A DNA stretch of 64,000 bases from the NCBI RefSeq assembly GCF_001625215.2, contig NC_030387.2, forward strand, positions 496,001 to 560,000. The letters are read 5' to 3'. Origin of the DNA: Daucus carota subsp. sativus (taxonomy: Eukaryota; Streptophyta; Magnoliopsida; Apiales; Apiaceae). Below are positions 1 through 64,000 of the stretch, in pieces. The position numbers and the translations under genes were made by a program. Within the stretch, counting starts at the first letter, position 1. Every line of letters begins with the position of its first letter. The notes below the pieces were generated by a model. That model was given only the letters and a program-made list of their open reading frames with translations, did no database searches and had not been told where the DNA came from.

Positions 1-969
1 CCAAACATTTTTCTACAAATCATGAACTACGACTACACATCTAATTTAAGAAATCCTAAAAAGGACCCTTAATTTCAAACATAAATTTCAAAATTATTAA
101 ACTATTTCAATTTTCAAAATTTAATATCAAATCTCAAGTCTCAATCATGCAAACTCTAGTAAATCATACAAGAAATTAATTAAAATCAAGGCATTATACA
201 CACACATATATAGGCAATTGCTCAAATAGAAACCGCTTAAATAAAAACTAAAATGGAAACCAAGAGAACCTATACCTAAATGATTTCACCCACCCCTTTT
301 ATGTACCCAAGAGAAACTATACCTAAATGACTTCACCCACCCCCTATATGTCATCACCCACCCCCTATATGTCATCACCGGCCCAGCCTCACCCACTCAA
401 TCCACCTCGGGCCCGCCAGGGCCTCGCCAAGGCTCAGGCCCTAAACGGGCTCCAGACAATCTTAAAGAGCCAAACCATGGTCCCACTGGGCCTCGACCCG
501 GCCCTTCTAGGCCCATTTAGACCTCGTCTAGGCCCATCTCTGGGTCCATCCCCGATCCCAAAAACCGCATCATTCTACTTAATCGCATTGATTTTCATTT
601 AGTTTTAATTCTAGTAGTTTCTATTGGAATAGGACCCTATATATATAAATATACTAAGGATTAGAATAATACCTTCAAATTAATGCTAATTCAGGTTGAT
701 TTGAAGGTGTTGATGACAAGCTCAAAATCTTTGTGTGTGTGGACGACCCTCTCTTCTCCCTTTTCTCCTCTTGCTCAAAATCCAGCCGCTTGCTCCGTTT
801 TCTTTGTTGCTACTTTGGTGTTGCTTCGGCTGATTTAGAGAGAGGCAGGGCACACGTGGTCCGTGAGAGGGGAGGTCACGTAAATTTTTACACAACACAG
901 GCCGACCGAGGGAGAGGTGACCCCTACTGGTTTGAAATGAATGAAGGTCGTCCGTGGGTGGGGTGTCCT
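1..969. other. Intergenic sequence, no gene recognised
   Basis: AT-rich up to about 280, then a GC-richer stretch (about 280-560) in which a short unit of the type CACCCACCCCCTATATGTCA is repeated about three times, followed by proline-rich low-complexity sequence full of GGGCC and GGCCC words. No open frame here has recognisable protein similarity. Positions 962-969 are the left target-site copy of the hAT-like element that follows. Confidence 0.6.
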
Positions 970-1154
970 TAGGGGTGATCAAAAAACCGCCCACACCGCA
1001 TAAACCGCCCGCACCGCACCAAACCGCACAACAAAACGTGGTTTTTAATTTTCGTGGTGCGGTTGCGGTTTGAATTTTTCACAAACCGCGCGGTGCGGTG
1101 CGGATTGCGGTTTGACATATTAGTAGTGCGGTTCAAACCGCACCGCACCGCAAT

Positions 1155-1216
<62 letters not shown>

Positions 1217-1730
1217 TGATTGTCAAATAAAATTATATTATACATATATATATTATTTATAATTATGTTATATATGTTTGTTAATTGTTAAATCTCTTCA
1301 AATAATAGAATTATTATTTTATCAATCTCGCATTACTATTATACCAAATTTGTATGAAATGATTATATTATTATAATATGTCTCTTGGTAGTTAGTACTC
1401 ATATTTATTATCATATTTACATTTTTGTTTGTGTTATTTTAGTAGTTGTTGTAGCTCTGAAATGATAAATATCATATAAATTCATTACATGCAAAGTTTT
1501 TAATTATTGTATATTTAAATTTTATTTCTAACTTCAACTAAAAATATTTATTCTTAAGCATACAAACCGCACAAACCGCACCGCACCACACCGCATTTTT
1601 GTGGTGCGGTTTACGCGGTTTTTATGCTAGCGTGGTGCGGTTGTGGTTTGAGTTTTCAACCAAACCGCATGCGCGGTTTGGTTCGCGGTTTTAGCGAAAA
1701 ACCGCACCGCCCGCACCGCGATCACCCCTA
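970..1730. mobile_element. Non-autonomous hAT-like element with perfect 8-bp target duplication
   Basis: The element begins TAGGGGTGATC and ends GATCACCCCTA, an 11-bp terminal inverted repeat. It is flanked on both sides by the same 8 bases, GGTGTCCT (962-969 and 1731-1738), the target-duplication length typical of the hAT superfamily. Both subterminal regions are packed with AACCGCACCGC-type words in both orientations (about 985-1155 and 1565-1715), which look like clustered transposase-binding motifs. The centre is AT-rich and includes a (TA)n run at about 1168-1212. There is no transposase, so it is non-autonomous. Boundaries are read directly; the superfamily call is inferred from target-duplication length and terminal motif. 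Confidence 0.85.
1168..1212. repeat. (TA)n microsatellite inside the hAT-like element
   Basis: An uninterrupted TA dinucleotide run, preceded by a short ATT run. It is likely polymorphic in length. Confidence 0.9.
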
Positions 1731-1738
1731 GGTGTCCT

Positions 1739-2854
1739 TTTCTTAAAAAAAAATTCCTCTGGGGTCGCCCAAATTCAGAATAATTAAGCTGATCAGCTTT
1801 GAAAAGCTAGTAAAAAAAACTAGTTATTTTTCAAAGAAGTGTGCTCTGGCTGGTTAGGAATGAAACGGAGCCATAGAATTAGCTGCTCTTTTTACGTAAG
1901 CCGCCTACAACTACAAGGAGTCTTCGTATCTAACAAATGAGGGAACTTCTACATGTATCTAACAAATGACAAATGACGGAACTTCTACATGAGTTTATGG
2001 GTTTATCCATTTTGTTCAATCACTTTCTTCAACTTATATGATATATCCGGCGATATGTTCTGTTGTGGAGTGCATAGAAGACCATCTCAACTCGAGGAAC
2101 CCAAAATTATTAAACTGCTTTTAAAATTATTAAACTGGCGATAAAAATACGAGTAGAAGGGAGCGCAGTTATAAGCCGAGAGTATCTGGCTAAAAGAATT
2201 AATTAATTGTCGCACAGACCAACATGCTATAAAATTGTCTTACAACTGTTGACACTTGATCATCGTCGTTTCCGTTGCTAATGGCGCAAATAAAAGAAAG
2301 CAGTTTCAAATCATATATATATATAAAGGGTAACACATCACACAATTAATCTTTCATCATCCCACAATACGTAAGACAAGAGTATACACCATCCACCCCC
2401 GGCCAATGCCGGACTATGTAACAGACCAAGAACTAAGAACAAAACTCCGGTTTGACCCAACCTTTACTCAAGTTACAATAACCAACTTGAAACTTGGTTG
2501 TAAAACATTCAACTCAAGACATATATGCCTCTTGACACAATTACCCCAACCCCCCTCCCCCCAAATTTATTTCACCACGTTCTATTAAACCTTGACCGAC
2601 CTCGGCTCATCTTTAGCCACAACAACAGCTGTGTTAGATGACAACAAGACACAATGTGGTGCTTTGACCCGACCTGACCCAACCGGACTGGTCCTGACCT
2701 GACGCGACGCCATACTAGACCTTGCTTACTTCGACAACCTTCCCCACACAGAAAGTAAGCCCCTGCAGAAGTCCGCAAACAATCAGTTAATAAACAGGGG
2801 TTGCGGAAGTTTTTAACAGATCGATACAGGATAAAAAATTCAGGTGTGCTCACC
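1739..2854. other. Intergenic and importin-alpha 3' flank
   Basis: No convincing gene. The right part, from about 2600 to 2854, probably includes the 3' UTR of the importin-alpha gene, which ends at 2855 on the minus strand. A stretch near 2660-2710 is enriched in CCTGACC/GACCCGACC words. Confidence 0.5.
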
Positions 2855-5800
2855 TTAACCAAAATTAAAACCTCCCGATGGAAGGTTTCCATCAGCCCCT
2901 CCTAAGTTGAATCCAGCTTGATTGCCATCACCAGTTGGAAGAGTCTCATCTTCCTCTTCCAGCCAGTATGTCTCCAGAATCTTAACAGCCTTCTCATATA
3001 TTTCGTTATTGTCATGACTCTGCAGGTTCTCTATTTTTTCAAGCCCCTCAGCTTCATCAATTAGTTGAGCATAATAGTTGACTTCTCCACTATTTCCCAA
3101 ATTCTTCTCAGCTTCTCCTACCTTTAAGATGTTTTCCAGTCCTTCCAAACAGACAGTAACAATCCTAGGATCAGGGCAGACTAGTAGATCACACAAAGGC
3201 TTGATACAGCTCTGGTTCACCAGAAACCTAACAAATAGAAACAGCAATTAAGTTGCAGCTGAATCTAAGAGGAATGCAGAATGTAAAATACATAGGCTTA
3301 GGCAAGCATACTTGATTTGATCATGGCTACCACCGGAAGTGGCATTTGAAATTGCCCATGCTGCCTCTTTCTTAATGTCAAATTCAGCATTTTGAAGAAG
3401 GTTAACCAGAGGCCCAAATAACCCCGCCAGAATTACAGCCTGTTATTACAGTCAAGTTATATCAATAATGTCCAAAAGCAAGAAAAAACAAACACACAAG
3501 TACCATAAATACATATAAAAATATGTAATTGTGTGTAGAGAGAGAGAAGTCCATTTTAGCTCCGCAAGGGATGACTTCTTGTAATGTGCAACATCATAAA
3601 TTATCTCAAAGTGCTAACAAAGCAACCGCTGTAAAAAGCATATGTTCACAGTATTCCATATATGAATGTGTGTGAAAACATATTTGCATCTAAATATGGT
3701 GCCAGTGGAATGCCATCAAGGTTGATACCATGATTGATAGCATCTCAGTTTTTTCCCAGATTTTACATATATCTATCAGACCAAACATAAGTTACCAAGA
3801 TATATGTTTAGAGAGCATGGTTATCGCAAAAACAACTAGTCGACGACTAGTCGATCCAAAGGCACTCCCGGCTCTGAGTTCCTCAAAGTTTGACTTTGCG
3901 CCAGGATAACCATGATTATGGTGTACCGTACCATCACCCGGTCCAATCAATGACAATACACAAGGAGATAAAAATGAACATGATATGATATTTGCTTGTT
4001 TTTCATCATCACATATGGTTTTATAATTTATATTAGGTTGGACATGGTTGATATTTGGTATTTGGATGTTATTGTGTAGTAGGTATGCTTAATTTGAACT
4101 CATTATTCTATTACTTCTGCTTAAACTTTAAAAATTGATGCGTTAATTTATATTTATATGAAATCTAGTAATTATATGTATTATGAAAGTCTTATCCACT
4201 ATTTAGGACTAATCAGGCAACATGTCTCCTAGTCTATTGGTCTTTTTAAAGGTCGGGCGTCGAGACTCAACTTGGGGCCGTAATAACCATGCTAGAAAGA
4301 TGTTGGCAATTCTACAAACCTCCCCTACTCACACAATTCACTGTATATATTATAAATACACTACTACATAATTCATATACAAAAACGTAGTTCACATATA
4401 TAATATACACTAAACAAGAAAACAGTATTCCCAATGTACATAATATACAAAATCTTATGTGTGTTGAATATGTCCCCCAAAATGATTCTCATAAAATTAG
4501 ACTCCTGTATATAGATACACACAATTATAACCTAAATCTTAAGCTTATCCGTGTTAAATTAACCACAAAATTTCACAAAATGATTATAGACTTCAAAAAC
4601 AAAATTCCAAGTACTAAATATACACAATTTCAACATATTTGCCTCTAAATATACATGTATAAATGTGTTCCACAAATTTGCACCTAATCAGTGTTAAATT
4701 AACTACAAATTCCACAAAATGGCTATAAGCTTCAAAAACAAATTTAAGTACTGAATATACACAATTTCAACATATTTGCCTCTAAATATACATGCATAAA
4801 TGTGTCCCTCAAATTTGCACCTAATCATTATGCAAGTGGAATGCACTTATCAAAATTAAGTATACATCAGATTTTCCGATAACATATATTATTCGACCCA
4901 CACATTAGTTATCAAATATTTTTGGCAATTATATATATTTCAGGTTCTGCTTATAATGAAACGGGGAGAACTAGAGCTGCTTATATACCGCATCGAGATA
5001 AATCATTTATTAAAAACAAAACATCAGGTGCTCACATGGTAGTTTTACAAGGCCCAAGGTCTTTAAGATCCGTGCATCGAACTTCACAACTATTATATAC
5101 TGCCTATGTCACATTGACTAGGATTTAAATGACTAATTACCCTAGAGAGTCTCCAATAGGCTTTTCAAACAAACTCTTAACTTAACATTCAAATATGTGA
5201 AAAATTGATGCTCCAATAGGCTCCTAGCGACTCTTTAAAAATTTAAGAGCCTCCTCTCTCTCCTCTCTTTTAAAGTGTAACTAGGTGCTCTTAACTTATT
5301 TCCTCTCTCTTAAAGAGCAACTAGGCGCTCTTAACTTTATTATCATCAAATATAATATTTAGTTCCTTCCAATTGCATATATTTCTCTCCAATTCTATCT
5401 CCAACTTTTCACTCAAATAATAATAAAAATATAAATGGAGAGCCGGTATAAAGAGTAGTGTCGGAGTTATCACGTTATTCAGTATATTAACTTGCTATGA
5501 GTCGCATATTATATTTATTTTAAAAGAATGAATTAGGAGCCTATTGGAGATGCCCTTATAGATCATTGCTCCTTCGCCTACATACTAGTCCTTTTACGGG
5601 GAAAAACTGTTTGGGGCCAGCCGATACCTGGTGTGTGTGCCTAGCCTAGTATGCAAAAAAGTACAACTTCTCCGCAACATACAAAATATAATATTTTTAA
5701 AGGACTGTAACCTCAGGTTCTTCTTTCCCTCTTCCCCTTTTTATGCCTAGACATCTAACATATATTTGGCGGCCATATAACAAAAAAACAACTCTAAAAC

Positions 5801-8800
5801 AATAATTCAACAAAAAGAGGAAGCAACAAAGCAATCTATTTTGCATAAATAAAAAATATGTAGTAAAGCCTCTGCTCCTGTTTACCAGCAACACTATAGA
5901 CACAAACCTGTATCTGTTCTTTGTTCCCAGCAGTAATGTTTGAAATCGTCCAGCAAGCTTCCTTCTTAATGCTTTTTTTATGATTATGGGTCAACAAGCT
6001 CAGCAGGCAAGGCAGAGCACCAAAGTTAATAATGCACTGGAACAAGAAAACACCACAGCATTATTCACTTCTTAAAAAACAACCAAAAAAAATATGCTAA
6101 ACCATGTTATTTGCATGCAACCACCAACTAAAAGTAAAGGTAAAGCGAAGCAGAAAATAATTCAAATTAGTTATATATTTTACATCATAAATTACATCCA
6201 TACATAAATATCGATGTTTTGTGTGCCCATAGACACAACTAACAAAGCCTTTTTGATTAGGTGTAGTATTTTTATTAACTCTCATCCCATAATGAATCCC
6301 TGCATGCACAAAAATCTCCACCAACAAAGATCTGCCACCCAAGTAAAAAGTAGTTGTTAGTGTGTGCCTTTGGGCACACACCATAAAGACCCTTGTAATA
6401 TTTTTATTATCTGATTAGCAATATTCTAACAAGTGGCCTTCCAAAGGCTTAACATTTGTCATCAAGACTAAATCGATTTGCCATTAAGACTAAATTCTCT
6501 TGGCTGGATCTACACAAGTTAGTCGCTAATAACCAGACATGCAGAATTGCAGATCAAACGTCTTCCACAAGGAAATCAATTAATGCAGAAATCATGCCTA
6601 TTTCTTGAATTAGAGCCTGTGAAAAAACTTTGGTTTCACCCAAATATTCCTATTCGTACACGAGCACAAAGTCCAATACTGATTACCGAATAATTAACAG
6701 AAGTGCAAATCTTTGGGACAACTTGCACACAATTCTTTTAGATATCGTTTTCCTCTGCGATCTACATTTTAGCATTATAGCGATTTTTTATGGAATATTT
6801 CTGCATGGTTGTCGGCATTTCAAATGAAAAACTTACTATAGTTATTCATTACATACTTATTCTTATATTTTAATACCTTTCATAGTTCTTAGTGTGTGCT
6901 TCGCAGTACTAGTACTGGTAACAAATTGAAAACCACATTCACAAAACAATAACTGAAACACACCAACAACCTTGTCTGGCCAGGAGACACCTTAACTAAT
7001 TACCAGTTAATAGATAAGAAAATGAAGTACAAAAATGAAATATTATATGTTCATGTTGTAGATATTATTTTTGCAATTACAAAGACGTAACAAAAAATGA
7101 ACTTAAACAGTTCACACAAATTATATAGTTCAAACCAGATATAAACCAAGCATAATTGTGAATTTAATAAAATGACAGCTTACGGTATATATTAGGTTAT
7201 ACTAATGCAACTACCCCCTATAAAAGGGGCTATTATTAAGCATCAAAGTCTTGTTGTAAAGTAAGACGGACAAAATGTTGAGCAAAACCACATAAATCAC
7301 TTAAGCATCTGAATTCCAGAAAAACACATTAAAGAGCCAGTTTCATATCAACTTTATAAGCTAGTTGGTGTTTTCATGTTCGTTCTAACTGGTGTATCTT
7401 AGTTCAGACCATACCTGAGTCTGGACATCATCCCCTGTCACAATGTTCCCCACAGTTCGAAGTGCAGGAATAAGAACCGATGGTGAAGGATGACTGAAAC
7501 ACCATATAACACAATGAGATCAAAGTATCAAACTCAAACATGCACACAAACAGAAGTGTTCAATCAGGATTTTTTATTATATAACACTTACAGAAGAAGC
7601 TCAACAAGACGTTGACAGACACCTGCATCGATGACAGCTTGAATTTTATCATTAGTACCATCAGAGAGATATGATAGAGCCCAGCATGCATCTGTCAGCA
7701 CCTCTTCGTCATTAGAATGAACAAGGCGCTGGAGAGCAGGAAGTGCTGGCCTAGTCTGCAAGATAACCCCAGATAAACTATTCAATAATCCACAATCAGA
7801 AAGGGAAAAAAAAAGGTAATCAAACACCTATAAGACAGACCCACAAACAACCTGCTCAAAAGGAGGTTGTGGCTTGCCACGGCAAAAATTCGATAACGTC
7901 CAGGTAGCATTTCTTAGCATAGAAAGTTTTGCGTGCTCATTCAACTGAGCCAGCAAAGGCGGCAAAGCACCACTAGCAAGGACAAGATCACGACATCGAG
8001 GAGAGTCACCAGCCACATTTCCCAATGCCCAAACAGCCTACAAGTTAAAAAAGGATTATCCAAGACATTCACAAGGATATAATATTCATTAATATATATA
8101 CATATATGGATCACTAATTCTTAAATGGCACCTGCTCCCGAACATCATCACTTGGAGAACCAAGAAGCTTCACAAAGATAGGAATAGCACCGTGGTCAAT
8201 CACCACTTTGGTATTTTCAGAGGTTCCAGAAGCAATATTTGTGAGAGCCCATGCAGCCTCAAACTATAAGAAAGATAGGAATGACCCGTGGTCAATCACC
8301 ACTTTTAAATACTTGTAAATTTTTCTACATCTACCCATACTTATTATATTAACTTCAAAGAGGCTACAATGGAAATGATATATAACAAGGGCTAACTTTG
8401 GAAGATTGTTGGTAATTATACATTGAAAGAAGAAAAGGATCAGCTAATTTGGAATATAAATTTTTTTGCAAAAAGCTCATTTAAATTGGTATGAAGTAGA
8501 AAGAACTAAAATACATCTAGTATATAGCACGAAAACAAGATATCACAAACCTGTAGTTGTGGGTAGTCTTCCCTCATGAGAAACTCCACAAAACGTGGAA
8601 CAACTCCAGATTGAATGACTTCCTCGATTGGAGGGCTCCGCTCTGTCAATTAATACTTGTTAAATACTCAAGGTTGTCTTACATAATTGCATCGATCATA
8701 ATTCCAGAAATAATCGACAAAGTTACATGCTTCTTTTAATACCTATTGAAAGTAATTTTCGGAAGTGAGTGGTTGCCTCCAGCTGCATATTACTATCATC

Positions 8801-10027
8801 GGACCACACCCCGGCAACCATACCAGGAATACTCTCCAATTGCAACTGCATAAACAATTGACCATCAGACAAATTTAATATATTTGTCAAGTATTATCAA
8901 TTTATCAGCACAGTCAGAATGATGTATATTAAAATTTTCCTTTATTCGTTGAATATACATTTACAGTCATATTCGACTAGAAACCATCTTAGCAATAGAT
9001 TAGATACTTACATCCAGGTGTACACACACATGAATATATAAAAGAGAACAGAGAGAGGGCTCCAAATTTCACTAAACTGAATACTATTTATAGATATTAA
9101 ACCACCACATAATCTGAATACAAAAACACAGTTTGTATGTAGTTCACATACATAACATTCTCTAACACTAAAAACAGTATTTTGACTACGAACATATAGA
9201 AAACTCAGTGCTGGTCGAATCTGTTCATTAAAATAAACCAGATAAAAACAAAATCCTATATGCAACACACATTTGAACCTACATCTTAAGTGTTAAATCA
9301 TCCACAAACTGCATATAACCAATAAAAACTTCAACACTGAACCCAAAGCACTATGTAAGCCTGATTTTAACCTAAGTCTTAAACTTGTCAGTCTAAATCA
9401 ACCACAAACACCACATAATCAATATAAACTTTGAAACTCGATTAAACATAAATTCCACATAATCCTACATATACAAACAATCTTTGCCAAAATCTTTAGC
9501 TTATCAATCCTATATCAACCAGAAATATCGATACATATCAATCCTAAATCAACCAGAAATGTTGATACAAACTTCCAAACCAGTCATACACAAATTTCAC
9601 ACACTCCTATGCATACATCCACACAATTAAAACCTAAATCTTAATCTCATATTAAAAATCAACCACAAATTCCACATGTAACCAGAAAAATCTTCGAAAC
9701 TAAACTCAAAAGCACTAGACAACACAATTACACCAAAACTAGTATCATCACGTTTTTTAATCAACCACAAATTCAAATAAATCAATATAATCCAACAAAA
9801 ACATCGAAGCGAAGCTTGAGAAGTACCTTCTTCTCAACGACAGGAGCTTGAGGGAACTGATTTGCCTGAAGGCCTTCTCGACGCTTCTTAAGCAAGCTCT
9901 CTTCCCGCTTATTCTTCCGGATCTCGATCATATTGTCCTCTCGCCGGCGCCGACCTTCATCGGCATCGACGGCGACTTTGTAGCGGTTCCGACGAACCTC
10001 GGTCCTCGCGTTGGGTCTCAACGACAT
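2855..10027 (-). CDS. IMPA: Importin subunit alpha (nuclear import receptor adaptor)
   Basis: Ten coding exons on the minus strand: 9827-10027, 8743-8845, 8551-8642, 8132-8263, 7852-8037, 7592-7755, 7415-7493, 5908-6036, 3312-3439, 2855-3227. They total 1,587 nt, a 528-residue protein of normal family length, and every junction is GT-AG and in phase. The N-terminus is a basic importin-beta-binding domain (about residues 1-80, Arg/Lys-rich), followed by ten-ish armadillo repeats with the conserved [14 protein letters not shown] type motifs and the C-terminal acidic EEEDE stretch. It should bind classical nuclear localisation signals and bridge them to importin beta. The start is the second Met of the first open frame, because the family begins MSLRPN/MSLRP. 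It resembles Arabidopsis IMPA-1/IMPA-2; the neighbouring CAMTA gene favours IMPA-2. It appears intact. Confidence 0.96.
3816..4291. mobile_element. Probable non-autonomous hAT-like element in the importin-alpha intron
   Basis: The ends are CATGGTTAT and ATAACCATG, a 9-bp inverted repeat. The flanking octamers TTAGAGAG and CTAGAAAG match at 6 of 8 positions, as expected for an old 8-bp target duplication. Close to the left end is a short palindromic run of the form ACTAGTCGACGACTAGT. No coding capacity was seen. Confidence 0.5.
4546..4824. repeat. Two-copy ~140 bp tandem duplication in intron
   Basis: Two adjacent copies share stretches such as CACAATTTCAACATATTTGC followed by CTCTAAATATACATG. 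AT-rich and non-coding. Confidence 0.7.
5144..5556. mobile_element. MITE-like inverted-repeat element
   Basis: The left end reads GAGTCTCCAATAGGCT and the right end reads AGCCTATTGGAGATGC. These form an imperfect inverted repeat of the widespread plant CTCCAATAGG type. A second internal CTCCAATAGG copy sits at 5211. No clear target duplication was found. Confidence 0.5.
6037..7414 (-). other. Intron 7 of the importin-alpha gene
   Basis: A 1.38-kb AT-rich intron between exons 7415-7493 and 5908-6036. No exon or clear mobile element recognised. Confidence 0.6.
8846..9826 (-). other. Intron 1 of the importin-alpha coding region
   Basis: A 981-bp AT-rich intron with several degenerate copies of a motif built from AAATCAACCACAAA (about 9290-9780), resembling words in the duplicated repeat of intron 8. 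No coding content. Confidence 0.55.
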
Positions 10028-10170
10028 CGTTTCACTCAAAAACCCTAGCGGCTACAAGAGTGTAGAGTAGTGAATAGTCAGTTTCAAAACCCTAACGAAT
10101 AGAATAAATATAAGGAAAGAAAAAATAAAAAAAATGAAATAATTATTGTAGTTTGGAATATGCATACCTG
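10028..10170 (-). other. Importin-alpha 5' UTR with probable intron
   Basis: On the minus strand a good donor (CCAG then GTATGC, near 10168) and a good acceptor (CTCTTGTAG, near 10061) enclose a T-rich stretch just upstream of the start codon. This suggests one 5' UTR intron of about 110 bp. Inferred from splice motifs only. Confidence 0.45.
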
Positions 10171-10231
10171 GAATTGGAGAGAATGAAGAGGCGGAGTGGG
10201 TAGATTGTTTTTGTTCTACACGTTATGTTGG

Positions 10232-10238
10232 TTTTATA
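10232..10238 (-). promoter_or_regulatory. Candidate TATA box of the importin-alpha gene
   Basis: TATAAAA on the minus strand about 205 bp upstream of the start codon, a reasonable distance if the 5' UTR is spliced. Confidence 0.4.
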
Positions 10239-12029
10239 GGCTGGGGAAAGTCCTTTTAAATTGAAGAAATTATTGGTCGCTATGATTTTTTGAGTTAACT
10301 TTTCATTAAATTATTAGTATAAAAATAGATTAAGTACTGTATTTTATTTTATTTTTGATATACGTTAAACTCATATAGATAATAGAATATTGTCCGAATT
10401 AAAATAGAAGGCAATCAGAAATTTGTTTTGCGAGTCGATTTTCAAAATTAAGATCTTCATCGACACTTCTTCATTCTTGGACCTTCCACCTTCGTCATCT
10501 TATCGATTAAACACCTTCTTTTTGTCAACCTTCGTCATCTTATCAATTAAACCCCTTCTCTTTCTCATCCTATCTTCTGTTTTATCAGGTTTTTTTTAAT
10601 AAAATTGATATCTAATCCTTTTTAGACGAGTTCTTATGGATTATTTAGTTATCAATGTTGTTAGTCATACCAATTATTTTGGGATATTAGTGTTTTAAGT
10701 TTTGATGAATTTCTGTGACTTCTGGTATGTTTCGGTAATTTTTCTAAGAGCTTATATAAGAACTTATATGATGTAACTGATAGTTTTGTACATTAACAAC
10801 AAAAAATACTTATGTGAAGGAAAACTGTGATGCTACTAGTTTCATAACTAATGTACGGATTACTCGAGTTCAATTAATCTTTTAATTTCAAGTTCGAAAC
10901 TTAGCTCGTAAACAGTTCCATATGTTTGTGTTCGGCTCGAAAGCTCGAACTAATTCACCAAATATTGCCAAAACTCAAAATATGATCTGTTCAGCTCGAG
11001 TCCGACTCGATTAAATATATAAAATATAAATAAAATATTAAATATTTTTATAAGGGGTCATTTGGCAAATCTGAATTGAATGATTAAGATATCTAAATGA
11101 CCTGAATGAATAATCTATCTGAATTCTGAACCAATAATATTGTTTGAAAAATTAAATTCGAAATATCTGAATAATATATTATATATATGATAATTTATTT
11201 TAACATAACAAAATTATACAAATCTGCAGAGAAAATATATCACTTGATGTTTCATAATATCAAAATAATTTAAAAATATATGGAAACATATTATATATAT
11301 TAATATTCAAAAGATTTATATAGTTAAAATTATTATTATATTACTTTTAGATAAATTTATTATAATAAACAAAATCTGTGTTAAAATTATTACATATATA
11401 TGTAACAAATAAACAAAAAATGTACATTTTTTTATAAAAGACGGACATTTTGACGGACAGTGCTTTACAGTGGTATTAACAGCACGTGTAGAATGTAGCA
11501 TATTTCTGAATGATTCTTTTAAGAATTTTGAAATGACTGACTCAGCTGGCTATGAATGATTCAGCAGAGTAAAGTGTGTCCACCAAATAATCTTAATCAT
11601 ATGAATCGCTCATATAAACCTCGTTCAGCTCGGTTAAGCGCAAAACAAATGGGGCCTAAAAATATATTTATAATAAAAAATTAAAAATAATAGAGGCTGA
11701 ATAAGGGTCGCAAACTTTATAAACCGAGTAATTTGAAGTTTGAACTCGGGTTGGTAAATTATCCAAATAACTCGATTGGCTTGACTATTTCCGAATCAAA
11801 TTCGAATAGTTAACTAGTCAAGGTCGAGTAGCTCAGGAACAGTTTGACTCATTTACGGCCGCCTACGAGAATTCTGAAAGTTTGAATCCAGTTAAAAATG
11901 TGAAATGTGAGTGTTTCTTGGATTTGCCACATGTCTCGTTTCCGGACCGTCGGTGACTATTGGCTAGTCAACCTTCTTAGTTCTTACAGTATAACTAAAA
12001 CTAGTCAACCAATGTGGCTAAGCAAAACA
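10239..12029. other. Intergenic region between two divergent genes, with nested MITE-like repeats
   Basis: This is the shared upstream region of importin-alpha (minus) and the receptor kinase (plus). Two arms rich in CTCGA/ACTCG words (about 10860-11030 and 11690-11860) look like halves of one repeat, split by an AT-rich insert at about 11050-11660. The insert begins GGGGTCATTTGGC and ends CAAATGGGGCC. No gene seen. Confidence 0.5.
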
Positions 12030-15398
<3,369 letters not shown>

Positions 15399-17669
15399 TT
15401 CTGAGTTATGACACTGAGAAACTAAACAAACTGAATGATTAACGCCAGTGTTGAAGGCTTCAAGTCTTATGCTCTCTGTGGTGAAGGACTTATGTAATCT
15501 CCTTGTTTTTTAGAGTGTGCTTACCTAAGTCATTTTCGACTTTAAGCTGAAAAATGTCTGTTTATGTAATAAGTCAGAAGTCGACTTAAAGTTAGAAATA
15601 AGTAAACAAACTGAGTTAAAGCCAGAAGTTAGTTTGATGTACTTTTTTCAGTGACTTCATTTTTATAAACTTTTCTTTCTAAAAGTTACTCATAAGTCAT
15701 AAGTCCCAATTTTAATCTCAGCCAAACAGCCTCAATTTTATTATATAGCAGCGAGACAAGCGTTTGAAACTTCTGAATACCAAGATCATATTAGATTGTG
15801 AATTAATGATAGAATTAAGAAAACATGAATAATCAGATATGTTGTAGAAGAATGGATATTATCATCAACAAAGAGACCCGAGTACTCAGAAACCGCAGTC
15901 ATGGCCAGGCAGGTCCTGCTCTACTTGTCTTCCTGCTCTTACCATAACTCTCTGACAAACCCTTAATCTAGTCCAATGTAACAAATACACCTTGCGCACA
16001 AATCATAAAAACAAGTCAGGGCTAATTATTTTTTGTGTTCATAGTGCCTAGAACAGGTACTCATGCACAATGAAGCATGTGCACTGTCGGCATATAACTA
16101 TGTTTGCGCAAGATTACAAGGACAGAAAGCAGAGGAAATGATTACCAGGCAACAGGTTCCACAAGGGTTATGACCCAATATATTTGCCTATTTTAAATTG
16201 GCCTTCATCCTTCACCAACTTAAACTTAAGCTCCTATGTACTATATTACCGGGACTTCATATGACGAATACTTGTCTCTACAATGTGACCTCAACTCTCC
16301 CTAGAGCCGAGAGGCCACATGATGAGGCGTTACTCTAACCTGGGTTCTGATACCATGTCGGATGTTATTGGGCTCTGTATGCATGATGTGTAGCAAACGC
16401 AATAATAGTACTTTTAAAGCATTGATCATACACATTGTTGCATATACATGAAGTGTGAAACATGATCCATAAAGAAGCCTTGAATGATAGTGAAAATGCA
16501 AAGGAGGGTTTAGTGGACCATATATTTGATTTTGCAATCTTGTGATGTTACCCACTGAACTTTTATTATAACTTCGTGTACTCTAAATCAATAAGTGAAC
16601 ACACTATTTCTTGTCTGGATGTTGGCAAAATAGTCTGTTAGGGTCTCAACTAAGTGTCTTCTTCGGATAATAATCCAAACGGATTCCTTGCATTGCTATC
16701 GTTAAGGCCATCCCTGATTGATGAGGATCCGAATTGCAGTTGTAAATGTTGAGCATCCGCCAAGCTACACTTAAACGTGTATCGTCTCAATCAATAATTG
16801 CTGAAACAACAAAATTGATAGTACTTAGTCGCGCACTGAATGCCTCTAGGCCTGCAAACATGACACATGTAACAATGTACTAGGTGCTTGCTGTGTATGT
16901 AATTATGTGATCATTCAGCACTATTTTGGTGCAAAGAGGCATCTAATTGAACACTATTGTTGAATCAATATGCATCATCATATGATCTTGAAATAGTGAA
17001 GTTTTCAAACAAAAGGGTGACATGATTTAACTCCTCAGGTTCATGGGGAACATAGTAACTGAATCAATGGCCATGAATAATTCCTCAACCCTACCGCAAG
17101 GTTGCGCGTGACTTTTGGTCTACACCTCAACTACTAGCAAAGCCAAGCTAAGCTAAGATAAGGTAGTTAATCCTCGGATGAGAAAGCGCCTTAGCACCAA
17201 AGTTTGTCTCCTGTAATTGAGTTTTGTCAAGTCGAAACAAACAAAGATTCGAAAGTTTAATGAAAGGGGAAATGTTTATTGCTAGACTTGCTAGACCACA
17301 TTACACATCATGCACTGAGCTATATACACTCAAGTGATGATAAGAAAATTAAAGTAGAAAGAAAAGAAAGAGATTTATAGTTTGCCAAAAATGCTGAATC
17401 AACTCTGTGGTGTACATGGGTGATGATAAAAGCCATACATACGCAAAACAAGGGTTGAACTGAATTAGCTAATGCATTACATCAAAATGTGTCTTTCAAC
17501 TAAGAATCTTTGTACTTGAAAGTTGAAAAGAAACATGAAATGTACCACATCAGACAATGAAGAAGAAACCTGAAGATACATAACATTGTACAGCCCTATC
17601 CATTTCCTATTGCTGTCCTTTCATTCACCAATCCTTTAATCTCTGTCCTCTCTATAGGGAAGACATCTT
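15399..17669. other. Intergenic sequence downstream of the receptor kinase
   Basis: No gene recognised. It holds a MITE-like relic at about 15510-15735 and a tRNA-Met primer-site-like word, TGGTATCAGAACCC on the minus strand, near 16340-16355. A 24-base near-match to the kinase's first exon lies at about 16659-16682. Confidence 0.55.
15510..15735. mobile_element. MITE-like relic with repeated AAGTCA words
   Basis: A region built from complementary AAGTCAGAAGTCGACTT-like and ACTTATGACTT-like words, ending CAGCCAAACAGCCTC. It shares composition and end style with the element at about 35833-36080. Boundaries are approximate. Confidence 0.4.
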
Positions 17670-17681
17670 TTTTTCTTGTCC

Positions 17682-17751
17682 ATCTCTCTCTCTCTCCCCC
17701 TCTCCCTCTCGCTATTATTATCTCTCTCTCCCTCTCCCTATTATTATCTCC

Positions 17752-17782
<31 letters not shown>

Positions 17783-17863
17783 CCTCTCTCTATTATTATC
17801 TCTCTCTCTCCCCCTCTCCCTATTATTCTCTCTCTCTCTCTCTCCCCCTATCTCTCCCTCTCA
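17682..17863. repeat. Compound CT-rich microsatellite
   Basis: Runs of (TC)n and CCCTCT, interspersed with four TATTATTA words and one homopolymer run of about 12 C. Open frames across it (Ser/Leu/Pro only) are artefacts of the repeat. Confidence 0.95.
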
Positions 17864-18272
17864 GTTAACAATTTTACAAAATTTAGACTTTGAGTTAAGG
17901 TGCATAACATGATATTAGCATAGGTGGTCTGGTTGTGATTAAAAGCTGAGCATGAATGTACATGTACTATAGTAGATTGTGTGCAGCACGACAAGTCTCC
18001 GCCAATATTTGCGGATGATGGTCCCTGTTACCCACCTTGAATTTATAGAGCATTTATCCACCAAAAGTCTTTGTATCAGGTTACAAATGCATGCACAGTC
18101 GTACACGCGATTCCAACAGCAAATATATATAACATTTACCCTCTCTTTAACTCTCTCCATTTAGTGAAAGAGACTCTGATTTCATCTCTGTTCCTCCCCT
18201 GTCCCAAACATATTTATCGCTACTATATTTCAAAACCCGTAACATTAAAAGTTTGGTAACGAACCATCACTA
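17864..18272. other. Intergenic, no gene recognised
   Basis: Overlapping short open frames occur on both strands, but none has recognisable domains. Confidence 0.5.
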
Positions 18273-18728
18273 TTAAGTAACCAGTGCATCTAAAATCTTA
18301 AAGGATCACGTAAATGTCTGACAGATCTATACTCTTCGACACTCTCTTCAACACTCTCATCAAATTAGACCGAGTTCTGATACCATGTTAAGTAAGCAAT
18401 GGCCTGCATCTTATAAGATTACGGTTAAGTAACCAGTGCATCTAAAATCTTCAGGTATTAGAGAAATGTCTGACAGATCTATACTCTTCGACACTCTCTT
18501 CAACACTCCCATCAAATTAGACCGAGTTCTGATACCATGTTAAGTAAGCAATGGCCTGCAACTTATAAGATTACGGTTAAGTAACCAGTGCATCTAAAAT
18601 CTTCAGGTATTAGAGAAATGCCTGACAGATCTATACTCTTCGACACTCTCTTCAACACTCCCATCAGATTAGACCGAGTTCAGATACTATGTTAAGTAAG
18701 CAATGGCCTGCGACTTATAAGATTACGA
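18273..18728 (-). repeat. Three-unit 152-bp tandem array resembling a miniature LTR (TRIM/SMART) element
   Basis: Units start at 18273, 18425 and 18577 with about 95% identity. Read on the minus strand, each unit resolves into a 120-bp block that begins TGTTGAAGAG and ends TTACTTAACA (18538-18657 and 18386-18505), and a 32-bp spacer (18658-18689, 18506-18537, 18354-18385). The spacer starts TGGTATCAGAAC, like the initiator-tRNA-Met primer-binding site, and ends GATGGGAG, like a polypurine tract. TG...CA termini plus adjacent primer site and purine tract are the signature of LTR retrotransposons. The outermost LTR-like blocks are truncated on both sides. The repeat structure is certain; the retroelement reading is inference. 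Confidence 0.7.
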
Positions 18729-19171
18729 TTTTGGATCTCTTGTGTGGTTTAAATGTATACTCTTACTTGTCCCGCATAAACAAAAGCTACATATGCAAAC
18801 AATGATACAGTAAAAGCATGCAGGGCCACATTATCTAGCTACGAATAAATCTCTTTCAATGTCCCATCTTTTCTCTCCAACGTTCATATATAACCCTGTG
18901 GGGCTGCACCTGTTTATATGAACTAGTGCAGCTTGTGAACTGTTTCCATCAATTACTTGTTGCGACAATATTGTATTCCAACAATAAAGAAATGTCGATT
19001 TTTAAGTTCCGTCAGTATTATAGTGATTGGAAATGACCGTGTTTCTTGTAGTGCTATTATTATACGTAGACAGGGTCTCGTTTTTGTCCTCTATAAATTT
19101 GACAAGATAACAATCCAATTTCTTACATGTCTCGAATTTCCTGCTCTTTAGAAGCTCTCTTTTCTTGAAAT
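18729..19171 (+). promoter_or_regulatory. Upstream region of the C2H2 zinc-finger gene with candidate TATA box
   Basis: TATAAAT at 19092-19098 lies 74 bp before the start codon, a plausible TATA box. A second AT-rich TATATAA word is near 18887. No other gene in this stretch. Confidence 0.45.
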
Positions 19172-19726
19172 ATGTCCGAAAGAGATTTGCATTATCCTGA
19201 TCATGAGTCTGACCATAAGCCTACATCATCCTCTGTAGTGAAGCTCTTTGGTTTTGTGGTCACTGACAAGGACAAAACTCCGGGATCTGAGCAACACGAA
19301 TCCGACAACAGAAGATACGAATGCCAGTATTGCCAGAGAGAGTTTGCGAATTCTCAGGCCTTGGGTGGCCATCAAAATGCACACAAGAAAGAAAGACAAA
19401 GATCAAAGAGGGCTCAGTTAGTGAGTAATCACCAGACTCGACGCTTGGCAGTGAATGTACCGCTTATCAATGCCCATGCTGCTCGATCAGGACCGTTTGT
19501 TTATTCTGCAGGGCCAGCTTTCCGCACTCCTGCTGATGCTTGTGCATATCCGCAACCACCTCAGGTGTTACCAGGTGTTCCTCTGCGAAACCCTGGCAAA
19601 TTCTTCGTTGGAAGGCCGTACCATTTTAGCAATGTGGGGGCATCATACGATACGAGTCCTTTGTCAAGATCAGCGGCTGCTGAGGCAGCATCGGATGGAG
19701 TAGTAGATGTAGACCTTCACCTATGA
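19172..19726 (+). CDS. C2H2 zinc-finger transcription factor, GIS/ZFP5/ZFP6/ZFP8-like
   Basis: A single-exon gene of 184 residues. One Cys2His2 finger (C51, C54, H67, H71) contains the plant QALGGH signature. Before it lies the short VKLFGFVV motif (residues 23-30) typical of the GIS/ZFP5/ZFP6/ZFP8 group. The protein ends DVDLHL, an EAR-like DLxL repressor motif. Family members act in the nucleus in gibberellin/cytokinin control of trichome and root-hair initiation; that role here is inferred from family. Intronless structure and length fit the family. A basic segment after the finger (about residues 72-81) could serve as nuclear localisation signal. Confidence 0.9.
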   Translation: MSERDLHYPDHESDHKPTSSSVVKLFGFVVTDKDKTPGSEQHESDNRRYECQYCQREFANSQALGGHQNAHKKERQRSKRAQLVSNHQTRRLAVNVPLINAHAARSGPFVYSAGPAFRTPADACAYPQPPQVLPGVPLRNPGKFFVGRPYHFSNVGASYDTSPLSRSAAAEAASDGVVDVDLHL

Positions 19727-20605
19727 CCATCTGAGTTACATGGTGCAGTCTGTAGTGTGTCTAGCATTTTGCATTACAATAAACATTTCTTAATTATATT
19801 TATTAACATAAAATATATGCATGAACGATTGTTTAACATTTCTGTTTGCTATTATGAATACCATGCTTTGTGAACTTGACAGAGTGCAATAGGTGTTATA
19901 TAGTGAAAAACAAGCTGTTCTAATGAATAGGACTATAGGAGAACATTCTCTGAAAAATTCGGATACAATGTCCATTAGTTAAGGTGTTATATATGAAAAA
20001 TGTAAATTATAGGAACAGATCAGAAATTTTTTTACTACATAACCAGTTCTGATTAGGTCTCGGGGAGCCTTGTGCATGTAAATAAAATGTTAATGATGAG
20101 GGAGACCTCGAAGCCTCCCAGACGCCACACTATACTGCAGGGCAGAACTTGAGACATTGCCAATATATGCTCATTTATCTGTCAATCAGAAAGAATGAAT
20201 GGTTTTTGTGTATGAATAAATGTGGAGTAAGGGTGATTAGAGCAGATTCCAATTGGATGAATTTGTACTCGACTTTACCATACTCCTACGCCAAACAAGT
20301 GCTGGATTTATTTCGTGTCAGAACGTAGTACTGGATATTGATCAAAAAGTTGTCGCCTGTTTCTAAATTTCAAGATACTGACAACGTACCGTTTTGCTAC
20401 CAGCATTATCTAGTTATAATCAATCTACAAGTTTCCCTGTCTGATCAAAGAAAGTTGAGTTGCCCATCTGCTGAAGTCACATACGGTCTCAACCAATGGC
20501 AGTATAATGCTAGAGGAATTTAGTACACCAGAACAAAAAAAATGTAAATCTTGCCATTGATCGGAGTTTAGTAGTTTAACAGATATGATTTTGGACCAGA
20601 AAAAC
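19727..20605. other. 3' flank of the zinc-finger gene, no further gene
   Basis: AATAAAC-type polyadenylation words occur near 19778. Nothing coding recognised. Confidence 0.5.
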
Positions 20606-20608
20606 TAA

Positions 20609-20909
20609 TGTTGTGTCTGGTTGGGGTGAATGAAAATGGAGGGAATGGAATGAGATTTGAACTATAATTTTGCTAAATGTATAATAATTTCATTTTTTCC
20701 ACCATTCCATTGTTATCACCCTTAACTAGAGCTCAAACCCTCCATTCTGTGAAGGAATGATCCATTTTTTATCATACTTATTTTCTACCCAAATCCTATT
20801 ATAAAAAATTTGCTCTCATTCATTTTTTTTCAAAGTCCTCCCTCCAACACTCTATTATTTTCTTTTATTTTTACTAATTCCATTCTATTCACCCCAACCA
20901 AACACAACA
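20609..20909. mobile_element. Tourist/Harbinger-type MITE with TAA target duplication
   Basis: A 301-bp element. The left end is TGTTGTGTCTGGTTGGGG and the right end, complemented, is TGTTGTGTTTGGTTGGGG, followed on both sides by TGAAT; this gives about 23 bp of terminal inverted repeat with one mismatch. It is flanked by TAA at 20606-20608 and 20910-20912, the 3-bp target duplication typical of PIF/Harbinger MITEs. AT-rich interior, no coding capacity. Confidence 0.85.
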
Positions 20910-20912
20910 TAA

Positions 20913-21181
20913 TAATTAATGAACTGGAGCAAGACTAACCATCCATATACAAAACCTATATAGCTCTGGTTTGTGAAGTCTGGGCAACAACTATATAGAA
21001 AGATCGAAGTTTAAGTACTAAACAGAAAAAAAATGGATACAAGACATGTAGACAGATTCATAGAGGTCTCAAGAGAAATCAACTGGCTTAAGAAGGTACA
21101 ACAACATATACCACAGTAGACAACATGTGAATTCACCATTTTTGATTTTACAAAATCCCTCATGGAGAATAAAATAAATGC
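20913..21181. other. 3' flank of the TBL gene
   Basis: Short AT-rich stretch that likely includes the 3' UTR of the minus-strand TBL gene. Confidence 0.4.
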
Positions 21182-22710
21182 TTAAATAGGACTGTCTTGG
21201 AACATTAGAAGAGTAGCATAGAGAAGCTCATTCCAAGAATCAGGAACACCAGGCAAACACCAATGGCTGCAGTCTTGAAGCATCCGTTGTTTCAACTGTT
21301 GTCCTCCTTGAGCTTGCCTAAAAATAGAAGGATGCCCATCTTTCCTATAATCTGTCATTTTTGTAATGTTTAAATAAAAAACAGGAGTTTTCATCTCCTC
21401 GATCACAGTTTCAAGGACACTCATCATCCACGGATACTCTGCCAAGAATGTGTCATTTGTAATAGGCTTCACCTCGCTGCTACAACTTCCCCCAGAGTTC
21501 CATTGTCCTCCTTTGAAATGAGAGGCAGAGTATCCCATAAAAAACACCTTGGTTCGGCTAGCATTGATGTTAGAATCGACCCAATGAGACCACGTTCTTA
21601 AGGCCCTTGAATATGCATCTTCCACTTCCAGCCTACTGTACACTTTGTTGCCTTCTTGAAAATAATTGTTACTGGAAACAAACAGAAATTGCATTATCAC
21701 ATAAATGTCAAAATTAACTAATCATACAAACATATACCGGAACAATGCCTATTGCAAATTAAAATTCTACCCTCTATATGTCTTATGATGAGTCCACCAG
21801 TGACCTGTGTTGTAGATGATAATATCAGCATCATTGTACTTGTTCAAAGAGCCTTGGATCATGTCAAGTCTCAGAGTTTCTCTTCGCGTTCCAGCTTTGG
21901 TAGATATCTTCCATTCTTGAACCAGGAATGGGGACTTGATAAAATCAATTGAGCACTGATAATCCTGCATAGTAAGAAATCCAATTCTAAATAGTTGAGT
22001 ACAATCAACAAAACAATATTGGTACATAAAATGAATACCCTAAATAGGAACGAGAAGAAGCCTCGAGTCCTCAACTTGCGACGACCTGAAACTTCAACAA
22101 CTCTACTTTTATCAGCCAGTGCCTCCCTCAATGCACATACCAGAGATTCCCACATGTTCCTGTTAAGTGAATCCCCCACAAAAACTACTCTTTTCCCTCT
22201 TAGCCTCTCCAGCATTACCCTCCCATCAAACCTACAAAATATTTCATCCGAATATAAAAATACATCAAAAAACACTTGAAAATATATATTTCAACATGGT
22301 ACTTAAAAAAATTTAGTGAACCTTGGAATGTGACAGCCATGAGGCTTCCATCGAAGACGAATATAATCAGAATCCTGACGACCATTCTTGAAACAATTAA
22401 AAGAATCATCAAGAAACGGACAAGAACCTGGTTGGTAAAGCGGGTAAGGACTGGAATCATCCACAGCCCACTCACCATCAAAAATATCACAAGAAGTGAT
22501 GTTATCTCTGAAAGATAATGTAGCATCTGCAGCATTCATGGAAGCAAGTCTTGGCGCGAGGATCGGGGCCGCATGAAGGCGGGAATGCACAGAAGGAGAA
22601 GTGTCTGAGGAAGAGAAGAAGAAAAAGAGAGCTAAAGTGAGGAGGAGAATGAAGAGTGCATGTGCATTTCTTGATCTTGAAAAGTTCTTGAGAGGTGTTA
22701 TGGATGCCAT
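21182..22710 (-). CDS. Trichome birefringence-like (TBL) polysaccharide O-acetyltransferase
   Basis: Four exons: 22322-22710, 22039-22231, 21771-21964, 21182-21671. They total 1,266 nt and encode 421 residues, all phases consistent. A type II membrane topology is expected: basic N-terminus, then one hydrophobic anchor (about residues 19-34), then a TBL domain with the conserved Cys-Asp-Phe-like CDIFDGEW start, the GDS motif (149-151) in [10 protein letters not shown] and the DxxH motif near the C-terminus (D392, H395 in DCSHWCLPG). GDS and DxxH form the esterase-like Ser-His-Asp triad used by Golgi TBL enzymes to acetylate xylan, mannan, pectin or xyloglucan. The substrate cannot be told from sequence. 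Length is typical and the gene looks intact. The exact TBL number is not assigned. Confidence 0.93.
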
Positions 22711-23410
22711 TCAGACAAGGGAATGAAGCTAAGCTTGAGTTTGAGTCTGTGTGTTGAAAGGGTTGTTGTGTAGTGGCGGTTGTAGTAAGTTGAGAGTTCA
22801 ACAAGTGAAGGTGGTGGTGAGTGCTTGCGAGTTATGAGGGACATGGGCTCAATTCTACAGTTTTCTTCTATCTTTTTCTGGGTTCTCATTTTTTTTTTTT
22901 TTAACTTTGATGCGTTAGTTTTCTTTGTATATTTTTAATAAACAAGAATGTTTCGATTTTGGTTGGAATTTGATTTTCATAAATTGACTCAATTTTGAGT
23001 TGTATATGTGTCAAATATTAAAACGCTGTCAAACATTTTAAACTGTTGTTGATAGATACCCCTCCGTCTTGATATTCAATTTTGACATTCTTCTAATCAA
23101 GTCAATCCAACCTTAACTGAATTTTATAATTTTTTTTTTCATATAATCCGTAGGGATCTGAAAAATACATTAAAGTGAAGTATTTAGAATTTTTTTCAAT
23201 AATATCATATATGTGAATTTCAGTCAAAAATTTAATTAATCTGATCACAAAAAAGTTAAAATAACACACGCAATTCAAAACCGAGTTGCTATAATAATTT
23301 AAATAAACATGTGGTAGAAAATTACAATAGTATAATCTGTTTAATTTTCAATTGAAAAGTTATACAAATGCTGATCTTATACAAATGCTGATCAGTGATA
23401 ATGTCTGTGT
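22711..23410. other. Intergenic between TBL start and the next gene's 3' end
   Basis: A pyrimidine/AT-rich TBL upstream region and AT-rich spacer. No gene or clear repeat recognised. Confidence 0.5.
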
Positions 23411-24572
23411 TTAATATAGTAGATAATATCCCATCAAGACAGTCATCAAGAGAAGCCCAAGCATAGCAGATTTTGAACTCTTGGAAGCACTATTCTCTCT
23501 GGCTTGAATATGCTCAGCCACATTGAAGTTACCTAGGGAACACAATATAATCTAATCAGGATAATCCGCAAAGAATATATAACAAAGAAGCTGGTGTCTG
23601 TTAAGCAATCCGGAAACAAAATAGCTAATTACAGTATTTAGCTCTATGTTGAGCAAGGCGGCTAATTATTTAGCTCGTTTATTTGTTTTTCAACCTGGTT
23701 GCATAATTAGTTGGGCGTTTGTCCCGACTGAGTCTCTTTCAAAGTATTAATGAACTCCGCTCTAAATTTGGCAAAAAAAAGGAAAGAAAGAAGCTGGTGT
23801 CTTTTACCTCTTTCTGGACCATAGCTACATCCTGCCTTGATTGTCTCCCTCACATCCTGTATCGATGCCCTGTTGTAAAACAAGAAGTGGGATAATATAT
23901 TGTCGATACAGTTCAGCACAAGGTTAGTTTCGCTGAAGCATGGCCCGCGGCAGTATTGATCAGCATATTCTGGTGGCACGTTGATGTCCCCGCTCTCTGT
24001 TAATCTATAGGATTGCTCGCAGCTGCTATAAACCTGCCAAAGAAAGAGGCTATTGTTTTTTAGTTGATTTTTCATGTTTTCATACTCAGGTGGTGATAAA
24101 TAGAAGATACATTTGGAGACTGGAGCAATATTATGCGAATCTTTCTCAAGGTATCAGCATAATGAACAAAAGGAGAGATCAGACGACATTAATGAAATGC
24201 AGACAGCAAAAGAAACACTACTTACGTAGTTATTGTTGAAACATAACAGGGCCTTGGAAACAACTTCAGCAGGATCGTCCACGCCAACGCTACCTGTCTG
24301 AGGACCATAACCATTTGCTCCTGTCTGAGGACCATACCCATTTGCACCTCCTGTTTGAGGAACATAACCATTTGCGGCTCCTGTTTGAGGAAAATAGTCA
24401 TCTGCCTTCCCTGCAAGTGTAATAGAAAAGCATGAACATTCCATAAAGTACTGAATGAGCAAAAGGAACTGTTGTTTACTTCATATATACCTAGAAGAAA
24501 ACAAGGAAAGAAGAAAATATGGGTTAGAGCTAGTATTGTGAGACTGTGCTTAGCAATGAATGTGGTTGCCAT
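23411..24572 (-). CDS. Small secreted, probably GPI-anchored plant protein with NGY-PQTG repeats
   Basis: Four exons: 24491-24572, 24226-24410, 23808-24033, 23411-23532. They total 615 nt and encode 204 residues, in phase throughout. There is an N-terminal signal peptide (residues 1-28, strongly hydrophobic), then four imperfect repeats of the form NGYGPQTGA (about 35-70). A Cys-containing domain follows (about 75-165) with spaced Cys in CFNNNY, SSCEQSY, YCRGPCF, NCID and GCSYGPERG. The C-terminus is a small-residue Ser/Lys segment followed by a hydrophobic tail, which resembles a GPI attachment signal. It resembles a plant-specific family known only as a domain of unknown function; I do not assign a role. 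Its third intron carries a retroposed insertion. Exon 4 was missed by simple open-frame scanning because it is short. Confidence 0.85.
23600..23786 (+). mobile_element. Retroposed LINE/SINE-like 3' fragment with 16-bp target duplication
   Basis: A 187-bp insert ending in an A-rich tail (GGCAAAAAAAAGG) is bracketed by the 16-bp direct repeat AAAGAAGCTGGTGTCT at 23584-23599 and 23787-23802. A long, variable-length target duplication plus A-tail is the mark of target-primed reverse transcription. A related sequence with the same tail lies at about 43158-43290. It sits in intron 3 of the GPI-type gene; the right target copy ends only a few bases inside the intron from the exon-3 splice donor (23806-23807). 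Confidence 0.85.
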
Positions 24573-27515
24573 TATTTCCTGTAACTGGCAAATCAATACT
24601 CAAAGAAAGAAATGAGTCACGGTTGGCTAATCATATATACACAATATGTGATCAAGGTTGTTAGCTTCTCGACATGGCATGCAGACCTAATAAGAATTAA
24701 TCAACATTTAGGTTTTAATTATTTATACATATAATATTCATTGGATTGCATGTTTGTCACAGCTCAATCTTAGCCCTTAAAAAATATATCCACTTCAGAA
24801 AGTATATATAAAAAAGGGCATATGGGAAACAGACACAGCACTTAAGAGAAGAATATACAGCAGTAAACTTTGATATTAAAACACTATTTTAACAAGGGGG
24901 AGGCACAAACTATTAACTTCAGCATCTGTTAAAATAATGGTTGGGGCAGAAGTGACTACAAAACAAGTTGGTTTGCAAGCCACCAACTTTACTTGCAATT
25001 TTTTTTGAAAGAGTGGAGTCAAACCTAAAACCATCTTCTACAGTTGCACTACAAGTCAAGATTACCTTGGGTGAATATAAGAGCATCTCATCCTGAAGCA
25101 TTAAGCATAGATATAAAATTCCAAATATGTAATAGAGATATTTGAAAAGAAAAATCGACAATTAACTACAAAAATGGAATTTTATTGTCCATCATTCATT
25201 TCAGGTCATTAGATGGAAATGGTTTAGTAGTCAAACCAGCTCTAAGACTTGGATTGTTACACTAGTTTACTTTAGACAGATACATCCACTGGTAAAGTAC
25301 TATCAGTCAGACATTAAAATGATGTGAATAGTCCGGAAGATATAGAAAGCATTCTCAAAATCAAACCAAACTCCTGCTGTTGAACAACACTTCACCCCAG
25401 CCAAGGATGTAAAATCAGACTGTTATAAGAGCGGTTAAGAAACGTGAAGACTGAAGACACCTTGGTATCTATCAATCCACCAAGTAAATACTAAATTCAA
25501 TGAGTCATCACCACCAGAAATCAAGGACAAGTCTGGTACTAGCTGATAACTGCTAGGAATTTGCAATTTGCACATCCTTCCCACCTGCATATGCAGCTAA
25601 GTCTTAAAAGTCTACCTCAACTTTATGAGTAGCATACATTCATACCCCCAGAAGGCATCTATTTACCAGAATGGGTATGAAACAGAATTTCGCTTCCTGT
25701 TTATATTTAATCTGATAACAGCAGGCCAAGTACACGATTTATTTAATGCACTACTGCTTCTCACCAAGTAGCATTCTCATTGCTGTACACAAAGAACAGT
25801 CTCATTTAGCTTACAATTTAATTGGTGTACTAAATCGTACATCAAAATATACAAGTATATTATGCAAGTTCAAGTACTTTTAAAAATTAAACTTCAAGAA
25901 TATTCTAGTTCATGTTTAGCATATATCCCTATATGTTCCCTTCAACAACAAAGTTTTGTTCCCAAAAGTGACACTTTGCACATTCAAATATGTGCAGGAA
26001 TTTATAATACGAATAGTAAGAGACTTAATTCTTCCACATTGTAGCTGACTCTCCAGTAACACTGACTGTAGGGGTTTGTAGCAGTCTACAAAGTCAAGTA
26101 GGATTCCCTTCAGATTTGTGTACATGAAAATTTATGTAAAGATGTATAAAATTGGAATTCAACTAAACTGTTCCTGTTTTATATTTTAAAACAGATTTAA
26201 CTCTTTTTTGGCAGGGCAGCAGTTAACCCTTATTACCGATAATGTCAGACCAATTAATGGAATATATTAATATTTAATACATAATCGATCGAACAGTACT
26301 CGAAAATGACAGACAATTGCTGGCTCTAAATCACCAGCCCAGCCCTATCTAACTGATGCGAACATACCAGCTGTTATAGTCAATTAGTAAGTGACTGGCT
26401 AGATGCTCACAAGGATTCCCCTGCAAGTTCAGAAGAAATTCCACTTTTTAATGCATTATCTTGCATATGTAATATTGCAAGCATTTTAAAAATGAATTTT
26501 TAACAACAGCAAGACAATAATAACAACTCATTAAATAAAATTCCAAATCAGTACCATAGTAATAACATTCATGTATGTAGTTTGCAGCAGAACAGCAAGG
26601 CAGTTCAAGATATTATAAAACTGCAGCAAAGCAGCTAAAATAACTATCAAGGCAGACCTTCCAAACTAAGATCAACATGAGACTTTCGAAGATAGACGAC
26701 CCCTTTAAACATTCAAAGAATGACACTGCATATCAAGAGAGTATTCTAGCAGGATCTTCATAGTTTTATTCTAGCAGGAGAAAAGGGATGATTGTACGCA
26801 TTTTAAACGGAAAAAAACTTCTGTTTACGTGAAACATCTCTACATTTAGAATAATCTCGGATAAAAAATCTAATAGACTTTCAGTGCTTGACCAATAATT
26901 AATTACAGTCGATAACAGAACTTCTCTAAAGTTTAAAATATCTCGGCTAATTAATTTAATGAACTTACAATGCTTGACCAATAATTACAATCAAGAACAG
27001 AACAGCTATCAGATTACACAGAGTTGCCCACTTCAACAACAGTTTCCCCATACCAGTAGAAGGTTAGTATATTAATCTCACTTGTATAAATGGATACATA
27101 CAAAAAAAATAAACGAAAAAGCTACCCATCATAAAGATTATAGAATCGCATAATCATGAAGGTAAAATTTTTGACCGTATCTACTGAATCAGTATTATGC
27201 AATGAAAGATTATCAGATAATGGAAGACGCTGTTGGTGCAAGAACTGGAAGCCCGTCACATACCTAGGACTAAGCTGATTCCAACATCTTCTTATTCACG
27301 AGATCGGATATACTGCATTCAGTTGCAGTTGTTCTGTGCAACACAAGGCGATACTAAGACCACTAATAGTTCTGAATCAGTGTTGCTGAAAAAAACGTCT
27401 CGTGAGTTGTAACATACGTAGTAAAACATCACCACTGCATCGGGATGTAAGTTGAACAAGTGCACATTGTTCAATAAAATATATTCTTCTTTTGTTAAAC
27501 AATAAGTCTCTCATA
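24573..27515. other. Intergenic sequence of 2.9 kb, no gene recognised
   Basis: The left part is the upstream region of the GPI-type gene and the right part the 3' flank of the PPR gene. Two imperfect copies of a segment containing TGCTTGACCAATAATTA occur at about 26885-26990. No open frame with recognisable protein similarity. Confidence 0.55.
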
Positions 27516-29639
27516 CTAAAAGACAGCAAGGGGTTTCAATGACAATCCCTTCTTTTCAAATTTTCTGAAAATTCTGCGTGCTTCCTCAAACTGGGATGCT
27601 TGAATTAGAGCAGAAATGTATGTATCGCATGTAAAAGAGTCGGGGGAACATTTATTTTCTTCCATTGATAGGAACAATGCTTTCGCTTCATCGAATCTAT
27701 TTGATCTGCACAATGCCTTGATAAAAGCACAGTAGGTAAAATTGTCGGGACATAAATCCAATGTCAACATGCTAATGAGAAGTTTCTGTGCCTTCTGAAG
27801 CTTATTCATCCTACAGAAACTTTGGATAAGGGCATTGAAAGAGAATATATCAGGCTTTATACCATCAGCTTGCATCTTACGTAACAATGTCATAGACTTA
27901 GAAACATCCCCTTTCACACAAAATGACCGGATCAAGATATTATAAGTAATAGAATTTGGTGTCACGCCCCATTCAACCATCTCTGAAAAACAATCAAATG
28001 CATCCTCAGTCTGGTAAGTCTGACAAAGACCATCAATCACTGAATTAAAAGTAAAAGCGTCTGGCTTAAGACCTTGCTGTAAAAGCATCTTCAGTAATTC
28101 CCTGGCTTTACTTACATCACCAGCCTTACAATGCCCACTAATTAGGGTGTTGAAAGTAACAAGATTTGGAGCAACGCCTTTTTCACTCATATCTCGGAAG
28201 TACCGGGACCCTTTGTCCATCATATTCGTTTTGCAGAAGCAATCAATAAGCATATTATAAGAGTACACATTCGCTACAAACCCATATTCTAGCATCTGAT
28301 TTAGATAACGATTTCCTAATTCTACTTTTCCACCCTTGTACAAGGCCTCAAGGAGTGCAAGATAGGCATTAAATCCCAGCTTTATATTCCTGTTGACAAA
28401 CCTATCTAAGATATCGCAGGTCTCTTTGAGATCCAACCCCTTAATCAGACAAGTAACTACCGTGCTAAATGTTGAGCTGTCAGGACAATAGCCTCTTGAC
28501 TCTGATTTTTTCAAAAACATAGCAGCTTCCACTGACAGAGAACTGCTAGAAAGACAAAGCAAAATAGCTTCACAGGCTGCATCAGGCAATTTAGCCTCTC
28601 TCTCTAGAAAATAAGACAGCAACTGAAATGCCTTACGAGGGGATAGACTACGGAATGCCCCGTTGATTAATGACCTATAGGTAGCGTCATTTGGTTTTAC
28701 ATTCCTCTTCTTCATTTTGTCTAAGATCCCAAAGGCTTCATCTATCTTTTTTGCATTACAGTATCCATCAATTAAAATTGTATATGTAAAAACATTTGGA
28801 GAATATCCTGACCCCTCCATTTGTTTTACTAACCGAATGGCTTCATCAACCACCCCGGCTTTGCACACCCCATGGATCAGAATATTGTACGTAAATCTAT
28901 CTGGTCTACAATTATCCACCTGCATCTGCTGAAATTTCAAATATGCCAAGTCAAGTGAATTCGACTTCACCAATGCATCAATCACTGCATTATACAACCT
29001 AGTACTCAAACAAATCCCTAAATACGAAACCTGCTCAAAAACCTGACCACAATACTTGGCCAACCCTAACCTCCCCCAACTACCTATCAAAATACAAACT
29101 AAACTCTCCGTAAAACAAAACCCAGAATTCTTAACATCTTCAATCAATTCCCTGGACAGCAAAACAGGCCCTTTTCTATACAGCACATTACCTAAAACCC
29201 CTCGAATCGACTGATTCTTTTCCAACAAAGGGAACTTACTCGAAACCCATATATAAAACCTCAAAGAATGTAAAGGGCTATCTTGATTTTGCACAACACT
29301 AATAACAGCTTGAGGATTCAATGTAATTCTTTGAGCTTTGAGCTCGTGATTTAGCAACAAAAACCAGTCTTTCCTAGACAATATTCGACACATATAAGCA
29401 TGATCAATGGGCTTAATCTTGAACTTAGAATTCTTACCAGTATATGGAGTAATAGACACATTAGATACATGATTTGGAATGGGGGGAATGTTCTTACCAG
29501 AGTTTTGATTGGAGAAGGGGGCTAAAGGTGCAATCTTTGATGGGTTTTGAGCAGTTTTATGAGACTGATGGGAGAATTTGTGTATTGTTGCAGATAAAGA
29601 TGAAGAAGCTTTTGAAGTTAAAGAAGAGAAGCCTCTCAT
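27516..29639 (-). CDS. PPR40: P-class pentatricopeptide repeat protein, PPR40-like, mitochondrial
   Basis: An intronless frame of 707 residues. The N-terminus is Ser/Arg/Lys-rich and acid-poor, as for a mitochondrial presequence. From about residue 210 onward, canonical 35-residue PPR motifs (for example TYNILIHGVCKAGVVDEAIRL type) run almost to the C-terminus, about 12 to 14 repeats. No E, DYW or SMR domain is present, so it is a P-class RNA-binding protein for organellar transcripts. Overall pattern and the neighbouring AAE7 gene match Arabidopsis At3g16890 (PPR40), reported to link to mitochondrial complex III; this orthology is inferred from memory. The chosen start is the first Met of the frame, followed directly by the presequence-like segment. 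Confidence 0.9.
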   Translation of the reverse strand: MRGFSSLTSKASSSLSATIHKFSHQSHKTAQNPSKIAPLAPFSNQNSGKNIPPIPNHVSNVSITPYTGKNSKFKIKPIDHAYMCRILSRKDWFLLLNHELKAQRITLNPQAVISVVQNQDSPLHSLRFYIWVSSKFPLLEKNQSIRGVLGNVLYRKGPVLLSRELIEDVKNSGFCFTESLVCILIGSWGRLGLAKYCGQVFEQVSYLGICLSTRLYNAVIDALVKSNSLDLAYLKFQQMQVDNCRPDRFTYNILIHGVCKAGVVDEAIRLVKQMEGSGYSPNVFTYTILIDGYCNAKKIDEAFGILDKMKKRNVKPNDATYRSLINGAFRSLSPRKAFQLLSYFLEREAKLPDAACEAILLCLSSSSLSVEAAMFLKKSESRGYCPDSSTFSTVVTCLIKGLDLKETCDILDRFVNRNIKLGFNAYLALLEALYKGGKVELGNRYLNQMLEYGFVANVYSYNMLIDCFCKTNMMDKGSRYFRDMSEKGVAPNLVTFNTLISGHCKAGDVSKARELLKMLLQQGLKPDAFTFNSVIDGLCQTYQTEDAFDCFSEMVEWGVTPNSITYNILIRSFCVKGDVSKSMTLLRKMQADGIKPDIFSFNALIQSFCRMNKLQKAQKLLISMLTLDLCPDNFTYCAFIKALCRSNRFDEAKALFLSMEENKCSPDSFTCDTYISALIQASQFEEARRIFRKFEKKGLSLKPLAVF

Positions 29640-31490
29640 GTCCTTGGAAGAAGAAGAGAGTGATGCTTAAGCTCAGTCTTGAAGCAGCTTTAGGGAATTT
29701 CGTGTTTCAAACCTTTTTGTTCCATTCCCAATTTTTCCCTTTCCTTTTACAATTTTATGAAAAGATAAAATAATTCAAATACAAGTACATGTGAAAATCT
29801 CTCATTTAAAAAATATAAATTCGCTTATATAGTTTTTACTATGAGGATTTACAGGTGATTTATCGAAATGTAATGAGAAAATTTCTTTATAAAAACTAAT
29901 CAGATTCTTTTTAATAATCAAATTGTTTTTAAAACACCCAATATAATATTTATAATTAATGATTTTTCAGAAATTAATATTAGTATTTAAATGATTTGAA
30001 TACGATATCTACATATGCACCCTCTTTATTTTTTAGAATTAATCCGGTTTCAGATCATTCTTAAGACAAAAAAAAAAAAGAATAATCCGAGTGTTGGCCC
30101 TTGGAGTCATGATATGACATTTAAAGTCGCGATCGCCGAAAAAGTCCTAACCACACCAAAACGTTATTTCGGGCATTTTGAAGTGACAGTGAGACATTTT
30201 TTGCAGAAAGTGATAGTTGAGAATTGAGATATTATGTATTGAAATTGTGATTCCGGAGCCTTTTCTCTTAATCCCGGCCTCGCTTTCTCGAGATATTTTT
30301 TTATAATTTCAGACTGTGCGGAAGCAGGGGGTGCAATGTAGTTATTTGATAAGATGCCTTAAAGAATCATATGCATTGATTTTGGTTGTAATTTCTTACA
30401 CTTTGGTAGAATAATGAGGGAAAATGATTTATAGTCTTGAATGCTCTCTTTCGGGTTATTTGATATTTACATGTGCATTGTCCAGATGTTTATAAAGCTG
30501 TTTGCTGCGAATATCGTAAGCAGAAGGGACTCTAGAATTGATAGTAGCTCAGTTGGGTACACATGCAAGTTGTAAATTTGTCAAATATAGATTTTGCTTC
30601 TAGGTCATTTCCTAATTTTCAAATTATATATACATATTACAGAAATTGAAAAGATTGCTCACTGTCTCGTTTATTTAGCATCAGACCAAATGACCAATGA
30701 GCATGGAATAAAATATAGGAGTACAATTTATATCATGTTCTCTCTTTGCAGGGAAGTGCTTTCAGTGATGCAATGATATCGGCAAGGACGCAGAAGAAAG
30801 TCTGCTTAACACCTTCTTCAAAGTTTTTCCGCGTTAATTTTAACAGCCAGCATAGACTCTGCAATCACACAGTACAAGAAGGATAAGATAAAATCTTTGG
30901 CTGTAAGTTTATATCTTACATACGGAGTACTACTTAAAACATACTTAAATTTTTGTATGCTCTAGTTTTAAGAAATGCAAGACTGCCGTTTGCCTGTTTC
31001 TGGTATTTGTCTGCTATGAAAAGTTGTCGTGTTCAATTCGTTCTCCTAGTGTGAATATCAGAAAATGTAGAGCCATGCGGCACTATTTTGAGTTGGACCG
31101 GTATCTTATCTCTGATTTTAGATGAACAAGCGACCTAAAAGTAGTCACTTGCTTACTTTAAGTTTCTAGCTAGAAAAAAACTTACTGTAATATGTATCGT
31201 TACTTTTTGAACTAAAAACTAAAGACACGAACAGAAAACCAATAACATAAAGCAACTTTTCAATAACTCCAAATCAATCAATACCTTGAGTTGAGGTACA
31301 TTTCATTGTCTGTAAATATTTGGCAAAATACAACTATGTTTAAATTTGCAGTTACAATTGCTGCCAAGATTAACTCTTGGAACTAATTTGCAGAAAAGAA
31401 AACTTCAGAGCTAATGCACTTTCCTTGTTTCCAGTGTATATCAGTTGTCACATTTATATTATGTTATTTGCTTTTGAAACTTAAGAGGTC
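29640..31490. other. Intergenic between PPR start and BXL 3' end
   Basis: Mostly AT-rich. A somewhat GC-richer patch is at about 30090-30310. No recognisable gene or element. Confidence 0.5.
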
Positions 31491-34400
31491 CTAGACAGAA
31501 ATTTGGACAGAGATCGAATGCTTAAGATCTCCAACATGTATACTGTGATCACCCATTGGAATTCTTCGAATTCCAAACTTGTCCACAACACTTAGATGTT
31601 TGCACACGTCAACATGAATTCTGACCCTTTGTTGAGCTCCCGCGACCACATGAACTTTTTCAAATCCAATCAATTGCTTATTCGAATCTGAATTTGCAGC
31701 ACCAGGAGGCGACGAGTATGCAAGAAGAGTGTGTGGACCATCCATAGTCCCTGTGTTCTTAACATCAACATGTACACCCACACTAAGGCCTTCACAGTTC
31801 ACGTGTATAACTCTGAGATTGTCATTCAAAATTGTTGAATTTTTGAACGAGTGATTGTTGGCCAATGACACCGCAACAGAACTTGGACCGTGGGCTAAAG
31901 TGTGGGCAAAGGTTGTGTAACTTAAACCATGACCAAATGGAAAAATAACTGGTCCTTTATAGAAGCGATAAGTTCGACCAGGGTAGCCTCTTGCTGGATT
32001 CGCCCTCATGTCCATGTTTGTCATTGGCACCTTCGCTAAGTAACTTTGTGGGTACCATGTCATTGGCAGCTTCCCCCCTGGATTTGTCATGCCGAACAAG
32101 ACGTCAGCAATTGCAGTGCCACCTTCTTGGCCAGGGTATCCAGCCCATATAATAGCAGTTATCTTGGGATCTGCCTTAGCAAAACCAACATCGATAGGCC
32201 CGCCAGACATGAGAACCAATATGGTCGGGCCTCTAGAGGCCCTGGCAACTCTAGATATCAGTTCTTGTTGATGTCCAGGTAGTAGAATATTTGATCGGTC
32301 TCTAGCTTCAGCTTCAATGGATTGATCAAGCCCCATTACTAACACAGTTGCATCTGCCTGCCTGGCAGCTGTCTCCGCAGCTCCAAAAAGCTGGTTAGAG
32401 TTGCATGCAACACCTGTGCAACCAGCCTGATGAGTAGTCCTAACGTATCGTGCTATACCTTGCACTGGAGTAGTGTATCCACACGCCACACCTAAAACAA
32501 ATCAAATAGTCAAAACCTCTAATTCAAAATTTTATTACTAAACAAAATGTTCTGCCCATTTTTTATTTGGTTACTATTACTGTTCTGCACTTTTGTGTTC
32601 AACATTTGGTTCTCACAAACTTCGTCTTCTCATATGAACTTGACTTTGTATACAGAGTAATCATTTTATATTTAATGTGAAATTTACCAGCGTAGTTGCC
32701 AATCATGGTCACAGTTGCATCAGAATTGGGTCCGATGACTGCAACAGTATGGTGAAATCTAGTAGAGAGTGGTGGTGCGCGTCCACGGTTGAGAAGTAAG
32801 ACCATTCCTTGACGGGCTGCTTCAAGTGCAAGCTGACGATGTGCTGGAGTACAAACATCTCTCGGGCCTAAGTTTCCATAAGGCTGCCTAATCCCATCAA
32901 ACATTCCCAGACGCATCTGTACTGTAAGTGTGTTTGCTAATGCTGTGTTAACATCTGCTTCCGTAAGTTTTCCTTGTCTAACAGCCCCTTCTGTGAACAC
33001 GGCTAAGTAAGGCCCGCAGTCTAAATCCAAACCTGTAAACATCCCCAATTGTTAAAACCACTGCTAACCAAATATAAGGCCTTTATTATAATAAAAATGA
33101 AGGGAAAGAGTAGTTTGCCTGCTTTGATGGTTGCTGCAACAGCATCTTCTGGTGTTCTTGTAAAGTGTTGAGTCTCATATAGAACTCCAACCGAATCACA
33201 ATCGGAAACAATATATCTGCAAATTTATTATCACCACAACAAACATCAATACATTACCAGAATAACCATGGTCATTGTAACTTACTGTGACCATGTCTGA
33301 GATTTTAAGTACTTGTACGCTTATGTTAAGACTTACCCATTTAGATGCCATTCGCCACGAATAGTATTCTTTAGGAGATTTGGATCTGCACAAGTCGGAA
33401 CTCCATTAACCTGATTGTATGAGCACATTACACTGGCAACTTTTCCTTCTGTCACACAAGCTTTAAAGGGCACATCATATGTGTCCTGCAAGTCCTGCTT
33501 GCTAACCTACATTCGTCGTATGACAATCTTGTTATTTTCTGATATCTTTTTATTTGCACATTTTAGAAACCAAATAGAAATTGAAATAATCACCCTAGCA
33601 TTGAAGTGAAACCGATCAACACCATTCCAATTATCAAGATCATATGCAGTGTAATGTTTGCAACAAGCCGCGACCTTCAACTGGTTCCCTACATTACCCT
33701 GGAGGCCGCGAACATAGCTAGCGCCATACCTAGCAGCAAGCATAGGGTCCTCACCCGGAGTTTCTTGTCCCCTTCCCCATCTAGGGTCTCTAAAAATGTT
33801 AACATTAGGACTCCAGAATGTCAGTCCAGCCATTCCTCCATTGTACATTGCTCTTCCTTCATCTGATACTACCTACAAGGAGTGTTGTAAAAAACGGGAA
33901 TCTGACTTAATCGGTGAAGTCGCGGAACAAGGATTAATCAGATTATAAAAAAATTGATCAGAGATTAATCAAATAATTAATGGAATAGTCGGATATTTAA
34001 TCAGTTCGGCGAGTTACGGAACAGGGACTAATCGGTTTTTAGAAAAGAGCCTGGTCAGCCTACAACATAGTCACCAGTAAAACAGTAAATTAATTAATTA
34101 CCATGACAAGGTTAATATGTCTTCTTCAGCCATATGTGATACTTGCCAAGAATTTATTAATCAAACATCTTCTGTAAAGGGACTTATAACAGAACTAACC
34201 ACCTTTAATTCATGTTAATTACAATTAGTTGAATTAATTATAATTAGTTGCATTCATGTTACTTATTATTAGTCTATTCAACCCTTATCATTTTAAATTA
34301 CGATGATGACATGAAAACCACTTACGTGAAGAATACTAAAATATCGACAATGAATATGAAGAATGGTGTCAATGTCAGTTTTCACCATCTCAACAACAGA

Positions 34401-36743
34401 GTCATGTATACTTGCTGGTCTGATTAGGACACACTGTATAGATATGCAGGAATATCGATAATTACATTTATTTTTGCCCGATTCAGAACTCTCTTTTTTA
34501 ACATCAAATTATTATACTAATCAGTTTCGATTAATATTATTGTTAGTATTACAGACGACGTGCTGATAATTTATCTTAATAAATAAACCAATCGTACAAA
34601 TAAAGCAAATAGATAAAAATAAATAAAAATTCTATTTTAGCTAATGGTCCCCTGGTAGATTATCCATTCGCATGCAAATTCAAGCACTAGATCTAGAAGT
34701 CTAGAAGTCCAGAAGAGAGATATAGATGCATGTCAACTTGCACTAGCAGTCTAGCAATATATTCCGTGACCCTACTTCATTGTCATTTATCTCTATATGC
34801 TCATTGCTCAACCTCTATTTTTTATATACATATTTTTCTATTTTTGGTTTCTTTATTTGAACAAGTACATATCTGTCTTTTTGTTTTGCTGGATTTTTAC
34901 GTCCAATTTTGGGCTTAAAAGTTAGGAGGAGTTTGTTCGTATAATTTATATAACGAATTTATAAGAGTTATAAATATTTGTCTTTTTAGTGATTTATTTG
35001 TCTTTTTGTTTAATTTTGTAAAAATTTACGGGACTACTTTAAAGATAATTTATAATAATTTATTATTATATTAATAATTTTTATAATACTGGACAAAAGT
35101 AAAAGAATCAAATTATTAGAACAAATTGTCCAATTTAGAATATAAAAAACACAAAACGAATTGTTGCCCACCATATGGTGCCAGATACTACACTCTATTT
35201 ATCTATGATATATTGGTTGAAGTTTAACTTTAGTGGCTTGATTGGTACTATATATTTATCATATTTTGCAAGATGTTGGTACACTATTTTGTCTAGGAAT
35301 GGGCAAAAGTATACGTAATAATGTTAAAATACCACATATATTATCTGTTCTGATAGCTCCATGTCTTTTTATCCATTATTAAGAAACTTTGCTAAACTTT
35401 TTGATTTGATTAATCTAATTTTATCCTACTCACATGCCACTCTGATAGGCACCAACCTCTCTGTAACTCAATGTCAGATTTACATATAAGTGGCCTGTTG
35501 CTTCAACTTTAAGAGTTTGGAACTTCATTTTAATACAGTATAGAACTCTATATGTAGTACTCTAGTTTTTGACATTTACTACAGGACCAGGTACTCCACT
35601 CTTGAATTCGATTTAAAGTTATTTGTCCTACACTTAAAACACTCATGTTGTAAATTTTTCTATATAATTAAATGGCACCAATATTCATTTTTAATATAGT
35701 CTGAACTCGACCTTCAGCGAGAAGATGTCGTTGTCAGGCAAAGAGATTTTTGATATTATCGTGTTTTCTGTTAAAAGCTATCTAGACAAAGAGATTTTTA
35801 ATATTGTCATATCCTCGTTGAAATTATACTCAGGGGCCGTTTGGCTGAGCTTAAAATAAATGCTTCTTGCTTAAAATAAATAAGTGGAATAGAAGTTAGA
35901 AGCCAGACAAGACTTATAAGTGATTAAAGTGTTTGGCAAATAAGCAGAACTCCTGAAACAAAAGCTAGCATTCCTAACTTTTTATAAGTGCCTCTTGACT
36001 TATTACACAAACAGTACGAAATAAGTGCTTCCAACTTATAAGCCCAGAAGTCGGCTTAAAAGCCGTAGCCAAACACCACCTCAATCTTGAGCAAGAAGAT
36101 GTTGATAGATAGAAAGATTTTTGATATTATCGTCTTTTTTGTTAAAAGCTATCTAAATAAAGAGATTTTTGATGTTGTCGTACCTTTTACTGAATTTATA
36201 TATGTTCCGTAAGACAGTTATTGACGTAACATCCGCCTCTCAATGATATGTATGTTCGATAAAACAGTTTTATGATGAAATGAGATTTATGTCGACAAAG
36301 GTAAAAGACGATAATAGAAATAGTGATGAGGATTATTATACCTGTCCAATTCTTTGCCACAAAGAATCGTTAAACGAAGCTGCAGTGGTGATGACCTGAG
36401 GAAACTGGGTGGCGCCCGGAAATGCGCCACCAAATTTGGTCCCCGGACCGACATTCGACACGCCATGAAGCGCCTCCGACCACCACTCGTACCCCAATAT
36501 CCCCAGCCTCCGCACCGGGGCAGCATTGTTCACTAACAGCCCTACTTTCTCATGCAATGTCAGCCTCCCAATCAGGTCTCCAACTCTGACACCTACAGGG
36601 AGTGACACTCTGCAGAAGGGCAAATTTTTCGTCAGGCCGTTGCTTGGGTCACAAGCAAAAGGCGGACGCGATTCGCCTCCCCTGATCGCGTAGACCCAAA
36701 TAACGACCGAAACAAAGAGAAATGCAACTGGTTTGCAGTGCAT
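31491..36743 (-). CDS. BXL1: Beta-D-xylosidase / alpha-L-arabinofuranosidase, GH3 family, BXL1-like
   Basis: Six exons: 36342-36743, 33594-33872, 33337-33506, 33119-33216, 32688-33032, 31491-32491. They total 2,295 nt and encode 764 residues, the usual BXL length. Signal peptide (about residues 1-26) followed by the GH3 N-terminal barrel ([39 protein letters not shown]). The catalytic nucleophile is expected at Asp289 in IVSDCDSV. Then come the C-terminal alpha/beta domain ([14 protein letters not shown]) and the fibronectin-III-like end. It acts in the apoplast, trimming xylose and arabinose from xylan and pectin side chains. Closest remembered match is Arabidopsis BXL1. Intron 4 (33033-33118) starts with GC rather than GT. 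The first intron is 2.5 kb and transposon-bearing. The gene looks functional. Confidence 0.95.
33890..34040. repeat. Dispersed repeat, copy 1
   Basis: AT-rich sequence with repeated ATTAATC/GATTAAT words; it shares TTTAATCAGTTCG plus CGAGTTA with a second copy at about 38400-38600. Likely a short transposon relic. Confidence 0.5.
35833..36080. mobile_element. MITE-like element in BXL intron 1
   Basis: The left end AGGGGCCGTTTGGCT and the complemented right end AGGTGGTGTTTGGCT form an imperfect 15-bp inverted repeat. The interior is made of AAATAAGT/ACTTATAAG words that can fold on themselves. No clean target duplication was seen. Confidence 0.6.
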
Positions 36744-37170
36744 TTTGAGTACTAGAGAATTTTAATATTTTTTTTCGAGAGAATTTATTATCTTGTAAAG
36801 AGGTGGAGAAAAGAGTGAACGTTAAGTGTGTGTTATATAGAGGAAGGATGCGTTTGTTAGAAGGTTTGTGATATGGGCGGCTAATGGCTTCATGATTGAG
36901 ATTTCAGGCACCTACTAAAACGGTGTCGTTAGCTGAAAAATGCAACTTCTTTTCTGTTATTATCTGTTTCACCAGGACAAATTACACAGATTTTGACAGA
37001 AAAGAGAGACGTGGTCAGGTTGATGCACTAGCAAATCTGTTATAATGAGCTTTTAGGTGAAACATAGACTTGAAATTTAGTTTTAACGGTCTTGTGCTTG
37101 TTACTTTTGGTATACCAAATTTGTTCGTGCATGTCCTTGATATGAGAAATGATTAGGATTATCAGATTGA

Positions 37171-37470
37171 GAAAGCAAATTATTGGTAATGATGGTGTTC
37201 TTGTTAAGGTCTCTGAATATCATGAAAATCTTAGACGAACTGGTTACTTAACATGATACAGAAGTGAGTGATATCAGAAAGTAATTATCGGTAATGATGG
37301 TAATCTTATTAAGGTATCTGCATATCATGAAAATTTTAGACGAACTGGTTACTTAACATGATACAGAAGTGAGTGATATCAGAAATCAGATATTATCAGA
37401 AGTGATGAACTAATTCCTTAACATGATATCAGAAGTGAGTGATATCAGAAGTTGGATATTATGAAAAGTG
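37171..37470. repeat. ~106-bp tandem repeat, two copies plus a shorter third
   Basis: Units starting at 37171 and 37277 share GGTAATGATGGT, AGACGAACTGGTTACTTAAC and ATGATACAGAAGTGAGTGAT. A degenerate, shorter third copy follows to about 37470. Confidence 0.75.
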
Positions 37471-38399
37471 GTTAACATCAGAAGTCGGTCCGAGAAAAGA
37501 CTCGGGCTTGAGTCTTCTATTCCATTTAATAAATTATAGTGGATATAATAGTTTAAGTTTAGTAGAGGCGTTATATCATTCATAGTGTATAATCAAAAAC
37601 TACGAGGATATGATATGATTCTGATCCGTTTGAAGACAAAGGCTCTACCAATGAAACTTGTCTTGCCTTTCCTTTTCGATGGTATCTTCCATTCATCAGA
37701 TAAACTAAACATAAACTCATACACGTAATCTTGTTTATCCATTTATCAACATGGCTCTGCAACTCTCTCTACACAGTCACAGTACATGATCTAGTCGTTA
37801 AAACAGTTCTAGAATCAGCGGATGTATGTTCATCGTTTCGGAAGTTACATTAGAAATCTCGGGTGCGTTTGGATCGTGATGGGAGTAGTAATCGAGAATA
37901 GGAATAAAAATCCTAAAAGAAGTGTTAGAAATGATTTACCATCCAAATGAAATTTGATTCCTATTTCATGTCAACAAATTTGCTAATTCAAATACTGACA
38001 CTTGAATTTGAGATTTCGATTTCTATGAATCGGACTCGTTAACCATAAACTTCATATCATGATACTGGTATTGTAATCATTTGATCGAAATTATAAGATA
38101 TATTTTGATGTAATTCCCCTGTCGAACACGGAACAGGAAAGACGGTTTGAACATGGACCCTAAAAGACTAATGATCTCATGCGTAGAAAATATAAATGCA
38201 AGTATGGTAGCTGTTCTGTCCACTTCAACATTATTTCCAAGTGCAAGTTAGTACCATATTTCGTAATATCCAATTTCTAGATAGTCTTCAGGGAATTTTC
38301 TACTGTGGTATAAAAAATCAAAGACCAAAAAAGTTTGCATTCATTTGTTCTTGAGCATGAAAATTTTGAACTTCGACTTCTTTACTGACGTGGAATTAG

Positions 38400-38600
38400 A
38401 CGGATCGATTATATCTAGTATTGTAAAAAGCAGAAATCGTATTTAATCACTTATTGAAGTTACAAGACAAGAATCAATGGAGCTTAGTTGAATTGGTCAG
38501 GAATTAATTAAATGATTAATTGAATAATCAAAATTTAATCAGTTCGACGAGTTATTAAACGTGGATTAATCGGTGTTAATATAATTTTTTTTTGATAAAT
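38400..38600. repeat. Dispersed repeat, copy 2
   Basis: Shares TTTAATCAGTTCG and ATTAATCGG words in the same order with the copy in BXL intron 1 (about 33890-34040). Confidence 0.5.
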
Positions 38601-38887
38601 CAGTATTAATACAATTAATCATCGACTTTTAGAACAAAGATTATATCACGTAATCTGTCAAAAAAAAGATTATATCACGTAAAATTTTTAAATCCCGAAA
38701 TTTCAAAATTTTTATATACATCCGTGAGACACCACATCTGCACTCGGTGCAGGTACGAATTAAACATTATAACTCGAATTTGACAATTAAGGCACCAGAA
38801 ATCGAATACGACTAAAGATATGTACTCCAAAAGTTGGTTCTGATTCTACTAAACGAAATAAAAGAACAGTTTCCGAGTTGTTAATTA

Positions 38888-39116
38888 CTCCCTTCCCTCC
38901 GTCCCTCTGATTTCTATACACTTTCCTTTTCGGGATGTCCCATTCAATTCTATACATTTCAAAACTTTCCCAAAATAGTAAACTTTTATTATATAAAAAT
39001 CCCACCCACCCACTAACGTCAACTACTTTTCCAAATCTATTACTTAAATATTAATGACACTTTTCTTAGTCTCCGTGCCCAATCCAAATGTATACATCCC
39101 ACAGGGACGGAGGGAG
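38888..39116. mobile_element. Stowaway-type MITE with TA target duplication
   Basis: 229 bp. The left end reads CTCCCTTCCCTCCGTCCC and the right end, complemented, CTCCCTCCGTCCCTGTGG, the classic Tc1/mariner-related Stowaway terminus. TA lies on both sides. No coding capacity. Confidence 0.85.
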
Positions 39117-42100
39117 TATATAATAATTAATATCATATCAAAAAAGAAGATGGTAGATAGTTGCGTCTAAGCTAATCAAGAGCATTATATTAATATCCAT
39201 CTCTTTGATTGATTTGCAGAAAGCGAAACTGGGCATTCTTATCTGTCATGTGTATCATCTCCGGACCAAGTTGAAACCACAACTGGATATCAGCTCCCTT
39301 GTGGAACACTTATCTTTTGGATAATGTGGTGGGGCTTTCTTAGTCTTTTGAACAATTTTCGTGGGGTCTTGTGTGGAGAATGAACCGTATGGGTTTTGAT
39401 TTGTTTCGTTTCAGGATTGTGATTTGGTCTTGTATCTTGAATATTATGACCCCCAAGGTGAGCGAGTTGGATATGTCTCTGGGAGAACTGCACGTCCAGT
39501 CGGGGAGTAACTTGTGAGTTTTGACCATTGGAAGACGGGAAGCATCAAACATGCACAGAAATGTGAATGCGTTAGAACTTAAAACTGAATACGGTTCTTG
39601 TACTCTGATTATTGCAGTCATTTCTTGTTGGGAGTTGTCCCGCATCAGTTTTGGGACGGGCAGAAAGCTAGAACATAAGCGGCCAGAATAATTCCATGAG
39701 TACAAGCCTTCGTCCAAAAACAAAGCCGTGCGGTCTCGGTTCAAAGCGGACAATACCCTACTATTGTAGGATTTGGCTCGCTTAGCTGGCTCAGCAATTT
39801 CTTTATATTTTTTATATTTTAAAGTTTATCAAATATAATAAATTTTATAATATATAAAAATCAACTACCTAGCTACTTTTCTTCACTATATTTATTTTAT
39901 ATATGATTTCAATTACTATCTCAGTTTTTTTATTTTTTGTTCAATTTTTTATTAACTTTCATGCACAACCTAACATAAACATTTGAGTGGAGCGAAGCAA
40001 GGTACATTTTAGATGTACAAAAACGATTGAAACTATATGAACTTTTGAATAAAATAATAATTATGAGACCAAGTTATGTGAGATGCAAGTAATATAAAAG
40101 GGACGCAACTAACATAATTGTGATGGAACATGATACGAGAATTTGGTGCATAATTAATTCAGCATTTCTACTACCGGGATTTATCACCGACGAAGTCAGA
40201 TTAATGCTGCAAAACAACGAATTAATCAATTGTCTCTTCCCGTTCGTAAATAAAAAGGTTCTGAGTTTGTCTCCCGTTTGTTTGTGTGCGACAATCGAAG
40301 TTATATGAAGTTATAAATACGTGTAAGAAAAAGTCGGAAATCGGTGTAAGAAATAATCACATATGTGAAATGTATTTTTTCTAAATAAGTTACCGGTTGG
40401 AAATTAGTGGACCTAACGGAAGTCAAAGTTTTGAAAGGTGGAGTTAAATTTCAACCTCTTTCTGTGAATTTTAAAATTCAACCATATTTTTATAAATTGG
40501 TATAAAAAATAGTCATACCTCTTAAATTTATGATGAATACGAGCTAAAGTTTACGTGTGTGAACTCTTGTGTATAATCGTGGAGTGATTGAGAGGGAGAT
40601 GACCGAAAGTTTGAAATCGTAGAAGAATAATTTTTCAAAATAAATTTGAGAATTTTTAAAGCAACAGCTAGCTATGTAGTTTAAAAAAAATATGGTTATA
40701 AATATATATTCATGTGATCATCCTAACTATGTTGCTTTAGGTTTATTTTGATAAATACCAGAGATAATTATGAAGGTATTCGAAGTGATTTTGTAGTAAA
40801 AAAAACTGTTGATTTTTATAAATGATTAAATAAAGAAGTATGAATAGTGATGTGGATAAAATGCTACATGTTTGATTTATAGCGGTTTAAGTGAGTTTGC
40901 GATGAGATGTGTTGGTCAAGTGATATATTTTGACGTAATGAGTGATGAGTTTGATATAAAACCCATAATATTGGTTAATTATAAAGAAAAATTTGTCTTT
41001 GTAAGATTTTGGATTACGAGTACTTAACAATTTAAAAAATGTTTTGACTAAATTATATTATTCTAATACAATGAAAAACTCTATCCAAGAGTCATCTACA
41101 ATATCCCAATCAAATCTAATAGAAAAAGTCCATGTCTGAAATGCTACTGTTTACAAAACTCATCTAAATTTTTTTAAAGATAATCTGAAATTTCAGTTTC
41201 GACCATAGGTTGATCCGAGTTCATTTCCTTTATATAAATTTGTTTCTCCATAAAATTTTGTCTTACATATTTAAAGGAAGATAGATATATATACGTGGAT
41301 AACTCTGTAGTGGATATGGTTAAAATGAGAATAAGATGGTCCAAAGTGCAACAGGCCCGCCTAACTGGCTAATAAAGAGGAAGGCCCACTTCCACGCATA
41401 CATACATTAACATTATCCTCGTAAGAAGTATTATTATAATATTGAAACAAATTAAATGATTGTAAGATGAGAATGAATAAACGAAGCCTTTTTTATATGA
41501 TTATTATAAAAGAGAAGCATATCTTTCATGGAACTGATGAGGATGTATATGTTATCTGTTTGATTAGCCAACCACCGGAGGTGCATGGATGAGACCAGCC
41601 AAAGGTAGTAATGCATACACGACGCGGATATAGAGAGATAGTGTACATAGAGAATATAGAGATAACAAAATAACAAAATAATTTATATAAATTTGTTAAA
41701 TATCTACTTAAAATAATTTAAATTTTGATAGAAAGATTTTAATATTTTAGCATAATAAATACAATTTTAATTTATTATTTATAAATTAAAATTTTCATAT
41801 TATTTAAAATATATATTAAAAATTTATAAATAATAAAAAAGCTCTCATTCCTTGCACGGGCTATAAGCTAGTACTAATTAATGTACCGAGGGAGTATACG
41901 AATTCTCTACGCAAGAAAAAGAGTGAAGAAAGGATAAAGGTTGGTGAGAGTTGTTAATAAATGTTTGCCTTAGTCAAAAACTCTTGTTAACCACAAGATA
42001 ACGGAATAAAAATATTTTTAAAAATGTGAAAGTAGGTGATTATCAGCTTAAAAATTGCATGTACTTCGAATTCTCATGTACTTCCGATTCTCAATCAACA

Positions 42101-42185
42101 TCAACCCAGTTTAACCTATACTCATTTTTCGCCACTTTATATAATCTAATTAAAAGTGAGATCGACAAATTGTAATTGTGTTAAT

Positions 42186-42363
42186 CTTGTGAACCAATCT
42201 AGACTCGCATTGAAAATAACAAGATTCATATTTTGTTGATGTATCAAAACATATGAATATTGATTATTTTGAGCCTTGTGAACCAACCTAGACTCGCATT
42301 GAAAATAAAAAGATCCATATTTTGTTGATGTATCAAAACATATGAATATTGATTATTTTGAGC
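42186..42363. repeat. 89-bp tandem duplication
   Basis: Two adjacent copies starting at 42186 and 42275, each beginning CTTGTGAACCAA and ending TTGATTATTTTGAG, about 96% identical, so recent. Confidence 0.9.
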
Positions 42364-42589
42364 AGCAGTCAACTTTGAGGAAAACTTTCAGATTTAGAGT
42401 ATATAATATTATTAATTTTTTAATTAATATGATTTAGTTACAATTGAGTATATGCTTTCAAAATCTTGAGATGAGCCAAAATCAAGGATAAAAACATTAA
42501 TCACTTGAAATATTCAGTCGTGCTTATAAATATTTTTTTAATATATTATATTGGTAAATTGAGCAACTTCTTTGAAAGTTAAGTTCTTT

Positions 42590-43292
42590 TGTTCGCTAGC
42601 TTCTTCTTTTCTCTCGAAAATTAGGGTTTGAGGAGCCGCCTCACATCCTTTGTCTTTGTCCATTTTCAAGGTGCTCTGAGGGGCTTCCACTGGTTTTTCC
42701 GATGGAAAGCCCCATCTCCTTTATTTTCTTTCATCTTCGCTGATTTCCTTTCAATAAAACCTAATTTTTTTTTGGTATTTGCGTATCTCTCCTTTTAGAG
42801 TGTGTTTGTTTGTCTCTCCTTTTCGAGTGTTTGGTTATGTTTTTGTCTAGTTATGTTTGGATTTATTCGATGTTAGATCCGTCGAGAATGATTCCATTGA
42901 TGTTTTTGGAGATCTCGAAAGCCCGCGTCAAATATCAGTCGGTGGTGATTATGGCAAGAGCTCACTTTTCACAATCAAAGATTGTTCATCTATTATGAGT
43001 TTACACTTTCGGCATGTTTATGAACACCGGTCTACAATGGTTTTTACGTGATAAGGTCAATTGTGATGTTGCCGCTTTCTGTGATGTTGGTACAATTTGG
43101 ATCGCTGAGGAGTATCTTTGATTTCATTTTTAACTTCAAGAATTTTTAAATTCTATGGGTTAAACAATCAGGAAACAAATCAGCTAGTATGTTATTTGTT
43201 TTCCAAACCGGTTGTATCTGCAGTTGGGGATTTGTCTGTACTGTATTGTTATGATTAATGAAAGTGTTTTATTTTGTGGCAAAAAAAATAAA
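42590..43292 (+). mobile_element. LINE/SINE-like retroposon relic
   Basis: Ends in TGTGGCAAAAAAAATAAA, and its last 130 bp resemble the retroposed fragment at 23600-23786. The left part has an UTR-like pyrimidine stretch and an open frame of about 60 codons with no recognised domain. Left boundary and target duplication were not identified. Confidence 0.5.
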
Positions 43293-45153
43293 TTATAAAT
43301 TCTAGGTTTTTTTGGCAAATACTTCAATTTAGAACCTTTTTTGCAAAATATTATAAAAAGAATTTGCTAGCATATATTTTTTTAAATAAAAATTGTAAAC
43401 TGCCATTCTCTATATTTTTATTTTGCAAAAATTTGATTTACAATTTTGTAAGGGTATATGCACGTGCTAGCAATCATATTTGTAAGCACGTATACAATTT
43501 CAAAAGACATTACTAAAAACAACTTCGGATGGGATGAAACACGTGGCTCCTCTAAAAAATTGTATATATTTTTTCACCGTTCTAAATTTTGAAAAATTAT
43601 AAAAATATCCCCACAAAATTTAGAAATACATAGGTGTTTTTCAAAAATTTACTTGGTGTATCCTAAAGTTCGAAGGGTAGATACGCCCTTGCTCTTGTAT
43701 GAGCTAATATGAGCAATCAAGCAACCTATTTAACCTATCACAACAAAACATCTGTAGTTGCAAACTCAGCCTCCGTAATTATTGAGTGAGTATGAATCAA
43801 AATTTCACATCATAAAGATAAAAAATATTTGTGTTGAATATACACGGTCAAAGAATTCTATTAGTATAAGATTTTTTTGGATGAGTCCGAACAATATCCG
43901 TACAAGCGAACAATGTGTTACTAGTATGGAGTGGTTAACGTGTGATGCTTAGCCCACCCCAACAAGTACCAGTATAGAGTTAACCGGTGTTGCTTGGCAC
44001 ATTACGTATGGTCATGACTATAGCGAACAATATCATACTAATATAAAACTAACGAGTGTTGCGCGATTATTAATAACCACCCCATTATATCCACACATTA
44101 TATCCTTTGATCAATTAATGTAATTTTAATGTTTTGATATATGTCCAGACTTTCAGGATTAGTGCTACACTATCTAGACATGTATGTGCGTATGTGGATG
44201 AGTGTATTTTCACTTAGTGCAAGGAAGAATGATACAATTGCATATATGTGCATATTTAGATTATCACCGATGGATAGGTGAATTTTCACTTAGTCGAAAG
44301 AAGAATGCTTCTATGATCATGCATGTATGTGCGTATCTACGTGAATATATGAATTGTCACTGGAACGATCTTTCATTATTATTACTTAAAAGACATGTCA
44401 TGTGAAGTATGCGAAGATTATGGAATTTTAAAACTAGCAAGGTTACATTTGGCTGGTTAAAAACTACCTTCGTAATTATTTTGAGAAGAAGATAAACTTG
44501 AAAAAAAATGATATCTTTATAAATACTCTCAATTCTAGAAATTCTTATGTTGTCGGTTAAATCATAAATTCTCTAAATTCTTATGTTGTCGATTCTTCAA
44601 CATTTTATTCCTTAGGCAAATTGAGAACAACTGGAGGATCATCATCTAAAATTTATTTTGGACTGGGCAAAAAGAATTTCAGGTCCCCCACATAGTTTGA
44701 ACAATATTTTTAGACCTTCCACAAGAAAACTATGCAGTTTTTTTATTTGGATACTTATATATTTGTTCATATCACGTTTGTAGAATTTGTTCACCGCCCT
44801 CTTCAAATTTCTTTGGCATGTGAATAATTGCACTTACAAAAATGATTCCCAGTAATAGGCTTAAGATATGCAAAGTCATTGTCAAAAGTGTGCATATAGA
44901 ATGAACAGATCACTAGCTACTAGCTAATGAAGATATATGCTTTATTTGTCTTCACTCTTAAAGCCCATCCCAGTGCATACATTACAGACTTGCAGCAACT
45001 TCATAGCTACTCTGACTTAATCAACCAATTTTCTGCTGATGCATGTACGCACGAGGAGAAAAAGGCTTAGCCAGTTTATACAAGTATAACAACCACCAAT
45101 AGTTTTGACAAGTAGGAACCAAGAGATGATTAGTATTACCGTTACGGTCATGC

Positions 45154-48100
45154 TCATAACTTACTCTTCATCAATGGTCCCATTGCCTTTGCCTTGTCCC
45201 GCAGCAGGTGCTTCTGTACTTTACCGGTAGCAGTCTTTGGCAATGGCCCGAAAACAACTGATTTTGGAACCCAGTATCTAGGCAATGTAGCCCGACAGAA
45301 CTTCATAATATCTTCTGCCATTCTTTGTTCATCGGATTTTTCAATATTTTCCTTTAAGTTCACAAATGCACAGGGAGATTCTCCCCATTGTTCGTCTGAC
45401 CTGGCCACCACTGCAGCCTCCAGAATTGCGGGGTGCTGGTATAGAAAATTTTCAACCTCCACGCTACTGATATTTTCACCTCCTGATATGATGATATCCT
45501 TTGATCTATCTTTAATTTCTATATACCCGTCTGGATGCTTCACAGCAAGATCACCTGAGTGATACCAACCATTGGCAAAAGCCTCTGCATTTGCTTTAGG
45601 ATTCCTCAGGTAACCCTTCATTACAATGTTACCTCGAAATACTATCTCACCAATTGTGGTTCCATCTGCTGGGACAGGTTTCATGTCCTGTGTGTTGACA
45701 ACTTCTAAACCCTCCAACGCAACGTATCGTACACCCTGCCTTGCATTTAATCGAGCTTGGTTTTCTGGGGGTAGTGTGTCCCATTCAGGTTTCCATGCAC
45801 ATACTGTGGATGGCCCATATGTTTCAGAGAGACCGTAAGTGTGTGTGACACGAAAGCCATGTCGGGTCATTGCCATTAGAACAGAAGCGGGTGGAGAAGC
45901 ACCAGCAGTCATTACATTTACAATGTGAGGGAGGGGAAGTATTGTCTCGTTTTGTGGGGCATTTACTATAGTATTGAGCACCACAGGAGCAGCACAGAAA
46001 TGGGTTACACCGTGATTGGCAATTGCAGAATAAACAGCCTTTGCTGTCACCTACATAAAACCAGTGGAGAATGTACTTTAACAAAGCTACTTGTACGAGT
46101 TAAACTGAGTTACTGAGCTGTGTATGCGTATTAAGAATAAGTAATAAAGCCAGGTTCGACCATAAAAAGGCCGAACATGTCAGACTTCACTTGAGCATGA
46201 TGCTTGATTACTGTCAGGTGGAGAGATGTCAAAGCTCAACAAATTTAATTATATCAATTAAAAAAATGATAGACGGAAAATCCACACAAGCAATACATAT
46301 TATTAAAAAGAATCTGATATGAATATATATGGCAAAGCTATTTATAATAAAATCAAACCTAGTGTAGAATTAATATATACTGGCGAGCGTAGGTCATATA
46401 TTCCATTCATGAAGTAAAAGTGTCAAGAGATTACCTGTCGGAGGCATATACTTGTCCCACAAAGAGCAGCAAGTGCCCAAGTAAAACACCAACCATTGCA
46501 ATGGAACATGGGTAAAGTCCACAGGTATATGGCTCCTTCATTCATCCCCCATATAACTGCATTACTTAAAGCCATGAGATATGCCCCTCGATGATGCAAA
46601 ACTACCCCTTTGGGGCTGGCTGTTGTACCAGAAGTGTAACCAAGGGCAATGCTATGCCACTCGTCCTGCGGTGGCTTCCAGGGATATTCTGGATCACCAC
46701 TTTCTAGAAATTTCTCGTATTCAATTGCCCCTCTTCCTAAAGCATATTGCAGTACCTTTGGATCACAGCTTTCATCAGCAATGACAATCATAATCGGAGG
46801 ATTATAGTTGCTTTTACTTTCCTTTGCCAAAATTTGTAAAGCTTCGTCTGCCAGCATAAAGAACTCTTGGTCCACCATTATAACTGCAGAAGATGAATGC
46901 CCTAAGAGAAATGAAATAGTTGAAGCATTTAGACGAATGTTTATAGCATTTATAACTGCCCCGGCCATTGGAACACCAAAATGAGCTTCGTATAAGGCTG
47001 GGACATTTGGTGCAATCACTGCTACCTGAAAATACAATTTAGAGAAATATAATAGTAAGGTAGTTACTGCAAGACTTTAAGCAACTGTAAGAGGAAAACG
47101 GATATAGGAGAACAGAGTAAATGTATATTATGCATATTCTTAACTTTAATGAGGACCAGTGAAACTATGCATTCAAGTGTGGAAAAATTATGAGTCATAC
47201 AAAGTACATATATACTTTCATTTAGTTGTAGCGGCGGGACATAGTTGTGGGGAAATACTTATTCTTTTTAAGTGGATATATCCAAGTCAAGAAAAGGGAA
47301 AATAAAGCAGTGTCTCAAAATGTAAAATTTTATCACACAATGAGGTAAGACAATTTACAAATAAAGCATGAGGACCTTATAGACCAATAGAGGTTGTATA
47401 GCACTTTGTTTTAAGTTTGTATAGGGGTTTTTCTACTGTTATGTTTGTAGTGGGTTTACGTATTATAAGAAAATTTATCAATTTTATCATGTAATCGGGT
47501 AAAAAATGGTAACTTCTGGCATATTTATAGAGTGCGCTACTGCCATTGTGAAGCAAGACATCACCTCTATAAAATAGAATCCCAAGAATGTAATTTAAAT
47601 AAGTGTACAACTCCATGAATTTCTTATAACTCCTTCATATGAAAGAAATATCAAACTTGAAGTGGTAAGAGGCCTTATATTTTACAATAATTGTTGCAAT
47701 CAGGTTTGAGGGCCAAATGCAATGCATCAAGTGAATAGCAGGGGCATGGTGATAATACCCTTTTTGTGATAAATGTTGAGCAGAAATAAAGCTATGCTCA
47801 TCTTGGGTTCCCTGCTAATGGGTGCAAGTACATTTTTGTTTCTTTCGAATAGTATACTCAGAACTGCAAATAGATGAAGTTTGAGGACTGATTTCAGACT
47901 AATTTGTATTCAACTTGGAATTATAATTTGTTACTCAAGATTGTTTAATAGTCGTATATATTGAGACAGATTACCACATGTTGTGTACAACTTTTAACAT
48001 ATGTTTTTCATCTAAAACTAACTATTATTAAGCACCGTCACATCCTGAAACATACATATATGGGGTCATGTTTTACCTAACTCTAACAACCAGTTGCAAT

Positions 48101-48958
48101 TGAGTCGAATCACCACTCAGAGTGCATATAAATCAGTAATCACGGACACTGGCTAGCAAATACACATACACACTTCAGTTCAAATGAGGACCACTCTATA
48201 ATTCTATATATATTCAGTTACAAAAGTTCCACATATATATTCGGTGACAAAAGTTAAGTGTGGTATTATAAAATTAGGACTAATATTAAGATCATGTAGT
48301 TTCGACTTATAAAAAACACAGCAATCATCTTCCATTTTGTCAGAAATCGAGCCGAGCCCGACTCGGCTCTATCTATATATAATTGACGAAAAAATTAACC
48401 ATAGTGATCCTTATCTAGCTAAAATCTGGTCAACGGCAATGACATCATTGATGAAAATTTGAAGATCATATTTTTCTGCTAAGTGCAGCCGTAAATATTA
48501 GAGTAATATCTAATATTCTATAATTTTAAAATCAACCCTACAAAAAGAAAATTAATAATTTAATTTCAGCCTAGGGAATATCTGATATCTCTAGTTTATC
48601 TCATCGAGGGTTCGAGTCACAGTGCATGCAACTTTATGCGTGGAAATTAAATACTTAAAAAATATACTATATATTTAACTATATTATCCCCGGAGACATG
48701 GAAAGTGAATCAACGTTGACTTCGTACCGTACTGCCGGCGCCGACGGAGCGGCTGAGAAGAGCAGAAGCCAAGCGGCGACAACGTGCGTAAGTGTCGTGC
48801 CACGTGTAGCGCAAGGAGCCATGGATGAGAGATGGACGGTGAGGATGAACTAGAGCTGCTCTTTCGAGAAATCCGAGGGGAGTTAAGGCCGTGTAGTTTG
48901 CGGGGTTCTTTGGAAGATCATCTATGTCTTTCTCTGTGATTTTCATATCTGCGCCCAT
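45154..48958 (-). CDS. AAE7: Peroxisomal acetate/butyrate-CoA ligase, AAE7/ACN1-like
   Basis: Three exons: 48728-48958, 46435-47025, 45154-46050. They total 1,719 nt and encode 572 residues, matching the family length (about 570). It is an ANL-superfamily adenylating enzyme. The AMP-binding P-loop YTSGTTASPKG is at about residue 205, YGLSETYGP at about 346, GDLAVKHPDGYIEIKDRSKD at about 440-460, and the catalytic Lys in PKTATGK near 547. The protein ends SKL, a peroxisome-targeting signal type 1. By family it activates acetate (and short-chain acids) to acyl-CoA for the glyoxylate cycle. Similarity to Arabidopsis AAE7/ACN1 (At3g16910) extends through the N-terminus (DIDDLPK-PANYTALTPL). The chosen Met gives the family-type start. 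All splice sites are GT-AG; no defects seen. Confidence 0.95.
47026..48727 (-). other. Intron 1 of the AAE7-like gene
   Basis: 1.70 kb, AT-rich, no additional exon or clear transposon recognised. Confidence 0.6.
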
Positions 48959-51068
48959 TTTGTTGAGAAAGAGAAATAGCGGCAAAGCAGATCGGAGAGA
49001 GAGAGGGGGGAGAGAGAGAGAGACGGTGAGTAGTTCCCTACCTGAAGTAAAGGGCTGTTCTAGTCTTACTATATACATACACGGGGGCATGATCTATTTG
49101 CTTTAATTAATCGTATTGAATTGATTTTTCAAATATCAATCTTATCTGCAACCGGACGAGCAGAAACTGAACTGAAGATTTAAATCGTATCAAAAATCGT
49201 AAAAATCGCACTAAATAAAACCGCACTGAATAAAAATTGAACTAAAACAAATCCACACTGATAATTTAGTTTTGATTTTGATTTCTAAAAATTTTAAAAC
49301 TACATACAAACTGAAGCAAACCGCAACAATATTTATATATTTATTTTATATATTTAAAGTAAATCACTGTTTTACTCACTAATAGTTCGGTAGTTTTCTA
49401 GTGACTGATATAATTATGAAGATATTACTATTTTTGACATATTTATTGAAATTTTTTTATACATACAAGCATCCGAGGGTTTATCGAATACTTCACGGTT
49501 TAAAACCAAACCGCGCCAAACCGAAACCGCTCATTTTAAAAATCGAACCGCGCCATGATATTTGGTTCGGTTTCAGATTTTAATTTTAGAAACCATATTT
49601 TATGGTTCCGGTTGCGGCATATAATTAATAGTCACGAGACTTGAACTAATGAAACCAGTTTTAGGAAAAAAATGAAAATAACTATTAGAGCCGATACACT
49701 AAATATTGACCACTATTCTAGCCAATTTTTTAAACCAACCTTTTTGAGATGTTTCATTTAATTTTTTATATTTCAACACGTATCAAATATATTAAAATTT
49801 TATAATATAAAAATCAACTACTACATTTACTTTTTTCACTGATGTTACTTTATACATTAAATATAATCAGATCTCACCACTATCTTAACTTCTTTTTTTT
49901 TCCACTCATATTTGATTTATTTCTTAACCTCCATGTTCAACCCAAATATAAACATTTGGATGTGAAATTGAGGGCCGACATTTTATTCAAAAGAAATCCT
50001 CAACAAGTAAAAGCATAATTTATTTTGAATTAAGGAAAAAAATATAAATATTCAAATAGATATCAAACTGATTTATTAGAGTAGAATTTAATTTTCTACC
50101 TGATCTAACATTTAACCTATGCATGATTAAACAAATGACAAGATTTTGATAATAATATCATGCTAACAAATTATCCTTTTTACTTTATTATATATAAGAA
50201 GGGTAGCGGTCTCCGGCATACATATGTCAGGACCTCTTAACTAACCCACATTTTGAAAAATGGCCCCAGACCTCACAAATGTGGAAGTAATGCCCAGAAT
50301 AAGAATAACAGAGTTATAGAGTTGGAAATAATGGCTCATAATACCAGTTAATAACGTCTGATAATCTAACGTCTTTAATTTTGAATTGAAAAACACTAGA
50401 TCATATAGCGTTTTGGTGTTTTAACCCTACCAAAACGCTACATGATGTAGCGTTTGGTTTTTTAAACCTAACAGAACGCCAGACGATGTAGCGTTTTGTA
50501 TAAATATACAAAACCCTACACAATGTAGCATCAATAAATAGTATTTGGGCCATTCTGGATCCTGATATTTAGGATATTAATCATCAATATAGTGATAGTG
50601 AGGGCCAACACCCCTCTCGTGCTCGTTGGATTATAACCTATGTCCCGCTTAAAAAGCGCTAGATGAGGTCTGTACAACGCTTTTTAACCGATACACGAGG
50701 TTATACAACCCCATCCAACGGGTTAAAAAGCGTTGGATGTATTAAACTTTGGTTATAATCTTGACCGTTGGATATTAATCCAACGATCAGTGAATGGTAG
50801 GTCGTTTAACAGGCCTGACATACATATGCCAGGGACCTGGACCTATATAACAATACGATATTAGTCACCCGTGATGTATTAGTTTTTCTTATATGGTAAA
50901 ATACTATATATAAATTAACAACCAAATTTAGTACTATAAATATACAATATCAAATAAATATTTAAATATTGCCTAAAAAAATAATAAATAAAAATTTAAA
51001 TAAAGAAAGCAACAAAATAATAGAAAATGGAATGAATACAAGGCATGGACAGGCGGACAGCCTCATGT
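48959..51068. other. Intergenic between AAE7 start and the large MULE
   Basis: A GA/CT-rich AAE7 leader (about 48990-49025) is followed by degenerate sequence with AACCGC-type words (about 49190-49620) that resemble the hAT-like element at 970-1730. Next is an AT-rich relic (about 49700-49980) and the MULE-related complex at 50208-50845. No gene seen. Confidence 0.5.
50208..50845. mobile_element. Small non-autonomous element complex with MULE-like palindromes
   Basis: The outer ends form an inverted repeat around CCGGCATACATATGTCAGG (left, about 50214) and CCTGACATACATATGCCAGG (right, about 50813). Inside, a TGGCCCC...GGGCCA-bounded segment (50261-50606) contains palindromes such as AAAACGCTACATGATGTAGC (about 50442). 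These share the ACGCTA/TAGCGT core with the large MULE. A second group of AAAAAGCG/CGCTTTTT words lies at 50650-50735. No target duplication resolved; it may be two nested elements. Confidence 0.6.
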
Positions 51069-51077
51069 TCTGGTGGG
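51069..51077. repeat. Left 9-bp target-site duplication of the MULE
   Basis: TCTGGTGGG, identical to the copy at 59630-59638. A 9-bp duplication is the hallmark of Mutator superfamily insertion. Confidence 0.9.
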
Positions 51078-51177
51078 GGGTTTCGGCCCCAAATAACCAG
51101 ATTTTAGGTGAAAATGCCCCAAATAACAAAATACCCGAATATTGGCCCTCACTGACCATTAGAGACGTTTGCGAAGT
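51078..51177 (+). repeat. Left terminal inverted repeat of the MULE
   Basis: Pairs with 59532-59629 in inverse orientation. Conserved blocks are GGCCC-AAATAACC, ATGCCC-AAATAAC and CATTAGAGACG. Confidence 0.85.
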
Positions 51178-51530
51178 AGCGTCTTAGTTTTTTAAACCAA
51201 AACGCTACATCGTGTAGCGTCTCCTGCAATTTTTTTTAAAAAGTTAGAAAACGCTACGTTAAATAGCGTTTGAAGGAAAGAACAAATTTTTAAATACTTT
51301 TAAACGCTACTGTAAGTAGCGTCTTCTTTTTAATGGAAAATATTTTGCTTAATCTTAACAGTAAAGTTTGAAAAAATAAAACGCTAGATCAAATTACGTT
51401 TAAGTTTGTAAAACGCTAACAAGTATAGCGTTTTAAGCTATTAAATTTCTTTAACTGTACAACGCTACTTAGAAAAGCGTTTTGTCTGTAAGAATTAAAC
51501 CAAACGCTACTAGGAGTAGCGTTTTGTATT
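51162..51530. repeat. Subterminal palindrome array, left end of the MULE
   Basis: About seven short inverted repeats of the form AAAACGCTA-(6 to 10 nt)-TAGCGTTTT, for example near 51203, 51250, 51303, 51381, 51411, 51461 and 51502. Arms are 8-10 bp and spacers differ in sequence. Candidate transposase-binding sites. Confidence 0.85.
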
Positions 51531-51789
51531 ATTCCTTCTGCCAAAGGCAGTAGCCAGAACCTTCTGCCATGCCAACCTTAAAAACCAATTCACACCGCAA
51601 ACAACTTAAAAACCAAAACTTTTAAACTACCAAATTCAATGTAAATTGCATAAACAATCTCAACTAATTCATAACAAAATAAAATTCGATTTATATCATA
51701 AATCATTCATACAATAGCGTCCAAATTCAAACAACCATATCAAATTGTACTTGAACCATAGTACTACAACAATAAAAACAACTAGAGAA

Positions 51790-54175
51790 TCAACTATCTC
51801 TCGATGAAGTCCCTCCATGCTTTCCCCGGCTCTGGAAATCCATCTCGTTCTTGTACCTCGTTGATTTTCTTCGGCCCTTCTTCTTCTCCATATCGGGGTC
51901 ATGCACAACTCTCGGGAAAGCAAGCTCGGTAGGATATCGAGGATCACCCTTGTTTGGAATTGGCTCAAAGATACCATTATAAATCTTCGATTGGTTCTCT
52001 AACTTATACCAATCACCAACAAACCCATGGAAGTCCATCCTCACATGTGAACAACATGCAATTACATGGGAGCAAGGGATTCTATAAGCTTGAAATTTTC
52101 CACAAGTACAACTAGACTCCATAAGACGAACCGTGTGTGTGTTTCCCCCTTTCAACCCATCCTTCCTTGTAACTACTTGGAATAACCAAGTCCCCCGATC
52201 AAATATCTTCACACTATGACCCGTGGAACGTCTTACAGCACGGTTCAAGAGATGGGATGCATATTTGGTGAAAATATTACCTTTCGATACTTGTGTTGCA
52301 ATCTCAAGGCGACGTTGATCAAAGTACTCAACCGTCTTATGGAATAGTACTCGCACCAATGAAGTAAGCGGGAGCCTCCGAGCATCGACAATTGCATTGT
52401 TCCAACTCTCAGCATGGTTGGTAGTCATGATGCCAAAACGATGATGCTCGTAGTCATGTGCTAGTGACCAGTTCCTTACTGGTTTGTCCTCAAACCATGC
52501 AAGTGCTCGAGGCTCTAGTGCCAACAACTCACCCCATAGTAGTTCAAATTTCTTAGGCTGGACCTGATATGCCAACTCAACCAATCTATCCTTCAATCCA
52601 GCTTTCTTGAATTTGGTGGCAAAGTTTGTGGCAAAATGTCTCACACAGTACCGATGATGATTAAGTGGCTCACACCATCCCTCCTTCTGCATAGCTGCCA
52701 TGATCCCTAAATGTTTATCAGAAATGATACATATCCCGTGCCTCCGACCAACCACCAAGCTCCTCAACCTATCCATGAACCACTCCCAGCTAGAGTTGTT
52801 CTCCGACTCCACTATAGCACACGCCAATGGTAGAATGTGACTAAAACCATCTACAGCTGTTGCACTCAGAAGAACACCCGGATATGGTCCATACAAATGA
52901 GTCCCGTCTATCAGTATGACGGGTCTGCAATACTCGAAGCCATCAATGCATGGCTTAAAAGCCCAGAACAATCTCCTAAATGTCACTTCCTGTTCCAAAT
53001 AAATAACAAACATTACATTAGAAAATGAATAACGGAGTCCAAATACTTAATGAAAATGAACTAAATTACACGGTGATAGAAGATACCTCTAGGTGCTCTG
53101 CATCATCCTCCTTAAAGCACCACTCCACCTTCGTGCCCACATTGAAGGACTGAAGAGTTTCCATCAAATGTGGCAAGTCCTCATATGATCCTTCCCACGA
53201 GCCATGAATATCTTCCAATGCAATCTTCTTTGCATTCCTAATCTTCTTTCGGCCCGGCTCATATCCAAACTTATCTTTAGCAGTAGCTAACAACACCTTC
53301 TCCTTAATTGTCGGATCAGCAACAATTTGAGATTTAATGACTCCAGCAATCTCCGAGGCTGTCAAGTTGGGATGATCTCGTGTGATGGTAGTGCTCAAGC
53401 AAGTATGTGGTCCTACACTCTCCATGATTTGAAATTTACCATGTGAAGTCCTCTTTCTAGCTTTCAACTTCCAAATACAACCATCATTTCTATACTTGCA
53501 AGCAACATACCAACTACTCGGATCTGATCGTATCACTCCAATCTCTAAGTGATTCTGAATGTGGTATTGCTTCACCACATGCATCAAATCCTCTTTCGTG
53601 CTAAATAGCCTTCCCTCCTTCAACTCCAACGGGACCTCATTATTTTCAACCTCAACATCGTCGAATGAGGTCATCCTCTCTAAATGGGAAGTATCCACAG
53701 ACATATAGCTATCACCCACATCCTGATCATGTCTAAAATGACTACCCCCCGAATCACGCCCACTACTCTTCTCCCCCACACTCGAACTACTCCTTACCAA
53801 ATTTCCATCACAAGACAATTTCTCTACATAAAGTTCAACAAAAAATGGCATCCCTTTTGACACCACAACACCAAACATTAATTCTACATCATCATCATCC
53901 TCAATAGGTATAATCCCGAATTTCAAATTATCGGGATTTTTAGACCTATAAAATATCCTCAACCTACTACTACTATCAATCTTCAACTTGGAATGTAACA
54001 AAGCACATAAATTGGCATAATTCATAGATAAATCGAGCCTAACATGCTTTGAAACAGGTTTATCATAAATAAAACCTTCTAATTGAGATTCGATAATATT
54101 ACCGTCATGGTATATCCATCCAACAACCGTATTCCCAGCTTTCGAACCCGAGCCCGAACCTGAACCGGAAGCCAT
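51790..54175 (-). CDS. MuDR-type Mutator-like transposase
   Basis: Two exons, 53087-54175 and 51790-52989, total 2,289 nt and encode 762 residues without any stop or frameshift. Start chosen at the MASGSG Met because upstream codons in the open frame have no family match. Order: a low-complexity Ser/Gly start and PB1-like N-terminal region (about 15-120), a MuDR zinc-type DNA-binding domain (about 190-260), and the MULE transposase core. The core shows DGTHL (Asp391), SDKHLG (Asp454) and NHAESWN (Glu557), the DDE triad in the expected spacing. A SWIM zinc finger CxC...CxH follows (C657, C659, C669, H671). It should cut and join the element's own ends and those of related non-autonomous copies. 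Confidence 0.95.
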
Positions 54176-54299
54176 GATTGTATATGAATGTTTGAAATAT
54201 GAATTAGAGCAGATTTTGGGTGAATTAGGGCACAAAAATATTTGGGTGAAATGGCTGTGTATGGCAGTGTGTGTATGGCAGTGTGTATTGGTTCTGGGA

Positions 54300-54590
54300 T
54301 AACAACTAAAAAAAAAGAAAACGCTAGACGCAATAGCGTCTAGCTATTTAAACGTACACGCTAGACGCAATAGCGTCTGTGTAATATTTAAAATATATAT
54401 TAAAACCAAACGCTACTGGAAGTAGCGTTTTAATCTATTTATTTTTTTAAATGTTTAAAATCAAAACGCTAGACGCATTAGCGTCTAGCTGATGTATAAA
54501 ATTTATTTTAAAACAAAACGCTACTAGCTGTAGCGTTTTCATCTAATTATTTTTTTTTTAAAATGTTTAAAACGCTGATTTTTAATTTCT
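54300..54590. repeat. Internal palindrome array upstream of the transposase start
   Basis: Five inverted repeats (AAAACGCTAGACGCAATAGC type and AAACGCTACTGGAAGTAGCG type) and one half-site lie 130-400 bp upstream of the transposase start codon. They have the same ACGCTA core as the arrays inside both ends. This could be a transposase-bound promoter region, or the former end of a shorter ancestral element. Confidence 0.85.
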
Positions 54591-54731
54591 TTTAATTTAA
54601 AAACACATTTGTTTGAATTAAAAATGATTTGTAAAATGTATATTGAATTTGTAAAATGTATATTAAATTAAAAATGTATATTAAAAATGATTTGTAAAAA
54701 TATCAAATCTTTTTTGATGGAAATTTGAATT

Positions 54732-55318
54732 AAACCCTAACCGTCGACCAATTTATATACAGTATGAATTAATATTTCTAAAACCCAAACCTAAACCCTG
54801 AATGTTAAAGGTTGTAAATTTATTTATTCCGCCGGCGTCTCGGCTTCAGGGCCTTCGGCCCTTCAGCCTCGCTTAATTAGGCTCGAGGGAGTAGGGCCTA
54901 CCGGCCCTACACCCTCAATCCTAAACCCTAACCGTCGGCAAATTTATATACAGTATGAATTAATATTTCTAAAACCCAAACCTAAACCCTGAATGTTAAA
55001 GGTTGTAAATTTATTTATTCCGCCGGCGTCTCGGCTTCAGGGCCTTCGGCCCTTCAGCCTCGCTTAATTAGGGTTTAGGCTCGAGGGAGTAGGGCCTACC
55101 GGCCCTACACCCTCAATCCTAAACCCTAACCGTCGGCCAATTTATATACAGTATGAATTAATCTTTCTAAAACCCAAACCTAAACCCTGAATGTTAAAGG
55201 TTGTAAATTTATTTATTCCGCCGGCGTCTCGGCTTCAGGGCCTTCGGCCCTTCAGCCTCGCTTAATTAGGGTTTAGGCTCGAGGGAGTAGGGCCTACCGG
55301 CCCTACACCCTCGATCCT
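54732..55318. repeat. Three-copy ~195-bp tandem repeat with telobox-like motif
   Basis: Units start at 54732, 54923 and 55121 (periods 191 and 198 bp); a fourth start motif is at 55319. Each begins AAACCCTAACCGTCG (telobox AAACCCTAA), contains TTATATACAGTATGAATTAA and the GC-rich self-complementary words GGGCCTTCGGCCC and TAGGGCCTACCGGCCCTA. Copies 2 and 3 are nearly identical; copy 1 lacks one GTTTA-type insert. It lies between the PMD 3' end and the transposase promoter. Confidence 0.92.
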
Positions 55319-55477
55319 AAACCCTAACCGTCGGCCAATTTAATTATTAAAACTTTAACGCTATACTAAAACAGAAACATACGACATGAAATTAAAATAT
55401 TTACAAGATCCGTGCTATCATATATCACAAGTTCAGCATCCTATAACTAGAATGTCATCAAAAACCTACAAATATCA

Positions 55478-57934
55478 TCATCCCCTATGTGAACCAGTAC
55501 CACAGTCAGGAACCTTCTTAGCCCTCTTTGACCGGCGAACAAAAAAGACATCAAAAAGGGGTACAATAGGCTGCGTAGCAGGCTGACTAGGCTGACTAGG
55601 CTGCGTAGACTGTGTAGACTGTGATGAGCTGCCCAAGTCAAAAGGGGGTACCTCTGGTGTACCATGCCAAGGTCGAATCCTATGCTGACGCTGCACAACA
55701 GGAGGAGGCTGCTCTGTACTGGTATCTGGCATCTGAGAAGTCTGCTGCTCAGGTACTGGCTGTGAAGGCAAACTTAGGCCTAGAGAAAAACTAGGCCACC
55801 AGTCACCGGCGGTAGTAGTAGCAGCGGCAGCAGCAGCAGGGGGAGTAGAAGCCTCGGCTACAGTAGCAGTAGCTGTGGCAGCAGCAGCAGCATGGGGAGT
55901 AGAAGCCTCGGCTACAGTAGCAGTAGCTGTGGCAGTAGCAGCAGCAGCAGAAGCATCAGCAACAGTAGCTGTAGCAGCAGTAGCAGAAGACTCTGGGCCT
56001 CGATCCTCGCCTGTACCTAAATGATCCGCATGATCAGCATCATCATCCGGCTCATCAACTAACCGTCCACTGCCTCGGCCTCCATCACCACGAGCACGGC
56101 CTCCTCTGCCACGAGCACGGCCTCTCTCGGCACCACCACGGCCTCTCCTGCCACCACCACGGCCTCCTCTACCACCTGCATCCTCCCCTCCCCCGTCCTG
56201 TCTAGCATCCTGCTCCTCAACTTGACGTGGATCAAACCTGTATGCATTCCGATCTCGGAGATGGTGCAGACTCTGAGTGGCTAGTTGGGACATATCCGGG
56301 AGGACGTCTGCTGTCCTGGCTGCTATAGTCTCTAGCACAACTCCCTGAAATACAACGAATACAAATGCAATATCAACTACTAGAACCCATCAAATAAAGC
56401 ATGACGACTAATACAACTAATACCCCAACTACAGATAAGGAATACACACGACACATATCACAGAAAGTACAGATATAATAGTCAAAAATACTTACCAGGT
56501 GGGTATGCAGTGCACCCAACTGACTAATGAACCTCACAGTCCGAGGCAAGTACCAATCCATGTACTCTGGGACTGTAGCATGACCATCAATCACGTCATC
56601 AATCCAAATATGCTCCAGACGATGCTGCCAGTGTGTCATACTGGGCTGATGTACGACTGCATAATCCAAGACCTTCTGGCCCCTCAGCGTCATACCGTGA
56701 TGCTCGTGGGAGTAGTGTGGCTGATCCGGAATACGCTGTATCATGCCAAACTGTCTAGCAACTCTGTCCGGCTGATGTGGCTCGACTATGTAAACACATA
56801 TCATGGGGCCGCGAAAGCGCCAGAGATGACGGCCGGCTAAACAATAGTCTGGCAGTGTATCAAGAATCCCAGCATAAGGCTCCCAAATAAACTCATGTGG
56901 AGCAAGCGCATCCAATGCCGCCCGAGACGTAGTCACAGTGCTTCCATCACTCTCAACGAATGAATGTCCAACAAGCCACCTATAGACATCATAGGAATAC
57001 AAAAAAACACATTAGTCAATTTAAAAAGACAATTCACAACTTGAAATGTACAAACCAGTAAAAACACAGCTACTATGTACCTGGCTCCATGTGGTCCTGG
57101 AAGCTGATGCCCCCAAAAAGCAACATCCTCTAATGGAACAGTGGTCCGAACAGGGGCAAGAGTGGGCAACCTCTCCCATGCCCATAGCTGCAGTAAGAGA
57201 AGGCATCCAGCTACCTCCTTAATACTCGCTTTGCAACCATTGCAAAGCTCCCTGTATAGACGAGCTAGAACAGCTGGACCCCATGCATAGCCTCCGAGCG
57301 CCTCCAGGTCACGAACAAAATGAACCCACGAGGAGTGTATAAGTCCACCAGAATGGTCGGTGAACAGTGACCCCCCAAACAACTGTAGCAAGTAACACCT
57401 GGCGTGAAGCCTGATCTCCTCAACGCCTGCATCATCACGTAATCTCGCTGGAGTGAGACCCTCTACCCATGTGAGCCGTAGCCTCGAGTTATTGAAAGCC
57501 TCGGGTGGAGGAATCTGTCCAAATACCTCACCAACGATGGTCTCCCATCTCTGTCCAGGTGGAGGGCCTACAGGACACATAACGGGCTCTCCGTCAATGG
57601 GTAACCCGAGCAAGACACCAACATCCTGCAGTGTAATAGTACACTCTCCCATCGGCAGGTGGAATGAATGTGTCTCTGGTCGCCATCTCTCTACCAGAGC
57701 ACCAAGCAAACTCCAATCAAGCTGAAGAGTGGATACCCGAGCTACCCCATAAAAACCGGCTGCCTGCAGAATGGGGATCAATCGAACATCAATGTTCAAA
57801 TCAGACTGGTTGGCATCGCGACGCCTGAAATACTGCAAGGGCGCAGCACCAGTTCTCCAGACAGAACGAGACCTATGAGTGGCCTGTAAGTGAAGAAGGC
57901 TAGGATCACGAGGTCCCTGGTCTCTAATAATAGC
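55478..57934 (-). CDS. Plant mobile domain (PMD, aminotransferase-like) protein carried by the MULE, 5' end unresolved
   Basis: Three exons join in frame: 57081-57934, 56496-56979, 55478-56344 (about 734 codons plus any first exon). The PMD domain spans most of exons one and two, with family-typical stretches such as GPRDPSLLHLQATHRS, FHLPMGECTITLQDVGVLLGLPIDG and WLVGHSFVESDGS. The last exon is low complexity: an RG/GRGG-rich segment, then Ala/Thr-rich repeats, then a KRAKK basic patch. The domain is shared by the host MAIN/MAIL1 silencing-related proteins and by transposons. At 57935 there is an in-frame stop and an AG acceptor-like site, so a first exon with the start codon is expected further right; I could not identify it. 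Coding looks otherwise intact. Confidence 0.85.
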
Positions 57935-58358
57935 CTATGAACAAAAACAAGGAAATACAAAGTCAGCACATCATACTAACCTGAGAGAGAAACTAATTAA
58001 AACGCTTATTATTAAAACAACTAGTTAATATTAAAACAACTAAGCAACTAAGCAACTAAACACTTAATATTAACACAACTAAGCAACTAGTTAATCTTGA
58101 AACTAATTAAAACACTTAATATTAAAACAACTAAGCAACTAAGCAACTAAAATATTAAAACACTTAATATTCAAATAAATAACTTGGAATTTTAAACAGT
58201 ACTTCTCCTGAATAGTTTCTTAAAATAACTATAGTTTTCAGTATATTCATTTTTTTTACTGGTTATAATGCACTGGTAGGGTTAAGTTCATAATGAACGT
58301 AGTATTTGTGTTTCTTAATGCTAAAATTTGGATATCATGTATCTCTTTGAGTTTCCAG
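57935..58358. other. MULE interior between PMD and RBR fragment
   Basis: AT-rich, with many copies of an AAACAACTAAGCAACTA-type word (about 58010-58170). It may hold the 5' exon and promoter of the PMD gene; none is certain. Confidence 0.4.
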
Positions 58359-58892
58359 ATTGTAAAGCTAGCAGCTGTTCGAATGATATTTTTGTCGATT
58401 GGTCAGCAGCTCGCCGGAATGGGGTATTTCTCAGGTCACTGATTCTCATTTCTCTTCAATATTTTGAGTAAACACTAACACTTCTAATGATATTTGAAAC
58501 ATAAAACAGGAAAAGATCATGTTGATATAATAACATTTTACAATGAAATATTTGTCCCGACCGTTAAGCCTCTACTTATGGAACTTGCGCTTGCTGGAAT
58601 TGTTAAAAAGAACAACCATACATCAGAAGCTAGCAATAACAGCGACAAAGGTACAATTTCCTCTACTCCATAGTGTTTCTCAGAAATATAACCGGACATC
58701 GTTGTATCTTTGCTATATCCTAACTCTTGTTTATTCTAATATCCTGATTTACCATATAGTTGTCTTTCCTATTATTCATTTTTATAGTTTTAAAGATGTA
58801 TTTCTAGGCCATTGCCCTGGATCACCCAAAGTATCTACAATTCCCAGTCTCCCAGATATGTCTCCCAAGAAAGTTTCTGCAGCACACAATGT
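58359..58892 (+). pseudogene. RBR: Captured fragment of a retinoblastoma-related (RBR) gene, exons with introns
   Basis: Three exon-like pieces on the plus strand match plant RBR in order. The piece at about 58359-58423 reads FVDWSAARRNG. The piece at about 58507-58651 reads [13 protein letters not shown] then VKPLL. The piece at about 58809-58892 reads CPGSPKVS then [16 protein letters not shown]. Sequence between the pieces looks like the original introns (AG before pieces two and three, GT after piece two). Similarity stops abruptly after AAHNV. Only the pocket-domain middle part of RBR is present, so it cannot make a working RBR. Retained introns mean capture from genomic DNA, as in Pack-MULEs. 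The joins of the first two pieces are not perfectly in phase. Confidence 0.88.
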
Positions 58893-59420
58893 AAACGCCT
58901 TCAAATCAGTCTGTTCTTTGTATACATGAATTTAACCACTCATCAATTCTGATCACTTCCTTTGAAACTGCAGCTTGGCATAATTTCATTCTTTATAACA
59001 ATATGTGTGTGTATGTTATAAATTATTTTTAAACAGAAGTAGTAAATACATTTAAAACCAAGCATGTCAAAGGGCATTGTATGATGGTTCACATGTTTAT
59101 TGCAACCTACAACAGATTCCATTCCAATTTCCAATCTCTACAAATCAACAAGTATCAAAGGGCTATATAAATTTAAGCACAGTTATATACATATTGGTTC
59201 AGACATTTTATCAAACATGTAACATACGAATGCAAATGACTATTTTACATATAAACACAGTACATATATAGTGCCGTATATACATACATTAAAATCCATT
59301 GTTGTGCTTGAAATCTTTGGTATGAAGCCTCCACAAACAAATCAAGCAAAACTACTCTCCTACAAGTCGTATGCAGCAACTCTGATATGCCTCTGTATGA
59401 CTCTGTATAACTGGTTAGCC
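58893..59420. other. MULE interior right of the RBR fragment
   Basis: AT-rich with TATA/ACATA runs. No protein similarity recognised; possibly other captured non-coding DNA. Confidence 0.4.
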
Positions 59421-59427
59421 GTTATGT

Positions 59428-59535
59428 TTAAAAGCGTTTATATATAAGGTTAAAACGCTACTGCGTGTCGCGTTCTCATATAATAAAAGACGCTACACGA
59501 CGTAGCGTCCCAGTCTTATTCCAAAACGCTATTTA
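59428..59535. repeat. Subterminal palindrome group, right end of the MULE
   Basis: At least two palindromes (AAAACGCTACTGCGTGTCGC type near 59453 and GACGCTACACGACGTAGCGT near 59489) and a half-site AAAACGCTATT near 59522. Fewer than at the left end. Confidence 0.85.
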
Positions 59536-59629
59536 ACCTGCGTCTCTAATGGTTATTTTGGGCCATTTTATCAAATATTGTTAATTTGGGCATAAACACT
59601 TAAATTGTGGTTATTTTGGGCCTTTTTTC
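59532..59629 (-). repeat. Right terminal inverted repeat of the MULE
   Basis: Complement of the left repeat (51078-51177) over about 100 bp, with the same block order and almost no length differences in the outer 50 bp. Confidence 0.85.
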
Positions 59630-59638
59630 TCTGGTGGG
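59630..59638. repeat. Right 9-bp target-site duplication of the MULE
   Basis: TCTGGTGGG, identical to 51069-51077. Confidence 0.9.
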
Positions 59639-59937
59639 AAATTATTCATCGTAATCAAGAGTACTTGCTGCAAATAATTCCCAGTTGTTGACCAGTACCA
59701 CGAGGTCACGACTTACTACAGTCTACGACTCTACGGAACACAAGTGTGTCATATGTTATGACCTTTCTCGTGTTTCAGACACCTCAACTCACATCACTTG
59801 CTTGCTCCTCCACTTAAACTACTTGTACTTTCCAATTAAGGTAAACATTACATACACATATTTGTGTGTATATTAGCTTCGGTGCTTGTTATCACAGTTT
59901 GATTAGTGTTTAGATTGAATCACCTGAGCTTCTCCCT
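59639..59937 (+). promoter_or_regulatory. Upstream/5' UTR region of the CAMTA gene, shortened by the MULE
   Basis: Only about 300 bp separate the MULE end from the CAMTA start codon. There is no strong TATA box. A CCAATTAAG-type word and a possible splice donor AAG/GTAAAC are near 59830-59845, so a 5' UTR intron is possible. Confidence 0.4.
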
Positions 59938-62900
59938 ATGGAAGCTTCTCGAACACTTGTCGGCTCCGAGATTCATGGCTTTCATACTATGGAAGGTAAT
60001 TTATATGCATATCGTTGAATTCACTAGTTTAATTTATACTCTCTCAGTGATTTTGTAGTCGGTGATGGCCTGGTGGAATTGTACGGAAAAATTTGTGAAT
60101 TTTTTTATATCATGTCTTGTTTCGTTTTTAGAAATCTGTCTAAAATTTAATTTCAGCTCTGGTGGAATTGAGATAGGAATTAAGTACTGATGAATGCTAG
60201 TGTATTACTAGTATCACGTATTAGTAAGCTATATCAAAAACTACTAACTTATATGTGCCATAAGTAATAATAAAGTTGTCTTTGACAATCATATAAAATT
60301 GATATTCAATTAGGATTTAAATTATTCAAAAAAATATGATGGTATTCGGTCATGATTTTGAAATATAAATTATGCTTAAAATTTTGGTGGTATTTAACGG
60401 GTATCATATAATATCTATTAAAATATGATGGTATTCAAAATTTGATGGATTTTTCCACGAGATAATAGATTTTGTGGGGATTGTCCAATGTATTTTATGT
60501 TTCTAGAAATCCCTCCGTAATTCCCGAGAATCGAGATTTTGAAAGGTTGTGCTTAAATCTTAAGGACTCTATATCAACTTTATGATGTTTTATCTTTATT
60601 TGAAATCCGATAGAGTTCGCATAAAATTAAAGTCACATAGAATCCATTGATTATTATCAGCCCATTAAAATCTGGATTGAATTAACTGTGTTGCTGAACA
60701 ATACAAGATTGGTGCCCTGATGGATATCTGTAATTGAAATAGTGTAAGCAGCTATATCTGTACATCAACGTGAATTTTAGCTTATCACATACTTGAACCA
60801 GCAATGACATTTGCTATTGTTGTTAGGGTTCAACCCAATATGGTAGTATGGGCTTGCATGATCCAATACATATATGTGGGTAATAATTGTATGTATAGAC
60901 AACTATTATAAATGGTATGTCTTGGTCACAACAAAAGGTAATTAGACACTTAAAAAGTAAGGCTTGTATAAGAAATATGGTAATTCTTGGTAGTTTGTGG
61001 TGGCTATATATACATAGTCATATTGTGTTTAATATGTATGCTCAAGATTCAGACTTAGATATCACCTGTGAAAGGATGCTTTAGTATTGCTCAGTTTCAC
61101 CGTTTGAGTATCCTAGTTTGATTGTTTGTATTATTAATAATTGTTTTGATTAATGACACAAGTTGTGACATGGGTTTTTCACGTTATATATTTTGTGTGT
61201 ATCTTGCATTAAAAGGTGAATGTCGTATTTTATTCTTAACATTTTCATATGTTTTCTAATGTTGAATGTGATACATTCAAGTTGCTTGTATTCAGCAGAA
61301 GAGCTAGAAATCAAGTTTCGGGTGCGCTAGGATAAACTTAATTTTGAATATTGGTCTTGATTCAATCATATGTATTTTTTTGCCCAGGCAATATTAATAT
61401 GAAAATATATTATGATTTTAGTAGGATTGTTTTTACAACTGAAATCTAAGTTTGAAGAACTAGATTTACTGTTAAAAGCAGTTATCCTTTTCTTTACATG
61501 CTTTGATGTATTCATATCTTTTCTATGGTTTAATTTATTAATCAGAGTGCGGCCATGCCGGGTTTTTCTTTATCTTCTCCAACTACTTTGTAATTAGTTT
61601 ATTAATATAGATGTCCGCAAGAAGATTTTTTTATATGTAAATCTAGTAAACTTCTAAATTACTGCATAATATATTTCTACTTTTACCTTTGAAGGCTGTA
61701 GGGTATAATAAAGAGGCTAAGCAAAACATAGTAGAAGTAGAAAAAAAATATAACACAAAGCCACACTAGCATGTGCAGGAGTAATTGAGACTTAGACTTT
61801 AATTACATATATAAGTATAACACTTGCTGAAAGGTTAGGGTGAGTGGTAGCACGAGTTGGTTCAAGTGTGGCTCCGCCTTACCTGCTGCAAAGGCTCTAT
61901 GTTGTTTAAGTGCAACTATGCAGATACCAAACTTGAAGGTTTAATATATGTTGGTCAGTTGGTCCTGATACCAGCAAGAGGTTCAAATCATAGTTTGGAA
62001 CTTAAACAAATTACAACAGGTTTCGAGGTTTAATATTGTGGTAATAGCATTTGGCTTACATGGTTTGTTTACTTGTTATTTAAAAACTAATATATTGATG
62101 GAAAGAATGAGGTGCTCTGGTTGCCAGTTTGATCATAGACTAAGAGAAGTATATTCTGCTTGCTCACAAACAAATAAATATTACAGTTATCAGTTTGCAT
62201 CCAAGAATTAATACTCCCTCCGTCTCAAATTAGTAGTCACTTGACTTTTTAGACATATTTTAAGGTGCAGAGAAAAGATAGTTTCTTAAATTAATTTTTG
62301 AATTTTCTTTTTTCGAGTAAAAGTTTGTTATTTATATCATTCTGAAGAAGAAAACTTAAAAGAAAGTATTGGATCTATGTTTTTTTGCACCTTAAAATAC
62401 GTGCATAAAGTCAAAGTGACTACTAATCTGTGACAGAGGGAGAACAATTTATTTTATTATGGTAGCCGTCAAAAGAAAAGAAAATACTTTTAAGTTATAG
62501 ATAAGTGTGCAGGTTGCTACTTTGTGCTAGTTATACTATTACTATGATGTATCTTTGTCAATAAATTCAAAAATATACAGTTCCATTTTAGTCATGCAAT
62601 ATTAGAGATTACTTGATCATATGAGGCATTGAAAGGGTGATAATCTGCTCCAGGACAACCACAGCCGGTGGTCGCGGAAAGTCAAAGATGCCTAAACATC
62701 CTAATTAATTGAATAAGGATGTCAACACCTATAACATTATATAGCTTGGCAAGTGCAGGAAGCCATTTTTATTTCATTTATTACCACCACACAGTGTTAA
62801 TTGGTTTCTTCTTATGAACAGAGCTGGATATTGGTCATGTAATGGAGGAAGCTAAGTCAAGATGGCTCCGGCCAAATGAGATTCATGCAATACTTTGTAA

Positions 62901-62947
62901 CCACAAGTATTTCACCATCTATGTTAAGCCTATAAACTTGCCTCCAG
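59938..62947 (+). CDS. CAMTA: Calmodulin-binding transcription activator (CAMTA5/6-like), first two coding exons, continues past the window
   Basis: Exon 1 is 59938-59995 (encodes a start MEASRTL and then EIHGFHTME) and exon 2 is 62822-62947 (LDIGHVMEEAKSRWLRPNEI, then HAILCNHKYFTI and NLPP). Junctions are in phase. This is the start of the CG-1 DNA-binding domain; the rest (CG-1 end, TIG, ankyrin repeats, IQ motifs) must lie right of 64000. The EIHGFHT and EEA-RWLRPNEIHAILCN pattern fits the short CAMTA5/CAMTA6 group lacking a long leader. It is a nuclear calcium/calmodulin-responsive regulator by family. Intron 1 is 2.8 kb and intron 2 holds a MULE-related element. Identification rests on about 60 residues only. 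Confidence 0.88.
59996..62821 (+). other. Intron 1 of the CAMTA gene
   Basis: 2.83 kb, AT-rich. Contains a Stowaway MITE (62214-62442). No additional exon needed; splicing exon 1 to exon 2 keeps frame. Confidence 0.65.
62214..62442. mobile_element. Stowaway-type MITE in CAMTA intron 1
   Basis: 229 bp. The left end is CTCCCTCCGTCTCAAATTAG and the complemented right end is CTCCCTCTGTCACAGATTAG. Further complementary blocks AAGTCAAAGTGACTACTAAT and AGTAGTCACTTGACTTTTT fold back on each other. TA precedes it; the right TA is mutated. Confidence 0.85.
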
Positions 62948-63503
62948 GTATAATTCTATATGTTTCAATGTATATACTCTCTTTGTGCCATTTATTTGTA
63001 AATACTGTTCTATTATTGCTAAATAAATATGAAGCTAATGTTTTCACAAAAGGTTGTGCATGCATTGAAGGTACATATGCAACAGCTCACAACTCATGGG
63101 TTGGACTGTCAATCTTTGAAACCTCAACCTGTCTGACCTTACCCTCCTGTGAAGCAGTCTGACCTTCTGCTAATCTGAAAGGATATTTGCTTGTAATATC
63201 ATTCAAAAAGTATTAATAGTCTATCAACCTGACTTGCTGCTGTTTGTTTTTTAAAAATACTAGCTTATAACCCGTGCATTTCAAAATTATATTTTAATTA
63301 AGACTGAAAATAAGAAATAGAATAGTTAGTTATGAAATTTATATTATATTTACAAAACCTACTTCTATTTGGTTTAAAACATGAAAAGAATCTCATATTA
63401 TATTTACACAACCTACTTCTATTTGAATCTTATATATAAATATCTTTTATTATTATGTAACTTAACCATTTATCAAACAATAAGATCTAAAGGTTCATAT
63501 TCA

Positions 63504-63592
63504 TTCTGTTGTACTATACCAAACAACCAAAGGGTATTGGCCCCTTTTATCGGTACTATACCAAACAGCCAAAGGGTATTGACCCCTTTTAT
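63504..63592. repeat. Two-copy ~45-bp tandem repeat
   Basis: Two adjacent copies containing TACTATACCAAACA then CCAAAGGGTATTG and CCCCTTTTATC, with three or so differences. It sits directly beside the left end of the following element. Confidence 0.85.
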
Positions 63593-64000
63593 CACAATTT
63601 CAAGCAATAATGCCTCAATTATCACATCCGAAAAATATGGCCCCAAATATCACTTTATAACGTTACATCATTCAGCGTTTATAATATTTTTTTGAAAAAA
63701 ACAGAATGCTATGTCGTGTAGCGTTTACCCTTGTTTTTTTAGCCCAAGCCCATAGAAAAACATCTATAAAACCCTAGAAGCCCTAACGGTAGATGATGTA
63801 ACGTTATGAAATGATGTTGCGTTATGAAATAATGTTACTTTATTTAACGTTTGAAGCCCAAGCCCATATAACATATGCCTTAAATGCTACGTTGTGTAGC
63901 GTTTTATTGTTGTAAACTTGACGCTACATAATGTGGTATCTAGGGCCATATTTTTAGAACGTGATATTTTGGCCATTTCAAATAATTGTGATATTCAGGG
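63584..64000. mobile_element. Non-autonomous MULE-like element with ACGCTA palindromes, right end at or past the window edge
   Basis: Left and complemented right ends align: both contain TATCACAATT, then AATATCAC or AATTATCAC, then AAAAATATGGCCC. The interior carries ACGCTA-type palindromes (near 63708, 63884, 63921) and several AACGTTA words (near 63658, 63801, 63815). It has no coding capacity. It shares the palindrome core with the 8.55-kb MULE but has different terminal sequence. The exact ends could not be fixed because the window stops here. Confidence 0.65.

Follow-up and report, generated by a model that had tools for sequence, protein, structure and literature searches.

The window, a 64,000-nucleotide stretch of Daucus carota subsp. 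sativus DNA (C7:496001-560000), contains a complete Mutator-like element (MULE) at 51078-59629 that carries its own transposase gene together with a broken copy of part of a gene for RBR, a cell-cycle regulator. The feature is probably a transduplicated, non-functional RBR mosaic, lying in a slot that would have been formed as filler during template-switch repair; from comparison of sequences across the genome (441 Mb in 11 contigs) this reading is given a probability of about 0.7. Taken singly, the RBR case is an ordinary transduplication of a broken gene fragment, and the more interesting observation is that the same slot varies in content throughout the family.

Structure of the host element

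The inverted ends of the element were detected by repeat search and alignment (Table 1). Left and right ends are 65% identical over about 210 bp, as expected of the long terminal inverted repeats (TIRs) of MULEs, and the flanking duplication, identical at all nine positions, falls within the 9 - 11 bp typical of MULE target sites (two copies, in the window and on C8, were examined for this). The TIR alignment scored 148, compared with 124 for the best among 194 other pieces of the window, and is weak evidence on score alone because an ACGCTAC-type repeat recurs in the window. However, alignment of a relative on C8 (11180022-11188495) begins exactly at the base equivalent to 51078, and this relative has a perfect 9/9-bp duplication of its own, which confirms the ends of the window element. 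In addition to the near-complete matches given in Table 1, the right TIR matches further genome places in part only.

The transposase gene has Pfam matches to MULE (E=5e-18), SWIM (2e-8) and DBD_Tnp_Mut (9e-7). With the MULE domain expected of such a transposase, the inverted ends and the 9/9 duplication, the proposal in an initial annotation of the window that the element encodes its own transposase is borne out. A second gene, for a plant mobile domain (PMD) protein, lies beyond a tandem array, several units of which are present in a C5 relative too. The 5' or first exon of the PMD gene was looked for in the window element and was not identified, and an ULP1 protease domain, as carried by KI-MULEs, had no match in the six element ORFs scanned. 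Both genes are on the minus strand and the RBR fragment is on the plus strand, in sense orientation, so that it is antisense to both.

Other features of the window were recorded. Both the ACGCTAC/GTAGCGT repeat and GGCCC-type ends are abundant in the stretches 50200-50860 and 63540-64000, which resemble other MULE termini. Short inverted repeats containing CTCCCTCCGTC occur at 62203-62453, which we take to be like a Stowaway-type miniature element. Downstream of the MULE, in 59640-62950, an exon near 62822-62948 matches the start of CG-1 (positions 1-34 of 116, E=0.0015, below the Pfam cut-off); it may belong to a CAMTA-type gene whose promoter region holds the MULE. Further ORFs encode a lectin/S-locus/PAN protein (11904-13352), a PPR protein (27519-29666) and pieces of an AMP-binding enzyme (45157-47076).

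Table 1. Features of the MULE in the window and of the RBR copy it contains.
Feature	Position	Strand	Description
Left target-site duplication	51069..51077		TCTGGTGGG, 9/9 identical to 59630-59638
Left terminal inverted repeat	51078..51287	+	Inverted match to right end; about 210 bp taken
MULE transposase gene	51790..54175	-	About 762 codons open, one GT-AG intron (53086-52990)
Tandem array	54731..55342		198-bp unit, 3.1 copies; between transposase and PMD genes
Plant mobile domain (PMD) gene	55481..57937	-	Several pieces; Pfam PMD 1.7e-53 and 3.6e-22
Variable slot	58223..59371		Between PMD 5' end and right terminus
RBR block 1	58223..58384	+	Intron and start of exon IVKLAAVRI (exon part 58359-58384); 98% to C2:55618958-55619119
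Join 1, filler	58385..58388		GATA, 4 nt; 316 bp of donor skipped
RBR block 2	58389..58893	+	505 bp, 98% to C2:55619436-55619940
RBR block 2, parts	58389-58424; 58503-58650; 58808-58893	+	End of exon FVDWSAARRNG, intron, exon, intron, exon; borders inferred from frame and GT/AG
Join 2, overlap	58890..58893		TGTA common to both donor sides; about 300 bp of donor skipped
RBR block 3	58894..58965	+	Intronic; 97% to C2:55620241-55620316 (aligned from 58890)
Rest of slot	58966..59371		406 bp; no match found elsewhere in genome (simple repeats and very common words skipped)
Right terminal inverted repeat	59419..59629	-	At least 16 other genome places, 73-79%, over almost the full stretch; right boundary shared
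Right target-site duplication	59630..59638		TCTGGTGGG, 9/9 identical to 51069-51077

The RBR copy and its donor

A whole-genome search with window positions 58180-59440 as query (simple repeats and very common words being skipped by the search) identified 58223-58965 as a 97-98% copy, introns included, of part of the RBR gene on C2 (C2:55618958-55620316). Two RBR genes are present in the genome (C1:51191649-51192191 and C2:55619091-55619615); the C2 locus encodes RBR and is the donor, and the C1 gene was ruled out as such by its identity of only about 70%. The fragment itself was found once. Transduplication implies that the donor of a captured host gene fragment lies elsewhere in the genome, as it does here, and the initial annotation, which had read the feature as a transduplication with introns, is supported in this by the alignment. 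Alignment of a host RBR gene through the introns had been set beforehand as one of two tests, and the C2 gene does align through them, with 13 mismatches in 735 bp, of which 6 are in 296 exon positions and 7 in the 439 others (the left-most 4 bases, which hold one more mismatch, are excluded). With plant substitution rates of 0.7-1.3e-8 per site per year, a divergence of 1.8% would place the copy at about 0.7-1.3 million years, an age that is only indicative.

The copy is a mosaic of three collinear donor blocks, in one orientation, with four exon pieces. The coding pieces agree almost to the base with the span 58359-58892 first given for them, and their order, with intron-like DNA between, was recognized correctly; the extent was not, since the copy spans 58223-58965 with four exon pieces in three blocks. 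The abrupt ends that had been noted are real, and homology to a C5 copy of the element stops at 58222, at the RBR border. Assignment to the "pocket-spacer region" has to be replaced. The spliced pieces match the last 20 positions of Pfam RB_B (125-144 of 144; E=0.001, below the gathering score), so that a profile search of the translated pieces also finds RBR, and the equivalent donor stretch, with exons joined by hand, has a match (E=8e-38) to RB_B positions 9-144. The donor translation has 187 residues; RB_B extends as far as residue 122, and what follows lies in the C-terminal region (Rb_C match weak, E=0.084). By these matches, the copied part runs from the end of pocket B into the start of the C-terminal region. 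Plant RBR queries matched the window at the pieces with E<=7e-12 (consensus) and <=5e-11 (Arabidopsis). A phmmer search of the spliced piece against PDB chains gave no match up to E=10, and none of the pattern matches obtained in a search for outside relatives (145 in genome contigs, 2 in viral contigs) was confirmed, as expected for a plant gene.

Several changes bear on coding capacity. The first "exon", 58359-58424, consists of two different donor exons fused out of frame around the 4-nt filler; at the inferred intron acceptor before 58503, the AG of the donor has become AT in the copy; and exons 58503-58650 and 58808-58893 have four silent changes and two residue changes. A last exon ending at a GT donor site after HN was considered and rejected, as the donor exon continues (VYVSPLR) and the copy jumps into the intron. 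As judged from these changes the copy cannot make an RBR domain and is a broken, non-functional fragment.

Different histories of core and termini in some copies

Near-full-length transposase copies number at least 20 in the genome, the window's included, and at least 14 of these are at >=97% (40 of 49 candidates were scored). In a sister element on C5 (41375152-41384174), the transposase stretch differs from that of the window by 14 mismatches in 2383 (0.6%), and 18 of the 26 core bins of 250 bp are 98-100% identical, the other eight being at 73-97%, some in repeat-rich stretches. The PMD part is nearly identical to the window's in the copies C2:11824, C1:23923 and C7:5465. The ends, in contrast, are diverged: at the right end the window element shows 78-80% identity to seven other copies, and at the left end 74-76% to two (74% for the C5 sister). 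Near-identical cores with diverged ends indicate that core and termini have separate histories in the C5 sister and, for the PMD part, in the other three copies. The contrast fails for C8:11188 and C1:19458, as their core is itself diverged from that of the window (most PMD bins at 71-90%).

These differences could also have arisen if a non-autonomous Pack-MULE took the RBR piece first and later gained the transposase and PMD core from a relative, by gene conversion or gap repair. Ends that differ by 20-26% from those of copies whose cores agree for the most part at 98-100%, chiefly the C5 sister, would be accounted for by such an order of events, as would the divergence between RBR copy and donor, which equals or exceeds that of most core segments against the C5 sister (1.8%, compared with 1.3% for the PMD 5' part and 0.6% for the transposase). 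An RBR capture clearly older than the shared core was at one stage considered, and was dropped once non-coding core segments were counted; dating of this kind cannot decide the order of core joining and RBR capture. However, neither a core-less element with the RBR piece nor a closer right-end relative is among the matches listed, and the stretch 58037-58222 is common to the window and the C5 sister right up to the RBR border. Prior capture by a Pack-MULE is a less likely account, though not a remote one.

A slot that varies from copy to copy

Homology of the C5 sister to the window element ends at 58222, where RBR begins, and resumes at the right TIR, of which the last 55 bp have no match in the sister. 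The corresponding slot was compared in 20 copies having a right TIR, the window's included (blastn, >=50 nt, E up to 1e-4). The PMD 5' border was seen in 14 of these, the other six being covered only about 1.5 kb inward. Near-full-length transposase adjoins 10 of the 14, and a partial copy adjoins C7:20578; the matches listed include none beside C7:5465, C9:27884 or C5:37442. Of the 14 copies with both borders, 12 have in the slot one or two segments, of 226-1118 bp, that are absent from the other 19 copies. Slots are inherited as well as replaced, as revealed by those that are shared: C8:25987 and C1:42284 have the same slot at 99.6%, that of C1:23923 is partly common to these two, and that of C1:19458 is partly common to C8:11188.

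Donors were searched in the genome for nine of the 14 slots, a match being taken as outside the family when absent from the family matches listed. For eight of the nine, the best non-family match spans 264-505 bp at 86-98% (window 97-98%; C7:5465 96%; C5:41375, C9:27884 and C2:11824 95%; C5:37442 89%; C3:31237 87%, plus 93% over 185 bp; C1:23923 86%), the loci matched by slots other than the window's being candidate donors. The C7:20578 slot lacked a good donor in the genome search, with 75% over 180 bp and, at up to 92%, matches of 51-70 bp only; for 58966-59371 of the window the search gave no source, the one overlapping ORF being without a Pfam match. Two donors are shown to be genes, the RBR gene on C2 and, on C1, a LysM gene (E=5e-7; the LysM copy in C7:5465, E=5e-8). 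The C1 LysM locus is at 88% and may itself be only paralogous to the true donor, and the remaining donors may be intergenic DNA or repeats.

Pieces of several loci occur in the slots of other copies (C5:41375, C9:27884). The slot of the C5 sister (C5:41375321-41376743) has pieces 92-95% identical to loci on C7, C8 and C6, including a 22-nt piece of the C8 locus directly followed by another piece of the same locus. The C7:5465 slot (C7:5465889-5466940) starts with a C5 locus, followed by pieces of 25 nt from a C1 locus and 22 nt from the C5 locus and by 15 nt of no assigned source; the C1 locus then resumes one base from its leaving point and is followed by two further C5-locus pieces.

Such arrangements are of consequence for the view that the RBR mosaic arose in two ordinary steps, i.e., by capture of a contiguous 1.36-kb piece of RBR and two later internal end-joining deletions. 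The two RBR skips could be deletions of this kind, as the blocks are collinear and in a single orientation, and filler and microhomology arise in end joining as well. Alternation between two chromosomes in C7:5465 is impossible by deletion alone and could be produced by template-switch copying, or perhaps by successive captures, which could mix two donors; this, and the presence of several loci in other slots, count against the two steps for the family and not for the RBR copy itself. For the RBR copy we consider two-step origin rather unlikely.

Proposed origin of the RBR mosaic

Template switching is favored by the three collinear blocks, which match the donor at 97-98% through introns, and by the 4-nt filler and 4-nt overlap at their joins (among random deletions simulated in the donor, an overlap of at least 4 nt was obtained in 2.2% of 20,000 trials), as well as by the slot segments private to single copies, their matches outside the family and the alternation in C7:5465; against it stand the 406 bp of slot lacking a source, the C7:20578 slot lacking a good donor, the slots shared between copies and the identification of only two donors as genes. 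In this proposal, DNA synthesis during repair, following excision or stalling of a fork, would change templates, take up as filler some pieces of RBR (with skips) together with further DNA, and then rejoin the MULE right terminus. Termination of repair tracts at the meeting point of the transposase and PMD core with the right terminus, or tolerance of inserts at this point alone, or both, would explain why the filler lies there. A broader proposal, which we hold as tentative, is that the family is modular: a recent transposase and PMD core would have been joined repeatedly to older, differing termini through template-switching repair, each joining leaving a scar of host DNA upstream of PMD, of which the RBR piece is one.

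Any transcription that started in the right terminus and read into the PMD gene would include RBR in antisense, and the RBR piece would be transcribed at most in this way, within the PMD gene leader. It is improbable that the capture was selected for function, whether as antisense or siRNA control of RBR or as a new PMD leader. The upstream position and antisense orientation to the PMD gene would suit such roles, but the fragment was found once, its exons are no less diverged than the rest, and it has the out-of-frame fusion and altered acceptor described above. The RBR piece is most likely without protein function. A degenerate RBR pseudogene or recent segmental duplication merely adjoining the MULE would explain the retained exon-intron order, but was rejected as scarcely credible, since the fragment is bounded by MULE sequence within inverted ends and a 9/9 duplication, has two internal RBR stretches missing, and is absent at the same border from the sister element.

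Relation to known captures by transposons

Transposon gene capture is well known, and a recurrent slot in a transposase-bearing MULE is what is new here. Pack-MULEs of rice, tomato and maize resemble the window element in having MULE termini, a 9 - 11 bp target-site duplication, a fragment of a host gene and a donor still in the genome. They differ in being defined as non-autonomous (PMC3310237), whereas the window element carries transposase and PMD genes; by the strict definition it has the host fragment between TIRs and departs in having a transposase gene. The packFinder pipeline (PMC8903248) classes as autonomous any element that matches a transposase, and captures such as that of RBR may thus be under-counted.

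Transduplications in grapevine, according to sections of PMC2528002, include cellulose synthase exons and introns in a Mutator family, the variable region of Hatvine-6 and the 5' region of Pifvine-3. The hAT and PIF cases are alike in that copies share transposase or TIRs and have regions that match host sequences, in which exons as well as introns are represented. The same sections describe a copy-variable region for hAT and, for Mutator, families carrying ULP and a single family with one further capture, whereas here the slot varies copy by copy beside a nearly constant core. MULEs with a plant mobile domain have also been described (PMC5418596), but as PMD-transposase fusions in grasses and Amborella; in the window element PMD is a separate gene beside a host-derived slot. 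KI-MULEs and other ULP-bearing MULEs likewise contain host-derived sequence, but the excerpts of PMC2528002 and PMC8277862 report a protease domain in many copies, unlike the broken fragment found once here.

The mechanism by which MULEs acquire gene fragments is called unresolved in passages of PMC3310237 and PMC8277862; the latter proposes gap filling, or fork stalling with template switching, for such captures in animals and calls the plant case worth exploring. Mutator TIRs contain promoters (PMC3310237). Further literature includes a review (PMC13317346) and PMC2613891. Among the best-ranked open-access matches for broader queries, a scope outside which most subscription papers fall, there was nothing on RBR in a MULE and no copy-by-copy variable slot in a transposase-bearing MULE; open-access matches on Mutator gene fragments in Daucus carota concern CACTA elements.

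Implications

That the fragment derives from RBR is probably incidental, although a small-RNA test is worthwhile on that account. Of wider use is a young transposase-bearing family with a largely constant core and differing inserts in one slot of many copies, as it offers a set of capture events within one genome for which donors and junctions can be read. If the modular origin is true, gene capture by MULEs would be a by-product of exchange between core and terminus, and the slot would supply new host sequences to the leader of a transposon gene.
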